Part shown: positions 1-64,000 of the stretch, piece by piece | Layout of the letters: each line of letters begins with the position of its first letter | How positions within the stretch are numbered: the stretch's first letter is position 1 | DNA from: Anniella stebbinsi | Taxonomy: Eukaryota > Chordata > Lepidosauria > Squamata > Anniellidae | Reading direction: 5' to 3' | NCBI GenBank assembly: GCA_029215795.1 | Contig: JARDYH010000004.1 | Location: 219,721,517 to 219,785,516, forward strand | Length of the DNA: 64,000 bases | Position numbers and translations under genes: made by a program | Notes under the pieces: generated by a model | The model's input: the letters and a program-made list of their open reading frames with translations, nothing else | The model's database searches: none | What the model was told of the DNA's origin: nothing

Positions 1-190
1 CATGGCCTAGTGGTAAAGGATCTGCTTTGTATGCAGAAGGTCCTAGGTTCAATTCTTGACATCTCCGGGTAGGGCTGGAAAAATTCCTGTCTGAAACCCT
101 GGGGGGATGCTGCCAGCCAGTGTCGACAATACTGGGCTAGATGGACCAGTGTTCTGGCTCAGTATAAGGCAGTTCCCTATGTTCCTATGG
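1..190 (+). repeat. tRNA-derived SINE, 5' end cut by window edge
   Basis: Begins in a tRNA-like head (GGCCTAGTGGTAAAGGATC...GGTTCAATTC, a B-box-like string) and ends with the reptile SINE tail GGCTCAGTATAAGGCAGTTC. It is a degenerate copy, not a functional tRNA gene. Confidence 0.8.
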
Positions 191-1113
191 GGGAAAAGAA
201 ATTACAAATCTACGTTTCCTATTTCTCTTGTATGAGGCTCACCTGCAAAATTGAAATTCTGTTCTCCTTGCCTTCCACCTTTCATAAATATCACCAAAAC
301 CATAGCCCCTTGCTCCTCCCCCCCATACACATACATCTCCTCCCCTCGCCCACTTCTCTTTCTCTCTCTCTTTCTTATTCAGGATATCAGGCAGATAAGA
401 GTTATCAGGAAAGGTCATTCTCAATTTCTGTACAGAAATTATCTGTCTCCGGTACGTAATAAACATTTATCCATGCCTTTATTAGCTATATTGGATCTGA
501 CAGTTCTGTTAAACCATTTTCTTTCATTTTGCTAGGTCATGACGGTTAATGCCACTAAAAAAATCTCATCATTGGTTTGATCACTGTATTGTCTTCCCTG
601 CATAACTGGGATTTTGTAAAGGTAAGCAGAGACTGGAATTACCTATTATAGTTACAGCCCGTTGAGTTCCTGGTTGGGTCCCTCCCGCTTCCTTTCACCA
701 TCACAATAAAAAAGCAAAGGACCACAAGGCATAAATTTTACTTTTGGGTTATATTTAGTTGGGCAGCTGACATTTCATTGAGCGGTTGCATTAACTCCAT
801 TCAGCATTGGCACCGTTCCATCTTTTTCACATCCTTGAGCTTCAGAAATTACTGTTGGATGCCTTGCCAAAGAAAATGAGTCCCGTTAATGAGAATGTAT
901 ACCTATGAATGACGTGTCAGCCAGGGGCATGCTGGGAAGGGTAATGGCAATATCTACTGAGCGTGTGTGTGTGCGTGTGTGTGTGTGTGTGTGTTATACT
1001 CAAAACTGCTTGGGTTTCTCTCGCTCACTGGCTAACAAAAATGCAAGGAACTTTCAAGAGAACTGATTGGCTCAAATAGAGAAGATGACATGCACCAAAC
1101 AAACAGCAACTTG
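191..1113. other. Unique-looking DNA with short pyrimidine and GT runs
   Basis: No gene seen. A CT-rich run lies at 345-380 and a (GT)n microsatellite at 961-997. The part from about 540 to 900 has no recognisable repeat. Confidence 0.5.
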
Positions 1114-1245
1114 GGCCAGATCTACACCAAACAGGATATAACACTTTGGAAATGGTTTGAAAATTGTACATGGAATGTGTCACGGGCCCCAACAGTTGTC
1201 AACACAGTCAAAAACTATAAGCCGTAGTGCAGATCCTGCCCCGGT
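1114..1245 (+). repeat. MITE fragment (CCAGATCTACACCAA... family)
   Basis: Left half of the family seen complete at 16818-17027, with CCAGATCTACACCAAACAGG and the GGCCCCAACAGTTGTCAAC centre. Confidence 0.7.
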
Positions 1246-1355
1246 CAGTTGGTTTCACCATGTCCTTCTGGGCAAACAATGGCATTTTCACCACCAAGGA
1301 CAAAAGGTTGCTATTAAAGAACTGTTGCACACACATCTACAAAGCAGCCTGGTCA

Positions 1356-1470
1356 GATCCAGTGTGGTGTAGTGGTTAAAGTGTTGGACTGGAACTCAAG
1401 AAATTCAGGTTCTAATCCCCACTCAGCTATGAAGCTTCCTAGGTGAGTTAGGGTCAGTCACTCTGAATGA
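1356..1470 (+). repeat. Sauria-SINE-like element (tRNA-related head)
   Basis: The head GTGTAGTGGTTAAAGTGTTGG and GGTTCTAATCCCCACTCAGC match squamate Sauria SINEs. This is a main reason for placing the DNA in a squamate. Confidence 0.7.
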
Positions 1471-1824
1471 TGTTGTTCGCCTTTAAATTGTTCTCTGTTT
1501 GAAAGGTTGTCCAGTTCAAGTCCAGTTTAAAGATGAGAAACCATCAGAAGGAAGGACAGGGCCTTGAAGTTCCCCATCAACACTTTGCACCTGGATATGA
1601 AACTAAGCAGGCACACACTGGTCACCTGGTCACAGTTTTCCTCACTATAATGAGATCAAGGTTTTTCTATTTCAGTTTCAATTCTAGTCATTCTTTCTAA
1701 ATGTGAGGCTATACCTATACAACTTCAACGTAGTCTTAGTAGGCTAGAGTGCCGAGTTGAAAACAACAGAATGAATTTTAATAGAGAGTTCTACACCTAT
1801 GAAAAATAAATCAAATGCACAGTC

Positions 1825-2232
1825 ACAAGATGGAGGATACTTGGCTCAGCAATACCACAAATGAGAAGGACCTTGGAATTGTTGTTGATCACAAGCTGAA
1901 TATGAGCCAACAGTGTGATGCTGCTGCAAAACAAAGCAAATGCTATTTTGGGCTACATTAATATAAATATAGCTTCCAAATCGCACGAGGTACTGGTTCC
2001 CCTCTATTTGGCATTGCTTTGGCCTCAACTTGAGTATTGCATCCAGTTCTGGGCACCACACTTCAAGAAGGATGTAGACAAGCTGGAGGGGGTTCAGAGG
2101 AGGGCAATGCAGATGATCAGGAGTCTGGAAACAAAGCCCTCTGAGGAGAGACTGAAAGAATTGGGCATGTTTAGCCTGGAGAAGAGAAGACGGAGGGGAG
2201 ACATGATACCACTCTTCAAATACTTGAAAGGT
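1825..2232 (+). repeat. CR1-type LINE fragment, end of reverse transcriptase
   Basis: The translated frame shows the typical C-terminal CR1 pattern ([50 protein letters not shown]), with frame breaks. Cut on the right by a MITE. Confidence 0.85.
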
Positions 2233-2437
2233 TGTCACACAACAGTTAAAGGTGCAGGGGCCCTGCTTCTTTTGTATATGGTCACTCTAGTATAGTGCCT
2301 GCACCTTTAACTGTTGTGATGAAGAGGGAATTTCACCAGGAACTAATTGCATACAAACGACACTGGCTGAAATTCCCTTTTCTCTACAACTGTTAAAGTT
2401 ACATGAGCCCTGACCTGGATTTTATCTGGTCAGCCTA
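2233..2437. repeat. hAT-type MITE (TAGGGTGACC family), partial
   Basis: Shares AACTGTTGTGATGAAGAGGG and ACAACTGTTAAAGTTACATG with the full copies at 5543-5862 and 12049-12368. The left end is missing. Confidence 0.8.
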
Positions 2438-2943
2438 CATAAACATGTTTTATGTAACTTGTGGTCCTCTTTGTTATTTTTGGTTGATACATTTCCTCTC
2501 TTTTGGCAAAGCTTAAGTGGACAGCCTAAATAGAGGACTACCCTCTGTAAAACTTGTCCCTTGTATGCAGCTCAGCTTATACAGGCAAACCAGTTTTGAA
2601 AGGACATAGAGGCTGGGAGGGAACGCATTTCCTCTGGGCAGTCTGTTTTTGATTAGGGAGTCAAACCAGGTGAAGCGGTTCCCAGTTATGGGATGAATGG
2701 CAGGACAAAGTCTCTAAATAATGTGAGTAATTAAAAAAAAAGCCACCTAATCATAGTTTTTGCTTTGGGGGGCCTTATTGGGGGCCAAGAGATGACATAG
2801 AAACAAACAAACAAGCTAGTTGCCCATCATAACTTCTGATAAAGTAGGCTGTGGCCTACAGAAATAGGAGATTCCTTAACCAAGAAAAACACCAGAGAGG
2901 TGGGGAAAGGGTTCCAGGTTTTGGACATTGGTAAATTTATGTT
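2438..2943. other. No gene seen; decayed interspersed repeat
   Basis: Contains pieces resembling the GAGGACTGTCCTCT family. Nothing coding. Confidence 0.4.
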
Positions 2944-3185
2944 TAGGGTGACCATATGGAAAGGAGGACAGGGCGCCTGTATCTTTAACAGCTATATAGA
3001 GAAGGGAATTTCAGCAGGTGTCATTTGTACACATGCAGCACCTGGTGAAATCCCCTGTTCATCCCGACAGTCAAAGATGTAGGAGCCCTGCCCTCTTTAG
3101 CTAGAGTTACCAGATACAAAAGAGTGACCACATACAATTGTTAAAGATACAGGAGCCCTTTCTTCCTTTTCATATGGCCACCCTG
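2944..3185. repeat. hAT-type MITE (TAGGGTGACC family)
   Basis: Starts TAGGGTGACCATATGGAAAG and ends CATATGGCCACCCTG. The centre is shortened relative to full copies. Confidence 0.8.
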
Positions 3186-3303
3186 TTATATATGTATTGG
3201 TGCAAATTTAGAAATGATAACTATAATTTCAATGAAAATGCAATAGCTCTCACCATGATGTGGTAGAGTGGTCCATCTGTTGCCCCATTGCCAACTGTTC
3301 ATT

Positions 3304-3623
3304 TAGGCTGACCAGATAAAATCCAGGTCAGGGCTCATGTAACTTTAACAATTGTAGAGAAAAGGGAATTTCAGCCAGTGTCATTTGTATGCAGTTAGTT
3401 CCTGATGATATTCCCTCTTCATCACAACAGTTAAAGGTGCAGGCACTATACTAGAGGGACCATATACAAAAGAAGGCAGGGCCCCTGCAACTTTAACAGT
3501 TGTGATGAAGAGGGAATTTCACCAGGAACTAATTGCATACAAATGACACTGGCTGAAATTCCCTTTTCTCTACAACTGTTAAAGTTATATGAGCCCTGAC
3601 CTGGATTTTATCTGGTCACCCTA
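3304..3623. repeat. hAT-type MITE, 320 bp
   Basis: TAGGCTGACC...GGTCACCCTA with GTTCATT on both sides, consistent with a slightly eroded 8-bp duplication. Confidence 0.85.
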
Positions 3624-5160
3624 GTTCATTGGCAAGTTCAAGGTCTCTGCTGCTCTCCCTCCTGGTGCTTTTCTGATTTTAAATTGGACTTGAACTTTAA
3701 ACTGGACTCCCGGATGCCCTAGCTGTAGCATGATCAGGGTTCATATTCAAGATTTATAACAAAGACTAGATGTTGTAACTGAAGGGAGCCATTTCAGTGA
3801 GTGGGCTGCACCAGCCATTGAAAGCCAACTGTTGGCACAGGAGTGTACCTGGGAACATTTTCTCAAATTCATTCAAGCAGAGCTTGCGTTGTCTGTAATG
3901 GGAAGCTACCCTTTCAACATGTGAGCCAAGGATTCCCATGACCACAGGGCCTTGCCTCTTGTTGAACCGCCTGCTGTCCTGAGAAATCAAGGTCAGAGGG
4001 CACCGATTTGGCCTGGGCCTCCTTTGTCCTGCAACTTGCAATGTCGCTTGATGAAAGGGATAATCATGTCGGAGCCGCCAACCTCCAACTCCGAGCTGAG
4101 CCCTTCCGATGGGTGAACATGAGTTATTATGGAGCGATATTGATGCTGGGTGGCCAGTTGGAGTCACAGAAAAGGGTCCTTTCTCCAAACATGGCTATAT
4201 GGAGAGACGGTTAGGTTAGGTTAGGCAGGGCATCGGGGTTAACACCCTTGATCTTCCTTTGTTGGGATCTGTGGGATTTTGCTGAACGCACAAAGCAAGG
4301 CTCTTGCAAAGCGACAGAGGAAACCAACGCTGCCCTGAAGCTGAGAGATGCAAGCAATCTTCTCTGCTGTGCGTCACTCCATTTCTCAGGCCAATAATTC
4401 ATTTTTGAAATAAGCAGGAGCTTTTGTCAGCTGAGCATATATCACAGCCCTTGATAAACAGGAAGAAGTGGAGGTTGGAAAGATAGGCTTCTGAAGGCTT
4501 GCACATCACTAGAAGGTCTCCCAACCCACCACCCACCCCCTCCATGCATGCTACGTTCTTCTGCTGATATTACATCCAGCCACATTTGAAACTTCATGTT
4601 CCATCTCAAACCCTAGTATGAAATAAGGTCTCTGTACACTCCATCCATCCATTCATCGTAGTGTAGCGGGGCGGGGGGGGGGGGGAGGTAGCTATAATGT
4701 TGCTATTCTACCTATAGGTGGCACTGTGTTTGAACCGATGTAGTCAGCTATGTGGTCTGTTCTGAGCCATAAAGTTGTGGTTCTGAGGCATCCATTTTGT
4801 CCTGACAACTAGTGCCCGACACTACGCCTCTTCAGTCAATACTACAGGCTCTGTGGTTAACAAGCCAGGCTGTCGCACACAACACGTTAAGCCACGGTTA
4901 GAGCCAGATGGTCCTACTGTGGTTAGTGAGTGAGCACTGTTTAGCAAAACGCATCGCGCAGGACACCTTAAACCCTGCTGCTTAACCAAAACCCTTCACC
5001 AGCAGGGTTTAAGGTGTCTTCTGAACAGGCCCACTGTAACACTCAAGCATCAGCAAAAAGCAAAGCCCAGGATGGGTTATGCAGATTGAAAGCAGGGCTT
5101 CCAGGATTGGTCTCAATGGGCAAAGTCATGGGCGGGGGGGGGGGGGGGTGGAGTGAGGCT
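3624..5160. other. No gene seen; G-runs and an imperfect hairpin repeat
   Basis: A G-run lies near 4670-4686. A MITE-like segment at 4850-5030 has inverted arms CACCTTAAACCCTGCTG / CAGCAGGGTTTAAGGTG. A short GGTTA run lies at 4210-4225. Confidence 0.5.
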
Positions 5161-5162
5161 TA

Positions 5163-5340
5163 GCCAGTGGAGGCTGTTGGCTCTGATGTCAGTGCGGCAG
5201 TGAATCCACTCAGGGTTTAGTCAGAACCACTCAGAATTCAAAAGGAGCTATCTACGGTGCAAAGTTCTGACTGGTCCTGTCTGAAACCTAGAGTGGATTC
5301 ATCACTGTACTGACATCGTAACCACCAACCTCCACTGGGC
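5163..5340. repeat. MITE (GTGGAGGCTGGTGGCTC... family)
   Basis: Inverted arms GTGGAGGCTGTTGGCTC / ACCACCAACCTCCAC around a GTTCTGACTG-rich centre. Relatives at 8064, 30262, 40110 and 59332. Confidence 0.8.
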
Positions 5341-5542
5341 TTAGCTGTTGTCCTAACAACACCTTGGAGTTCTTATAGTGAATGTACTGTAGGCAGCTTT
5401 GTGGTAAGAGCAGGGAGTCCCAGACTGACTGAGAAGGCTTGATAGCCTTTCCAGGTTCCAGGAGAGCCAATGAAGAGCCTGGGTGGGAGGCATCAATCTA
5501 TAGCCTCAGGAACGTTTTTGTCTGGAGCCACAGGGGCTCACC

Positions 5543-5862
5543 TAGGCTGACCATCTGAAAAGGAGGACAGGGCTCATGTAACTTTAACAGTTGTAGAGAA
5601 AAGGGAATTTCAGCCCGTGTCATTTGTATGCAATTAGTTCCTGGTGAAATTCCCTCTTCATCACAACTGTTAAAGTTGCAGGGGCCCTGCCTTCTTTTGT
5701 ATATGGTCCCTCTAGTATAGTGCCTGCACCTTTAACTGTTGTGATGAAGAGGAAATATCACCAGGAACTAATTTCATACAAATGACCCTGGCTGAAATTC
5801 CCTTTGCTCTACAACTGTTAAAGTTACATGATCCCTGTCCTCCTTTTCAGATGGTCAGCCTA
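5543..5862. repeat. hAT-type MITE, complete, with 8-bp duplication GGCTCACC
   Basis: 320 bp from TAGGCTGACC to GGTCAGCCTA, flanked by GGCTCACC at 5535-5542 and 5863-5870. The exact 8-bp duplication classes the family as hAT-like. Confidence 0.93.
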
Positions 5863-6009
5863 GGCTCACCACATCCGATGCCAATAGTATATTAGTTCCA
5901 CAAGTTCCCTATTGTAAGGAGTAAAATGATTGAGGGCAGACAAGATAGAGGTGTTCAGATCTAAGCATGGTGAGGAGAAAGTGGTATAAGGGGACATTTT
6001 TCTCCCTCT

Positions 6010-6420
6010 CTTATAATACTAGAACCTAATGCGGCCATCCCATGAAGCTGAGTGGTGGGAGATTCAGGAAAGATAAAGGGAAATACTTTTTCATACAGCA
6101 CATAGTTAAACTATAGAATTCATTACCACAAGGTATAGTGATGGCCAGCAAGTTTGATGGCTTTAAAAGGGGATTGGACAAATTCCTGGAAGCGACGGCT
6201 ATCAAAGCTACTAGCCCTGATGACTGTATGCTATCTCTGGGATCTGAGGCAGTATGCCTCTCAATACAAGTTGCTGGGGAACATAGGCAGGAGGGTGCTC
6301 TTGCACTCATGTACTGCTTATGAGTTTCCCGTGGTGAGCCGGTTGGCCACGGTGTGAAGAGAATGCTGGACTAGATAGACCTTTGACCTGCTCCAGCATG
6401 GCTCTTCTCATGTTCTTAAT
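6010..6420 (+). repeat. Vertebrate LINE 3'-end repeat, sense copy
   Basis: Typical phrases are GAATTCATTACCACAAGGT, GATTGGACAAATTCCTGGA and the tail CTCTTCTCATGTTCTT. Antisense copies at 13966, 14521, 16540, 20622 and 22775. Confidence 0.8.
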
Positions 6421-7562
6421 GTCAAATAGAAGGCTGTCCTTTATAAAGTAGGATGCATGGCTACTGTGCCTCTGTCAGAGAGCAGTCCTCTACTTGAAGG
6501 TATCCTCTGTTTGAAGGGGTAACCTGTCCAAGTCAGGTTTAAAAAGAGAAGAAGAGACAGTAGAAGCGGCCTTCAAGGTCCCCACCAACAGTTACTACCA
6601 GGACAGTGGACTGAGCAGGCACACAGAGGTCACCTGGTGTGGGATGTATTGCATTTCTACTGTGGTGGGATGTATTGCATTTCTATTTAAATTATAGTAA
6701 CTATTTCTAACTTTGCATCTACACATATAAATTAGCACATGCAAATTATATGCCAATCTATGTCCCCCCTCCTTATTTTTTTGTCATGATGTGTTTCCTC
6801 TTTTAAGAGTGATGCATTAAGTGGCCACCCAACCACCTGGTCAAGCTGGTCCGAAATGAGGAAGGAAGACATATTTTCTCCTGCTGCAGCAACATAGGGG
6901 TCCAAAATGGGTGAAACATTGACCAGCTGCAAATGAGCCCTCCCCTCACTGAGGCAAATGTCTTTGACCCACATGATTCAATCACAACTCAGGCACACTA
7001 GGGTGGCCAGTGGTCCTCTTTTCAGGAGACAATCCTTTATTTGTAGGGCAGCCAGTGAACTCTTTTATCCTCTTCTTTGGGGATGCATGTCCCCTTTTTT
7101 GGCAATTCACAGGCAGTCACTCTGCACGGCCCTGTGAAGAGAGGAGTGAGCATCCAAAGACTAAAATGCAAGCCGCCGAACCTTCTAGTCCTTTGCTGCT
7201 ATTATTATGTCACTGGCTGACCATTCCTGTTTTAGGCAGAGCAAGGGAAATTGCTATTGATCTTCTTGCAAGTTTCCTGCAACCTTGAAACTAATTCCAG
7301 TCAAAAGCCACACGGCGCAGCTCAGTTTAATAGTTAAATCATTCACTCTCTAGCAACGCAGAAATCCTGCCCCAGGGCCATGAGCAGCGGGGCCTGCAGC
7401 TTGAAGTCTCACAAAATGTTCAGCAAACAACCCTTGTGGTTTGGCTGAAGGGACGGCATGGAAGGGCTGCCCGCAGGCCGAGGAAAGCAGAGCTTCCTGT
7501 TAGGAAGATATGAAATTCTGATGGCTCTTACAACAGGGGGCAGAACAGTTAGCAGCCCCCCC

Positions 7563-7600
<38 letters not shown>

Positions 7601-8020
7601 TTCTAGAGAGGCTGTGTTCTTCCCTGCTGTGAGCAGTGGCTTGTCAAGGCTAACATTTGCCCACTTTGATAACGGGAAGATTGTCACGACAATAGCAGGG
7701 AAGTTTTCAGCTACAGTTCTGTTTTTCAAAAAAACCAGCTGCAGGCTCGTCCCTGAGAAGAAGCCTTCGAAAGTGTGTGAAGGGACAGGGGAGGGGGGTA
7801 TAATCTAGCTTTTTAAAAAATAATACTCTGAAAACAACAGCAAAAACAGAAGGAGCGTTGGGATGCTGGTGGCAAAATGAAAACAATACCTTTAATTCGC
7901 CTTTCCCTCTTGGGCAGTCAATGCACATAAGCAGTGTGATCCCATACACGTCTACGCAGAGTTCGGTCCCATTGATTCAATGGAGCTTTACTGCCATGTA
8001 AGTGGCATAGGCAGGGCCAG
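6421..8020. other. No gene seen; decayed repeats and a CT/CA microsatellite
   Basis: GAGGACAGTCCTC-type repeat remnants at 6425-6650 and 7000-7090; (CT)n(CA)n at 7561-7602. Confidence 0.45.
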
Positions 8021-8059
8021 CGCCACACTTCTGCCTGCCCTCCGGCGGAGGCAGAGCAC

Positions 8060-8151
8060 CTTGGACAGCTCCTTTATAGTTCTGACTGATTCTGGCTGAA
8101 AACTGGAGCGATTCACTGGCCCAGTGGCATCGGAGTCGCCAGCCTCCACTG
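8060..8151. repeat. MITE fragment (GTGGAGGCTGG family)
   Basis: Right half of the family, ending GCCAGCCTCCACTGG. Confidence 0.7.
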
Positions 8152-9470
8152 GCAGCCTCAGGCATCATGAGGCCAAAGGCCCCCGTCCCCTCCTCCTCCC
8201 TGCTTTCATCTTGACAGGGCTCTTGAGGGGACAGGTGGCGGCGAAGGTGAGTTGGCAGAGCTGGGCCCTTCTGAGCCAGTGGAGCTGCTTCAGGGAGAGA
8301 GACGCTATACCATCAAGGGGAAGCTATTCCACCTGCTCCCCACCCAACCCCACCTGGAGCCTTTAAAAGCAAGGCTAGGACTACAGCTTGGAAGGCATTG
8401 CTTCAGGGGGAGAGATGCTATTCCAACCAAGAGCATCACCATACGGGGGGAAATCGCGTTTGCTTACCGTCGCTTCTCCGCCCACATGTTTGTCCCTCAT
8501 TACTTCCTCTTTTGAATGAGGAAGTAAACAACTTGCACATGGCCCATTCAGTGGGCCGTTTTGATTCTTCTGCTTCTCCCGCACACAGCAGGAGATAGCG
8601 GCAACTTCCGTCATTAAAAATAAGTCAGACTTACCTGGGGCTTTTTTTTTTTTTTGGTCGCACAAAGAAGGCTAGAAGGGGCGGGAGGCGCGCGGTATAC
8701 AAAATTCTCTGAAAACTAAAAATGATGCATATTATTAAGCACAAGTCTTAATAATATACATCAGTGCAGAATTTCAGGATGCAGGGAATCTTAATAAGGT
8801 TATGAAATCCTGTTCCCAGACAAGACAAATGGTTAGTTATAGCTGGGAAAGTGTAAGACAGAGATTCAGTGAATGCGAAATTCAGTAGTATTTGGAATGA
8901 AGAGTGAAAAAAACAAAGCAGATGCCGTTCCGACTACAAAGGTGAGGCTGGAGTTTCTTTATTCGTATTCCTTGGCTTGAATTCCCAGCACAAATTGCAG
9001 AAATTCACTGACATCATTTTGCTTTATTTATAAAGCCATCATTTCCCTTTATTCATGGACATACCCTGCACTCCCGAGTGAAACAAAGCGAAACAAAAAC
9101 CTACATTCGGCTAAACGTTCACAACTAGCACAATAAGATCTTTCATTCAAAACAAATTGTTTGGGGTTCTGGAACGTTTTGAAATTGATTTTCTGGGGAG
9201 AAACTGTGCCAGAGAGAATGAAGGGAGGGGAAGGGAGGTAGGATGCAAACGCTTTCAAGACGGCCAGCCAGTATATTCTGTTCCCGTTCAACCTTTTCTA
9301 ATACATGCAGAGGAAGGGGAGGCAATTGAATGGACAGCCCAACCTTTCCCCCTGGCATTGGGCTAGTACCTGTGTCGGTACCAAAATTAACAGGCAAGCA
9401 CTTTGAAATGATCAACCCAGAGCAGATTCACCACCCCGTTGACATCAGAGGCATCTGCCTCTCGTAGGAG
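8152..9470. other. Mostly unique-looking DNA, no gene seen
   Basis: AT-rich from about 8740 to 9140, with no recognisable repeat. A T-run lies at 8643-8656. Confidence 0.4.
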
Positions 9471-9474
9471 TGTG

Positions 9475-9960
9475 ATTATTCTTATTCTTATTATTATCAT
9501 TTGTATACCGCTCTATAGCCAAAGCTCTCTGGGCAGTTTACATAAAATTAAAACATTTAAAAACAATATACAAAAATTAAAACTGCAAAAGCATACAATC
9601 CGCACATACATTTAAAACCACTATAATAACTTAAAAGCTATTAGCCTAAAAACAAAAACAGACCCAGGCTCATCTGGACTACGACTCGAGAATATAAGGA
9701 TATGAGTAACTCTCCTTTTTCCACTGTGTTGGAAACCTGCAATCTATTGAACTGGTTTGTTACTAGTGCGACCCAGGCTCATCAGATCTTGCTAAATGCC
9801 TGAGAGAAGAGGAAAGTCTTGACCTGGTGCCGAAAAGATAACAACGTTGGCGCCAGGCAGGGCCTCGTCGGGGAGATTGTTCCACAATTGGGGGGCCACC
9901 ACTGATAACATCCTAACTCAAACCCGCCACCCTGCTATTGCCCCCATGCCCTCCAATCCT
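9475..9960. repeat. Interspersed repeat with (ATT)n start and CTCTGGGCAG phrase
   Basis: CCGCTCTATAGCCAAAGC...CTCTGGGCAG followed by A-rich DNA, then GCGCCAGGCAGGGCCTCGTC. The same phrase recurs at 61600-61640. Class not determined. Confidence 0.6.
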
Positions 9961-9977
9961 CTTTTCTTGCATGATAC

Positions 9978-10170
9978 TAGGGTGACCCTATGGAAAGGAG
10001 GGCGGGGCTCCTGTATCTTTAACAATTGCATAGAAAAGGGAATTTCAGCAGGTTTCCTTCGTATGCCAGCAGCACCTGGTGAAATTCCCTCTTCATCAGA
10101 ACAGTTAAAGCTGCCAGAGCCTTGCCTAGTGTGACCAGATACAAAAGAGGGCAGATCTCCTTCAGCTTTA
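9978..10170. repeat. hAT-type MITE (TAGGGTGACC family), partial
   Basis: Starts TAGGGTGACCCTATGGAAAG. The right part has decayed. Confidence 0.75.
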
Positions 10171-12048
10171 ACGGATGTAATGTGGATTTTAAGGGAAATA
10201 ATAGTTGCATTGTGAGAGTCTTCAAAATCACTATTTTGGAGGGTTTGGAGTTGGAACAACTGTTGCTATGGTTCATGTGCAATCAGTGCTTTTGAAAGGT
10301 GCCCCCCTCTTTCTTTCAAAAATGATTTTTATGCCCTCCATATATTATTATTACAGGGAATTCTGAATTGCTGGAGGTTAGTAAGCAATGGAAAAGGCTC
10401 GAATAGTAAAGGGGGAGGGAACCTCAATTCTATATGGATCTTTTTCAGGGTAAGTGCTTTCTTTTCAATCTAAAGCAAGTTTAGCATATTTATTTAAAAT
10501 AATTTTATGCCACCTTTCAGTTAAACCCCTAGAAATAAGAAACAGAAGTAGGACCTGCAACAAAATGTCGCAGTGTGGAGTTCTGCTGTACAGGATTCCA
10601 GCCAGCCATGCCCTTTTCTGAGATATTCCATTCCGTTCTCCATCTGCCCTCCTGCCCTGACCGATGTTCAGCATTCTGCCCCTATTGAGCATGCTCAATC
10701 CTCATTGGCCTGCTTGAGCTTCCCCCCCCCCCCCAGCCTTAGGGTTTTTTCCCTGAAGGATGCAACCCTATCCATGTTTAGACAGAGGGCGTCTTCAGAC
10801 GGGCAGGACTTTTTTTCATGCAATCATCACGGTTTCGTCACTGGTTTTCCCGCAATCTTTACGCAACGCCGTCACCATGCAGTTGATATCTCATATCTTC
10901 CCCTCCCCACTTCATGTGTTATTTGGCTATGGGGAAAATAAGGTATTTTTGGAGGTCATGCAATGAAACCGCCATCATTTCCCCGTGTAATCCTTCCATC
11001 ATGCTATGTCCTGTGTTGTGTGGATGGGTGTTGGGCGGTGCAGCGTTGACGTCAGTACTGACGAGGATCAGTGGGGTGTGTCTCTTCTTGCCCCTCCTCA
11101 CCTACGCTCCTGCTCGGCTCCATATTTCAGGAATGCCTAAGCAGATGGGCAAAGGGGAGGAGAGGGTAGTTCCAATGGACATGAGCAGATGCGACCCATT
11201 TCCATTTAATCCCCCTACTCCAACATTTCACTGTTGCTTTTAGCGTGTTTTCAGAAGGGAGGGAAATCGCATGGCTAGGAGGCATGGTCATAGCTGCAAA
11301 GACGTTCTTACAAGGAAAATACTGATTTGCACATGAGGTTGAGGGAGACGGACCTCTGAAGGTGCAGATTTCTGAACTTGCAAAGAATCAGTGCTTAGTG
11401 ATGGGATGGGGGCTGCTCCGTACAGGTGTCCCAGAAACCTTGTAGCCCTTTCTATTCAATCCCCGCACATAAACAGGAGAGAAGTGTAGCCCCTTTGACA
11501 CAATCCCCTCTCCCAGTGTATCCACAAATGAGAAAAATATTTCTGTTGCTTTTACATGGACAGTACTGACTTGCATGGGGTGGGGGGGGGGATCTCTAAT
11601 GACGCAGACTTCGGAACTTCTGAGGAAGTGTTTCATTTCACGCCGAGAGAGGGGAGGGACTACATCAGGATAACTCCAGATGCTATGGAAGACTCCAAAG
11701 ATTACTACAAACTTTGGGCAGGCTGATGTGGTGGCAGGTAGACTTTCAGATATTCAAGACTCATGCTCTCTGGGGGCCATATAGGGACTCCTCATCACCT
11801 TGAATTGTGCCCAGAAACAGTCTGGCAGCCAATGCAACTCTTCAAGAACTGATGTTTAACTGTATAACTGGGCCTGCTTGATTATCTAGCAGGGATCATT
11901 CCTACTAACTGAAGTTGCCAGGAAGTCTTAAAGGCAGCACCACAAACCTTCTATTGCAGTAGTCCAGTCTTCTCCAACCTCATGCCTTCCAGTTGTATGG
12001 GTCTACAACTGTCATCAGCCCAAGCCAAGATGCCCAATGGCCAATGGC
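10171..12048. other. No gene seen
   Basis: C-run at 10723-10734. The rest has low-copy character; a decayed CATCAGCCCAAGCC-type hairpin repeat lies near 11960-12030. Confidence 0.4.
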
Positions 12049-12368
12049 TAGGGTGACCAGATAAAATCCATGTCAGGGCTCATGTAACTTTAACAGTTGT
12101 AGAGAAAAGGGAATTTCAGCCAGTGTCATTTGCATGCAATTAGTTCCTGGTGAAATTCCCTCTTCATCACAACAGTTAAAGGTGCAGGCACTATACTAGA
12201 GTGACCATATACAGAAAAAGGCAGGGCCCCTGCAACTTTAACTGTTGTGATGAAGAGGGAATTTCACCAGGAACTAATTGCATACAAATGACACGGGCTG
12301 AAATTCCCTTTTCTCTACAACTGTTAAAGTTACATGAGCCCTGTCCTCCTTTTTATTTGGTCAGACTA
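12049..12368. repeat. hAT-type MITE, 320 bp
   Basis: TAGGGTGACCAGATAAAATC to TTTGGTCAGACTA. The target duplication is no longer clear. Confidence 0.85.
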
Positions 12369-12526
12369 GTCTGGTAGATCTTGAGTAATAAGCCTTACAC
12401 TACCATATTCTTATGTAAGATTTGTACCTATACATATAAATCAATGTCCTTTGTTGTCTCTTTTTGGTGATGTAATTCCTCTTTTTTTCTTTTTCTTTTT
12501 TGACAATGCTTAAATGGCTACCCGAG

Positions 12527-12892
12527 TAGGGTGACCATATGGAAAGGAGGACAGGGCTCCTGTATCTTTAACAGTTATATAGAAAAGGGAATTTCAGCAG
12601 GTGTCATTTGTATGCATGCAGCACCTGGTGAAATTCCCTCTTCATCACAACAATTAAAGCTGCAGGAGCCCTGTCCTCTTGACCAGATACAAAAGAGGGC
12701 AGGGCTCTTTTGTATCTGCCCTCTTTTGTATCTGGTCACACTAGGCATGGCTCCTACAACTTTAACTGTTGAGATGAAGAGGGAATTTTACCAGGTGCTG
12801 CATGCATACAAATGACACCTGCTGAAATTCCCTTTTCTATGCAACTGTTAAAGATACAGGAGCCCTGTCCTCCTTTTCATATGGTCACCCTA
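12527..12892. repeat. hAT-type MITE, complete, with 8-bp duplication TACCCGAG
   Basis: Starts TAGGGTGACCATATGGAAAG, ends CATATGGTCACCCTA, flanked by TACCCGAG at 12519-12526 and 12893-12900. It has a small inner duplication of the CTCTTTTGTATCTG segment. Confidence 0.93.
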
Positions 12893-12900
12893 TACCCGAG

Positions 12901-13965
12901 AGGATTCATGTATGTTGCTTTTACTCCTTCGAGGAGGAAATAAATAAGTGAAAATAAATAAAAGTGACAATTTGATAGCCTTAATGCATTCTGTTATTGA
13001 TTGACTTTGATTAATTTAGTCAGCGTGGAGTACACATGTTTGTTATTTAGAGGGGATGTTTGCAGAATACCCATTGCCTTTATTTTATTTTATTTTATTT
13101 GTTTTGTTTTGTTTTTATTTTCAAAATCACTCTCATCTCTCATATACACCTTAGAAATAAGGAACTACAAGATTATCTAACAAATGCCATGCTATTGGGG
13201 GCTGAAACCACTTTTCACCTGCATTATTGCAATCAGATTTTGCATATGAAAATCTGGCAAGTTGTATCTACATATCAACCAAGAACTGAAATATTTCTTC
13301 CCCTCCATCAACTCGATCTGGAGACCTCCCGGGCGGGGGGAGGCCTTTCTTAAACCAGTTCTAATATTTTTCTCTTTGCTTTTCTCAGGTGTAATAGCTG
13401 CTGCCCAAAGTTGTAAGGAAAAGGCAAAAGTAGGACAGCTGTGCCCACAATTGTACAAACAGATGGAGGTGACATACGGGTCTCTTTGAATATATTTCCC
13501 TTAAGGTCTAAATTCTCCATGGTAGGTGACATGGTAGTTGTGAGGACTGACGGGCTACCGTGGTCAGTGCAGCTGAAAAAAGACACTAGCTGATGTCAAC
13601 AGAGTAAAAGGAAAGACAGCAGCAGCAAAATACATTTGGGACGGGAGGGAAGGAGATGACGTGCGCGCCAAACGGGCATTGATAGTTTCTAAAAGAAAAG
13701 TGCCCAATGCGTACCGATTCTCTTGGCAAAAGTGCATCATTAAAATACACAGGAGGAACAATATAAACATGCACACACAAATTAAGAGAAAAAGAATACA
13801 AGAAAATAAGAATCAGATTAAAATGAGGCTCTGGCGCCTCCAGATAAGCAAGTGCCAGTAGCCAAGCTGTATTATTTCCTGAGGGCCTGGCAGTTAGAAT
13901 CATCAAGTTGGAAGAGGGCTTGGAGATGGTCTACGTCCAGGGGTGGGGGACCTCTTTCAGCCCAA
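12901..13965. other. No gene seen; (TTTTA)n-like run
   Basis: A TTTTATTTTA run lies at 13078-13120. The remainder has no recognised repeat. Confidence 0.4.
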
Positions 13966-14420
13966 GATCATAAGAACATAAGACGAGCCCTGCTGGATCA
14001 GACCAAGGGTCCATCTAGTCCAGCACAGTGACCCACAAGCAGGACATGAGTGCAATAACACCCTCCCGCCTATATTCCCCAGCAACTGGTGTATGTAGGC
14101 TTACTACCTCGGATACTGGAAGTAGCACATAGCCATCATGACTAGTAGCCATTGATAGCCTTCTCCTCCAGGAATTCATCCAACCCCTTTTTAAAGCCAT
14201 CCAAATTGGTGGCCATCACCACATCTTGTGGTTGTGAATTCCATGATTTAACTGTGCTCCATGTGAAGAAGTTCTTACTTTTGTCTGTCCTGAATCTGCC
14301 ACCAATCAGCTTCATGGGATGACCCCTGCTTCTAGCGTTATGGCAGAGGGGGAAAATGCCTCCCTATCCACATTCTCCACACCATGCATCATTTTGTACA
14401 CAAAGACGTAAATTAAATTT
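13966..14420 (-). repeat. Vertebrate LINE 3'-end repeat, antisense
   Basis: ATAAGAACATAAGACGAGCC...CTGGATCAGACCAAGGGTC through AATTCCATGATTTAACTGTG. Same family as 6010-6420. Confidence 0.8.
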
Positions 14421-14520
14421 TGGAGAAGTTCTCAAAACCACATTCCATTGGTGGGCTGGGCCAAAGGTGAGAGGTGGGGCCAACATACCAAAAAATACTG
14501 GCATATTTTAGCTCAAAGCT

Positions 14521-14795
14521 CTTAAGAACATAAGAAGAGCCAGACTGGATCAGACCAACTTTTAGTCCAACATTCTGTGCACACGGTGGCCAACCAGTGG
14601 CCCATGGGGAAACTCACAAGCAGGACATGAGTGCAACAGCACCTTCTTGCCCATGTTCCACTGCTCAGCACTAGAACAATAAGGAGGGCTGGGACCATCA
14701 TACCATCCAGGTGTCTGGATGGCCACTGTCTTTTGCAGACAGAACGCCAGACTGGACTGACCTTTGGTCTGATCCAGCCATGCTCTTCTTATGAG
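14521..14795. repeat. LINE 3'-end repeat pieces, two orientations
   Basis: An antisense start (AAGAACATAAGAAGAGCC) is followed by a sense end (GGTCTGATCCAGCCATGC...CTTCTTATG), a rearranged pair. Confidence 0.65.
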
Positions 14796-14849
14796 AAATT
14801 TGTTTATTTGGGTAAAACCTTGTCAGCCATGTTGACAAATGCCATATTT

Positions 14850-14852
<3 letters not shown>

Positions 14853-14891
<39 letters not shown>

Positions 14892-15175
14892 CTCTCTATT
14901 TCTTCCTGTGCCAGCTTAGATTTGGGGTTTTGCGTTCTTTCGTGTGCCATTCACCGTCCTTGAGGAGCTGCACACTAAGGACTGTTCCATCCCACCAGGA
15001 GGCAAACCAATCTGTTCAACTGCAAATTAAAAAGTGCATAAAGGAGTTCCGTCGGCAGTTTTAACGAAACAGAAGTGCAGAATCTATCACTGGCAGCCTA
15101 TATATATATATATATATATATATAATCTCCATAGACCATTTTTTAAACAGACTTTGTGTGTGTGTGTGTGTGTTT
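14853..15175. repeat. Microsatellites (GA)n, (TA)n and (GT)n
   Basis: (GA)n 14853-14888, (TA)n 15101-15124 and (GT)n about 15155-15172, separated by non-repetitive DNA. Confidence 0.9.
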
Positions 15176-16240
15176 GTCTCTGCTGCTGATGTGCATTGCT
15201 GCCCACGGTGTAGTTCTCAGAGCCTCCTAATGCAACCCTCTCAAGTTTAACCTGAAGCTAGCTGGCCTGTTCCTGCGAGAGGTGCAATATGGGATGGAGA
15301 AGGAGAGAGACTGGGGGGGGGGGGGAGTTCCTTTTCTTTGCACTTGTGTGCGGCGTTGAATGTGAACCATCTGTGCCCCCAGCTGGAATGCTGGAGATGG
15401 TCTGGCACTTGAACCTCAGCATATTTACAGATCTAAACACAAATGGCTGTTGCCGGATTGTTTCATGATTCATTAGGCAGACAAGCTCTTCTCTCCCGCC
15501 AGCACAGCTGTTACAGAGCAAACCTTTGTCACTTAATAGGCCTGATTATTACTTTCCATCAAAGGTATTGATCTGTGTCAATTCTACTTAAGGGGGGGGG
15601 GGAGTTGGGGGTATAAGGAGTTAAAAAAGGAGGGGCACCCAAATGTGTCAAAGGATCAAGCAAGAGAATAGCCGGAGTGACATCCGGCAGGGCAAGCGGC
15701 GCTGGTCAGTACTTTTCATCTCCACGGGATGCACTGCATTCGTTTGCTGTGACAGTCGGACAGCCGTCCTGCTCCTAGAGACAAAACGTCATGCATGCAT
15801 GATGCAGCAATTTGGGGTCGGGGGGGGGGGGGTATGCACACATCACTCCAGCCAGCCACACAATACAGCCACAGATGGGATTGGGCAGCTGAACGATGCA
15901 AAGAGGGGCTTTAATTATTATTAATAATTTTTTTCGAGCTCAAAACAGCAAGCTGGACTTGGGGCAGGGGGAGTAATAAAAATGGGGGGGAACTAAAGTA
16001 TGAAATCAAAGGCAGAATGCAAGCATGTGTCGGTAGATTAATTTAAGATGGAGATGGATGGCGTAACACTTGGAGAGCGGTGGGGTCAGCTTGGAAATGC
16101 CCTCCTCACATTGAGTACAAATGTACCTTTCCTCTCCAAGGGCTGTCTCAGAAAAATATCACTTTGCAGGGTTGCAGTGAATGCCAGTTGTGGACAGCAC
16201 CAATTGTCTAACGCTCATAATGTCAACAAGGTTTCTCCTT
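15176..16240. other. No gene seen
   Basis: G-runs near 15315, 15593 and 15820. No coding or repeat pattern recognised. Confidence 0.4.
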
Positions 16241-16242
16241 CT

Positions 16243-16424
16243 CCCCTCTTTTGTATCTGGTCACTCAGAGGACAGAGCTCCTGCAGCTTTCACTGATGTG
16301 ATGAAGAGGGGATTTCACCAGGTGCTGCATGCATACAAAGGACACCTGCTGAAACTCCCTTTTCTATACAACTATTAAAGAAAGATACAGGAGCCCGGTC
16401 CTCCTTTCCATATGGTCACCCTAT
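16243..16424. repeat. hAT-type MITE, partial
   Basis: Right part of the family, ending CCATATGGTCACCCTA. Confidence 0.75.
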
Positions 16425-16539
16425 ATAAACTTTTTTTAAATCTGAACTCTCCCTTGGAAAGGCTGTTTGGGATGGTGGGATTTGGTGGGGAACTGATGGG
16501 AATGTAATGAGCAATTTCTGTACAGCTCTTAATTCATAG

Positions 16540-16795
16540 ACACATAAGAAGAGCCCTGCTGGATTAGACCAATGGCTCCTCTGGCCCACCATTCTGTTTC
16601 CAGAGTTGTTAACCTGATGCTCATGGGAAGTCCACTAGCAGGATATGTGTGCAACAGCACCCTGCTAGCCATGTTACCCAGCAACCAATGTATATAGGCA
16701 TACTGCCTCTGCTCCTGGAAGTAACATATAGGCATCATGACTAGTAACCATTGATAGCTTTTCCCTCACTATTCCCTCTTTAAAGCAGCAAGTTG
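16540..16795 (-). repeat. LINE 3'-end repeat, antisense
   Basis: ACATAAGAAGAGCCCTGCTG...ACCATTGATAGC. Confidence 0.75.
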
Positions 16796-16817
16796 GCTAG
16801 ATCTGCTGGAAATGTAG

Positions 16818-17027
16818 GCCAGATCTACACCAAGCAGGATATAGCGGCATGAAAGCGGTATATAAAAGGCAGGAGCCATACTATTGCTTTATAGCTGTAT
16901 TGAAGTACGCTGACAACTGTTGGGGCCCATTGACACATACCATATCCCGCTATATCCTGCTTAGTGTGGCTCCTGCCTTTTATATACCACTTTCATACCA
17001 CTATATCCTGCTTGGTGTAGATCTGGC
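16818..17027. repeat. MITE, complete (CCAGATCTACACCAAGCAGG family)
   Basis: Inverted ends CCAGATCTACACCAAGCAGG / CCTGCTTGGTGTAGATCTGG with a nearly palindromic body. Partial relatives at 1114, 20909, 26007 and 32412. Confidence 0.85.
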
Positions 17028-17730
17028 TATAGCTTAAACATGCACTGTGTGAAGACATACTTCCGTTGGTCTGTCCTTAAATCCCTCACCTCTAAGCCAA
17101 CTTTATGGCCACATATTTACAAAATTATCAGCCACTGAACATTTTGATTTGCCATTTATTTTGGTCTCTGCATGTCTGTTGTTATTCTCTTTGTGTCATT
17201 TCATTGGATTGATATATTTACTATGGTCATTAGCTGCCTTTAGGTCCCATTCACGATGAAAGGACAATGTGTGTGTGTTATTCCAAACCTTAATTTCGTA
17301 ATTCAGGCTTTATGTTATTTATCCTACATTGTGTATTAGTCAAACAAAAAGTTATTGTATGTTCCAGTCAGGTGTTTGATTGAAGTTTTGTTAAGGAGAC
17401 ACTGCTCTGAAAGGCGTAGCAACAAACTCAGGTTTCCTATCAAGTTGCCTTGTTCACATGTGAAACCCTCTCACGATCTGCCCACTCATGCCCGGGGATA
17501 CCTCTTTTTCACCATGGGAGTTCTGCCAGCAGAGGAGCTGCTGTGATGAACTTGGAAAAGGTGGGCCCCCTTCTCCACCCACCGTGCTCCCTCTCCATAG
17601 GCAGAGAAGGGGTTCTGCTTTATCCTATGGGTTTGGGATGCCACCCTAAGGGCCCTAGGATGAGACTCTAAATACCTTGGAAGCATTGACCTAGTTTGCA
17701 CAATTACAGGATAGTTAATAAACCCACTGG
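17028..17730. other. No gene seen
   Basis: AT-rich; no repeat recognised. Confidence 0.4.
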
Positions 17731-18089
17731 CTGAGTTCACACAACACACTAACCCAAGCATAGTGGTTGAGTGTGGGTTGTTGTTGAACCATGGGCTGTT
17801 GTTGAACCATGAGTTATCGTGTTGTCTGAATGCAGTGCATTTTCGTAGGGTGGCTTCTTAACCATGCAGTGTGGCTTGTTAACCACCCTGAACAACCCAA
17901 CAACAAACCATGGGTTCTCAAGGTAGCTTGTGTGAGAAAAATAAGCCACACTACATCATTAACAAGCCACCCTGCAGAAAATGTATTGGGTTCAGACAAC
18001 ACATTAACTCACAGTTCTACAAACAACCCATGGTTTGAAAACCCACACTCAAGCACTGAGTGTGGGTTAGCGTGTTGTGTGAACAGCCC
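17731..18089. repeat. Foldback MITE (TTCACACAACACACTAAC family), 359 bp
   Basis: Inverted ends TTCACACAACACACTAACCC / GGGTTAGCGTGTTGTGTGAA and inner AACCATGGG/CCCATGGTT repeats. Related to the pieces at 37812, 62718 and 33017. Confidence 0.8.
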
Positions 18090-19125
18090 CAGTGTGACTT
18101 ATTTTTCAGCTTGATTTACATAATTACCCTCACCAGCATGGGTAGGTGGGTGGGGTGGTTAACAAACCACTCAGAACTCATGGCCTATTTTAGGGCTGCT
18201 GGATGGTTTGTTAACCACCCCACTACCCACCTTGCTGGGTTTTGACATCACAACAAGCTTCGACAGCAAGAGTAATAACGTAAATCCAGCTGGCACGCAA
18301 TCAGCAAGGACCCTGTGATCGTGCAAACCGGGCTACTGTCTGTATTGAGATACTGAAATATTTTTCTCAATAGGATAATCAAGAGACAGCAGTAAAAGCA
18401 AATGAGTTAATCAGCTAAAAAGAACTTCAATTGGTTGAGAGCTCTTAAAAATACATTTCCTTTTCTTGCAATTTTTTTAAAATGGTTTTTATTTCATTAG
18501 GAGGCTTCTAAAATATTGTTCATTTGGGGGGTAATTTGCAATTGTCTAGATACAAGAGAATTCCCTTTACATAGCCTTTCATTATGCAAAACATCTAAAT
18601 TCTCTGTCTACCCCCATTGAAGGTCCATGCCATGTTAATCCTAGCAATTTTGTTTATCTGAATTCCTAATTGTCCAAATGTGTTGGGGTGTTCTACACAG
18701 TAAGTAATTATAGTTTTGCCACCTGACTGGTTTTAGTCTAGATGCCCGGAGCATTAACTTGCCTTCTTTTTCCCGCTGATCACCGCTTCAGCTGTAAACC
18801 ACTTTTGTTCTTTCGAAAGAAAAGTGGTATAAAATATTCCCCATCAAATGGCTCATGTAACATTATCCTGTGCTTCTGTGAGTCTGCCTGTCAGTCCACC
18901 TCTTGAACCATTTGGCCAGTTCAGGGGTGGAGGGGAGAAGTTATAAGATCTGCTGGTAGAGGGCATTTTGACTGGGCCTCCAAATGGACTCCCACCTTAA
19001 GAACTCCATAGAGGAAAGCACTGCTTTCCCCCCACTTAAGGAAACGCAAATGGCATTGTGATATCAGCAGCCATTACATCATTCCCTATTCTCATCTCAG
19101 GTCTATTTGCATGAATAGCAACTAA
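18090..19125. other. No gene seen; partial foldback repeat at its start
   Basis: 18130-18240 has inverted GTGGTTAACAAACCA / TGGTTTGTTAACCACC arms. The rest is AT-rich and unrecognised. Confidence 0.45.
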
Positions 19126-19470
19126 GGCTGCCTCTACAAGAGAGGTTTAAAGCTCTTTCAAGGCGCTTAAAAAAATTTACCTCTACAAGAATGGAGCGCA
19201 AATCGGGCGTAGAGGCGCGTTATCTCTCCGATTATGCACATTATCGAATGCACGTTAAATCGCGAGTTTTATTTTGCTCCAGCCGTTAAAGCGCATTTTG
19301 ACTAAGTGAACAAGCGCTTATGCGCATTAACTACTTGTAAAGCGCATTTTGGTCATCCGTTAATGCGCTTCACCGCCTCTCGTGCAGAGGTATTAGGTGT
19401 AAATGCGCTTCAGCGATTATGCGCATAATCGCCTAACCGGGCACAAAAGCAAATCCTTGTAGAGGGGACC
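19126..19470. repeat. MITE with TAA target repeat (Harbinger-like)
   Basis: Ends GGCTGCCTCTACAAG / CTTGTAGAGGGGACC are inverted with 12 of 15 matches, and TAA lies on both sides. The body is full of GCGCATTA / TAATGCGC words. A decayed relative may lie at 22990-24095. Confidence 0.6.
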
Positions 19471-19659
19471 TAACACACTGCTCTCTAAGGAAAGAGGGAA
19501 AGAACACACTGCCTAACAAGGCCTAGAAGCAAAGCTATTCTTTTGACATAGAGCTGAGTGACAAGGTAAGACAGCCTTCACCAACCTGGTGCCTTCCAGG
19601 TGTTTTGGACTACAACTCCCATCATTCCTAGCTAATGTGTAAGACTTGAGGGGAAAAGA

Positions 19660-20207
19660 GGCCCTTTCTACACCAGAGGGGTGTAGAGGGGCGGAAGGGC
19701 GGCGAACCTGGAAGTGCCTGCTTCCAGGTTTGTCGCCCTAATGCACACTATTTTGTGCGATGACCCGGGCTCCTCCCGGCTTGTCACACGTCGCGGGTGC
19801 CATTTTTTCCCCTTTCACCAGGGAGGAGCGCAGGAGCTCTCCTCCGCAAAATGTAAGTGGGAAAAAGTAACGTGCGCGTATGGGCACTTACCCACCCCCG
19901 TCCTCCCAGGGGTGGCAAAACGGGTGCCACCACCTCCCCTGCTGGGCACGGAACCGCACGGTTTGGCTCCATGCCCAATTTGCAATCGCGCTTACTCGCA
20001 AGTAAGCGTGGCTGTGCCCGGGATGGGCGGGCACATTCTTCCGCGGTCCCGGGTACTTCCCAGAACCGCGAGAAAATCGGGATTTTTCTGGTTTGTGTTT
20101 TCCCAGAAAAATCCTGTGCCTGCCTCCAGGACTCCCTGTGCGTCATTTGGACTCACAGGGAGCAGCCGGGGGCCAACCCAGGCCACAAGCCTGGTGTGGA
20201 AAGGGCC
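19660..20207. repeat. GC-rich MITE-like element with 17-bp inverted ends
   Basis: GGCCCTTTCTACACCAG and CTGGTGTGGAAAGGGCC are inverted with 16 of 17 matches. It accounts for the long open frames here, which show no protein family traits. Confidence 0.6.
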
Positions 20208-20621
20208 AGAGACACCAGTCTTCAAGGTCACAAAACCGGGCTGGGCAGCTCATAAACATGCTCAAGGGGATGGCTTACGCCTGGCCAGTCCACCAGTCAA
20301 TACAACCGCTTTGCCATTAGCGGCTTGCCATTAAGGGCCAGTTTTTAGTAGAAAGTTGTGGCACAAACCAAGTAAATAAATAAATAAGCACAGAGGAAGA
20401 GCCCATGATCTCCCTTGGCAATGCAGCATATCCAGGAGCTTTATGGCAGGCAGTGACACAGAATTGGCCATTTGGTATCACTTGCTTCCCTCAAGGCCAG
20501 AATTTCAGGTTGTGGTCTTAGTGTCTCAGTTCCCTTCTGAAGTCCCAAACCTGAGTTCCTCCAGATGTCTTGGACTACAACTCCCATCATCCCTGACCAC
20601 TGGCCTTGCTAGTTGGAGCTG

Positions 20622-21300
20622 ATAAGAACATAAGAAGAGCCATGCTGGATCAGACCAAGGGTCCATCTAGTCTAGTCTTCTGTTCACACAACGGCCCACA
20701 AGCTGCCCATGGGAAATATGGGAAGAGCATGGGGCAACAGCCGCCCCCTCCCACCCAAGTTCCCCAGCAACTGATGTACTTCGGTATGCAGCCTCCTTTA
20801 CTGGAGGTAATATATAGGCTTTGGAACTAGTAGCCATTGATAGTTTTATCCTCCAGGAATTTGCCCAATCCCTTTTTAAAGCCATCCAAATTGGTGGCCA
20901 TCGCTACAGCCAGATCTACACCAAGCAGGATATCACACTTTGAAAGCGGTTTGAAAACGGTATATGGAACGTGCCATGGGCCCCAGCAGTTGTCAGTGCA
21001 CTTCAAAAACGCTATAAAGCAGTAGCATGGATCCTGCCTAAATCTTGTGGTAGTGAATTCCATAGTTCAACTATGGGCTGTGTGAAGAAGGACTTCCTTT
21101 TAGCTGCCCTGAATCTCCCCCCCAATCAGCTTCATGGGGTGACCCCATTGGGTTGTAGTATTATGAGAGAGGGAGAAAACTATCTCCCTATCTACATTCT
21201 CCACACCACGCATCATTTTATGCATCTCTGTCATGTCTCCCCTTACTTGCCTAATGGGTGGTGTATTACAAAATATCTGGAAGGGGCTAATTTGAGGGAG
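20622..21300 (-). repeat. LINE 3'-end repeat, antisense, interrupted by a MITE
   Basis: AAGAACATAAGAAGAGCC to GCATCTCTGTCATGTCTCCC. A CCAGATCTACACCAAGCAGG MITE (about 20908-21038) splits the phrase GTGGCCATCGCTACA / ATCTTGTGGTAGTGAATTCC. Confidence 0.85.
20908..21038 (+). repeat. MITE inserted into LINE repeat
   Basis: Starts GCCAGATCTACACCAAGCAG, and its centre GGGCCCCAGCAGTTGTCAG matches the family. The right arm is short. Confidence 0.75.
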
Positions 21301-21383
21301 GCTGGCACAGAAAATAGTCTGGCCAGTGTGTAAACGTGTGTAAGTTCCAAACCACCTATGACCTGATATGGCGGACATCTTGC

Positions 21384-21670
21384 TAATAATAACAATAATA
21401 ATAATAATAATAATAATAATAGAAATACATCAAAATCTGATGCTATGTCCACAAGAATGTTTTCTCACAATAAACCTGTGAGGGAGAAAAACTAATATCC
21501 TAGGGTGTATCTTTCCCCCCGGAAAATGATGTTTTTAATTTAATTTTGGTTTCACGAACATATTACCATTTCCCCTCACAAACAGAATCCAATAGCCCAA
21601 GGACCAATGACATAGGGTTCATAGAGTCTCAGAATCATTCTCTCTCTCACACACACACACACACCACACA
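21384..21670. repeat. Microsatellites (AAT)n and (CT)n(CA)n
   Basis: (AAT)n at 21384-21421 and CT/CA at 21640-21670. Confidence 0.85.
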
Positions 21671-22389
21671 CACCTTCTTTTTCTGTCCCTTTCTGGTTAG
21701 GATTGAATGTTTTGAAGTGATTTATTAAACTTTTTTAAATGGCAAGTCTGAGGGACGCCTGACAGTGACATCGCCCAGTGCAACACCACAGCCTACAATG
21801 CATAATATTGCTAAATCTGCTGTAATGCTGGAAATTACCGCTCATTAACGTTGTAAGAAAGGGGTGATTAAACTAATAGTTACTGAGAGGCATTTGCGGT
21901 GACAGGAGGCAGTGATTAGAATAAACTGACTTCAATATACATTTAAGCTTGGGAATAATGGGATGTGGCAGGAAGCCAATAAGAGAACATGGCCCTCAGC
22001 TCAAATCAATGAATTACTCTCCCCCACCATTCCCCATCTTTACAGTGGGACATGGTAGTCTAATGAAAAATCAATAGCCCCCTGTAATTCCAAATTGTAC
22101 TCAATCGTTTGACCTGACAATTCCTGTTCTTTCTTTCTTTTTTCCTTCCCCCCCCCATCACACGCAATGGGTTCCCCCCCTTCCCTCCTCTCTCCCAGGA
22201 AGGACACAGTTCAGTTGTAAAGAGCAGTACTTCACAAGACATACAGGAAGAATCTGCCACCAGCTCAGGGCAATTTATCCTCACCACAAGAACGGAAATG
22301 AGATAACTCTACGGAGGAAATTCCACTGGGCCTAGGTGAAAGAAGGCCAGAGACAGAATAGAGGCCGGGACTTTCCTATCTGTAACGTA
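21671..22389. other. Repeat-free DNA, candidate conserved non-coding sequence
   Basis: 21740-22010 is complex, AT-rich and without recognised repeats or long frames. Conservation cannot be judged here. A C/T-rich run lies at 22128-22160. Confidence 0.35.
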
Positions 22390-22920
22390 GATGGTGGCCA
22401 GGTGTCCTAACTTACAGAGGACAGCCTTCTATTTTAGAGAGCTAGCAGAGGACAGTCCTCTGTTTGAAGAGGTGTCCAACAAGTCTGATTTAAGCCCAAA
22501 GAACCTGGAGAAGGGAGAGCAGCACGGACCTTGAAGTCGCTGATCAAAAAACGCACGTGGATGGCAGGTCCACCTTTTAATGTCAGAGAGCCACAGAGGT
22601 GAGAAAAGCCACAAAGATCGGAAAAGGAGATCCTAACTTTGTTCGGAGAAACTAGCTTTATCTTTATGCTGGTGCAGGAGATATCTCAGCGCTACCAGGG
22701 TAACATGAGAACACCCGGGATGCATGCTCTGCTTGCATGTATGCTAGGGTTAGTCACATCACCCCTGTGGTGAGAACATCAAAAGAGCCACGTTGAATCA
22801 GCCCAAGCATCCATCTAATCCAGCATTCAGTTCACACAGCAGCCAACCAGCTTTCAACCAGGAACCCACAAGCAGAACATGAGAGCAACAGCACCCTCCC
22901 ATCCTTTCCTCATGGTGGCC
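22390..22920. repeat. GAGGACAGTCCTC repeat copy and LINE 3' fragment
   Basis: 22390-22625 contains CAGAGGACAGTCCTCTG, also seen near 6480, 30460 and 32040. 22775-22920 is an antisense LINE fragment. Confidence 0.6.
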
Positions 22921-24497
22921 CCTACACAGTAGGGATGTCCCAAGGGGGAAGGTCTGTGGTCCTGGATCCCACTTCGGAATTTCAGGCTTCCTCTAGATAA
23001 TCGATTTACGCCTCCTTTACGGCTCATTACCGGTTTTACCTCTTTACGAACGAAGCTTAAATCAGGCGTGCAGGCGATTTTTATCCTCGTTAATGCGCAT
23101 TTTCGATTTCACATTAAATAGCGACTTCTAGTTTCCTTCGGTGTTACAGCACCTTATCTTAGTGTAAACAACTTCTGAGCATTCGCATTAACGGTGATAG
23201 TAGGCATACTTTGGTGGTGATGTCATGCATGAATAACTGCCCTTTGCTGGGAACACCTCCAAGTTGTTCTGTCTCCTCCCTCCCACTTCCTTCTTCTTCA
23301 TCCCTCAGGATGGAATCTCCAGGAATGGCTTACCTGAAAATAAAGTTTCTTTTAAATCCCCTACCGGAATATTTCTTTCATCGAGACGCGGGGCCAGATG
23401 GAGGTGGTTTCACAGGAAGCAAGGGGGTTGGAATAAGGTTGTGCGGATGATTAGTGATCCGCTCAGACAAATCGTCCCCTCCCTTGCTGGGTTCCTGATA
23501 TTGAGCTGCGTGTGTGTGCGCACGTGTATGTTGTAGATCACCAAAAAGACAAGTTATTACTGAGATACAACTGGAATATCTTTATTCTACAAATGCTGTT
23601 TAAAGGAGGGCAGAAGCCGATTGCAAAGGAAAGCGTGGCTGGAGGAATCAGAAAGGGGTGGGCAAGACATCCCGTAAGAGCCTGTCCAAAGCCATAGGCT
23701 TGCATTTCCATTTACTCCTGAGCAGTTGGGGGGGGACTACTACAAATGGTGATCGGGCACAAAAGAAGAGGTAAACCAGGTGACCAACAGCAGGTAACCC
23801 AGGTAACCAAAGGCGGGAGTTTCAGGTGGGCAGGGTTAACAAACAGCGGGAAACTGAGGGGGCAGTTCCACCAGGAAACAGGGTGGTGCTTTCGTCAACA
23901 TTTCTTCTTTCGAGCCTCGATCTATGCTTCATTTATAATGCAATTCTACGCATATAAACAACTTTAAAGCGCATTGTATAGAGCCCATCATTCGCTTCCA
24001 TGTCTCTCGTCTATAGGTAGTAGGTGTAAACTCAACTGTAGGCTAATGTGCATATTCAGAGAACCAGGAGTGACCTCTTCTAGAGGGGACCTCAGTTAGG
24101 AGGCTGATTCACCTCTGACTGCTCCAGGCAACCCCCACATTTCACAGAAAACCCAAAACTTCAGATGTCTCCCCATTGACAGTAATGAGGAAATCCATGG
24201 GCTATCACTTTTTTATGACATAGGTAAAGTACTCCCCAACCCTCTGAGAGACAGATAGGTGCAGGGTGTTAAATTCTAGGTGCTTTTAAAGATTCTTTGG
24301 GGAAGGAAAAAACTGGTCTTGCCATTTCTACCTCTCCTCCCAGAAGTTGTCTTGGGTGGCAGCACACGGTTTTCCAGGCTCCAGCTTTATCCTTGATGGA
24401 GTGGTCCGCACTTCCTTGAAATCTGAAAGAGTACAGTAATGTAGTGTTTGAGCACACTGCAAGGTTGTGGGTGTGGGTATGCATGTGTAACACAATG
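22921..24497. other. No gene seen; possible split MITE
   Basis: 22990-23200 and 23900-24095 both carry GCGCATT-type words and could be halves of a decayed copy of the 19126 family. Confidence 0.35.
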
Positions 24498-24713
24498 GCT
24501 CAATTCGGACGACACAATAAACAACTGGTGTGGGGGAAACAATCGTCAGTTGTTTTGACTATTGTGTCATCCGAATGCTGCCATAGTCAACTCAGCGCTG
24601 ATCCTCATCCACACCACAGTTGATTATTTATTACCATGTTGTGTGGGGAGTATCCCCTAGGGTTAGGGTTAGTCAACCCACCATTGACTATCGTGTCATC
24701 CGAATTGAGCCAA
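24498..24713. repeat. MITE (GGCTCAATTCGGACGACAC family)
   Basis: Inverted ends GGCTCAATTCGGACGACAC / ATCCGAATTGAGCC. Relatives at 26285 and 31290. Confidence 0.85.
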
Positions 24714-25348
24714 TCTCTATCACACACACAGCAACACAATGGTGCTTATTCCCAAGTGAATGTGCTCAGCATCAGGGCAGCAGAAGCAAACACCATTTTT
24801 TTCTTATAGTCATTACCACGCCCTGATCTATGTGAATGTAAAAGGAAAAACTGTGCATGCCCAGAGCTTCTCTCTCTCTCTCTCTCTCTCTCTGGCCATG
24901 TCTTCACCAGGGATTTATCCCGGGGTCATCCCTAGGTCGACCCTGTGCATCTAAATGACACACAAGGGATCCCAGGGGCAACTGGGGGCAACCTAGGGGT
25001 GATCCTGGGATAATCCCAGGATAGCAGAAACCTGGGATATCCCAATTTCCCCACCATCCTGGGTCCTAAAACGGGCACGGAGCCATGCAGGGTGGTTCTG
25101 TGCCCATGGGGGGAATATCTGCTATCCCCAGGATGGCAGGGGTGCAGGGGGGGAGTCCTACCTGTTTTACCTCGCTCCCAGCTCCTCCTGCATCTTTTTT
25201 TAAAAAATGGCGGCCGCAACTGCCGCAATGGCCCTGTTTGTTTCTAGGACGTCACACTTCCATTTGTATGCTGAGGGACAATCCTGAAAGCAGGTAACTC
25301 TGGGGTCACCCCCTCGCTCCCTCTACACCCTTAGGTGTAGAAAGCCCG

Positions 25349-25411
<63 letters not shown>

Positions 25412-26006
25412 CAGGGTTGCATTTTTGCTCTAACGTATCAGGAGTGTAGAATCAGTTGTAGGACACGTAATTGCTGGAGGTGTGGGAAAAGAGAAATGTT
25501 GCTGGTGTGTGTGCTTCACAACTGAAGCAATCCATTTGTCTCCATTAAGACCATTTGGTCCAGGCCAGGGTCCAAAATTACCTCACTGCGCCACCGACTG
25601 CGCTGGCAGAAATTCCCTCTTTTACCACACAAGGCAACAAAACAATGCCCTTATTGCGTCTCATCACCTCGCATTAGGCACTGTCTCTTCACTTCATTTC
25701 ACTTCTGTGTTCTAAAGGGAATGGTTTCGTTTCCCCTCTTTCAGTTTCCCCCTTATTCTTTTTTTTTTTTTTTAGAGCTCAAAATATTATCAACTTCTCC
25801 TCCTTTGGCTTGGGCACCGTCTCGTCGGCTCCAGGGCCTCTACTGCCTGAGGCAAACTTGGACTGCTTAACCAGCTTTGCAGGATGTTTTCGCTGCCTGA
25901 GGCATCCTCCTGTTCTCCCTGTACAAAAGAGAGGGCTGCTGCTCCCCCTCCCCAAATTTATTAGTACCACCTGCTAAACAGGAGCACTAAGCCAAAGAAC
26001 AAGGCA
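24714..26006. other. No gene seen; microsatellites
   Basis: (CT)n at 24870-24893, (CT)n(TA)n at 25358-25412 and a T-run at 25759-25774. 24900-25350 is GC-rich, MITE-like sequence. Confidence 0.45.
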
Positions 26007-26134
26007 GGGTCTACATTCCTGCTTTAAAACAGTTTATAACACTTTTGACAACTGTTTGGGCCCAGGACACACTCCACATGCAGGTTTCAAAACGTTTCCA
26101 AAGTGTTTTATCCTGCTTGGTGTAGTTCTGGCCC
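26007..26134. repeat. MITE fragment (CCAGATCTACACC family)
   Basis: Right end CCTGCTTGGTGTAGTTCTGG and the TTGGGCCCAGGACACAC centre. Confidence 0.7.
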
Positions 26135-26157
26135 AGCTCTCGGGAGGGTTGGTTGTT

Positions 26158-26512
26158 CTTTTTGCACATGGACATAGAATCTTTATATTTATGTGATAGC
26201 ATGGATTCAAGAGCTAAACTCTTGTGAGCACCAATTCATTACTGTTAGAGGGTTCTTAAAAAAAAAAACCACTACACACACAATGGCTCAATTCGGACGA
26301 CACAATAAACAACTGGTGTGGGGGAAACACTCGTCAGTTGTATTGACTATCGTGTCGTCCGAATGCTGCCATAGTCAACTCAGCGCTGATCCTAATCCAC
26401 ACCACAGTTGATTATTTATTACCATGTCGTGTGGGGAGTATCCCCTAGATGAACAACTGTAAAGTTGATTATTACCCCACCATTGACTATCGTGTTGTCC
26501 GAATTCAGCCAG
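26158..26512. repeat. Duplicated segment with GGCTCAATTCGG MITE, copy 1
   Basis: The first ~127 bp (TTTGCACATGGACATAGAAT...) plus the MITE recur at 31168-31518. Confidence 0.85.
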
Positions 26513-28139
26513 AGTGTAGCATTTTAGGGAGCTGGAGCGGTTGCTACAAGGAGGAGAGGGTTTGGAAGTCACCTTCTGCAAGCCCAGTTACACACACCTA
26601 AATCTGGATCTAACTATCATCATCATCATCATTTACCTGTCTGCTAACTAACCGACACCATTTTTAATTCAAAGGTTAGCTGGCTGGTTCTCGAAAACAT
26701 CTTACCAACTATGCTTTTTGTCGTGTTTTGAATACAGTGATATCTTTCAATGTCAGTGGGGCTTTTGATCCTTCGAGAATGTTATGCCTGAGTCATACAT
26801 CTTTATTGCTGCACCTGAGAAAAACTGACAAACCTAACCGGCCAAGAGATAGAGCGTGATGCGATCAGAGCTTCAGAGCCCTTTCACTCACGATTCAAAT
26901 GTTGCAGCTCGGTGAATCGCCTTGAAAGTAATTTCCCAAGCATGCACCCAGCATGTTCCAACACAGCGGGGAGGCCTCTAATTAATGGGTACATGACCTC
27001 GCCGTGTTTATTTAGGGAGATACCCGCCTCCGATCTATTCCCCATGATGATAGGAGGCAACCTGTATCCGAGGGAGAAGTTCATAAATGCCAGTTGATGG
27101 ACTGCACGTCGTACCTGCTTGCATGACAGTTAATTCATCATAATCATCATCCACTCTGTCGGTGGCAGGGTTGCTGGTGGTTTGTTCTTCTACTGACTTG
27201 TGCACAAACCCAAAAGGATGAATACACCTGGCTATTATTTATCAGTGCAATGTTAACAATATTGTCGAAAAGCTAGCTGTGAAGTGGGGTCCACAGAAGC
27301 TCAGTGGTAACACACAAATTTTGCACGCTGGACGCCCCCGGCTCGCTCCTCTCCATTTAAGAAGTTTCAGATAGTGATGGGCAAAATTCCCTTTGTTCAC
27401 TTTAGAAACAGGTCCACAATCATTAATCGGTAACAAAATCCAGCTTCAGTAACATCTAATGCTTATATAAGTGAGCGCAAAAATGGACAGACTTTGCTCA
27501 AGTGAACCGGAGAAGGAATGCATTATGGATTGATGCGTATAATATAGATTGTAATATATGCTGTATTATTCTTATTTTTTAAAAAAAAGAAATAGAATAT
27601 TGAGCATCATAGTCACAACCAAAAACATGATCATGGGTCCAGAATTATTAGAGGGGTGTTTTTTAAGGCTCTAGGGACCAGTAGGCTAACCCAACCACAC
27701 TCCCAAACCTTGAGGGGAACGAAACAGTTCCTGCCCATCTGAACAAGCTCTGGGCAACTTCCCAATCCAAACAGCCAACAGCACATGCAGGTTTTTATTA
27801 CAGCCTCAGCAAGCTACCGCCTAGGCCAGGGATGGGGCTGTTTCTCACATTGGCATGGGACAGTTGGTTCCACTTCCTTCAAAAAGATTTATGCATCACA
27901 CTATTCATAAAATTTCAGTCGCCGAACTCCAGCCTTTTATCCTCAGCTGATCTCTTTTTCGGATCGATTTGCATGTCGTTCGTTAAAAACCCAAATGTGG
28001 TGAGAAATGCAGCCGGGTCATAAAATGGCCGTGGGCTCACAGGCAACAATCAAATGTTTCCTACTTGCAAAACGCCAAGATGGAGCTTTATATTTGCCCC
28101 TATTTTTCAGGAAACGGGCAGAACTATACATTGATTGTT
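26513..28139. other. Repeat-poor DNA, candidate conserved non-coding sequence
   Basis: 26730-27240 is complex, with homeodomain-type words (CTAATTAATGG, GTTAATTCATCATAATC) and no repeat recognised. No gene seen. Confidence 0.35.
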
Positions 28140-28345
28140 ATTCCTTTAAGAGCAGGGTACGCAGGTTCAAATCCCCATTTGTCCACGTGGTTCACTGAGT
28201 GATCTCTGGCCAGTCACTTTCTCCCAGCCTAGCCCTAGCCTACCTCAAAGAGCTGTTGTACAGATAAAAATGTAGGAGGGGACACTTGTGTGCCAAGTTG
28301 AGCTCCTTGGAGGAAAAGTGATATATAAATGTAATAAATACATTA
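28140..28345 (+). repeat. Sauria-SINE-like copy with LINE-type tail
   Basis: GGTTCAAATCCCCATTTG, then CTACCTCAAAGAGCTGTTGT and GATATATAAATGTAATAAAT, the usual body and tail of squamate SINEs. The head has decayed. Confidence 0.7.
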
Positions 28346-30261
28346 CTCAGGATTTGTCCTGGCATAACTCAGAAAACAACATGACTTTGTCGTTCACTCA
28401 TTTCTGCAGCCATGCCCTAGCAGGGTGGAAATGCATTTATTTCTGCACCACATTCATCCATAGAGCTCAGGAAAGTAGACTTAGGATCATCACCACCAAA
28501 GCCCTAGGTCTAGGGTGGGCAACGTCCAGATGTTTCAGCCTACAACAGCCATCAGCCCTAGCCAGCATAGCCAATGGTGGGGGATGATAGGAGTAGTAGG
28601 CAAAAGTATCACAATGACCACAAGCTGCCCGCCCCTGAGGCCATCATGTCCAGAGTAATCCTAGCCATGTGCGCTCAGAAGTACATCTCACTGTATTCAT
28701 TGGGGTTTTACTGCTGGTTCATTTACTAAAACAAATAATAAGCAAAGGGGAGGAGCCAGATTGGGACCATGGCAGGGGAAGGGTCCTTTAAGCCCTTTCC
28801 CGTACCATGGTCCTGACTGGACCCCACCCCCAGTTATTTGCAACGGGAGGAAAGCTCTGAACGCTGAGCAGCACCACTCCATTAGCTCTACAACAGACTT
28901 ACTCCTGGTGGAGGTGAAAACTGCTAGAACGGGTGTTTTAATATGGATCAGCACAGCCACCTGCTTTTTGGGACTCTCCTTGGGGGGGCAGCTGTGGGGG
29001 GGTCATGATGAGTCATGATGAGTGCCTGCACTGAAAATTGACCACTGCACCCCTGAACGCTTCCACTGCCTGTTAGCCTCACAGCTGCCTTTTATAAGAG
29101 ACAGAGCTGGACAGGTGAAAGGTGATCACGCATTTGCCGTCCCATCTACTTTGGTCCACTGGCGCGCCACTTTATATATGAGAGTGGCCAACCAGAGTTT
29201 AAGCTAGGCTTCCCCAACCCAACTGGGAATGATGGGAGTTGCAGAGGGCACCATACTGGGGTCTCCCATCACATCTGCAGCTCACAAGGACTGAGCTGTA
29301 AGCCAGGAAATCCAGGGTTTGAAGCACACCTCTGCCACAAACTCAGCCGCCATCTCTCAGCTCCCACGCCTGCAACATGAGCATAACAATAGTGGCCTGC
29401 CTTACAGGGCTGTTGTTGCAAAGGTGTGCTTTGGACGCCCAAAAAGAAAAGAAAAAGAAAAGGCAGCAGGGATCTCTGTGCCTGCCTTACCCCGTGTTGC
29501 TCGCCGCCTCGTCTTCTCCCAACCCAAGAAGGAACCCCCTTCCCAGCACGTAATTTCTTGCTAATCAGCTGTCAGCACCGGGGCCCCGACAAGAGGTTCA
29601 TCTCTCACGGAGGCTAATGGCCTTAAAAGTCACCGAGTCAATGTCAATGAGAAGACACCAATTCAATCAAAGGGCCGGATGAGGGATGGCACCTGCTGAC
29701 ATTAGCGCTCATTTTGAGTTCGAGCATCTGGGGCCTAGTAAATAACCATCAGTGGGTGGGACCGGGGGACAGGTCATTAGCCCCGCGAAAAATAAATATC
29801 GCTTCCCTTGATGGCTGCGAGTAATTTAGCTCAGACGAGGAAATTTCACCCTAGATTAAGTATGATGAGGCAGTATCAGTCAGTGGAGGCCAAACAGTGA
29901 GGGCTTGATGAGAGCGGAGGAAATTTATATGCAGCCGGCTGAATGCAAGATGAGTTCAAAGAAATGATGGACCTCTTCCTCCCAGTCCTTCGCCGTGGAA
30001 AAGAGCCAGCTGCAGCCGTGGCCACCTCTGCAGCGCTCCCTCAGCCTGCTTCCTCCCCCGGGCTCCCCTCCCCCACCCCCACCCTGCTCCGTTTTTAATA
30101 GTCTGTCGGAAGGGAAAGTCCTAGAAGTGAAAGAGGCTTCCCCATAGAGCAGGTCATCCTTTGGCAGCCAATCCCAAATCCATCTGGGCTGATTGTGCTT
30201 ATTTGTTTGGAAAGAAGGAAGGGTTCTGCGCATGTTCAAAAATTCCCTTGCTTTCAAGCAG
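28346..30261. other. Repeat-poor DNA, no gene seen
   Basis: 29560-29900 is complex and repeat-free (candidate conserved element). Other parts carry decayed TGGGAATGATGGGAGTTG-type repeats. Confidence 0.35.
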
Positions 30262-30440
30262 GGGAGGCTGATGGCTCCGATGTCAGCGGGGTGGTGGTAA
30301 ATCCACTCCAGATTTTCAGCCAGAACCAGTCGGAACTCTGATTCACACCTTGGATAGTTCCTTTAAGGTTCTGACTGGTTTGGCTGAAACCCGAAGCAGA
30401 TTGCTTACCCATTGACATCAGAGCCACCAGTCTTCAAGGT
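30262..30440. repeat. MITE (GTGGAGGCTGG family)
   Basis: GGGGAGGCTGATGGCTCCGA / TGACATCAGAGCCACCAG arms. Confidence 0.75.
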
Positions 30441-31167
30441 AGGGTGGCCAGAATTGGCAGAGGACAGCCCTCTGTTTGGAAAGGTGTCCCGTCTGAGTCA
30501 ATCCAAGCTTCCAGCCTCTCCATAGGATACATCCCATGTCTTCAGTCCCCACTCCATATTATTGATATTAAGCTAGATTCAGCCTTAGTCATACTTGGAG
30601 TAGACCCATTGTTAGTCATGGCTAACTTACTTCCCAATGATTTCAATGGGATTGTTCTAAGTATGTGTGAAGCTGAATCCAACACTATATTTATTTCATC
30701 CTGCTCTGCCCCCCAACTACAAAGTTGATGGAGGGAATTTTGCACACATTGGGGGAAGAATGGATACGGATGACTTTTCCCCCCTATTGCATCAAAGGTG
30801 AAAGTCACATCTGTAACCCTGCCCATTTTGGCTCTGGCCACCCCGATAGAGAAAATGCAACTGCCAAAAAATTGCTCATTTACATATTATTACGAGTCCA
30901 GGACCCCTGTCCTCCTTTCCATTAGGACATCCAACCTAGAATGCAGGTTTTAAAAAAAAATACAAAAAGTTGATGTTTCCAATTGCCTGGAAATCAAATG
31001 GTGTACTCTTACCAACACACAACCCAAGGGGAATTATGATTATGAAATCATAATCTGGAATTATGGCTGGAATTATGAATATATTATTTATAAAGCATCT
31101 AATGTGCTAGGTGCTGCAGGAATTAAATGGCTTTTAACTTGATTATAGTACAAGAGTCAATGAAATG
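30441..31167. other. No gene seen
   Basis: A GGACAGCCCTCTG-type repeat piece lies at 30442-30520, and a weak hAT-MITE-like end (GTCCTCCTTTCCATTAGGAC) near 30908. Confidence 0.4.
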
Positions 31168-31518
31168 CATTTTGCACATGGACATAGAATCTTTATATTT
31201 ATGTGATAGCATGGATTCAAGAGCTAAACTCTTGTGAGCACCAATTCATTACTGTTAGAGGGTTCTTAAAAAAAAAAAACCACACACACAATGGCTCAAT
31301 TCGGACGACACAATAAACAACTGGTGTGGGGAAAACAATCGTCAGTTGTATTGACTATCGTGTCGTCCGAATGCTGACATAGTCAACTCAGCGCTGATCC
31401 TAATCCACACCACAGTTGATTATTTATTACCATGTTGTGTGGGGAGTTCCCCCTAGATGAACAACTGTAAAACTGATTATTACCCCACCATTGACTATCA
31501 TGTCGTCCGAACTGAGCC
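31168..31518. repeat. Duplicated segment with GGCTCAATTCGG MITE, copy 2
   Basis: Near-identical to 26158-26512 in both the flank and the MITE, same orientation, about 5 kb apart. Confidence 0.85.
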
Positions 31519-32411
31519 AATGATAATTTTTTTTAATCTTCCCACTTGCTGAGATTGTCCATAGAACACGTGATTAATTTATTTATTTACTAGTCAACTC
31601 AGGGCATTTGTCCTGGAAGCCCTTATTTTTAATCCTGGATTCTATCTATCTATCTATCTATCACTTTTCAAGGTTTATATCTCGCTTTTTCCACTTCAGA
31701 AATGAAATGCTCAAGGTAATACACATCATAAATTTAAAACACACACAAATCAGATCGTATCAAAGCAACAATGTAAGTAACCACTTTAGAAAATGACAAT
31801 AAAGTGCAGTATAATGATACGGTGGCCAGGTATGCATTCCCAAAAAGAGGGCATATATTTGCATAAGTTGATTTGTATGTGGAGCTGGAACTAGCAGGCA
31901 AGACTGGGACCAGGTGATCTGTGTGTGTGTTTGCTCAAGTCTAATGTCCCAGTGGCAATAACTCCAGCTGCTCTCCTCCTTATGGTTCTTTATCTTTCAC
32001 CAGGTCTTAGACTGGACAGTCCTTTAATAGAGGATCCCTTCAAAAAGAGTACTGTCCTCTGGAAGCTGCTCAAATAAAGGACTGTCCTCTGAAAAAGGAA
32101 TAAACTGTACTAGTTTTACTGCAAATGGGAGCTCTGGAAATGGGATGAGCCCTAGATTACCCTTAAAACCACTTGAGGAAGACTTGGGGATGGGTGGAAT
32201 AGAAGAAGGACCTCCCAAGAGTAAATCCCACACTTTAAAACATAAGGACAATCCTCTTTCCCCTGTCCCTAGCCTATCAGCTGTCAAAGGCTGTCAAACT
32301 AGCATATGTGCAGCCCCATCTTGTCAATCACTTTGTATGTTTCCTAGTACACCTTGTTCCCTTTGACAGCTGAAACATACAAGGCAATAGACAAGACAAG
32401 ACTATATTTAG
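31519..32411. other. No gene seen; (CTAT)n run and decayed repeat
   Basis: (CTAT)n at 31639-31663; GAGGACTGTCCTCTG-type repeat at 31830-32100. Confidence 0.5.
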
Positions 32412-32582
32412 GCCTAATCCACACCAAGCAGAATATAGCACTGTGAAAGCAGTATATGGTATGTGTCAAAGGCCCCAACAGTTGTCAGTGCTCTTCAAGA
32501 CTGCTATAAAGCAGTAGTGTGGCTCTTGCCTCTTATATACCACTTTCATAGTGCAATGCCCTGCTTGGTGTGGATTAGGCCT
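32412..32582. repeat. MITE (CCAGATCTACACC family, diverged ends)
   Basis: Ends GGCCTAATCCACACCAAGCA / TGCTTGGTGTGGATTAGGCC are perfect inverted repeats. The centre matches the family. Confidence 0.85.
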
Positions 32583-33016
32583 CAGTTTGATAGCCCCAAC
32601 TGTGCACCTCTGCAATTGGAAAAAAAAAAAAACCAACCCAAAAACATATTTTTTAAAATTACAAAGACATTTGTGCATATTCCCAGGGCTGATTTTTTTT
32701 TTAAAAGTAATAATTAAAATTCAGACTCGTTTTGCACATTTTTTCCTAAGAGTTGCTGAACAGGTGACAGTCCCTACAAAGTGCTGCTTGGTCACTAGTG
32801 GAGGGGCTGTTATTGCAACATGGCTGAGATCACTTAGCAAGATTGGCAGTGGTTTCTGCCAGTCTTTGCCAAGTGGCTCACGCACTGATGCCCACAACCC
32901 ATGATGGGTTGGCACTTCCAGGTTTTAATGACACGCCAACCCATTGTGGGTACAACAACCCCTAAAAAAGCCATGGGTTGCTGGCCATGCACAAGCCATC
33001 CTCTGGGAATCAGTCC
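32583..33016. other. No gene seen
   Basis: A-run at 32621-32632. 32880-33000 holds CCCATGATGGGTTGG-type foldback words. Confidence 0.4.
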
Positions 33017-33433
33017 TGGTTTGCATGACACAACGATTCACTGTGGCTTGTCATCCACCATAGATTGTCGGGTCATGTGAAACCAGTTACTGTGGCTTAA
33101 ACAAATCACTGTGGCTTGTTGTGAGCTGTAGCACTTGCCAGGCATGATTTGCATAATCACCGCTTGGTTGTGTGTTGTCTGACCCAGGGAGTCATGGCTT
33201 ATTGGATGATTAAACAACCATCAAATAACCCTACAACAGCCCATGGGTCATTTGAGGGTTGTTTAACCACCCAACAAGCCATGCCACTTGGGTTCAGACC
33301 CCACGATAAGCCACAGCCAGGCGCAGATTATGCAAATCAACCCCAGCATGGGACATCATGGGTCATAGTTCACAGCAAGCCATGGTGACTTGTTTAAGCC
33401 ACCGTGGATTGTTGTGATCATGCAAACTGGGTC
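33017..33433. repeat. Foldback element, about 415 bp
   Basis: Outer arms GGTTTGCATGACACAACGA / TTGTTGTGATCATGCAAAC; inner CACTGTGGCTTG / CAAGCCATGGTGA arms. Confidence 0.75.
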
Positions 33434-33959
33434 AGTGGCTCAGCTGGCAGCATATGTATTTGAAGCCCAGCGGTAGAATAAAGTTTTGCCAACACGAACT
33501 TGTGGCAGGAGGTTAGCCAACCTGCCTAGTAGTGTTGCAGAGTCTCTGCAGCAGCCTAATCTATTTATTTGTGACAATAGCAGGGGGCGTCATCATTCTG
33601 CAGCACAACCCTACACCCCCGGGCTGTCCCAGGCCTCCCCTTTTGGTTGTACACAAATGATATAATAATAAGCTGCCTATTGTATCTTGGCTCTGCTTTT
33701 TATGTGTCCCATCGATCTAACCTGCCAAGCAATTGGGTGGCAATTAATGCTGTGAGCATCATTGGAGATTCAGCACCGTTCCCAGTGGGAATATGCTGAG
33801 AGTTCACCTCTGCTGGGAAAATATAATGAATGTCTGATTCTACCCTTGGAAAATCCTGCAGCTCTTAAGCCCTGCAAAGAAATGTGGGAGCCAATGGAAA
33901 TAGGATGGCCAGGTGCAAAGGGCAAAAAGAGCTCATGAACCTTTAATATATATCAATTT
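33434..33959. other. No gene seen
   Basis: No repeat or coding pattern recognised. Confidence 0.4.
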
Positions 33960-34270
33960 CCATAAACTATGGAATTCGTTTCCACAAGGTGTAATGATGG
34001 CCACCAGTTTGGATGATTTTAAAAAGGGGTTGGACGAATTCCTGGAGGAGAAGGCTTTCAATGCCTACTAGTTCTGATGGCTTTATGCCACCTCCAGTAT
34101 CAGAGGCTGTATGCCTATGTACACCAGTTGCTGGGGAACATGGGCAGGAGGGTGCTGTTGCACTCTTGTCCTGCATGTGGGTTCCTGGTCGACAGCTGGT
34201 TGGCCACTGTGTGAAAAGAGTGTAGGACTAGATGGACCCTCGGTCTGATCCAGCATAGTTCTTCTTCTTT
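33960..34270 (+). repeat. LINE 3'-end repeat, sense
   Basis: ACTATGGAATTCGTTTCCAC through CGGTCTGATCCAGCATAG. Confidence 0.8.
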
Positions 34271-34539
34271 CTTCTCATGAAGTTTTATTTTATTTTGAAT
34301 TAAGGTTAACAAAAGAAAGACAAGAAGAAGGAGAAGGAGGTACATAACAATTCATCACAATCACTGAAGAAACAAAGGTATTCGCTAATTATAAATCTTA
34401 GTCTGTAACTGATATTTTCATGAATCATTTACAGTTAAATGGCTTAGGTAGGAGCTCAGTTCCTAATGAAAGTAAAAACAAATAATAAGTTCTACACCGA
34501 ATAAAAGGTGTTCAGGTGTCTTTTTATGTCCTTATCTGG

Positions 34540-34682
34540 GCTGGGGAATCTGTGGCCCTCCAGATGTTAGTGGACTACAATTCCCATCATGCATGACTAT
34601 TGCTCATGCTGGATGGGGCTGATGGAAAGTGTAGTCCAGCAACATCTAGAGTGCCGCAGGTTCCTGCAACACCTAGCAGGGT
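34540..34682. repeat. Hairpin repeat (GGACTACAATTCCCATCAT family)
   Basis: CTGTGGCCCTCCAGATGTTA faces an inverted ...GTAGTCCAGCAACATCTAGA. Short pieces of the same family occur near 19600, 20560, 28530 and 40010. Confidence 0.75.
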
Positions 34683-35339
34683 CAGCCCTGCTTTATATAT
34701 TAAGAGCAAAGCCGTTCCCTGAGCGTGGATCTTTACGAAGCCAAAATGGCATCATCCATACACAACAGGGAGCAGGAGGGGTTTGGAATGGAGTGTCCTA
34801 GAAAAGGGCATGGCTGGCTGGCACCCTGAATAGGAGCACTTCACGCTGCACCCCTTTGTTGCTGGTCTGACTTGTTCTACATCCCAAACAAAGTACATGG
34901 TGCATAAAAGGAAGTTCCATGCCACAAGCTTGCAGGGCAGGGGTGGAGGGATCAATGGTGCAGTGGTAGATTCTGAAGCGTAGATGCTTATCATGACAAT
35001 CCTCCTAACCCCAGCCTCCAAGGTGAGGCCAAATATGCAGGCATTTGTGTTAGATCCATGCCTACCAACCAGTTCTAGCCATTTTCATCGTCACTGAGAG
35101 CAGGTCTTTTGTAAAGCTAATGGGTCTTAACTGCTTATTCAAGACCCAGCCACCCCAAAGGGACTTTGCACTGGAACCAGGAACAATATATTGCTGCTGG
35201 GGAAATCCCTTCCCACCAGTGCTGACAGATGATTGCAGCTAAACTCAGAGATAACTGGGATTTCTGAGGAGGGTGGCAGATTACATCAGCATCCCTGCTA
35301 AGCAAAACGTCCCTGCAAGCCCTGATTCCACTACCCCAC
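34683..35339. other. No gene seen
   Basis: No coding or repeat pattern recognised. Confidence 0.35.
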
Positions 35340-35545
35340 TAGGGCCCATAGCTCAGTGATAGATTACATGCTTTGCATGCAGAAGTTTGCAGGGTCCAGC
35401 ATGTTCAAATGTATTTATTTTTTTTAAGTCAGGTGTGGGAAAAACCTCTGCCCTGGTTCTGGACAGTTGCTGGCCCTCAAAGTAGTCTGTGCTGGACTAG
35501 ATGGATCAATGGTCTGACTCAGAATAAGGCAGCTTCGCATGTCAG
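35340..35545 (+). repeat. tRNA-derived SINE, full-length type
   Basis: The head GGGCCCATAGCTCAGTGATA resembles a tRNA A-box region; the tail ends CTCAGAATAAGGCAGCTTCG. Same family as 1-190. Confidence 0.8.
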
Positions 35546-35609
35546 ACTGGCGGAGAGGAGCCATCGGTGTACCATTTACCATGTACCCTGCTACTTGGAC
35601 CAGCCTCCA

Positions 35610-35830
35610 GGAATAATAATAATAATAATAATAATAACAACAATTTATCACCCACCCCTCCCTCCGGATCGAGGCGGGGAACAACATCAACATAAAATAC
35701 ACAAAAGTGATTAAAAGCACATAAAACCAGTACATCATTAAAATACCAATAAAACACCAATAAAAACACTTAAAATTCATCTGGGTAGGCCTGCCGGAAG
35801 AGATCAGTCTTTATAGCTGTTTTAAATTCC
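35610..35830. repeat. (AAT)n run plus interspersed repeat
   Basis: (AAT)n at 35613-35640 followed by an A-rich repeat with ATCTGGGTAGGCCTGCCGGA. Confidence 0.6.
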
Positions 35831-37622
35831 TGGAGACTGGTGAGTTGGCGGTCTGGTGTGTGGTGCTTCTCACCGCCTTCACTTCCTTCAAGGGTGATTG
35901 AGAAGAGCCAAGGACAGGGAATCATATAGAGATGCAAAAGGCACAGTCGCGTCTGCATTACAGATGCAGAGGTTGTGTAAAATCCATTCCATTTGCGTTT
36001 CAAGGACTGTCAGGTGGCTTCAGATTTAGTTTGAGTTTCCAAATTTACACAAATGCAGTTACGCAAATGCAAACTCACAAAAGTGTACAAATCACCCCAA
36101 ATGTATATTGTCATGCTTTAGCCTATGAGAAAAATGTGCATTTTTGAATTTATTTTTTTTAATGCATATTTTTTCAATTATGATATTTGTGCAAACTTCC
36201 GGAAAGTTAGAAAAATGGTCCAGGGAATCCACCTGGCAGGGGAAAAGCTGTCCTGCTCCGGTCGGATTCATAAAAATCCAGACTTGTTTGATTATGTTGA
36301 GGATTTCTTCAACATCCCTACTCTGCAAGGGGCTAGTTTAGATTCACAGGAGCCTACAATTATTTCATTTATTTGTTATGGAACACTAATAGTGCTATCC
36401 CACACCACACTAATATGTGCCAGAAAGCAGTTGGAGAATCACTGATTTTGGCTGGAATTCTAAACATACTTACTAGGCAGGACGTCTCACTGCAAACAGT
36501 GAGACTTTACTTCTGAGTAAACATACACAGGATTGCACAGTTTTAAGGCCTATTTGGGGGTTCCCCAGTCTACTCAACAAAACCAGGCTCAGTTTGCACA
36601 GAAATAGCACTGAAGTTTAACGCTGCCATTACAACTGACAGCAATGGAGCGCTCTGTCCAATGCGCCCAGCCTGAGAAACAATGAGTCAAACTGTCTTTA
36701 TCTTTTTTCAAAAGTAACATGACAGTTTAGTGATGAGCCTTTCCTTCCAGGCTGTTAAGCACTGGGCTGGTGGAATGATCTAGTGTCTCACCATTGGAGT
36801 GCACATTTGCTGGGTAGTCCTCGAAGATGAGCCAACCAAACAGACTAACTATGTCCCTTGTCATCTTGATTGATCGGTTTGTCTGACACATTTCAAGCAT
36901 CTGCTTACTCTGTGAATGCAACTTGCATACCATTCAGAAAATGGCCATCTAGCGCGACGAAGGGCCATCTTTCAATCTTTCTTTCTTTCATTTTCCTTCC
37001 TTCCTTTCTTTCTTCCTTTCTTATTGTGTCTGCAAGGTCTTCAGAGTGCGGAAAGGAAAAAAGATTTATGTACCCTTATATAGTCGTGATTTCTGCTGAA
37101 AAAGAGGGAATCAGACAACTCTGGAATTCACGACACCACATTTATCCTATGTAGGGATGGAGGAAACTTCCCATTTCAGTTCTCTCAGGCCCTCACTTTG
37201 CCATCCAATTTCCTCATCAATTTGCAACTTTAAAAAAAAAAAGTCAGCCTGGAAATGGGTATGCATTTTTGTGTTCGTTTTTTCTAATATATGCGTTTTG
37301 TATGAAAATTCGCACAATATGCACATTTTTGCAAGCGGTTGTCCTTACATAACGCTGCTTTTGTATAGTTTTTTCACATATTTGTGGGTGGATTTCTCTA
37401 ACATACACATTTTTGCATGCACATTTTGTTCTGAGACCTGCATCGCAAAATTCTGAGAAGTGCAAATAATGAAGGATAACTGCATTCCGATTTGCACATT
37501 TGGGAAGCATGAAGTTGCTCAACATCAAGATGCAAACCAACCCAACATTTTCCCCAGCCTTAGCACTATGCTAGCCACAATACTATTACTGAGTCCCAGC
37601 CCTGGGAAAAAGGCAGGATATA

Positions 37623-37666
<44 letters not shown>

Positions 37667-37811
37667 AACACACACAAAACACAAAGCCTCTGAGTCCTCG
37701 CAAGAATAAGGCAATTTACTCCAGAGTAAAAGAAGTAAAGTCAGCAAGAATGTTCAGGATGGAATTAATGGTAGATAACAGTCTGGGGACCAAACTTGTT
37801 CTGCAATACAC
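35831..37811. other. No gene seen; (AAT)n and TTTC-type runs
   Basis: CTTT-type pyrimidine run at 36975-37022 and (AAT)n at 37620-37664. 36050-36180 and 37250-37550 contain loosely repeated TGCATTTTTG/CACATTTTTGCA phrases. Confidence 0.5.
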
Positions 37812-38340
37812 TATGACCCTGTTCAAATAACACGCTAAGCCATGGTGGTTAAGTATTCTGAGCTAAACATTAAGACTTAGTGTGTCATGTCAACCATTCT
37901 TAACCCTAGTGGCTACATAACCACAGTTTAAACACTCTCACTAATCACTTGCTGCAAAAGGGTTAGTGGCCTAACCATAGGCTGACCAGATAAAATCCAG
38001 GTCAGGGCTCATGTAACTTTAACAGTTGTAGAGAAAAGGGAATTCCAGCCAGTGTCATTTGTATGCAATTAGTTCCTGGTGATATTCCCTCTTCATCACA
38101 ACAGTTAAAGGTGCAGGCACTATACTAGAGGGACCATATACAAAAGAAGGCAGGGCCCCTGCAACTTTAACAGTTGTGATGAAGAGGGAATTTCACCAGG
38201 ATCTAATTGCATACAAATGATACTGGCTGAAATTCCCTTTTCTCTACAACTGTTAAAGTTATATGAGCCCTGGCCTGGATTTTATCTGGTCACCCTACCT
38301 AACCATGGCTTAGCATGTTGTCTGAACAGGCCCATAGTGT
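37812..38340. repeat. Foldback MITE split by a nested hAT-type MITE
   Basis: Outer arms CTGTTCAAATAACACGCTAA (37817) and TTAGCATGTTGTCTGAACAG (38310) belong together. The inner element at 37978-38297 was inserted later. Confidence 0.85.
37978..38297. repeat. hAT-type MITE, complete, with 8-bp duplication CCTAACCA
   Basis: 320 bp, TAGGCTGACC to GGTCACCCTA. CCTAACCA lies at 37970-37977 and 38298-38305. Confidence 0.93.
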
Positions 38341-38364
38341 GCTTGGACTCTTGCGGGTTTCTAG

Positions 38365-39934
38365 TAGGGATGTGCACTGGATCGGACCCGATCCACGATC
38401 CGAGTCCGGTCCAGTGGGAAATCGGATAAATTATCCGATTTCCGATCCCGCAGCTGGATCGGCCGATCCAATCCGAACCGGTCCGAAAAGGCTCCGAACC
38501 GGTTCGGCGGATCGGCGGATCGGCGGGCGCCCACTGGCGCCCACCGCCGCTTCCATTGGCGGGCGCCAGCGGGCGCCCGCCGATGAAAGTGGACAGCGGG
38601 GGGGGAGGAGGGGGGCGCTTACCTTCTCGGCCCGTCCGCTCCCGTCCGGCACTAGCAGCTACTACCAGCGGGCTCCGCGGCCTGCTCTAGGGTGGCGCGC
38701 CGGGTGATGTCATCACCCGGCGCGCTACTCTAGAGCAGGCCGCGGAGCCTGCTGGTAGTAGTAGGCGCCGGCGCCGGACGGGAGCCGCCGGGCCGGGAAG
38801 GTAAGCAGGGGGTGCGTGGAGGGGAGGAGGGGGCGCGCGGAGGGGGGAGGGGGGCCCTTACCTTCCCATCCCGGCGGCTCCCGTCCCGGCGCCGGCGCCT
38901 ACTACTACCAGCAGGCTCCGCGGCCTGCTCTAGGGTGGCGCGCCGGGTGATGTCATCACCCGGCGCGCTACTCTAGAGCAGGCCACGGAGCCTGCTGGTA
39001 GTAGTAGGCGCCGGCGCCGGACGGGAGCCGCCGGGCCGGGAAGGTAAGCAGGGGGTGCGTGGAGGGGAGGAGGGGGCGCGCGGAGGGGGGAGGGGGGCCC
39101 TTACCTTCCCGTCCCGGCAGCTCCCGTCCCGGCGCCGGCGCCTACTACTACCAGCAGGCTCCGCGGCCTGCTCTAGGGTGGCGCGCCGGGTGATGTCATC
39201 ACCCGGCGCGCTACTCTAGAGCAGGCCGCGGAGCCTGCTGGTAGTAGTAGGCGCCGCCGCCGGACGGGAGCCGCCGGGCCGGGAAGGTAAGCAGGGGGTG
39301 CGTGGAGGGGAGGAGGGGGCGCGCGGAGGGGGGAGGGGGGCCCTTACCTTCCCGTCCTGGCGGCTCCCGTCCCGGCGCCGGCGCCTACTACTACCAGCAG
39401 GCTCCGCGGCCTACTCCAGGGTGGCGCGCCGGGTGATGTCATCACCCGGCGCGCTACTCGAGAGTAGGCCGCGGAGCCCGCTGGTAGTAGCCGCCGGCGC
39501 CGGACGGGAGCGGACGGGCCGAGAAGGTAAGCAGTGGCGGGGAAGGGGGCTTACCCCCCCCCCGGAGCCGTCCGCTTCTATCCGTTGGCGCCCGCGGGCG
39601 CCCGCGGATGGAAGCGGGCGGCCCCAGGGGGGGTAGGGAGCGCGGGGGAGGGGGCTTACCTGCCGGGGCCGTCCACAGCGGACGGCCCCGGGGGGGGGAG
39701 GGAGTTAGGCCCCCCCTCAGCCACCCACCGCCATTTTTTCCTCATAGACTTGCATTGCAATGCAAGTCTATGGGGAAAAAAATGGCGGCCGATCCAAAAA
39801 TTCACGATTTTTGGGTCGGGATCGGACTCGATCCGGTCCGGGGGGCCTCCGATTTTGTCCGAACCGGTCCGGGACAAAATTGGAGGTCCCGATCCGGGTC
39901 CCGATCCGATCCGGGGGGTCCGTGCACACCCCTA
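38365..39934 (+). mobile_element. hAT-type non-autonomous transposon, short relative
   Basis: 1,570 bp bounded by TAGGGATGTGCAC and GTGCACACCCCTA, with the 8-bp duplication GTTTCTAG at 38357-38364 and 39935-39942. GC-rich, without a transposase frame. It has about four palindromic cores (GGGTGATGTCATCACCC) ~243 bp apart and the same TTGCATTGCAATGCAA hairpin. It is inverted relative to the copy in the PolB gene and shorter by 728 bp, which equals three units. Confidence 0.93.
38640..39500. repeat. ~243-bp palindromic satellite array in the short hAT element (about 4 cores)
   Basis: GGTGATGTCATCACC cores lie near 38704, 38947, 39190 and 39430, with GGCGCCGGCGCC arms and CTCTAGAGCAGG flanks. 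Confidence 0.9.
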
Positions 39935-40109
39935 GTTTCTAGCTTCTACGCTTGGGCACTGCCTACAACTAGCCACCATAGACAATATTAAGAGATAATG
40001 GGAATTGTAGGCCAAAACATCTGGAGGGCCGCAAGTCAACCACCCCTGTTCTAGGAAATTCTTGGTTGCTGTGACCTACATAATCAGATCACCTGACCAA
40101 GAAGTGTAT

Positions 40110-40246
40110 CAGTGGAGGCTGGTGGCTCCGATGTCAGTGGGGCAGTGAATCTGCTCTTGATTTCAGTCAGAACACTAAAGGGGTTATTTAGAGTCCTGAC
40201 TTGTTCTGACTGAAACCCAGAGTGGATCCACTAGCCTCTACCAAGG
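40110..40246. repeat. MITE (GTGGAGGCTGG family), shortened
   Basis: AGTGGAGGCTGGTGGCTCCG and a right arm CCACTAGCCTCTACC. Confidence 0.7.
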
Positions 40247-40378
40247 TGAATGCACGTGGCATCTGTTAGACAGAATGGCTGAATAACCACAAACTGGAGG
40301 CTCAAAAAATCAAACTTTATTTGGTTGCAAAAGGCACGCACAAATACAGATGCAAAAACCGAACTTTTGCTTCTGTAG

Positions 40379-40685
40379 AAAAGGGGACACGGTTCCTGTA
40401 TCTTTAACAGTTGCATAGAAAAGGGAATTTCAGCAGGTGTCATTGGTATGCATGCAGCACCTGATGAAATTCCCTCTTCATCACAACAGTTAAAGCTCCA
40501 GGAGCTATACTAGAGTATCCAGATACAAAAGAAGGCAAGGCTCCTGCAGCTTTAACTGTTGTGATGAAGAGGGAATTTCAGCAGATGCTGCGTGCATACA
40601 AATGACAACTGAGCCTGAAATTCCTTTTTCAATACAACCCTTAAAGATACAGGAGCCCTGTCCTCCTTTCCATAGGTCACCCTAA
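40379..40685. repeat. hAT-type MITE, left end lost
   Basis: GGACACGGTTCCTGTATCTT to CCTTTCCATAGGTCACCCTA. Confidence 0.8.
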
Positions 40686-40988
40686 GCAAAACACTTCTTT
40701 GGCTCAGCCTTGCTAATAGGCAGTGTCCTCTGTATGTTTCCAGCTGACCCCTGTTATTACATCTCTAATACTGTGAGTGCAAATTAACTGTTTGGGGATA
40801 CTTGGTGTCAGTGGGATCTCCTGCCATCGCTATTCCAACAGCATCATCGATGCAATTGACAAAACTTTTCAAGCCCGGGCGACATTCTTAGAGCACAGAT
40901 GAGCTTTTCCCAAAGACCCACCGAGAAAGCTCAGAAATGCCGAGCCAATTCTGCACTGAGCCAGGGAGAGTCCTGCCCCTCAGTAATG
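40686..40988. other. Host DNA next to the Maverick insertion, no gene seen
   Basis: Unremarkable sequence continuing across the element at 59075. Confidence 0.5.
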
Positions 40989-40994
40989 CCTTAC
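40989..40994. repeat. Left target-site duplication of the Maverick element (CCTTAC)
   Basis: CCTTAC directly precedes the AGTAGT terminus and recurs directly after the other terminus at 59069-59074. Six bases is the expected Polinton integrase duplication. Confidence 0.93.
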
Positions 40995-41026
40995 AGTAGT
41001 TATAGGCCCTACTTGCTGTCAAAATT

Positions 41027-41034
41027 ATGCAAAT
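41027..41034 (+). promoter_or_regulatory. Octamer (Oct-1/NFIII-type) site ATGCAAAT in left terminus
   Basis: Perfect octamer, 33-40 nt from the left end of the element. Its mirror copy is at 59029-59036, the same distance from the right end. Adenovirus inverted terminal repeats carry an Oct-1/NFIII site in a similar place that stimulates protein-primed initiation. A matching role here is inference. Confidence 0.6.
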
Positions 41035-41070
41035 GAGGTCACGTGACCGGAAGTAAACAAAGCCATGCTG

Positions 41071-41085
41071 CCGGAAGTGACGTCA
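41071..41085 (+). promoter_or_regulatory. ETS/CRE composite motif CCGGAAGTGACGTCA, left terminus
   Basis: An ETS core (CCGGAAG) abuts a perfect CRE (TGACGTCA). The mirror copy is at 58978-58992. Related CCGGAAGTGACGT and TGACGTAGG strings recur through the neighbouring array. ETS and ATF/CREB factors bind such motifs in vertebrate promoters; their use here is inferred. Confidence 0.5.
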
Positions 41086-41154
41086 CCACCTGTCAAAACA
41101 AGACCACGTGACCGGAAGTAAACAAACCCACGTGACCGGAAGTGACGAATGTAA

Positions 41155-41435
41155 ACAAATGCCATGTGACCGGAACCGGAAGTGACGTAGGTATGCAACC
41201 CCCCCCTCTTGTGGCCGGAACCGGAAGTGACATAGGTAAACAAATGCCAGGTGGCCGGAACCGGTAGTGACGTAGGTATGCAACCCCCTCTTGTGGCCGG
41301 AACCGGAAGTGACATAGGTAAACAAATGCCAGGTGGCCGGAACCGGTAGTGACGTAGGTATGCAACCCCCTCTTGTGGCCGTAACCGGAAGTGACATAGG
41401 TAAACAAATGCCATGTGGCCGGAACCGGTAGTGCC
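41155..41435 (+). repeat. Subterminal tandem array, ~40-bp half-units, left TIR
   Basis: Seven cores of the form GGCCGGAACCGG(A/T)AGTGAC recur about every 40 bp. They alternate between a half-unit ending in ATGCAACCCC...CTCTTGTGG and one ending in GGTAAACAAATGCCAGG, giving an ~82-bp higher-order unit. One core is a T variant (GGCCGTAACC), shared with the right TIR. Long open frames here come from the repeat period and are not treated as genes. Confidence 0.8.
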
Positions 41436-41476
41436 GAATGTAAACAAAACCCAGGTGGCCGGAAACGGTTCAACAG

Positions 41477-41650
41477 TAACACGGGCCCCTCTGGGTGACA
41501 CGTTCTGTAGGAACATGTCCAGGCATGTCTCCCCACAGCCCCTCAGCGGTTGGCTAAGGAATAACACGGGGGCCGTCTGGGTGACACGTCTGCAGGAACA
41601 TGCCCAGGCATGTCTCCCCACAGCCCCTCAGCGGTTGGCTAAGGAATAGC
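41477..41650 (+). repeat. ~86-bp tandem duplication unique to the left TIR
   Basis: Two adjacent copies run from AACACGGG through GGTTGGCTAAGGAAT. The right TIR has one copy. The copies differ at a few bases (for example TTCTGTAGG against TCTGCAGG). The right-hand single copy mixes features of both, which fits unequal exchange or conversion. Confidence 0.8.
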
Positions 41651-41654
41651 TCGT

Positions 41655-41774
41655 GACCTGCCCCCTGGCCAATAGGAAGAGGTTTCAGAGCCCCCAACAC
41701 TAGGACAGGGCGTGCTGTGCTTTTCAGACAGCCGGGGCAAGCCGTCGGTCACAGTTGCTGATTTTTGGAAGAAC
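41655..41774 (+). promoter_or_regulatory. Promoter/leader region of left terminal gene (inside TIR)
   Basis: Non-coding stretch between the TIR repeats and the ATG at 41775, with a CCAAT box at 41669-41673 and no clear TATA box. The same sequence in inverse precedes the right terminal gene, so both genes probably share promoter sequence. Exact transcription starts cannot be read from the sequence. Confidence 0.45.
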
Positions 41775-42850
41775 ATGGAATCCCCCAGCACCCCGATGAG
41801 GCCTACGGAATTTTCTACCCCGATGGCGCCAGGCAGGCCTAAACCCAGAAAGCGGTATATCAGTACCAGCTCTGACGATGAACAGTTCCCACCAACAAAG
41901 ACCCCAGAGGAGGAAGAGAAAGATATCGCGGATATATGGCAAAGCTTATTGGTTTCAATTTCCTTAGAAAACTCTATAATGCAGGTAAAACAGCTTTTTA
42001 CACCTTTTTCTGGGGGCTATTTGTGTGGGAAACCGCTTGTAAGGTTTAAAGAAGATTACAAGTCTTCTTAACTTTCCAGGAGCCAGCTGCAGATACTGGA
42101 GCAGCTCAAGAATCTGAAAAGTCTGGCAGCACTAATGCACAACCGTCATCTACAGAACTCTGGAACGTGGCTTCTGCAGGCAACATTCACATTCAGGTGT
42201 GTGTGTGTGTGTGTGTGTGTGGGAGTCTGTGTGTCTGTGTGTCTGTGTCCTGTATAAAAAGTTTTCCCAAAAAATAATGTTAATAATTTTAAAATATCTT
42301 TTAGGCTCCTGAAGCGTTGGCAACCAACCAGCCTGCTCATCTCACACTGAAAAATCTTCTTGGACTACAAATTGATGAAGCACAGTATATTTTACCAAGA
42401 CAGCGACGCGGAGCTATGCGTGGCATTGTCAGAGCCACCATTTATGGCATTTTGAAACACTGCCTAAATCAGTATCTGTATGAGAGCTGTATTGGTTGTA
42501 CTATTCAAGCACCCGGGCAGAGCTCTCACGAATGTACAACATGGACAGAAATGGACATTTCCCAGAAATTACGCATTCTTTGTGCAAAACTGTGGTTTCA
42601 GCCTGTGTTGCATATTGTTATCCTCATTGCTTATTCTCTAAAATGTCTTGCTTTGACCTCAGAGAACGTGGACCAGGTCTTAATTCTGACTACAGAGATT
42701 AGTAGATCTGTAAATCCACGTACTCAGCTTGAAAAAATTATGAAGCCATCTGACCATACCTATCTTCAACATGTAGAACGGGTAATCAAAAATCGGCACT
42801 ATAAGTCATTTCTTACCACTGTAAATGCAGTTTTTAGAAATTCTGTATAA
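41775..42850 (+). CDS. Left terminal Maverick gene, three exons, unknown function
   Basis: Predicted spliced gene with exons 41775-41984, 42080-42196 and 42305-42850, all joined in phase 0, giving 290 residues. Junctions are CAG|GTAAAA, TTTCCAG|GAG, CAG|GTGTGT and TTTTAG|GCT; every exon is open and the intervening frames stop. The first 26 residues lie in the TIR and are identical to those of the right terminal gene. Exon 1 is rich in Ser/Pro and acidic residues. Exon 3 is a compact domain with a C-x2-C-x9-H-x-C cluster near residues 171-186, a possible zinc site, and a hydrophobic helix soon after. A (GT)n run opens intron 2. I do not recognise the family. An AATAAA follows at 42894-42899. 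Terminal position and TIR promoter suggest an early or regulatory protein (inference). Confidence 0.7.
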
Positions 42851-42893
42851 ATTCCTTCATTGTTAAAGTGTTTTGCATCATTGGGAATCAAAA

Positions 42894-42899
42894 AATAAA
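42894..42899 (+). terminator. Poly(A) signal AATAAA, left terminal gene
   Basis: Canonical AATAAA 44 nt after the stop codon at 42850. Confidence 0.6.
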
Positions 42900-43289
42900 G
42901 AAAAGCAGAGCTGTTTGCAAGCAAAGGGATGATTATATTTTTTTCCACCACACATAATCCTATTACCATTGGGTGGGGTGGGGCGGCAGGGTCTATGACC
43001 CGGGGCATTTTTCCAAGACATAATACCACCAGGGCTGGGCGAGGTGTCAGGAGTTAAACAATGAAGGGTTTGGCTATGGTAGCACCTGGGACATTTTTCC
43101 AGGCCCCTAGGACACAATCCTATCACTGTTGTGTGGGATGCCAGGATCTGACAATGAAGGGGTGGCAATGGAGCTATTTTCATTACAAAGGCTTACACCT
43201 TGAGGGCCCTGAAGATGGTGAATATTTTAAATCAGCCAATGAGGGACTAGAAAGCCTAGGCAGAGGGGCTGCATCCTGAGCTGAAGCTG
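42900..43289 (+). promoter_or_regulatory. Upstream region of PolB promoter with degenerate repeats
   Basis: No convincing gene. Degenerate repeated phrases such as (G/C)GGCATTTTTCCA, ATAATCCTATTACC/ACAATCCTATCAC and ACAATGAAGGG occur about 100 bp apart. Being just upstream of the TATA box, they could be regulatory repeats. Confidence 0.4.
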
Positions 43290-43295
43290 TATAAA
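43290..43295 (+). promoter_or_regulatory. TATA box TATAAA of the PolB transcript
   Basis: TATAAA 66 nt upstream of an ATG that lies ten bases before a strong splice donor (ATG|GTGAGT). Spacing predicts a transcription start near 43316-43322 and a short first exon ending at 43365. Confidence 0.6.
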
Positions 43296-43355
43296 GACAC
43301 AGAGCACAAGGGGCTAGTCGCCGTTGGTTTCTGGAGGAATCAGAAGTTATCCTGC

Positions 43356-45600
43356 ATGAAAAATGGTGAGTGGTTTTGTCTATTGCTTCAACTGACTTTT
43401 TAAAAAGAAATTGTTTCTGCTTATTTATCACAGTTAAATATCCTAAATACAAGCTTGTTTTAATTTTGATTGGTTTGACAGTGTTTTGATTGGGGGTAGA
43501 AACTCGTTCTTTTACATGATAAAAAGAATTGGTCCAAGCAGATGACTGGGATGATTGATGACTGGGGTGTATTCAAGAGAATGTAGATACTTTTACTTAA
43601 ATATAAGGTGTTTTACATTTATCACTATGAATCTTTTAAAATTGGGGCTATAAGCTGGGTTATAAATTGGTGCTATAAGCATGCTGCCACTTTAATTAAA
43701 ACCCAAGTTCCTCACTTTTTTGTTTTAAGGTAATTCACAACCCCAGTGGTTTTACCATGCAGCGGCCTTTTTGGTACAGTTCAACACATTTTCGTTACAT
43801 TGAATAAAGTAGTAATTAAACAAACCCAAAATATGTATTTTAATACACAGACACAGCAGTAAAAAATAGCCATTTCAGAGTGCAACATGTAACAAAAACA
43901 GCCAGGCATTTTGCACTCATCCGATAGGGTGGTTTCTTGATCTTAAGCGTGCTTAAAAAACCATTTTCCTGTGATAAAGAGAATAAAACAGTTTTGGTTA
44001 AGAAGTACAGCATTAGCACAGTTTGTCTTTCACACAATTTCACAAAGGAGACATACCCAGCCTCCATTTTCATTGATCCACTGTGCCTTGGTGTTGAGTA
44101 TATATTCTGTCATGAATTTAGCCATCTTCCTGGTGTTTTCATGAGTCATAGGAATTCCGCGAGTTTGTAGTTTCTTTACGAGAATGCCCCCAAACAGAAA
44201 AATGGTTAAAATACGTCCCCAATTTATTTCTCCATCAGCAAATTCCCCTTCCATCACAAGATTGAAAATTCTACAGGCATCATCCACAGAATTAAGTTCA
44301 AGAGTGTCCGTAAGTGACCATAGCTCCTTGTCAGCAAAATCGTGATTTGTTGAGGTAAGTTTCTGTAAAATCAGGGGTGTTCTGTGTTGAGATGTTTGTC
44401 CAGAAGTGCAGTTCAAATAATTTTCAAAGCATTTGTAAATATAATCAAACGATACAGGAGCCATTGCCCTTGGCAGTATAGTGAAAAATGATCAAGGAAT
44501 TGCCCACTCTTTGTATTGTATCTGGTCTCATGCGGGCAGGTCTCAACATGCCCCAAGGGGACTGGCCACAGTTGCATACTCAAAATACTTGTGTTTTACA
44601 GATCGTGAAATGTCTTCCCCAAAGAAAAATGTTCTACCGGTGAGCCAGAGAACCATACCGGGGGCTTCACACACTAAAAACCAAGGTAAAGACAAACATG
44701 ATTATTTTTGGGTTATTTTGTTAGACAGACTGTCATGAATATTTTTGTAAATGCTTAATGTTTATTTTTTTTAAACAACCAGGCCCCGCACCTCAAGATT
44801 CAAAAAGTGAGCCATCGCCAAAGGCACATGATGACCCCCAAACTTCAAAAAATAAACCACCATCACCACGGATGCCACCAAAGCCACAAGAGGACCCCCA
44901 AGCTTCAAAGAGTGACAGACCCGGAGGACACGGTAAAGCAAAAAGAAAACTCAAACACCTCACAGCGAACACTTTAGAAACATCACCACTTAAAAAACAG
45001 AAGCTGGTCCTTGCTGTCCCTTCTTCTACTTCTTATAATGACTCGCTTGCAAAGCTCATGCAAGATGTTATGGCATCTTTGAGTGCCGGCTTACTGAGAC
45101 CCCATGCCTTAAAAAAATATGTGAAAGCTGCCCAGGCTAAAATTTCTGTCATACAAAAAGGTTTGGACAGGCAGCAAGGAGCAGGACGGCTGAAGAAACG
45201 TAGCCGCACACACAAAGAGCTAGCATTAAAATACATGTCAAAGCGTATTAGGAATGCTAAACGTATGAAAGTAGGGGTGAAAAGAAGCCCCTCGCTGTTA
45301 AAACTTTTAAGACAAATCAGAGACACTAGGGCTCCAAAGGCCTCTCCGACCACTGCCTGCAATGTGGACCCCCCACAACCCACCCAGATGACTGATTTAG
45401 AGGCTGAGGGGTCAGCCATTCTGAGTGCGGATGAATCCCCTACAGACCCCGGACTAGGCACCCCAGAAACCCAGGAGGAACACCCTCTAACTCCCAATGA
45501 ATTGCCAAGAGTTTATCTGGAGAGGCTGAATAGTTGGGAGTGGCATTCACCACGCCAACCCGTTTCTCGATACGGAGAAACCTTCAGGTTTGCCAACTAG
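43356..45600 (+). CDS. PolB gene, 5' part (N-terminal basic region), interrupted at 45597
   Basis: Predicted exons 43356-43365, 44602-44685 and 44783-45597. The first coding exon supplies only ATG plus seven bases; donors AATG|GTGAGT and CAAG|GTAAAG and acceptors TTTTACAG and AACAACCAG keep one frame, and ATG at 44610 is an alternative start. The encoded ~303 residues are Pro/Ser/Lys-rich at first, then strongly basic (many KR clusters, likely DNA-binding or nuclear), then acidic. The frame hits a stop only in the first codon of an inserted hAT transposon. The same frame resumes after the insertion at 47904 with the PolB core, so this was one continuous gene of about 1,475 codons. As it stands it would give only a truncated protein. 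Confidence 0.75.
43840..44464 (-). CDS. Bcl-2-like apoptosis regulator, two exons
   Basis: Predicted exons 44464-44057 and 43968-43840 (178 residues), joined in phase 0 with donor TGG|GTATGT and acceptor TTTATCACAG. Exon 1 has a BH1 signature with NWGR at residues 81-84 followed by a hydrophobic helix with FGG, and ends exactly on the last Trp of a BH2 signature, WINENGGW (129-136). Residues 7-18 resemble a Bcl-2 N-terminal helix. Exon 2 adds basic residues and a ~22-residue hydrophobic C-terminus, a plausible tail anchor for mitochondria or ER. Bcl-2 proteins of this layout usually block Bax/Bak-type death, which would suit a virus; the direction of effect is inferred. Vertebrate BCL2 has an intron at the same codon. 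The gene sits antisense inside a predicted PolB intron. A variant poly(A) signal, ATTAAA, overlaps the stop. Confidence 0.85.
45590..45597. repeat. Target-site duplication TTGCCAAC, left of hAT insertion
   Basis: Exact 8-bp repeat of 47896-47903, in frame within the PolB gene. Eight bp is the hAT-superfamily duplication length. Confidence 0.95.
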
Positions 45601-47895
45601 GGGTGTGCACGGACCCCCCGGATCGGATCGGGACCCGGATCGGGACCTCCAATTTTGTCCCGGACCGGTTCGGACAAAATCGGAGGCCCCCCGGACCGGA
45701 TCGAGTCCGATCCCGATCCAAAAATCGGAAATTTTTGGATCGGCCGCCATTTTTTTCCCCATAGACTTGCATTGCAATGCAAGTCTATGAGGAAAAAATG
45801 GCGGCGGGTGGGTAAGGGGGGGCCTAACTCCCTCCCCCCCCCGGGGCCGTCCGCTGTGGACGGCCCCGGCAGGTAAACCCCCTCCCCCGCGCTCCCTACC
45901 CCCCCTGGGGCCGCCTGCTTCCATCCGCTGGCGCCCGCGGGCGCCAGCGGATAGAAGCGGACGGCTCCGGGGGGGGGTAAGCCCCCTTCCCCGCCACTTA
46001 CCTTCTCGGCACGTCCGGCGCCGGCGGCTACTACCAGCGGGCTCCGCGGCCTACTCTCGAGTAGCGCGCCGGGTGATGACATCACCCGGCGCGCCACCCT
46101 GGAGCAGGCCGCGGAGCCTGCTGGTAGTAGTAGGCGCCGGCGCCGGACGGGAGCCGCCGGGCCGGGCAGGTAAGGGCCCCCCTCCCCCCTCCCCCCTCCG
46201 CGCGCCCCCTCCTCCCCTCCACGCACCCCCTCCTTACCTTTCCGGCCCGGCGGCTCCCGTCCGGCGCCGGCGCCTACTACTTCCAGCAGGCTCCGCGGCC
46301 TGCTCTAGAGTAGTGCGCCGGGTGATGACATCACCCGGCGCGCCATCCTAGAGCAGGCCGCGGAGCCTGCTGGGAATAGTAGGCGCCGGCGCAGGACGGG
46401 AGCCGCCGGGCCGGAAAGGTAAGGGCCCCCCTCCCCCCTCCGCGCGCCCCCTCCTCCCCTCCACGCACCCCCTCCTTACCTTTCCGGCCCGGCGGCTCCC
46501 GTCCGGCGCCGGCGCCTACTACTTCCAGCAGGCTCCGCGGCCTGCTCTAGAGTAGTGCGCCGGGTGATGACATCACCCGGCGCGCCATCCTAGAGCAGGC
46601 CGCGGAGCCTGCTGGGAATAGTAGGCGCCGGCGCCGGACGGGAGCCGCCGGGCCGGAAAGGTAAGGGCCCCCCTCCCCCCTCCGCGCGCCCCCTCCTCCC
46701 CTCCACGCACCCCCTCCTTACCTTTCCGGCCCGGCGGCTCCCGTCCGGCGCCGGCGCCTACTACTTCCAGCAGGCTCCGCGGCCTGCTCTAGAGTAGCGC
46801 GCCGGGTGATGACATCACCCGGCGCGCCATCCTAGAGCAGGCCGCGGAGCCTGCTGGGAATAGTAGGCGCCGGCGCCGGACGGGAGCCGCCGGGCCGGAA
46901 AGGTAAGGGCCCCCCTCCCCCCTCCGCGCGCCCCCTCCTCCCCTCCACGCACCCCCTCCTTACCTTTCCGGCCCGGCGGCTCCCGTCCGGCGCCGGCGCC
47001 TACTACTACCAGCAGGCTCCGCGGCCTGCTCTAGAGTAGCGCGCCGGGTGATGACATCACCCGGCGCGCCACCCTAGAGCAGGCCGCGGAGCCTGCTGGG
47101 AATAGTAGGCGCCGGCGCCGGACGGGAGCCGCCGGGCCGGAAAGGTAAGGGCCCCCCTCCCCCCTCCGCGCGCCCCCTCCTCCCCTCCACGCACCCCCTC
47201 CTTACCTTTCCGGCCCGGCGGCTCCCGTCCGGCGCCGGCGCCTACTACTACCAGCAGGCTCCGCGGCCTGCTCTAGAGTAGCGCGCCGGGTGATGACATC
47301 ACCCGGCGCGCCACCCTAGAGCAGGCCGCGGAGCCTGCTGGGAATAGTAGGCGCCGGCGCCGGACGGGAGCCGCCGGGCCGGAAAGGTAAGGGCCCCCCT
47401 CCCCCCTCCCCCCTCCGCGCGCCCCCTCCTCCCCTCCACGCACCCCCTCCTTACCTTCCCGGCCCGGTGGCTCCCGTCCGGCGCCGGCGCCTACTACTAC
47501 CAGCAGGCTCCGCGGCCTGCTCTAGAGTAGCGCGCCGGGTGATGACATCACCCGGCGCGCCACCCTAGAGCAGGCCGCGGAGCCTGCTAGTAGTAGTAGG
47601 CGCCGGCGCCGGACGGGAGCCACCGGGCCGAGAAGGTAAGTGCCCCCCTCCTCCCCCCCCCCGCTGTCCACTTTCATCGGCGGGCGCCCGCTGGCGCCCG
47701 CCAATGGAAGCGGCGGTGGGCGCCAGTTGGCGCCCGCAGATCCGCCGATCCGCCGAACCGGTTCGGAGCTTTTTCGGACCGGTTCGGATTGGATCGGCCG
47801 ATCCAGCTGCGGGATCGGAAATCGGATAATTTATCCGATTTCCCACTGGACCGGACTCGGATCGTGGATCGGGTCCGATCCAGTGCACATCCCTA
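45598..47895 (-). mobile_element. hAT-type non-autonomous transposon inserted in PolB
   Basis: 2,298 bp, very GC- and CpG-rich, with short inverted ends TAGGGGTGTGCAC / GTGCACATCCCTA and an 8-bp target duplication. Both subterminal regions carry many GATCGG/CCGATC words. Near one end is a hairpin around ACTTGCATTGCAATGCAAGT. The body is an array of about seven palindromic cores (GGGTGATGACATCACCC) spaced ~243 bp. There is no transposase frame; long open frames are GC-driven. It is a longer, inverted relative of the element at 38365-39934. It separates the two halves of the PolB gene. Confidence 0.93.
46030..47620. repeat. ~243-bp palindromic satellite array inside the hAT element (about 7 cores)
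   Basis: GTGATGACATCACC cores lie near 46071, 46319, 46562, 46805, 47048, 47290 and 47540. Each is flanked by inverted arms that contain GGCGCCGGCGCC and the start of a pyrimidine-rich CCCCTCCTCCCC spacer. Neighbouring units are nearly identical. Confidence 0.9.
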
Positions 47896-47903
47896 TTGCC
47901 AAC
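47896..47903. repeat. Target-site duplication TTGCCAAC, right of hAT insertion
   Basis: Exact match to 45590-45597, directly after the terminal CATCCCTA of the transposon. Confidence 0.95.
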
Positions 47904-50900
47904 CTGGAGCAATTAAACCATCCACTGCTGGTGCAAGAGGCAATCCAAGAGGCTGTACAGGGCCTGCTTGATGATCTTTACGTGAGGTTACATGATGAGG
48001 ATTTTGTTCAATTACGTCTAGATGGCGGAGGCCTAAATGACGCTCTCTTCACTGTGAGGAGGGTCAGGGGGGGCCTGCATGCTTCAGATCTGATGGACAA
48101 CCTCGCAAACCTTATGCAGAGCAATGCAGAGATCCACCTTCATGGGACATTGCGCTTAAATGTATGGGTTATCCGTAACAGTGGAGGACGGGGCCGTAGA
48201 GTTATAAGTACTCTGCTTCACAGCCAGTTAGTGCAAAAGAAAAGGCGTTTTTTAGCGGATCTAAACAGTACTGGTAGCAATCTGTGTTTTGGTGGGAGTC
48301 TCTTGGCAGTTATGGCCCCACAAAGACCCACCTTTGGGGAGTTAATAGATGGGGCGAGGCAGCTGTATAGAGAGCTTGGGTTTCCCGAAGATGACAAGAT
48401 AATGCTGAGTGATGTGACTGCCTTTGAAAGGCATTTCAAAGTAAATATCGCCGTGGTCCTGCACGGGACTAAGGGCTGGGAGATATTCAGGACTGGAGAC
48501 CCTGTACACACCCAAACTTTTCACCTACTGCTGCACGATGAGCATTACTATGGGATTCTAAACGCCAAAGCATTCTTTGGTAGTAAAAATTATTGTAGCG
48601 TCTGCGGCAACGTATACAGCCATAGTCACAAATGCAAATATTTATGCCGTTTATGTTTAGAGACCCTTTGCGAGCCAGTGCAAGAGGTGCGGTGTCCTTC
48701 TTGCAAGTTATTCTGTAGATCCAGAGAATGCTTAGAGAGACACAGTGCTTTGGCTGCTCTAAAGAAGGTGGACTGTAAATCTAAAATCATGTGCGAGACT
48801 TGCACATCCTATGTCCCCAAAAAACACAAATGCAAGGTGAAGTGCTGCAAGCAGTGCGAAAAGCCTGTTGGGGATATAAACAGTCACCGGTGCTTCATGC
48901 CGACTGTCAAGCGATCAGAAATTTCTGATAAATACATTTTTTATGACTTTGAAAGCACTCAGGAAACGGGGATCCACTCGCCCAACTACATTTTCGCAAT
49001 GGGTCTCAATGAAGCAGATGCATGGGAGTTCAAAGGGGAAGGTTGCACCTCTGACTTTGTCAAAAGGTTTATTGACAAAAAGTACAGGGGTTGGACTTTT
49101 ATGGCCCACAACGCAAGGGGTTATGACAGTTATTTCATAGTTAGACAGCTCATTGCAGAAAAGATGGATGTGGATCTTATCACCCAGGGAGGCAAGCTAA
49201 TGTGTGTGACGGTGAAGAAGCTTGGAATACGATTTATAGACAGCCTGAACTTCTTGCCCATGAAACTGTCCAAATTGCCACAAGCCATGGGTTTTGAGGG
49301 GTGCAAAGGGTATTTCCCACATTTTTTCAACACCGCTGAAAACTGGGATTATGTGGGTCCTATGCCCAGCATTGATCAGTACGGGGCTGACAGCATGATG
49401 CCTGGTGAGAGAGCCGAGTTTCTCTCGTGGTATAGGGACAATCAAAACAACATTTTTAACCTGCAAAAAGAGCTCACGTACTACTGCAAGCAAGATGTTA
49501 AAATTCTGAGAAAGGCCTGCATCCTGTACCGAGAAGAAATCATACGCATGACATCTGGGGATGGATCATCTGCAACAGGTATTGACCCTTTCCAATGCCT
49601 CACTCTAGCCAGTGTCTGCATGGTCATGTTTAGACACATGTTTTTAAAAGAAAACAGCATCGCACTTATCCCACATGACAACTACCATAGACAGATAAAG
49701 AGACATTCTACACCTTCAATACAGTGGTTGATGTATCTAGAACACAAGGAAGGTATTGAGATTCAACACGCGCTGAAAGGTGGGGAGCAAAAAGTAGGCC
49801 CTTATTTCCTTGATGGATATGCAGAAATTGATGGTTGTAGAACAGCCTTCGTGTTTAACAGCTGCTTTTTTCACGGTTGCTCAATTTGCTACAATGAGGC
49901 CGGGCGAAATCCGATGACGGACACAAGTTATCGGGATCTGAATTACCGTACACAAAACAAAGCTGACTATCTCAGAAGGCAGGGGTTCAATGTCAGAACC
50001 CTTTGGGAGCATGAGTGGAAGGAGATGTTGGAATCTGATGGGGAACTCGGAGAGTTCCTAAGTGAGAAGGGCCTGCCTCAGCCTCTACAGCCTAGAGATT
50101 CTCTGTTTGGGGGAAGAACAAATGCCATCTGCCTCTATTATAAGCCAAAGGCTGATGAGCAAATTCACTATTATGACTTTACCAGTCTGTACCCGTTTGT
50201 GAACAAAACAAAAGTATACCCCATTGGACACCCCAAAATAATTTATAGGGACTTTGGACCACTCTCTAGCTATTTCGGCCTTGCGAAAGTTAAAATGCTC
50301 CCTCCACGCGGCCTTCTTTTCCCTGTGTTGCCTGTCAGGGTGGGTGGAAAACTCATGTTCCCATTATGTCGTACATGTACCGAGACTAAACAACAGACAC
50401 ATTGTGCCCACAGAGATGATGAATGGGCTATTGAAGGAACGTGGTGTACTGTTGAATTGCTGAAAGCATTGGAGAAGGGCTACAAAGTGCTGACCATTTA
50501 TGAAATTTGGGATTTTGAAGAAAAATCTGATCAATTGTTTTCAGATTATATCAAACTGCACCTGCGCCAGAAGCAAGAGGCATCTGGGTACCCCTCTTGG
50601 TGTACAGATGAGGAGAAAAAGACAAAATATGTTAATGATTTCTTTGAGAAAGAGGGTGTGAAATTACGGCCACAGGAGATTGCTGTGAACCCCGCAAAGC
50701 GTCAAATTGCAAAGCTGTTCCTCAATTCTTTGTGGGGTAAATTTGGCCAACGCCCAAACTTAATGAATACCTCTATTGTGAGGGAGCCAGCTGAGCTTTT
50801 GGCTTATGCCTTTTCTCCACGCTATGAGGTTTCAAACTTTGAAATTATAGATGACGATACAGTGAGTGTATCCTGGAGACATGCAAAAGGTCTCCACACA

Positions 50901-51422
50901 CAACCGGGTAAGACTAATGTCGTGATAGCCTCTTTTACAACTGCTTATGCTCGTTTAGAATTGTACAACTTGTTAGATGTGCTGCAAGATAGATGCTTAT
51001 ACCATGACACAGATTCTGTGATATTTGTGAGTCGGAAAGGGGAACCAAATCCACCTCTGGGCGACTTCTTAGGGGACCTGACCAGTGAGATCCCACCAGA
51101 ACAGTTCATCACTGAGTTTGTGTCGGGTGGTCCTAAGACATATGCTTATCATTTATCCTCTGGCAAGTTTTGTGTCAAGGTCAAAGGCATTACTCTGAAC
51201 TTCTCCAACTCGGAAAAGATCAACTTTGACACTTTGAAGGAGCTTGTCTTAGATTATCGCACAGAATCAAATCTGAAAGAAATTGTAGTCCAGCAAGGGG
51301 CCATTGTGCGGAATAAAAAGCAGTGGCTTATCGAGTCAGGTATCCTTAAAAAAACACTCAGAGTGGTGTATGATAAGAGGGTCATCACAGAGGGATTTAA
51401 CACTCTTCCTTACGGCTTTTGA
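47904..51422 (+). CDS. Protein-primed DNA polymerase B, 3' part (exonuclease and polymerase core)
   Basis: Replicative polymerase of the element: 1,172 codons after the hAT insertion. The open frame runs back into the transposon to 47640, but that part is foreign. In order: a region with NLCFGGSLL and a distal LHDEHYYGI that could be an OTU-like fold (48282-48555, tentative); Cys/His-rich zinc modules at 48597-48900; exonuclease motif I YDFEST (~48943), II HNARGYDSY (~49108) and III YCKQDV (~49484); polymerase motif A DFTSLYP (~50175), motif B NSLWGKFG (~50724) and motif C YHDTDS (~51001-51017). All catalytic acidic residues are present. Family B enzymes of this type start from a terminal protein primer and match the inverted-repeat ends. 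The stop overlaps the ATG of the ATPase gene by one base (TGATG). With its 5' part cut off, normal expression is unlikely. Confidence 0.95.
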   Translation: MEQLNHPLLVQEAIQEAVQGLLDDLYVRLHDEDFVQLRLDGGGLNDALFTVRRVRGGLHASDLMDNLANLMQSNAEIHLHGTLRLNVWVIRNSGGRGRRVISTLLHSQLVQKKRRFLADLNSTGSNLCFGGSLLAVMAPQRPTFGELIDGARQLYRELGFPEDDKIMLSDVTAFERHFKVNIAVVLHGTKGWEIFRTGDPVHTQTFHLLLHDEHYYGILNAKAFFGSKNYCSVCGNVYSHSHKCKYLCRLCLETLCEPVQEVRCPSCKLFCRSRECLERHSALAALKKVDCKSKIMCETCTSYVPKKHKCKVKCCKQCEKPVGDINSHRCFMPTVKRSEISDKYIFYDFESTQETGIHSPNYIFAMGLNEADAWEFKGEGCTSDFVKRFIDKKYRGWTFMAHNARGYDSYFIVRQLIAEKMDVDLITQGGKLMCVTVKKLGIRFIDSLNFLPMKLSKLPQAMGFEGCKGYFPHFFNTAENWDYVGPMPSIDQYGADSMMPGERAEFLSWYRDNQNNIFNLQKELTYYCKQDVKILRKACILYREEIIRMTSGDGSSATGIDPFQCLTLASVCMVMFRHMFLKENSIALIPHDNYHRQIKRHSTPSIQWLMYLEHKEGIEIQHALKGGEQKVGPYFLDGYAEIDGCRTAFVFNSCFFHGCSICYNEAGRNPMTDTSYRDLNYRTQNKADYLRRQGFNVRTLWEHEWKEMLESDGELGEFLSEKGLPQPLQPRDSLFGGRTNAICLYYKPKADEQIHYYDFTSLYPFVNKTKVYPIGHPKIIYRDFGPLSSYFGLAKVKMLPPRGLLFPVLPVRVGGKLMFPLCRTCTETKQQTHCAHRDDEWAIEGTWCTVELLKALEKGYKVLTIYEIWDFEEKSDQLFSDYIKLHLRQKQEASGYPSWCTDEEKKTKYVNDFFEKEGVKLRPQEIAVNPAKRQIAKLFLNSLWGKFGQRPNLMNTSIVREPAELLAYAFSPRYEVSNFEIIDDDTVSVSWRHAKGLHTQPGKTNVVIASFTTAYARLELYNLLDVLQDRCLYHDTDSVIFVSRKGEPNPPLGDFLGDLTSEIPPEQFITEFVSGGPKTYAYHLSSGKFCVKVKGITLNFSNSEKINFDTLKELVLDYRTESNLKEIVVQQGAIVRNKKQWLIESGILKKTLRVVYDKRVITEGFNTLPYGF

Positions 51423-52099
51423 TGGATCACAGGTGGCAACATCCATTCTCGGCCATTCTGGCAGGGCCGAGCAACTGTGGTAAAAGCTATTTTATTAAAA
51501 ATTTGCTGGACAATGCTCATACCCTGCTCTCAATGACGCCTGAAAATATAGTGTGGTGTTATAGCTGTTGGCAACCATTGTACAAAGAACTGCTATGTAG
51601 ATATCCTTTTATTAAATTTATGGAGGGAATGCCTGAAAAGCTTGATGATGATGAACTTTTGCCTGTCAATAAAACAAATCTTTTAATTATGGATGATCTT
51701 ATGGACTCTGCCTCTAATAGCCAAGAAATTCAAAAAGCATTTACACAGTATGTACACCACCGGAACTTGAGTATCATTTTCATTACGCAGAATATTTTTT
51801 GCAAAGGAAAAAGCAACCGCACCATTAGTCTAAATGCAAAATACATGGTATTATTCAAAAGCCCCAGGGACAAATTGCAGATAGCGACTCTGGCTCGTCA
51901 GATGTTCCCAGGAAATGTCCGCTATTTCATGGAAGCCTTCCACGATGCCACATTTAAACCCTACGGCTATCTGTTGGTGGATTTAAACACAACCACCCCT
52001 GAATCTTACAGGTTGAGAACAGGGATTTTTCCACCAGACTGGCCTGTGGTATATACTATGAAAAAAGCCACACCTGGTTACAAAAGGAGCAGACAGTAG
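51422..52099 (+). CDS. FtsK/HerA-type genome packaging ATPase
   Basis: 225 residues. P-loop GPSNCGKS near residues 15-22 (51464-51487) and Walker B NLLIMDDL about 70 residues later. This compact A32-like packaging NTPase is a hallmark of Polintons and adintoviruses and would drive DNA into the capsid at the vertex. I chose the ATG at 51422, which overlaps the PolB stop in TGATG; an upstream TTG only adds one codon. The frame is intact. It starts a run of three tightly packed late-type genes before the convergence point. Confidence 0.93.
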   Translation: MDHRWQHPFSAILAGPSNCGKSYFIKNLLDNAHTLLSMTPENIVWCYSCWQPLYKELLCRYPFIKFMEGMPEKLDDDELLPVNKTNLLIMDDLMDSASNSQEIQKAFTQYVHHRNLSIIFITQNIFCKGKSNRTISLNAKYMVLFKSPRDKLQIATLARQMFPGNVRYFMEAFHDATFKPYGYLLVDLNTTTPESYRLRTGIFPPDWPVVYTMKKATPGYKRSRQ

Positions 52100-52140
52100 T
52101 GGTTTGCATTCTATTGCCGCTGTCTCCTTGGCCTGGAAAC

Positions 52141-52470
52141 ATGTCCAAGCGTGTAAAGAGAAATCTGGCCCTCATAAAACTTTTTATTAAGGCCACACCA
52201 CGCCAGAGGAAAGCCATTGTAAGCACAGCATCGGATGATTTTATAGCAGCCCTCTCTGAAATTGCACTCAATACTTTAAAAGGCAACATACCGCTGTCTC
52301 CCCACCAGGTACGTGTCTTAAAAAAAAGAAGTCGCTTTATCAAAAGCCTGGGCAACAAAAGAATCTCTTTAAAAAGGAAGAGGCATTTGGTTAAGCAGTC
52401 TGGGGGGTTCATTGCACCATTGTTAAGTTTTGCCATCCCTCTGCTAACCGGCCTTTTAAGTAGCCAGTAA
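52141..52470 (+). CDS. Small basic protein with hydrophobic C-terminus (pX/pVI-like, putative)
   Basis: 109 residues from the first ATG at 52141, 41 nt after the ATPase stop. The front is basic and helical, with KR-rich segments around residues 2-30 and 65-88; the end (SGGFIAPLLSFAIPLLTGLL) is strongly hydrophobic. Similar short proteins recur in Polinton/adintovirus genomes and have been compared with adenovirus core or membrane-active minor proteins; that role is inference. The stop overlaps the next ATG by one base (TAATG), which implies coupled expression or separate spliced mRNAs. Confidence 0.75.
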   Translation: MSKRVKRNLALIKLFIKATPRQRKAIVSTASDDFIAALSEIALNTLKGNIPLSPHQVRVLKKRSRFIKSLGNKRISLKRKRHLVKQSGGFIAPLLSFAIPLLTGLLSSQ

Positions 52471-53168
52471 TGGAGTATGCCGAAAAGATGTATTTGGTCC
52501 CTAGCCATCAGCTGGAACAATTAAAAGGGATTTCCCCTAAGGAGGAAAACATCAGAACTGCTACAATCTACTCCTTAGATACTGAGATGAAGGGGATTCT
52601 TCAAAGATCTGACTTGACAGAATATGAGAAGGCTAAACGCTACGATGCTCTGCTTCAAAAATACCTAACACACCTAAGACAGAAGGAGACAGAGAAAGAA
52701 AACCTAAGCCTGTTTCTGACGCAACCACAGCAGACCTCTGAGGAAACAACAACAGCAGTAAATACTGACAGGGTGTTTCAAGAAGTACTGGACAGCCTCC
52801 CTGCTAGATCTAAGAACAATGCCAGGCTGCTGTTAAACAAAATGAAGCAGAACAATAGTATTACATCCTGGAATGACAAAGGGTCCTTCGTGTACAAAGG
52901 GGATGCTGTAACCGGTTCCAATATACTGGATTTGGTCAGGGGGATTACCCAACAACATGCAATGCCCTCCAAGCGTCTCCCTAAAGGTTGGGATGTTTTT
53001 CTGAGATCCCTGGCTGAGTTAAATGTTCCAACTTCTGTAGTCGGCAATCCTGCCAATAGAGACGTTTTAGAACAACTAAAAAGCCCCCCAAGTGTGACAC
53101 CCGTTGATTTTTTCAAGGCTTCTAAAAAGCAAAGACAATCTAGCCCGTATCCTTGGCTCAAATTATAA
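52470..53168 (+). CDS. Conserved-type Maverick protein, unknown function (232 aa)
   Basis: The ATG overlaps the preceding stop. The N-terminus has MEYAEKMYLVP, a pattern I associate with a recurrent Polinton gene of unknown role. The middle (~residues 60-95) is charged and Gln/Glu-rich. The last third has a folded-looking domain ending in a Lys-rich stretch and SPYPWLKL. No enzymatic motif is visible. Place in the cluster, between minor capsid-like proteins and the convergence point, suggests a virion or assembly protein (inference). AATAAA follows at 53195-53200. Confidence 0.8.
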   Translation: MEYAEKMYLVPSHQLEQLKGISPKEENIRTATIYSLDTEMKGILQRSDLTEYEKAKRYDALLQKYLTHLRQKETEKENLSLFLTQPQQTSEETTTAVNTDRVFQEVLDSLPARSKNNARLLLNKMKQNNSITSWNDKGSFVYKGDAVTGSNILDLVRGITQQHAMPSKRLPKGWDVFLRSLAELNVPTSVVGNPANRDVLEQLKSPPSVTPVDFFKASKKQRQSSPYPWLKL

Positions 53169-53194
53169 TACCGTAATGTTTTTCAAGATGTAAA

Positions 53195-53200
53195 AATAAA
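53195..53200 (+). terminator. Poly(A) signal of the rightward gene block
   Basis: AATAAA 27 nt after the stop at 53168. It would serve the PolB-ATPase-minor protein transcripts. Confidence 0.7.
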
Positions 53201-53293
53201 TGTTTAAATGTGTTTAAACCTAATTACTGTCTGCGGTTGTCTGTTTTATGTCTAAGAATAATCACACAGATAAAAAATCTTTTAAACCCCAAT

Positions 53294-53299
53294 TTTATT
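53294..53299 (-). terminator. Poly(A) signal of the leftward gene block
   Basis: TTTATT on the plus strand (AATAAA on the minus strand), overlapping the protease stop at 53298-53300. About 100 bp separates it from the opposing signal, so the two blocks end tail to tail. Confidence 0.65.
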
Positions 53300-53843
53300 A
53301 GAAAACACGGCTATGAAAAGCAACACATGACAAACACCCTTGGGCTGTCTGAAACAAGTTTGAACCAGGGCGGCGTACATTTCTCTTGTTTTTTATAAAT
53401 TGTAAGACCATTTGGTCATTTCCTTGTAAATCGTAAGAATACAGTTCTTGGATCTGTTGAAATGTTAGACCCTTACATCGCTGCTGTAAGAAGAACACAC
53501 AGTGGTGACCACAAACCACAGAGTCTGGAGCCTGTATTTGCCGGGGCTGAAATGCCATCTTGCTAGCATTTTTTGTTAAAAATTTCATGATGGCTTCAGG
53601 AAACAGAGGATGGTCTGGAGGGTATCCGTAGGAATCAAAAAATTCCCCATTCTTGTCTTCTGTCAAGTAGATGGCCAACCAGTGCTCTCCGGGGAGGGTG
53701 TGGGGGTGGGTATTGACTATCAAACCCACGGGTCTTTGTAGCAATCTCGCTCTGGGGAGCATGTCGCAGGGGAACACTCCAAAGAAAGTCCTTCGTGTAT
53801 AGGGGTTTGAAGATAGGATCTGGGTTAACTGCACGCTGTCCAT
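53298..53843 (-). CDS. Adenain-type cysteine protease (maturation protease)
   Basis: 181 residues from the ATG at 53843, which follows the capsid stop by one base; an ATG at 53867 would add eight residues but overlaps the capsid gene. The catalytic layout of the adenovirus protease family is visible: His54 in GEHWL, Asp70 in FFDSYG, Gln104 in IQAPDS and Cys115 in CGHHC. Length is close to adenain (about 200 residues). It would process capsid or core proteins during maturation. The frame is intact. Confidence 0.93.
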   Translation of the reverse strand: MDSVQLTQILSSNPYTRRTFFGVFPCDMLPRARLLQRPVGLIVNTHPHTLPGEHWLAIYLTEDKNGEFFDSYGYPPDHPLFPEAIMKFLTKNASKMAFQPRQIQAPDSVVCGHHCVFFLQQRCKGLTFQQIQELYSYDLQGNDQMVLQFIKNKRNVRRPGSNLFQTAQGCLSCVAFHSRVF

Positions 53844-53844
53844 T

Positions 53845-55155
53845 TTACATATAGTCAAACAGGACATTTCTCCGGTGATTTATCTCTATCACATTGTCAA
53901 AAACACCATACACGACCATGTTGACTGTGGTTGGCAGGGCTACAGCAAAACGAAATTCTGCTCTCAGGTTCCCATTTCTAACCAAAGAATAGTGATCCCC
54001 ACATTCTTGGTCTGGAGTCAGGTCAAATGCAAAAAGAGTGTAGCCATTTGCAAACTCCTCACGGTTAATTACAAGACCTCTGTCTTTCATATGCTTGCCA
54101 GTTGTCTGAACCAAATTCATGTACTCTCTCACACAGTTCCCAGCTTCAAAATCAGGTTGGAGTGGTTTCATAGGGATCGAAAACCCATCCAGATAAAGTG
54201 ATACGTAATTAATATGGTAATTTTTAAAATTAAACGGGTTTTTATTGAATGTGCCACTGAATGCGTCATTATCCACCAGGCCTATCACAACCTGTTTAGG
54301 CATCTGGCCCAAAAACAGGTTCTCTTGGTTGCTGACACGGCTTCCTCTGGGGATACTAAACACTTTCATACTCACACGATCCACTGGATATTTGGCATTG
54401 GCTGTCAGCAGCGCCTCTGCATGGCCTAACCGGACACCCGGGGCCACTCTCACCTTCTTTACAAAGAGGGTGGCTGACAGAAGTTGTAGTTTGTAACGCC
54501 TATCTGCTGCAGCTGACATTAAGCAGAAAGCATCTTTGTTACGGGTCAGTTTAATTTTCAAATCCACGCCATTTAACAACAGCTTTTCTTGAAAAAACAG
54601 ATCAGAATGGAGCTGCCCCATCAGATCTATTTTCCGGCTTTCAGCTGTAAGGTTCGCTCTTTTAATGAATCCTTTATTATTCCCATCCAGAGCCACTGAT
54701 TCGTGTGCCCCAGCCGTGTCTTTGTAAAAGAGCCCAGCAGAGAATTGTGTGGCTAACGTATCTTCACTGTAGTTTAGTACGGATTCAATGAAAGCACGAT
54801 AAGGATAACAATTATTACTCTGAGTTATTAAGCGGTCTCCCAGTGTCACGTCCAGCTGGCTAAAAATGGAGGCTATGGGGTAATTTACCACGCTTACTTC
54901 AGTATCTCTGGCGAGATCTGTCCCATTTTCGTTGACAATTTTACAGCACAGGTACAGCAGTGTGTTGTTTAAATCCATATAATCTTCACCATTTCCCGCA
55001 ATGAAGAAGTCTACAGGAGAAGTTTCTGTCAGGGCTGCCAAGGGGGGTACTTCAATAAACAAGCTTCTCTCAATACTTGTCTGTGTAGGACCAATTTGGA
55101 ATAAATCTAATTCGGATTTAGTGCATTCTTCAGAGCTGCAGTGGATAAAAGCCAT
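53845..55155 (-). CDS. Major capsid protein (hexon-like, double jelly-roll)
   Basis: 436 residues, intact. The sequence is of the type widely found in Mavericks and often annotated in animal genomes as an F54H12.2-like uncharacterised protein, now recognised as the double jelly-roll major capsid protein. Visible traits are the N-terminal LDLFQIGPTQTSIE, a beta-rich body (LDVTLGDRLI, YLDGFSIPMKPL) and the C-terminal VVYGVFDNVIEIN typical of the family. It would form the hexon-like trimers of the shell. Neighbours are the protease (1 nt downstream) and the core-like gene (6 nt upstream). Confidence 0.93.
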   Translation of the reverse strand: MAFIHCSSEECTKSELDLFQIGPTQTSIERSLFIEVPPLAALTETSPVDFFIAGNGEDYMDLNNTLLYLCCKIVNENGTDLARDTEVSVVNYPIASIFSQLDVTLGDRLITQSNNCYPYRAFIESVLNYSEDTLATQFSAGLFYKDTAGAHESVALDGNNKGFIKRANLTAESRKIDLMGQLHSDLFFQEKLLLNGVDLKIKLTRNKDAFCLMSAAADRRYKLQLLSATLFVKKVRVAPGVRLGHAEALLTANAKYPVDRVSMKVFSIPRGSRVSNQENLFLGQMPKQVVIGLVDNDAFSGTFNKNPFNFKNYHINYVSLYLDGFSIPMKPLQPDFEAGNCVREYMNLVQTTGKHMKDRGLVINREEFANGYTLFAFDLTPDQECGDHYSLVRNGNLRAEFRFAVALPTTVNMVVYGVFDNVIEINHRRNVLFDYM

Positions 55156-55161
55156 GGTGGA

Positions 55162-55629
55162 TTAAAATATGTCTCCCCGACCTATCGATGAGCGCCTCTT
55201 CTTTCTAACGCTCTTCCTTTTCTGAGGTTTCTTCCCCCTCACAGCTTTCCTTTTAAGGGGCCGGGGCGGGCCGATTAGCTGTGCTTGAGACGCTTTTCTT
55301 TTCAACCCCTTTCTTCTTCTTTTTATATAGATTAGTCCTGAACCATCTTGGCGTTGTGTAGGGGAGGCATTATTCAAAACCGCTTGAGACACATGGCTGA
55401 CCACATCTTTAGCAATATTCCGAGTAGCTGTTTTAATATGTGGCTTAATGATCTCTAACCCTCATCTCAAAAGAGGAACAGCCTTTCGGAAAAGACTCCT
55501 GAATATCCCCCCAATCCCTGCCCCATACATAACAGGGGCTCCATGGTACCCCGGAAGGGCATTTCCCGCCTGAGCCCTGTAATAATTTCTGTAAAGGGAG
55601 GGGTCTCCGTACGTTTTCAGGATCGCCAT
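55162..55629 (-). pseudogene. Basic core/minor capsid-like protein gene with one premature stop
   Basis: Starts at ATG 55629, two bases after the penton stop, and reads 55 codons to an in-frame TGA at 55462-55464, then 99 more codons to 55162. The first part has a short Tyr/Gly-rich segment (MAILKTYGDPSLYRNYY) and an amphipathic FRSLFRKAVPLL. The second part is very basic, with KRRRKGLKRK and KRKSVRKKRR, and resembles the DNA-condensing core or pX/pVI-type proteins of adenovirus-like elements. Gene order and spacing show that both parts are one gene. Without the TGA it would be about 155 residues. The stop could be a mutation or an assembly error. Confidence 0.8.
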
Positions 55630-55631
55630 TT

Positions 55632-56360
55632 TCAAAGCTGCAGGGTTCTCCGGGGCCGAAAGTGTAGCTTCACAAACACCTTCCCAAAACGGAATGGCAC
55701 GTTTTTGTTCTGGTCTGTCTTTATCTCAATAGTGATTGTGTCGATATGGTGTTTGCTCACCGGGATGTAGTGTGGCTTGTCGTAAACAATGTTGACACGT
55801 TCGTTGTTCTGGCCGCGTACAGGTACGCAACGCAGTAAAGGTACATAATAGTCTCCCACTATCTGGTGATTCACAATGTCTGTGTAAATGTATAAACTGT
55901 TAAAACCTCCAGTAATGTCAGCAGGAAAAGGCAATATTTCAACATCCTGATCAGGAAACAGGCCTAATATGTGGGCCAGTTCTGCACTTGCTCGAAAGGT
56001 ATTTTTTTCTGTTGCTTGCAGGCTGATTTTTCTAGACACAGCGTCATAGTGCAGGGTCACTTTCGGACCACCACGTATATGGCTGTTCATGCTTTCCACC
56101 AGCTCAGGAATGCTGGCATAATAGCCGCGGCGCAGAAAAAAACGATACCTACGTACACCGTTAGAAATTTCAAATCGTGCATCAGTAGTTAGAGTGTCCC
56201 AGCTGTGGGGGTATTGAGTTTCAACGAGGCCCACTTCCCATGCGCCTGGAAGATCCAACGCTCTTGCTAATTGTATAGTATATGCCGAACTCTTGTTGTT
56301 TGGAAAAACCTCCGCACAAGCATTGCTAGGCAGGGTTATGTAAAAACCACTCTCATCCAT
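55632..56360 (-). CDS. Minor capsid protein (penton-like, single jelly-roll)
   Basis: 242 residues, intact. The beta-rich sequence starts MDESGFYITLPSNAC, with a VGLVETQYPHSW segment, a central ISLQATEKNTFRASAELA and a C-terminal basic tail. This is the pattern of the Polinton/adintovirus minor capsid (penton) protein, which would form the pentameric vertices. The start overlaps the end of the integrase gene by 8 bp, and the core-like gene begins two bases after its stop. Confidence 0.9.
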   Translation of the reverse strand: MDESGFYITLPSNACAEVFPNNKSSAYTIQLARALDLPGAWEVGLVETQYPHSWDTLTTDARFEISNGVRRYRFFLRRGYYASIPELVESMNSHIRGGPKVTLHYDAVSRKISLQATEKNTFRASAELAHILGLFPDQDVEILPFPADITGGFNSLYIYTDIVNHQIVGDYYVPLLRCVPVRGQNNERVNIVYDKPHYIPVSKHHIDTITIEIKTDQNKNVPFRFGKVFVKLHFRPRRTLQL

Positions 56361-57459
56361 TCTTCAGCTTTGTAGGTTCGCAAAGATCAGAAGCATGTAC
56401 CCAACTGTTGAATTTGCTAGGCCAACCTAGCCATTTAACCAGATGATACTTTTTCTTACCCCTGCCTTTCGTAGATAGTATTTTTTCAATCCTGTACACT
56501 CGGTCTTCCTTGGCTTTAACCTTCAGCATTTCTTCGGCGTAGAATGTTCCAACAACATCCTCCCCCTCATAATCTTTTAACCTGTACACAGGCCTTTTTG
56601 TCTTTAGGATGACTTGATCCACAATAAACAATTCTGTGGTGAAATTCTGTTCGTAACCCTTGGTAAATACCCCCTTGCTTTTAGATATCCGAACGTGGTC
56701 TCCTTTTCTGAACAAAGGGACCTCTGCTTTTCTACTAACACTGTCTCCATAGACTGTTTTCCAAACCGCAAGTGAGTTAGACTGATTAACATCCACAGGC
56801 CGGGCCCGGATGGTTCTGTGAAAGCTGTGGTTATAACTTTTTAGGAGGCGTGGCAGCACATCGATATAGTTGAAAGTATTATTCGCTGTAAAATACCTCC
56901 ACATTTTTGTTTTGAAAGTTCTATTAAAACGCTCTACCACGGCTGCTTTGACATCATTATTGGTGACAAAATGATGAATGCCATGTTGTTTTAACATCTT
57001 ATTTACAGACTGATTTAGAAACTCTTTCCCTCTGTCCGTTTGCAGTTTGCCCGGCTTTCTGGAATCTTGTTTAAAAAGGGCATTAAAGGCCTTGGACACT
57101 TCTTTGCCTGTCTTATTTTTTAAAGCAACAGCCCAAGCATATTTAGACAAAATGTCTATCACTGTTAAAATGTACTTGTAGCCCTTGTTGTATTTAGAAA
57201 ACTGCTGCATATCCACTAAGTCAGCTTGCCACTGGGCATCCGTTCCAGACACAATTGTTTTGTTTCTTTTAAAATGGAGTCTGACCGGCCTATGCAGCGT
57301 GTAAGCATCCTGGTCTGAAAGCCATGAGATAACCTGCTTTTTAGTCACCTTTTCATTCTGCTTTTTGGCCTCCTGAAATAGAGGGTCCACACCTCCAAAG
57401 CTCCCGGCCTTCCCGGGTGTATAATAAATATTCCTTAGGATCTCTTCAAGATCTGCCAT
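56353..57459 (-). CDS. Retroviral-type DDE integrase with C-terminal chromodomain
   Basis: 368 residues, intact. The catalytic core has Asp80 in QWQADLVD, Asp142 in LQTDRGKEF and Glu176 in VVERFNRT. A beta-barrel-like DNA-binding region follows (FRKGDHVRIS, ~residues 247-300). Residues ~318-360 form a chromodomain (YRIEKIL, KYHLVKWLGWPSKFNSWV) that may guide target choice through histone marks. It would insert the element into the genome with a 6-bp stagger, matching the observed CCTTAC duplication. No canonical HHCC zinc finger is obvious at the N-terminus. Confidence 0.95.
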   Translation of the reverse strand: MADLEEILRNIYYTPGKAGSFGGVDPLFQEAKKQNEKVTKKQVISWLSDQDAYTLHRPVRLHFKRNKTIVSGTDAQWQADLVDMQQFSKYNKGYKYILTVIDILSKYAWAVALKNKTGKEVSKAFNALFKQDSRKPGKLQTDRGKEFLNQSVNKMLKQHGIHHFVTNNDVKAAVVERFNRTFKTKMWRYFTANNTFNYIDVLPRLLKSYNHSFHRTIRARPVDVNQSNSLAVWKTVYGDSVSRKAEVPLFRKGDHVRISKSKGVFTKGYEQNFTTELFIVDQVILKTKRPVYRLKDYEGEDVVGTFYAEEMLKVKAKEDRVYRIEKILSTKGRGKKKYHLVKWLGWPSKFNSWVHASDLCEPTKLKNG

Positions 57460-57543
57460 ATTGTAGGTTAACGCAAGAATGGAGGCGGAATTTTACAACA
57501 AAATGTTTTTATTGGTGCAAATAACAACAGAAACTTTTTATTA

Positions 57544-58374
57544 CTATTTTTCAATGTCCATGCCTGGAGAAATACACGAAATGCAGGTAATCTTGACAGT
57601 CCGTGAAGTGTCAATGTTCAAGTTCTCAAGACCAACACACGTACAACGCTCCTATGTAAAACAAAGACAAGATTTTTAGTAATCTACAATCACCCTCAAC
57701 ATACTAGTGACAACAAATTTAATATAAAAAATACTTACTGGTGCTCCTCCTTTCTCGGTCATAACCTCCATCTCCTCTTCCAGAGTCTCCAGGGTTGGTT
57801 GGTAAGTAGAACCGGCTGTGTCAGGATCTCCAAGCCCCATTTTCTCTATAGACAGGCTGGCCAGTTTCCTAAGTACACCCCCATCCGCCTCCTCAGCGAT
57901 GCTGGTGAACTCCCCAAGGCTGTCGGAAGTATCCGTAAGCTCATTCTTTAGCAGCATCTTGTTCAAACCACACACCGTATCAGGCCATTGATCGGTATAA
58001 TCCATTCTCCAATCGACCCCTGATACTTTATCAGCCCACTGGTCGGTATAATCCATTCTCCAATCGACCCCTGATACTGTATCAGCCCACTGGTCGGTAC
58101 AATCCATTCTCCAATCGAACCCTGATGCGGTTTCAGGAAGAGAAGACTGTCCTGTATTCAGCTTTCTAGGTTGGAGCTTCAAGGGGGCCAGTGGAAAAGA
58201 AAAACCACAAGGCCCCACAGATAATGGTTTGCTCTCGGCTGCAGCAGAACTGTTCTGAGGATCTGGTGGATATGATAAAGACCGAATCGTACCCTTCTTT
58301 CTGGGTTTAGGCCTGCCTGGCGCCATCGGGGTAGAAAATTCCGTAGGCCTCATCGGGGTGCTGGGGGATTCCAT
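57544..58374 (-). CDS. Right terminal Maverick gene, two exons, 17-residue repeats, unknown function
   Basis: Predicted exons 58374-57739 and 57651-57544 (247 residues). Donor CCA|GTAAGT and acceptor TTTTACATAG join in phase 0; the unspliced frame runs to 57676. The first 26 residues lie in the TIR and equal those of the left terminal gene. Residues ~80-130 hold three near-identical 17-residue units of the type SGVDWRMDYTDQWADKV (51 bp each). An acidic region follows with EEEMEVMTEK, and exon 2 adds a 35-residue Cys-containing tail beginning ERCTC. I do not recognise the family. Regular Trp/Asp repeats suggest a binding scaffold (inference). An AATAAA lies right after the stop. Confidence 0.65.
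57970..58135 (-). repeat. 51-bp coding minisatellite, 3 units
   Basis: Tandem units containing TATAATCCATTCTCCAATCG on the plus strand. They encode the DWRM(D)YTDQWAD repeat in the right terminal gene. The third unit differs by C for Y, F for V and one synonymous change. Confidence 0.9.
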
Positions 58375-58490
58375 GTTCTTCCAAAAATCAGCAACTGTGA
58401 CCGACGGCTTGCCCCGGCTGTCTGAAAAGCACAGCACGCCCTGTCCTAGTGTTGGGGGCTCTGAAACCTCTTCCTATTGGCCAGGGGGCA
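58375..58490 (-). promoter_or_regulatory. Promoter/leader region of right terminal gene (inside TIR)
   Basis: Inverse copy of 41655-41774, including the CCAAT box. It precedes the ATG at 58374. Confidence 0.45.
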
Positions 58491-58592
58491 GGTCACGAGC
58501 TATTCCTTAGCCAACCGCTGAGGGGCTGTGGGGAGACATGCCTGGGCATGTTCCTACAGAACGTGTCACCCAGAGGGGCCCGTGTTACTGTT

Positions 58593-58910
58593 GAACCGTT
58601 TCCGGCCACCTGGGTTTTGTTTACATTCGGCACTACCGGTTCCGGCCACATGGCATTTGTTTACCTATGTCACTTCCGGTTACGGCCACAAGAGGGGGTT
58701 GCATACCTACGTCACTACCGGTTCCGGCCACCTGGCATTTGTTTACCTATGTCACTTCCGGTTCCGGCCACAAGAGGGGGTTGCATACCTACGTCACTAC
58801 CGGTTCCGGCCACCTGGCATTTGTTTACCTATGTCACTTCCGGTTCCGGCCACAAGAGGGGGGGTTGCATACCTACGTCACTTCCGGTTCCGGTCACATG
58901 GCATTTGTTT
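58593..58910 (-). repeat. Subterminal tandem array, right TIR
   Basis: Inverse counterpart of the left array with the same variant order. The C/G run next to the outermost unit differs by one base (8 on the left, 7 here). Confidence 0.8.
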
Positions 58911-58977
58911 ACATTCGTCACTTCCGGTCACGTGGGTTTGTTTACTTCCGGTCACGTGGTCTTGTTTTGACAGGTGG

Positions 58978-58992
58978 TGACGTCACTTCCGG
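58978..58992 (-). promoter_or_regulatory. ETS/CRE composite motif, right terminus
   Basis: TGACGTCACTTCCGG on the plus strand, the inverse of 41071-41085 and at the same distance from the terminus. Confidence 0.5.
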
Positions 58993-59028
58993 CAGCATGG
59001 CTTTGTTTACTTCCGGTCACGTGACCTC

Positions 59029-59036
59029 ATTTGCAT
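59029..59036 (-). promoter_or_regulatory. Octamer (Oct-1/NFIII-type) site in right terminus
   Basis: Reads ATTTGCAT on the plus strand, the inverse of ATGCAAAT, 33-40 nt from the right end. It is the partner of the site at 41027-41034. Confidence 0.6.
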
Positions 59037-59068
59037 AATTTTGACAGCAAGTAGGGCCTATAACTACT

Positions 59069-59074
59069 CCTTAC
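59069..59074. repeat. Right target-site duplication of the Maverick element (CCTTAC)
   Basis: Exact match to 40989-40994, directly after the terminal ACTACT of the element. Confidence 0.93.
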
Positions 59075-59331
59075 TAAACAGATTGGCTGTTAAGACGTTG
59101 CTCTAACAAAGGTCAAAGCCAGACTGAGCCCTGATAATACCAGAGCAGTCCAAGCAGCTTACTCTAGCTGCGTCTCCAGCTGCTGGCCTGTTTACTACAG
59201 AGCCCTTGTTTTGGGCATCCGTTGGACAACCCGTGTGTTGTGATCTTGACACCGCTGGGTCGGTGATGTTTTAAGCAATGCCTCCACTCGCCAATCAGGG
59301 TCATGACAAGGGAAGCGTGTAGTGCAGCAGT
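59075..59331. other. Host DNA after the Maverick insertion, no gene seen
   Basis: Unremarkable; no repeat recognised. Confidence 0.5.
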
Positions 59332-59555
59332 GGAGGCTGGTGACTCTGATGTCAATGGAGCAGTGAATCCGCTCTGGATTTCAGTCAGAACCAGAACCAA
59401 GTCGGAATCTTAATAGAGCTCTCCAAGGTGCTGAACCCTGTCCCCGAACTAGGCTGAGCACCTTGGATAGCTCCGTTAGAGTTCCATTTGGTTTGGGTTC
59501 TTGTCCTGGTTCTGACTGAAATCCAGAGCAGATTCATCACCCCAACCTCCACTGT
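59332..59555. repeat. MITE (GTGGAGGCTGG family), complete
   Basis: GTGGAGGCTGGTGACTCTGA to CACCCCAACCTCCACTG. Relatively long copy with GGTTCTGACTGAAATCCAGA on the right. Confidence 0.8.
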
Positions 59556-60012
59556 AGACCAGCCTTTGTGACTTTGTAAAGTTACCCCTTGTCTCCTCTC
59601 AACTCCTTGTAATGCTCATATTTATAGCTGCTAAAGGCTTTGTTTGTTTTTTCAGAATTACTTAAGTGTCATAAGAATAATAATGATCATGAACAATCTG
59701 CTCAGGGGAATCCTGGCTGAAAGGAACTGGACAGGTTAAATGGGTAGAGTTTGGTGCGCTACCAGTTTCTTGGAACACTAGTCCACACTGTATGGTGTTT
59801 TCTTTTCTTAAACCAGGACTTTTCCCACTCTAAAAAAAAAAATCAGTTTTCATTCTTTAAATGAACACTATCTTGTCACAAATCAAAACACCTGTTTCTT
59901 GAAAAATGCTTAGGAGCAGTAAACAGATACTTCAATAGGACGGTGCACCCATTGGCTCCATCTTGGATACCGGGCCTGCATCTAGGTGTTCCCAACTCCC
60001 CATCAGTAATAT

Positions 60013-60326
60013 TAGGGTGATCATATGAAAAGGAGGACCAGGCTCCTGTATCTTTAACAGTTATATAAAGAAAAGGCATTTCAGCAGGTGTTCTTTTATG
60101 CATGCAGCACCTGGTGAAATTCACGCTTCATCACAACAGTTAAAGCTGCAGGGGCTATGCTAGAGTGACCAGATACAAAAGAGGGCAGGGCTCCTGCAGC
60201 TTTAACTGTTGTGATGCAGAGGGAATTTCACCAGGTGCTGCCTGCATAACAATGAGACCTGCTGAAATTCCCTTTTCAATACAGCTGTTTAAGAGCCCTG
60301 TCCCCCTTTTCATATCATCACCCTAG
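60013..60326. repeat. hAT-type MITE, near complete
   Basis: TAGGGTGATCATATGAAAAG to CTTTTCATATCATCACCCTA. The duplication is not clean. Confidence 0.85.
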
Positions 60327-61532
60327 TAACATTGACTGGTACTTCGCGATGTTGTGACAACATGATATTCCATGTTTCCTTTTCCCCACCCCACATGACT
60401 GACTGTCCATGGGAAACGGGGAGAGGAATGTCATGATACAGGAAAGTTCTACTAGATGCTACAGAGCAGAGGAGGGATTTCGACAGGCGGCTGTCATTAA
60501 TCACAACAGATATGTGCTTAACATCATGTCTAGTTTGGACCTGTCAGGCTCCTGGAATACTGCTAGACAGCCATGCTCCAGGTACTTGCAACCTAGCAAA
60601 ACGAAAGAAACCCTTCCCATTCATATTGTAACCCTGCATTATTCAAAAGCATAATGAAATTCCAGGGAACATCAGATGCTGAAGTACATGCAGATAATTT
60701 TGTTTTTATAACCAATTTCAGGCAGATAAATACTAGCCTCCTTTCCAATTTCCCCCCCATTAAACTGAAGTGTCAGTGAGATTTACAGGCCCCTCAAGTT
60801 CTCTTTTCATAGGAACATTCATTTACATAAACAGATAATCCAAGATAAAATTTTCCATTAGACAAAGGTGAAATGGATCAATTTTCTCTGCCAAGGCAAA
60901 TCTTAAATCTTGAACAGATAGGGTCATTATTACACACCAGTTCCATTTCAGAAATAATGGGGAGGGGGTTCACACACAAAAATCACCCGATAGCAGCCAT
61001 TTCCAGCTTTCCAATTATCTTTAAGAAAAGCTTATTCTGTGGACAATAAAGCACATTACGGCACAATATGATACAGTCCATAAAGATCACGACGTTTTAT
61101 GAAAGGTTAAAAAGAAAAGCTCAGCACATCTAGGAAGGAATGTCATAACCCACAAAGACTTTCAAGACTTCGCCGAAGGTGTGCGTCAGCTGTGTAAATA
61201 TTGTGGTAAGGAAAATGTGGCGTTCCGTTTTGAGTGTCAAAACACTGCGCCCAGAACCATATGTCCAAGGAACTCTGCTGGAAAAGTGGGCCCTTACATG
61301 AGTTTAAACAACAAAGAAGATTGAAGACTGCAGAGAGCACCATTCCCTTTTTAGAGGAGAGGCTCATTCAGTGTTTTGCTGGGCCTCAGCGTCTGGTGAG
61401 GATGTCTGGTTGATAGAAAAATTTTGACCCATTGCGATGTGAGTGAAATTACTCTGAAATGAACATTGTCATTTGGAACCAGCCCTAATTTCACCACATT
61501 CCTTGCCTGCATGTGTCATCTCATTCCTCCAT
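60327..61532. other. Repeat-poor DNA, candidate conserved non-coding sequence
   Basis: 60730-61010 is complex, AT-rich and repeat-free. No gene seen. Confidence 0.35.
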
Positions 61533-61533
61533 A

Positions 61534-61580
<47 letters not shown>

Positions 61581-61826
61581 ATCTATCATTTATTGATTGA
61601 TATATTTCTATACCACCCAATATCCAAAGCTCTCTGAGCAGTTCACAACAACTGAAACCACCAAACACAGCATAAAATACAATATAAAATTTAAAAGTTT
61701 AAAACTACAGCAGAAAAGTAAAAAGCAAACTAAAAACCTAGCAGCAATGCAGAGATTTAAAATACAGTGACAGATTTAAAACAACAAGAATTAAAAAACA
61801 GTACTGAAGATAGACGATAGATAGAT

Positions 61827-61882
<56 letters not shown>

Positions 61883-61890
61883 TAGATGAT
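61533..61890. repeat. (ATCT)n, interspersed repeat and (GA)n
   Basis: (ATCT)n at 61535-61580, then a CCAATATCCAAAGCTCTCTG repeat (as at 9520), then (GATA)/(GA)n at 61815-61885. Confidence 0.8.
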
Positions 61891-62717
61891 ATACAAATAT
61901 ACAAGTGAATGACTCCAGCATTTGTGCACATTATACCCGCCCCGTCTGAGTGAAGCCATACCCGCTGGCACCCCTAGGCACAGCCCCTACTATGCTGCAT
62001 CCCTAGAGCCTCCAGAGAGAGGGGTCTGTCCACTCTATTCCCCTGACCCTAACTCTAACTTACCCCACAGCAGCAGGGAGGCCACAGGCATATAACTCCG
62101 TTGCTCAACCTACTGATCTCCCATGGCTTCAAACTGCAGACTGCAAGGCTATATGCTAGTTAGGAAAGTGGTTTAAGATGTTCCTGCAGGCTTCAACCCC
62201 TTGGACGTATTTAAATTGCTTAAAATTAACTGATGCGTTTAAAAAGCAAAATAACCTTGAGGAGCACACCTCTAGGGTCCCCTTAGTATGCGCGCCAAGT
62301 TTCAGGTGTCTTAGTGTTCCTTCAGACAGGGGGGAAATCACGTTCCCTTACTGTTGGCTCTGAAACTGCATCTCGTCCACTTCTGCAATGAGCAGCAATT
62401 ACACAGAGGAAGAGAGCAGGAGGAGAAATGACCACGTGGCCCAGTTTAGTGGGACAGGGCCCTCTGGGGGCGAAACCTCTCCTGCGCATGGCAGGGAATT
62501 GCGGCAAATGACATTATAGCTCAGAAGAGTCACGTTCAATGAAGACTATTTTATAATTTAAAAAATGACGGAAGTGCTTTAAAGCACTTGTCTGAAGAAG
62601 CCCTAGGTTTCATGGTCTTGATGTTATGGTGCTGAGAAACAGACACACATCCTATTTTATTTTATGTGTGTGTGTGTGCGTGCGTGTGTGTATACGCGCA
62701 AACACACACACACAATG
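61891..62717. other. No gene seen; GT/CA runs
   Basis: (GT)n at 62664-62690 and (CA)n at 62700-62714. Confidence 0.5.
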
Positions 62718-62907
62718 GGCCTGTTCAGACAATATGCTAAGCCATGGTTGGGCTGCTAACCCTTTTGCAGCAAATGGTTACTGAGTGTTTAAACCGTGGT
62801 TATGTAGCCACCATGGTTAGGAATGGTTCACACGATACACTAAGCCAAAATGTTTAGCTCAAAACACTTAACCACTGTGGTTTAGCCTGTCATCTGAACA
62901 GGGTCAA
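62718..62907. repeat. Foldback MITE (CTGTTCAGACAA family), complete
   Basis: CCTGTTCAGACAATATGCTA / TAGCCTGTCATCTGAACAGG arms, the same family as the split copy at 37812-38340. Confidence 0.85.
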
Positions 62908-64000
62908 TGTAGATCAGCTACAATCCAAGACATAACTAAGTGTGCTTAACGAACTCAATGGTCTAAAGTGTGCTTTACCTTTCCCATCATCCTTTACTTA
63001 TTGGATCCTCCTCTCCCCAAAGTAAAATCTCCTTCCTTGTTCAAGTTCCCCCTTTGCCCATCATCATGTGCCCTCAACAGGGGGGGCGTCAAGGGTAGGC
63101 ATGGTAGGGCACCTGCCACAGATCCACACCCTAGTAATGGCCCACCAACTGGAGTTGCGCTTCCTCTTCACCGTTGCAAGCTGCTTGTTCGCCTGCTTCT
63201 TACTCTGGCCCAGTCAACTGTGGTGGTGAGGAAGAGGGCCGGCAGATGCCAGTGCTGACTTGCTCTCTGCCTCGCTGCCTTTCAAGAAAGCAAGTGGGAG
63301 CCATGATGAGAGAGAGTGGGAGGAGGAGGAGGAGGAGGAGGAGGAGGAGGGAAAGCAGCTGGTGACTCTGGCGGTGAGAAGGTAGGCTCACTGAGGGGGG
63401 GGTGCTGATATTGTCTTGCCCAAGGGTCCTCAAAACTGGAGCTGGCACTGCCCCTGAACCCAGTTCCTTATTCTTCATTGCTCATTCCTCTGCACTGCCA
63501 CTGAAAACCCTCCTCCCCCCCCCCACACACAGAGGGGGCCTGGAGCAGGCCCATTCAACACCAAGCCAAAAGGCCACTTGCCAGCCATGTATTGTGGCCC
63601 ACCAATGGAAGACCTATTTGACAATCCCTATTTTGCACTTCCAGGCAGGTGGCAAAAATACATTTATTGAGCTCCCATTCATCTCTGGTTGGGCTCAGGA
63701 GTTCATGAATTGTCCAAGTCTAAAGCAGAGAAAGTTCCTCACAAATAGTGCTTTTTTCCCTTTTTTTTTTTTTTTTTTTTACTATTGCCACCATCATTCC
63801 CTCACAACCCCCTGAAGTTCCTAGTCCCTGTGAAGGTGAAGACAGGTTTGGGCATGTACGGGCAATGCCTGCTGAACTCGTAAGAGGCTGAGTTAGCTTT
63901 TTAAGGGAGAGCCGCATGACACACACACACACACGCGTTCTGATCAGGGCATGTGTAGAGTCCTTTCCACGCTGACTGACGGAATGGAAGGTGGAGGTAT
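62908..64000. other. No gene seen; (GGA)n and T-runs
   Basis: (GGA)n at 63320-63350, T-run at 63760-63781 and (CA)n at 63920-63934. Confidence 0.5.

What the first reader, a model, noticed from the sequence alone, without database searches (positions are those of the whole stretch)
43840..44464. Captured Bcl-2-like gene that kept the host intron position
BH1 (NWGR) and BH2 (WINENGGW) are visible, and a predicted GT-AG intron falls in phase 0 directly after the last Trp of BH2. That is the place where vertebrate BCL2-family genes have a conserved intron. The second exon provides a tail-anchor-like end. This argues for capture from genomic DNA, not from an mRNA copy, and points to control of host cell death by a Maverick.
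Basis: partly seen in the sequence, partly recalled or inferred. Interest (0 to 1): 0.9.

Follow-up and report, generated by a model that had tools for sequence, protein, structure and literature searches.

The report
Maverick virus carrying intron-bearing BCL2A1 gene
A virus-like DNA element lodged in what is likely a reptile genome carries a gene related to the cell-death regulator BCL2A1, with a predicted intron exactly where the lizard gene appears to have one, so it was likely taken from host DNA instead of from spliced RNA, and it is predicted to help keep infected cells alive.

Summary
On the minus strand, 44464-44057 encodes 136 residues of a BCL2A1-type Bcl-2 protein (Pfam Bcl-2 E=1e-21; best PDB match BCL2A1 E=1e-27). 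An 88-nt GT-AG interval (44056-43969) follows the BH2 Trp in phase 0. The 42-codon frame at 43968-43840 starts ENGF and resembles the last exon of amniote BCL2A1 (0 of 2,000 shuffles reach its score). The gene lies inside an 18-kb Maverick (betaadintovirus-like) with AGTAGT//ACTACT ends, nearly identical TIRs and a perfect 6-bp TSD. One unnamed relative (P0001, 80% identical over exon 1) reads into a sequence homologous to this intron at the same place, so the intron is shared. The pair groups with squamate BCL2A1 (100/99) on a long stem; a stem-squamate source is not excluded. A published survey found no introns in intact vertebrate Mavericks, and captured viral genes are said to lack introns almost always; herpesvirus exceptions exist (HVT vNr-13, OvHV-2 vIL-10). 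DNA-level capture and an anti-death role are inferences: no RNA, host-genome or binding data were available, and this copy's PolB gene is split by a hAT-like insertion.

The parts
44057..44464 (-). Exon 1 of the BCL2A1-like gene: 136 codons from ATG to the BH2 Trp (helices of the Bcl-2 core, BH1 NWGR, BH2 WINENGGW)
   Evidence: model pLDDT 83.5, pTM 0.79, nearest solved folds BFL-1/A1, TM up to 0.89
43969..44056 (-). Predicted 88-nt phase-0 GT-AG intron; stop in its 9th codon if retained, so the unspliced ORF is 144 aa
   Evidence: homologous to the tail of P0001; host position
43840..43968 (-). Exon 2: 42 codons plus stop, ENGF start like host BCL2A1 last exon, hydrophobic tail-anchor-like end
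   Evidence: 0 of 2,000 shuffles; best place among 23,283 stop-free windows, nine tails
40995..41852 (.). Left terminal inverted repeat of the Maverick, begins AGTAGT, preceded by TSD CCTTAC
58297..59068 (.). Right terminal inverted repeat, ends ACTACT, followed by TSD CCTTAC
   Evidence: 4 mismatches and 3 gap openings in 861 columns of the two main pieces
44758..45597 (+). ORF whose end aligns to the N-terminal part of a turtle Maverick PolB; cut by the hAT-like insertion
45598..47895 (.). hAT-like insertion (TAGGGGTGTGCA-type ends, 8-bp TSD TTGCCAAC) inside the PolB gene
47898..51422 (+). Rest of the protein-primed DNA polymerase B gene (PF03175)
51419..52099 (+). Packaging-ATPase-like ORF (weak Pox_A32 / Adeno_IVa2 matches, below cut-off)
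52099..53168 (+). Two ORFs (123 and 232 aa) in the places of published pm and pz
   Evidence: order compared
53298..53867 (-). Protease-like ORF (weak adenovirus endoprotease match, below cut-off)
53845..56360 (-). ORFs of 436 and 242 aa in the places of published major and minor capsid genes; not identified by profile
   Evidence: order compared
56353..57459 (-). Integrase with rve core and C-terminal chromodomain

Best explanation
An integrated Maverick (betaadintovirus-like element) carries a BCL2A1-type gene that its ancestor likely took from squamate chromosomal DNA with the predicted BH2-end intron still in it, and the predicted spliced product would block mitochondrial cell death in infected cells. 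Shown: the homology, the place inside TIRs and TSD, the exon-2 likeness, and an intron sequence shared with one relative. Inferred: host nuclear splicing removes the 88-nt intron. Exon 1 would supply the BH3-binding groove and exon 2 a membrane-seeking tail, so that the protein sequesters BAK/BAX or BH3-only proteins, as BCL2A1 and adenovirus E1B-19K do. Inferred route of capture: an element integrated near, or recombining with, the host gene carried genomic DNA into its accessory region between the left TIR and polB, and the intron then shrank (host intron length was not seen in any call).
For: Pfam Bcl-2 E=1e-21; PDB BCL2A1 E=1e-27, ahead of NRZ 5e-13 and of BCL2 and MCL1 at 1.9e-9 or worse. 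Named squamate BCL2A1 41-53% identical. Element ends, TIRs and TSD; polB and integrase; gene order as published. Exon 2 likeness. Sceloporus BCL2A1 isoforms P0007 and P0005 agree up to the BH2 Trp and differ right after it; of 64 homologues with a BH2-type Trp recognised by the script, 39 continue exon-2-like (loose pattern) and 21 of the other 25, P0001 included, continue with Val (GTN), as read-through of a GT donor would. P0001's tail aligns to this intron, score 25.2 against a maximum of 19.4 in 3,000 other GT-started 88-mers. The pair groups with squamates 100/99. P0001 and the window differ at 27 of 136 exon-1 sites but at only 1 of the 49 sites 62-110, a stretch matched by 11 of 20,000 random placements. 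Model matches BFL-1 with TM 0.89. No run over 8 A and no exact flanking repeat over 10 nt.
Against: No RNA evidence of splicing. The donor (TGG|GTATGT) fits the recalled consensus only partly. Another acceptor, at 43915, would give a longer frame of 44 codons. In the fish-rooted tree the root falls among the squamates, so squamates plus the pair are not one clade there. P0001 is on a 2,725-bp unnamed contig, so its Maverick context is unknown. No relative found in viral contigs. The host genome could not be searched. Unspliced pre-mRNA capture would leave the same intron. This copy's polB is split, so this copy is not an intact virus. The second-helix region has diverged from the host gene, so partners may differ. 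dN/dS could not be computed.
Confidence: 0.75

Rival explanations
1. RNA-level capture: an unspliced or partly spliced BCL2A1 pre-mRNA was reverse transcribed (for example by a LINE) and inserted into the Maverick, keeping the intron.
For: LINE-1 capture of host genes is shown for poxviruses (passages). Some annotated squamate proteins, such as Varanus P0003 and Salvator P0023, read on past the BH2 Trp with Val, which may mean unspliced transcripts or only gene-model errors.
Against: In the poxvirus experiments the introns were spliced out. No run over 8 A and no exact shared repeat over 10 nt flank the gene, though such marks fade with age.
Confidence: 0.12
2. Host hitchhiker: a diverged BCL2A1 copy was inserted into this Maverick after integration and was never a viral gene.
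For: Only this one copy is shown inside a Maverick; P0001 has unknown context. A diverged BCL2A1-like protein is annotated in Hemicordylus (P0052).
Against: TIRs differ by 4 mismatches and 3 gap openings in 861 columns, leaving little time after integration, while the gene is on a 0.74-0.82 stem shared with P0001. It sits where published Mavericks have an accessory region.
Confidence: 0.06
3. The intron is not used: the 144-aa unspliced form is the product, a soluble Bcl-2 protein without a tail.
For: The ORF stays open eight codons past the donor. A truncated isoform that reads into the intron is reported for HVT vNr-13.
Against: Exon 2 keeps detectable likeness to host tails and an open frame; without use it should decay.
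Confidence: 0.1
4. The protein regulates something other than mitochondrial death (for example autophagy or innate signalling), as several poxvirus Bcl-2-fold proteins do.
For: A viral Bcl-2 homologue with an NF-kB role is tabulated in a review (passage).
Against: BH1 NWGR and BH2 are conserved and the sequence is close to a prosurvival protein.
Confidence: 0.1

Closest known systems
BCL2A1 (A1/BFL-1) of squamates and other amniotes
   Same: Fold, BH1, BH2, intron place and phase, exon-2 start; 41-53% identity to named squamate proteins
   Different: Sits in a Maverick; 88-nt predicted intron; more hydrophobic tail than the 15 named squamate tails; diverged second-helix region
HVT vNr-13 (herpesvirus of turkeys)
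   Same: Viral Bcl-2 gene with two exons and an exon/intron organisation conserved with its host gene (PMC7199394, passages)
   Different: Herpesvirus, not an integrating Maverick; related to Nr-13, not BCL2A1
OvHV-2 vIL-10
   Same: Captured host gene that kept host intron structure, cited as support for DNA-mediated transfer (PMC9578709, passage)
   Different: Cytokine gene, herpesvirus
Burro giant Gypsy-like elements of planarians
   Same: Mobile elements reported to carry a BCL2-like motif (PMC6431247, passage)
   Different: LTR retrotransposon; the motif is part of a very long ORF1 polyprotein, not a separate intron-bearing gene
Adenovirus E1B-19K and gammaherpesvirus BALF1/BHRF1
   Same: Viral Bcl-2-fold proteins; BALF1 is the best hit in the viral fold library, TM 0.79
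   Different: Low identity in the fold matches (18% for the best); E1B-19K first appears at rank 17, E 0.25
Intact vertebrate Mavericks / Adintoviridae
   Same: PolB, rve-chromo integrase, two convergent modules, accessory regions, (AGT)2//(ACT)2 ends, 6-bp TSD
   Different: [quoted passage not shown] the term bcl does not occur in that paper's main text (supplements not searched)

Membership tests
Vertebrate Maverick / betaadintovirus-like element | TIRs with (AGT)2//(ACT)2 ends and 6-bp TSD | tested here: met
   AGTAGT...ACTACT, TSD CCTTAC on both sides; motif from PMC8097293
Vertebrate Maverick / betaadintovirus-like element | Protein-primed PolB | tested here: met
   PF03175 E=1.1e-51; 64% to a painted-turtle relative; gene split by a hAT-like insertion
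Vertebrate Maverick / betaadintovirus-like element | N-terminal OTU-like domain of adintovirus PolB | not tested
   That region of the gene is interrupted here
Vertebrate Maverick / betaadintovirus-like element | rve integrase with C-terminal chromodomain | tested here: met
   PF00665 E=1.8e-14, PF00385 E=5.9e-7
Vertebrate Maverick / betaadintovirus-like element | Two convergent gene modules with flanking accessory regions | tested here: met
   ORF order and strands
Vertebrate Maverick / betaadintovirus-like element | Packaging ATPase, protease, hexon and penton | tested here: inconclusive
   ATPase and protease matches below cut-off; capsid ORFs found by place only
Vertebrate Maverick / betaadintovirus-like element | Genes without introns (reported for intact elements; not a defining trait of the group) | tested here: not met
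   The accessory Bcl-2 gene has a predicted intron
BCL2A1 family | Bcl-2 core with BH1 NWGR and BH2 | tested here: met
BCL2A1 family | Closer to BCL2A1 than to other Bcl-2 family members | tested here: met
   A1 chains 9.6e-28 to 1.2e-25, next NRZ 5.1e-13, BCL2 and MCL1 1.9e-9 or worse (60 of 232 shown); groups with squamate rows in trees of BCL2A1 rows; no tree with other Bcl-2 family members was built
BCL2A1 family | Phase-0 intron right after the BH2 Trp, last exon starting like [DE]NGF | tested here: met
   host intron inferred from proteins, no host DNA read
BCL2A1 family | Binds BH3 ligands and protects cells | not testable with these tools
   Fold model only
Retrocopy (processed gene) | Introns lost, poly(A) tract, target-site duplication | tested here: not met
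   Predicted intron present; no run over 8 A; no exact flanking repeat over 10 nt
Adenovirus E1B-19K | Closest relative by sequence or fold | tested here: not met
   First at rank 17 in the viral library; not among the rows shown (60 of 232; 50 of 567)

The most novel reading that the evidence does not exclude
Mavericks, because they live inside chromosomes, take up host genes straight from genomic DNA, introns and all: a capture route distinct from the LINE-mediated mRNA route shown for poxviruses. This gene is a record of it and a BCL2A1-derived death blocker of a reptile adintovirus lineage.
Probability: 0.5. Interest if true: 0.85.

Novelty: new variant of a known kind. Interest (0 to 1): 0.74.

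Why it matters
How DNA viruses acquire host genes is still being worked out. [quoted passage not shown] A conserved-position intron in a Maverick gene would be sequence evidence for a different route in an integrating virus, and it departs from the published description of intact vertebrate Mavericks as intronless. It also gives adintoviruses, which have adenovirus-like parts, a candidate counterpart of E1B-19K with a traceable host origin.

Tried and rejected
BCL2, MCL1 or NR-13-type proteins as the nearest kin: rejected, BCL2A1 scores far better. Chance GT-AG: held unlikely, since the best place in the window for BCL2A1 tails (nine of 35 tails used) overlaps exon 2; of 17 acceptors tested with this donor four give more than 30 codons, two of them inside the exon-2 frame and one, at 43915, a 44-codon frame longer than exon 2 whose likeness to host tails was not scored apart. 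Retrocopy: no marks found. Relatives in IMG/VR: none for the Bcl-2 ORF, integrase or PolB by pattern scans. Host intron homology: read-through tails of squamates show no evident likeness to this intron by eye; not tested. Accessory ORF 42317-42850: no Pfam, PHROG, NCBIfam or PDB match; a single-sequence model of pLDDT 40.6 is uninformative. Rfam: no match at gathering thresholds. Exon boundaries were one base off; corrected. The host species was not identified.

Rows dropped: one search returned 67 proteins; the trees used 43 and 35 of them plus the window. An isoform duplicate, some bird and mammal rows, a fused protein and remote Bcl-2 rows were left out of both; the second tree also left out the cartilaginous fishes, P0022, P0031, P0038 and P0052. 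P0022 was not cut at the Trp. The 35 tails are those that a text pattern recognised among the 67, with P0047, P0066 and P0067 excluded. In one search P0067 is misfiled because a second NGGW follows its BH2 motif, and P0047 is a fused protein. The first GT-88mer control (2 of 1,000 reached the score) did not exclude pieces overlapping the intron; one search excludes them (0 of 3,000, drawn from 6,711).

Papers: PMC8097293 outline, section 7, part 1 of 2 of section 14, and passages; PMC7199394, PMC9371342, PMC11071296, PMC10812802, PMC6431247, PMC9683012, PMC9596153, PMC9578709, PMC9578705, PMC11252502 passages only. The founding adintovirus paper (Starrett and others 2021, DOI recalled) is not held under that DOI; I have not read it here, and it may list Bcl-2-like accessory genes. 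Searches for adintovirus with Bcl-2 (no paper), Maverick with Polinton and Bcl-2 (one paper) and Polinton with Bcl2 (four papers, that one included) listed four papers; two were opened by term search and report no Maverick Bcl-2 gene in the passages shown; the other two were seen as listings only.

Full report
What is there. The minus strand from 44464 holds an ORF of 144 codons. Its first 136 codons match the Bcl-2 family (PF00452, 77.7 bits, cut-off 31.4) and are closest among solved proteins to BCL2A1 (E about 1e-27), then zebrafish NRZ (5e-13), with BCL2 and MCL1 at 1.9e-9 or worse. Codon 136 is the Trp of BH2. The next bases are GTATGT, and the ORF ends after eight more codons. After 88 nt that end in TTATCACAG, a second open frame runs from 43968 to the stop at 43840: 42 codons beginning ENGF.

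Is the second exon real? Last exons of BCL2A1 mostly start with DNGF or ENGF in amniotes. The 42-residue piece scores on average 29.1 against 35 such tails; 2,000 shuffles of it average 18.7 and none reaches the observed value (maximum 28.2). In a scan of 23,283 stop-free 42-codon windows in the 64 kb on both strands, against nine of the 35 tails, the best place overlaps this exon, 30.2 against 25.8 for the next place. The likeness rests mainly on the ENGF start and a few later residues. The piece ends in a hydrophobic stretch (19-residue mean 1.93) that is more hydrophobic than any of the 15 named squamate tails (0.44-1.21), while 3 of all 35 tails are higher. Of 17 acceptors tried with this donor, one other, at 43915, gives a longer frame of 44 codons.

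Is the intron at the host position? Two annotated Sceloporus isoforms of BCL2A1 (P0007, P0005) are the same up to the BH2 Trp and differ from the next residue on. Among the 67 homologues, 64 had a BH2-type Trp found by the script; 39 continue in an exon-2-like way by a loose pattern, and 21 of the other 25 (P0001 included) continue with Val, the residue that read-through of a GT donor in phase 0 gives. This is indirect, since host DNA could not be read.

Is the intron shared by relatives? One protein, P0001 (157 aa, ENA, 2,725-bp contig, unnamed), is 80% identical over exon 1. Its residues after the Trp, up to its stop, align (from the fourth or fifth on) to the window's intron with one single-base frame shift: score 25.2, against a maximum of 19.4 in 3,000 of 6,711 other GT-started 88-mers of the window (alignment). 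So P0001 also reads into this intron at this place.

Surroundings. The gene lies between terminal inverted repeats at 40995-41852 and 58297-59068. The element begins AGTAGT and ends ACTACT, and is flanked on both sides by CCTTAC. The two main repeat alignments hold 4 mismatches and 3 gap openings in 861 columns, which suggests a recent insertion (inference). Inside are PolB (PF03175), an ATPase-like ORF, two ORFs in the places of pm and pz, and on the other strand protease-like, two capsid-position ORFs and an integrase with chromodomain. Ends, modules, sizes and accessory regions agree with the published description of intact vertebrate Mavericks (PMC8097293, section 7). The best named PolB hits are from painted turtle (64%), alligator and garter snake (120 of 459 listed). 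The Bcl-2 gene sits in the left accessory region. A 2,298-bp hAT-like insertion with an 8-bp duplication, TTGCCAAC, splits the N-terminal part of PolB, so this copy is not intact. The host species was not identified; a reptile is an inference from these relatives.

Origin. In a tree of 44 rows with cartilaginous-fish outgroup, and in a second of 36 rows, the window and P0001 form a pair (100/100) on a long stem of 0.74-0.82 changes per site. In the second tree 20 squamate rows plus the pair stand against 14 rows of tuatara, turtles, birds and mammals with support 100/99. Three of the 20 squamate rows are unnamed and were placed there by their grouping. In the first tree the fish root falls among the squamates (84/94 and 87/92 forks), so squamates and the pair are not one clade there; the pair still stands outside the tuatara-turtle-bird-mammal set (96/94). 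Whether the pair is inside or sister to all squamates is open: holding the squamate rows together without the pair is not rejected (p-AU 0.289). The source was therefore likely a squamate or stem squamate.

Constraint. The window and P0001 differ at 27 of 136 aligned exon-1 sites, but sites 62-110, with BH1 and the following helix, hold one difference. A stretch this long with at most one difference arose in 11 of 20,000 random placements. Together with two open frames this suggests selection on the protein. It is no substitute for dN/dS, which needs DNA of relatives.

Fold. AlphaFold2 on exon 1 with 41 aligned rows gave mean pLDDT 83.5 and pTM 0.79. The 21 best PDB matches are human BFL-1 or mouse A1, with TM up to 0.89; several are complexes with BH3 peptides. 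In the viral library the best hit is gammaherpesvirus BALF1, TM 0.79 at 18% identity, and it is the only one with E below 0.001, so no close viral relative showed up there.

How it likely works. Inferred from family knowledge: a nuclear transcript of the element is spliced by the host; exon 1 gives a BH3-binding groove, exon 2 a tail that seeks membranes; the protein holds BAK, BAX or BH3-only proteins and delays death of the infected cell. A retained intron would give a 144-aa form without the tail. A truncated form that reads into the intron has been reported for HVT vNr-13.

Known or new. HVT vNr-13 is a viral Bcl-2 gene with two exons and host-like organisation (PMC7199394, passages), and OvHV-2 vIL-10 kept host intron structure (PMC9578709, passage). 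A commentary speaks of a single exception to intronless viral genes (PMC9596153, passage). A BCL2-like motif is reported in the Burro retrotransposons of planarians (PMC6431247, passage). [quoted passage not shown] Three searches of the library for Mavericks, Polintons or adintoviruses with Bcl-2 listed no paper whose title or seen passages report such a gene, but the founding adintovirus paper is not held. I therefore call it a new variant of a known kind: an intron-keeping viral Bcl-2 gene, here of BCL2A1 type and in a Maverick.

What stays open. No RNA data, no host DNA, no further copies in a known context. DNA-level capture is the simplest reading of a shared, position-conserved intron without retrocopy marks, but pre-mRNA capture is not excluded.

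Noticed in passing
45598-47895: hAT-like 2,298-bp insertion with TAGGGGTGTGCA-type ends, a 242-bp tandem array inside and 8-bp TSD TTGCCAAC, splitting the PolB gene; an inverted relative lies at about 38356-39937 outside the Maverick.
   Followed up: partly
42317-42850: Accessory plus-strand ORF of 177 aa next to the Bcl-2 gene with no Pfam, PHROG, NCBIfam or PDB match; single-sequence model is mostly helical but of very low confidence.
   Followed up: partly
57676-58437: Accessory minus-strand ORF of 253 aa with a 51-nt (17-residue) tandem repeat, about three copies, and no convincing family or PDB match.
   Followed up: partly
P0052 (protein): Hemicordylus capensis has an annotated BCL2A1-like protein on a very long branch (1.51) beside its normal BCL2A1 (P0017); it could be another captured or duplicated copy.
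   Followed up: no
40995-41852 and 58297-59068: TIRs contain an 82-bp tandem array with CCGGAAGTGACGTA-like units, which resemble ETS and CREB/ATF sites (motif names recalled) and might be promoter elements.
   Followed up: no
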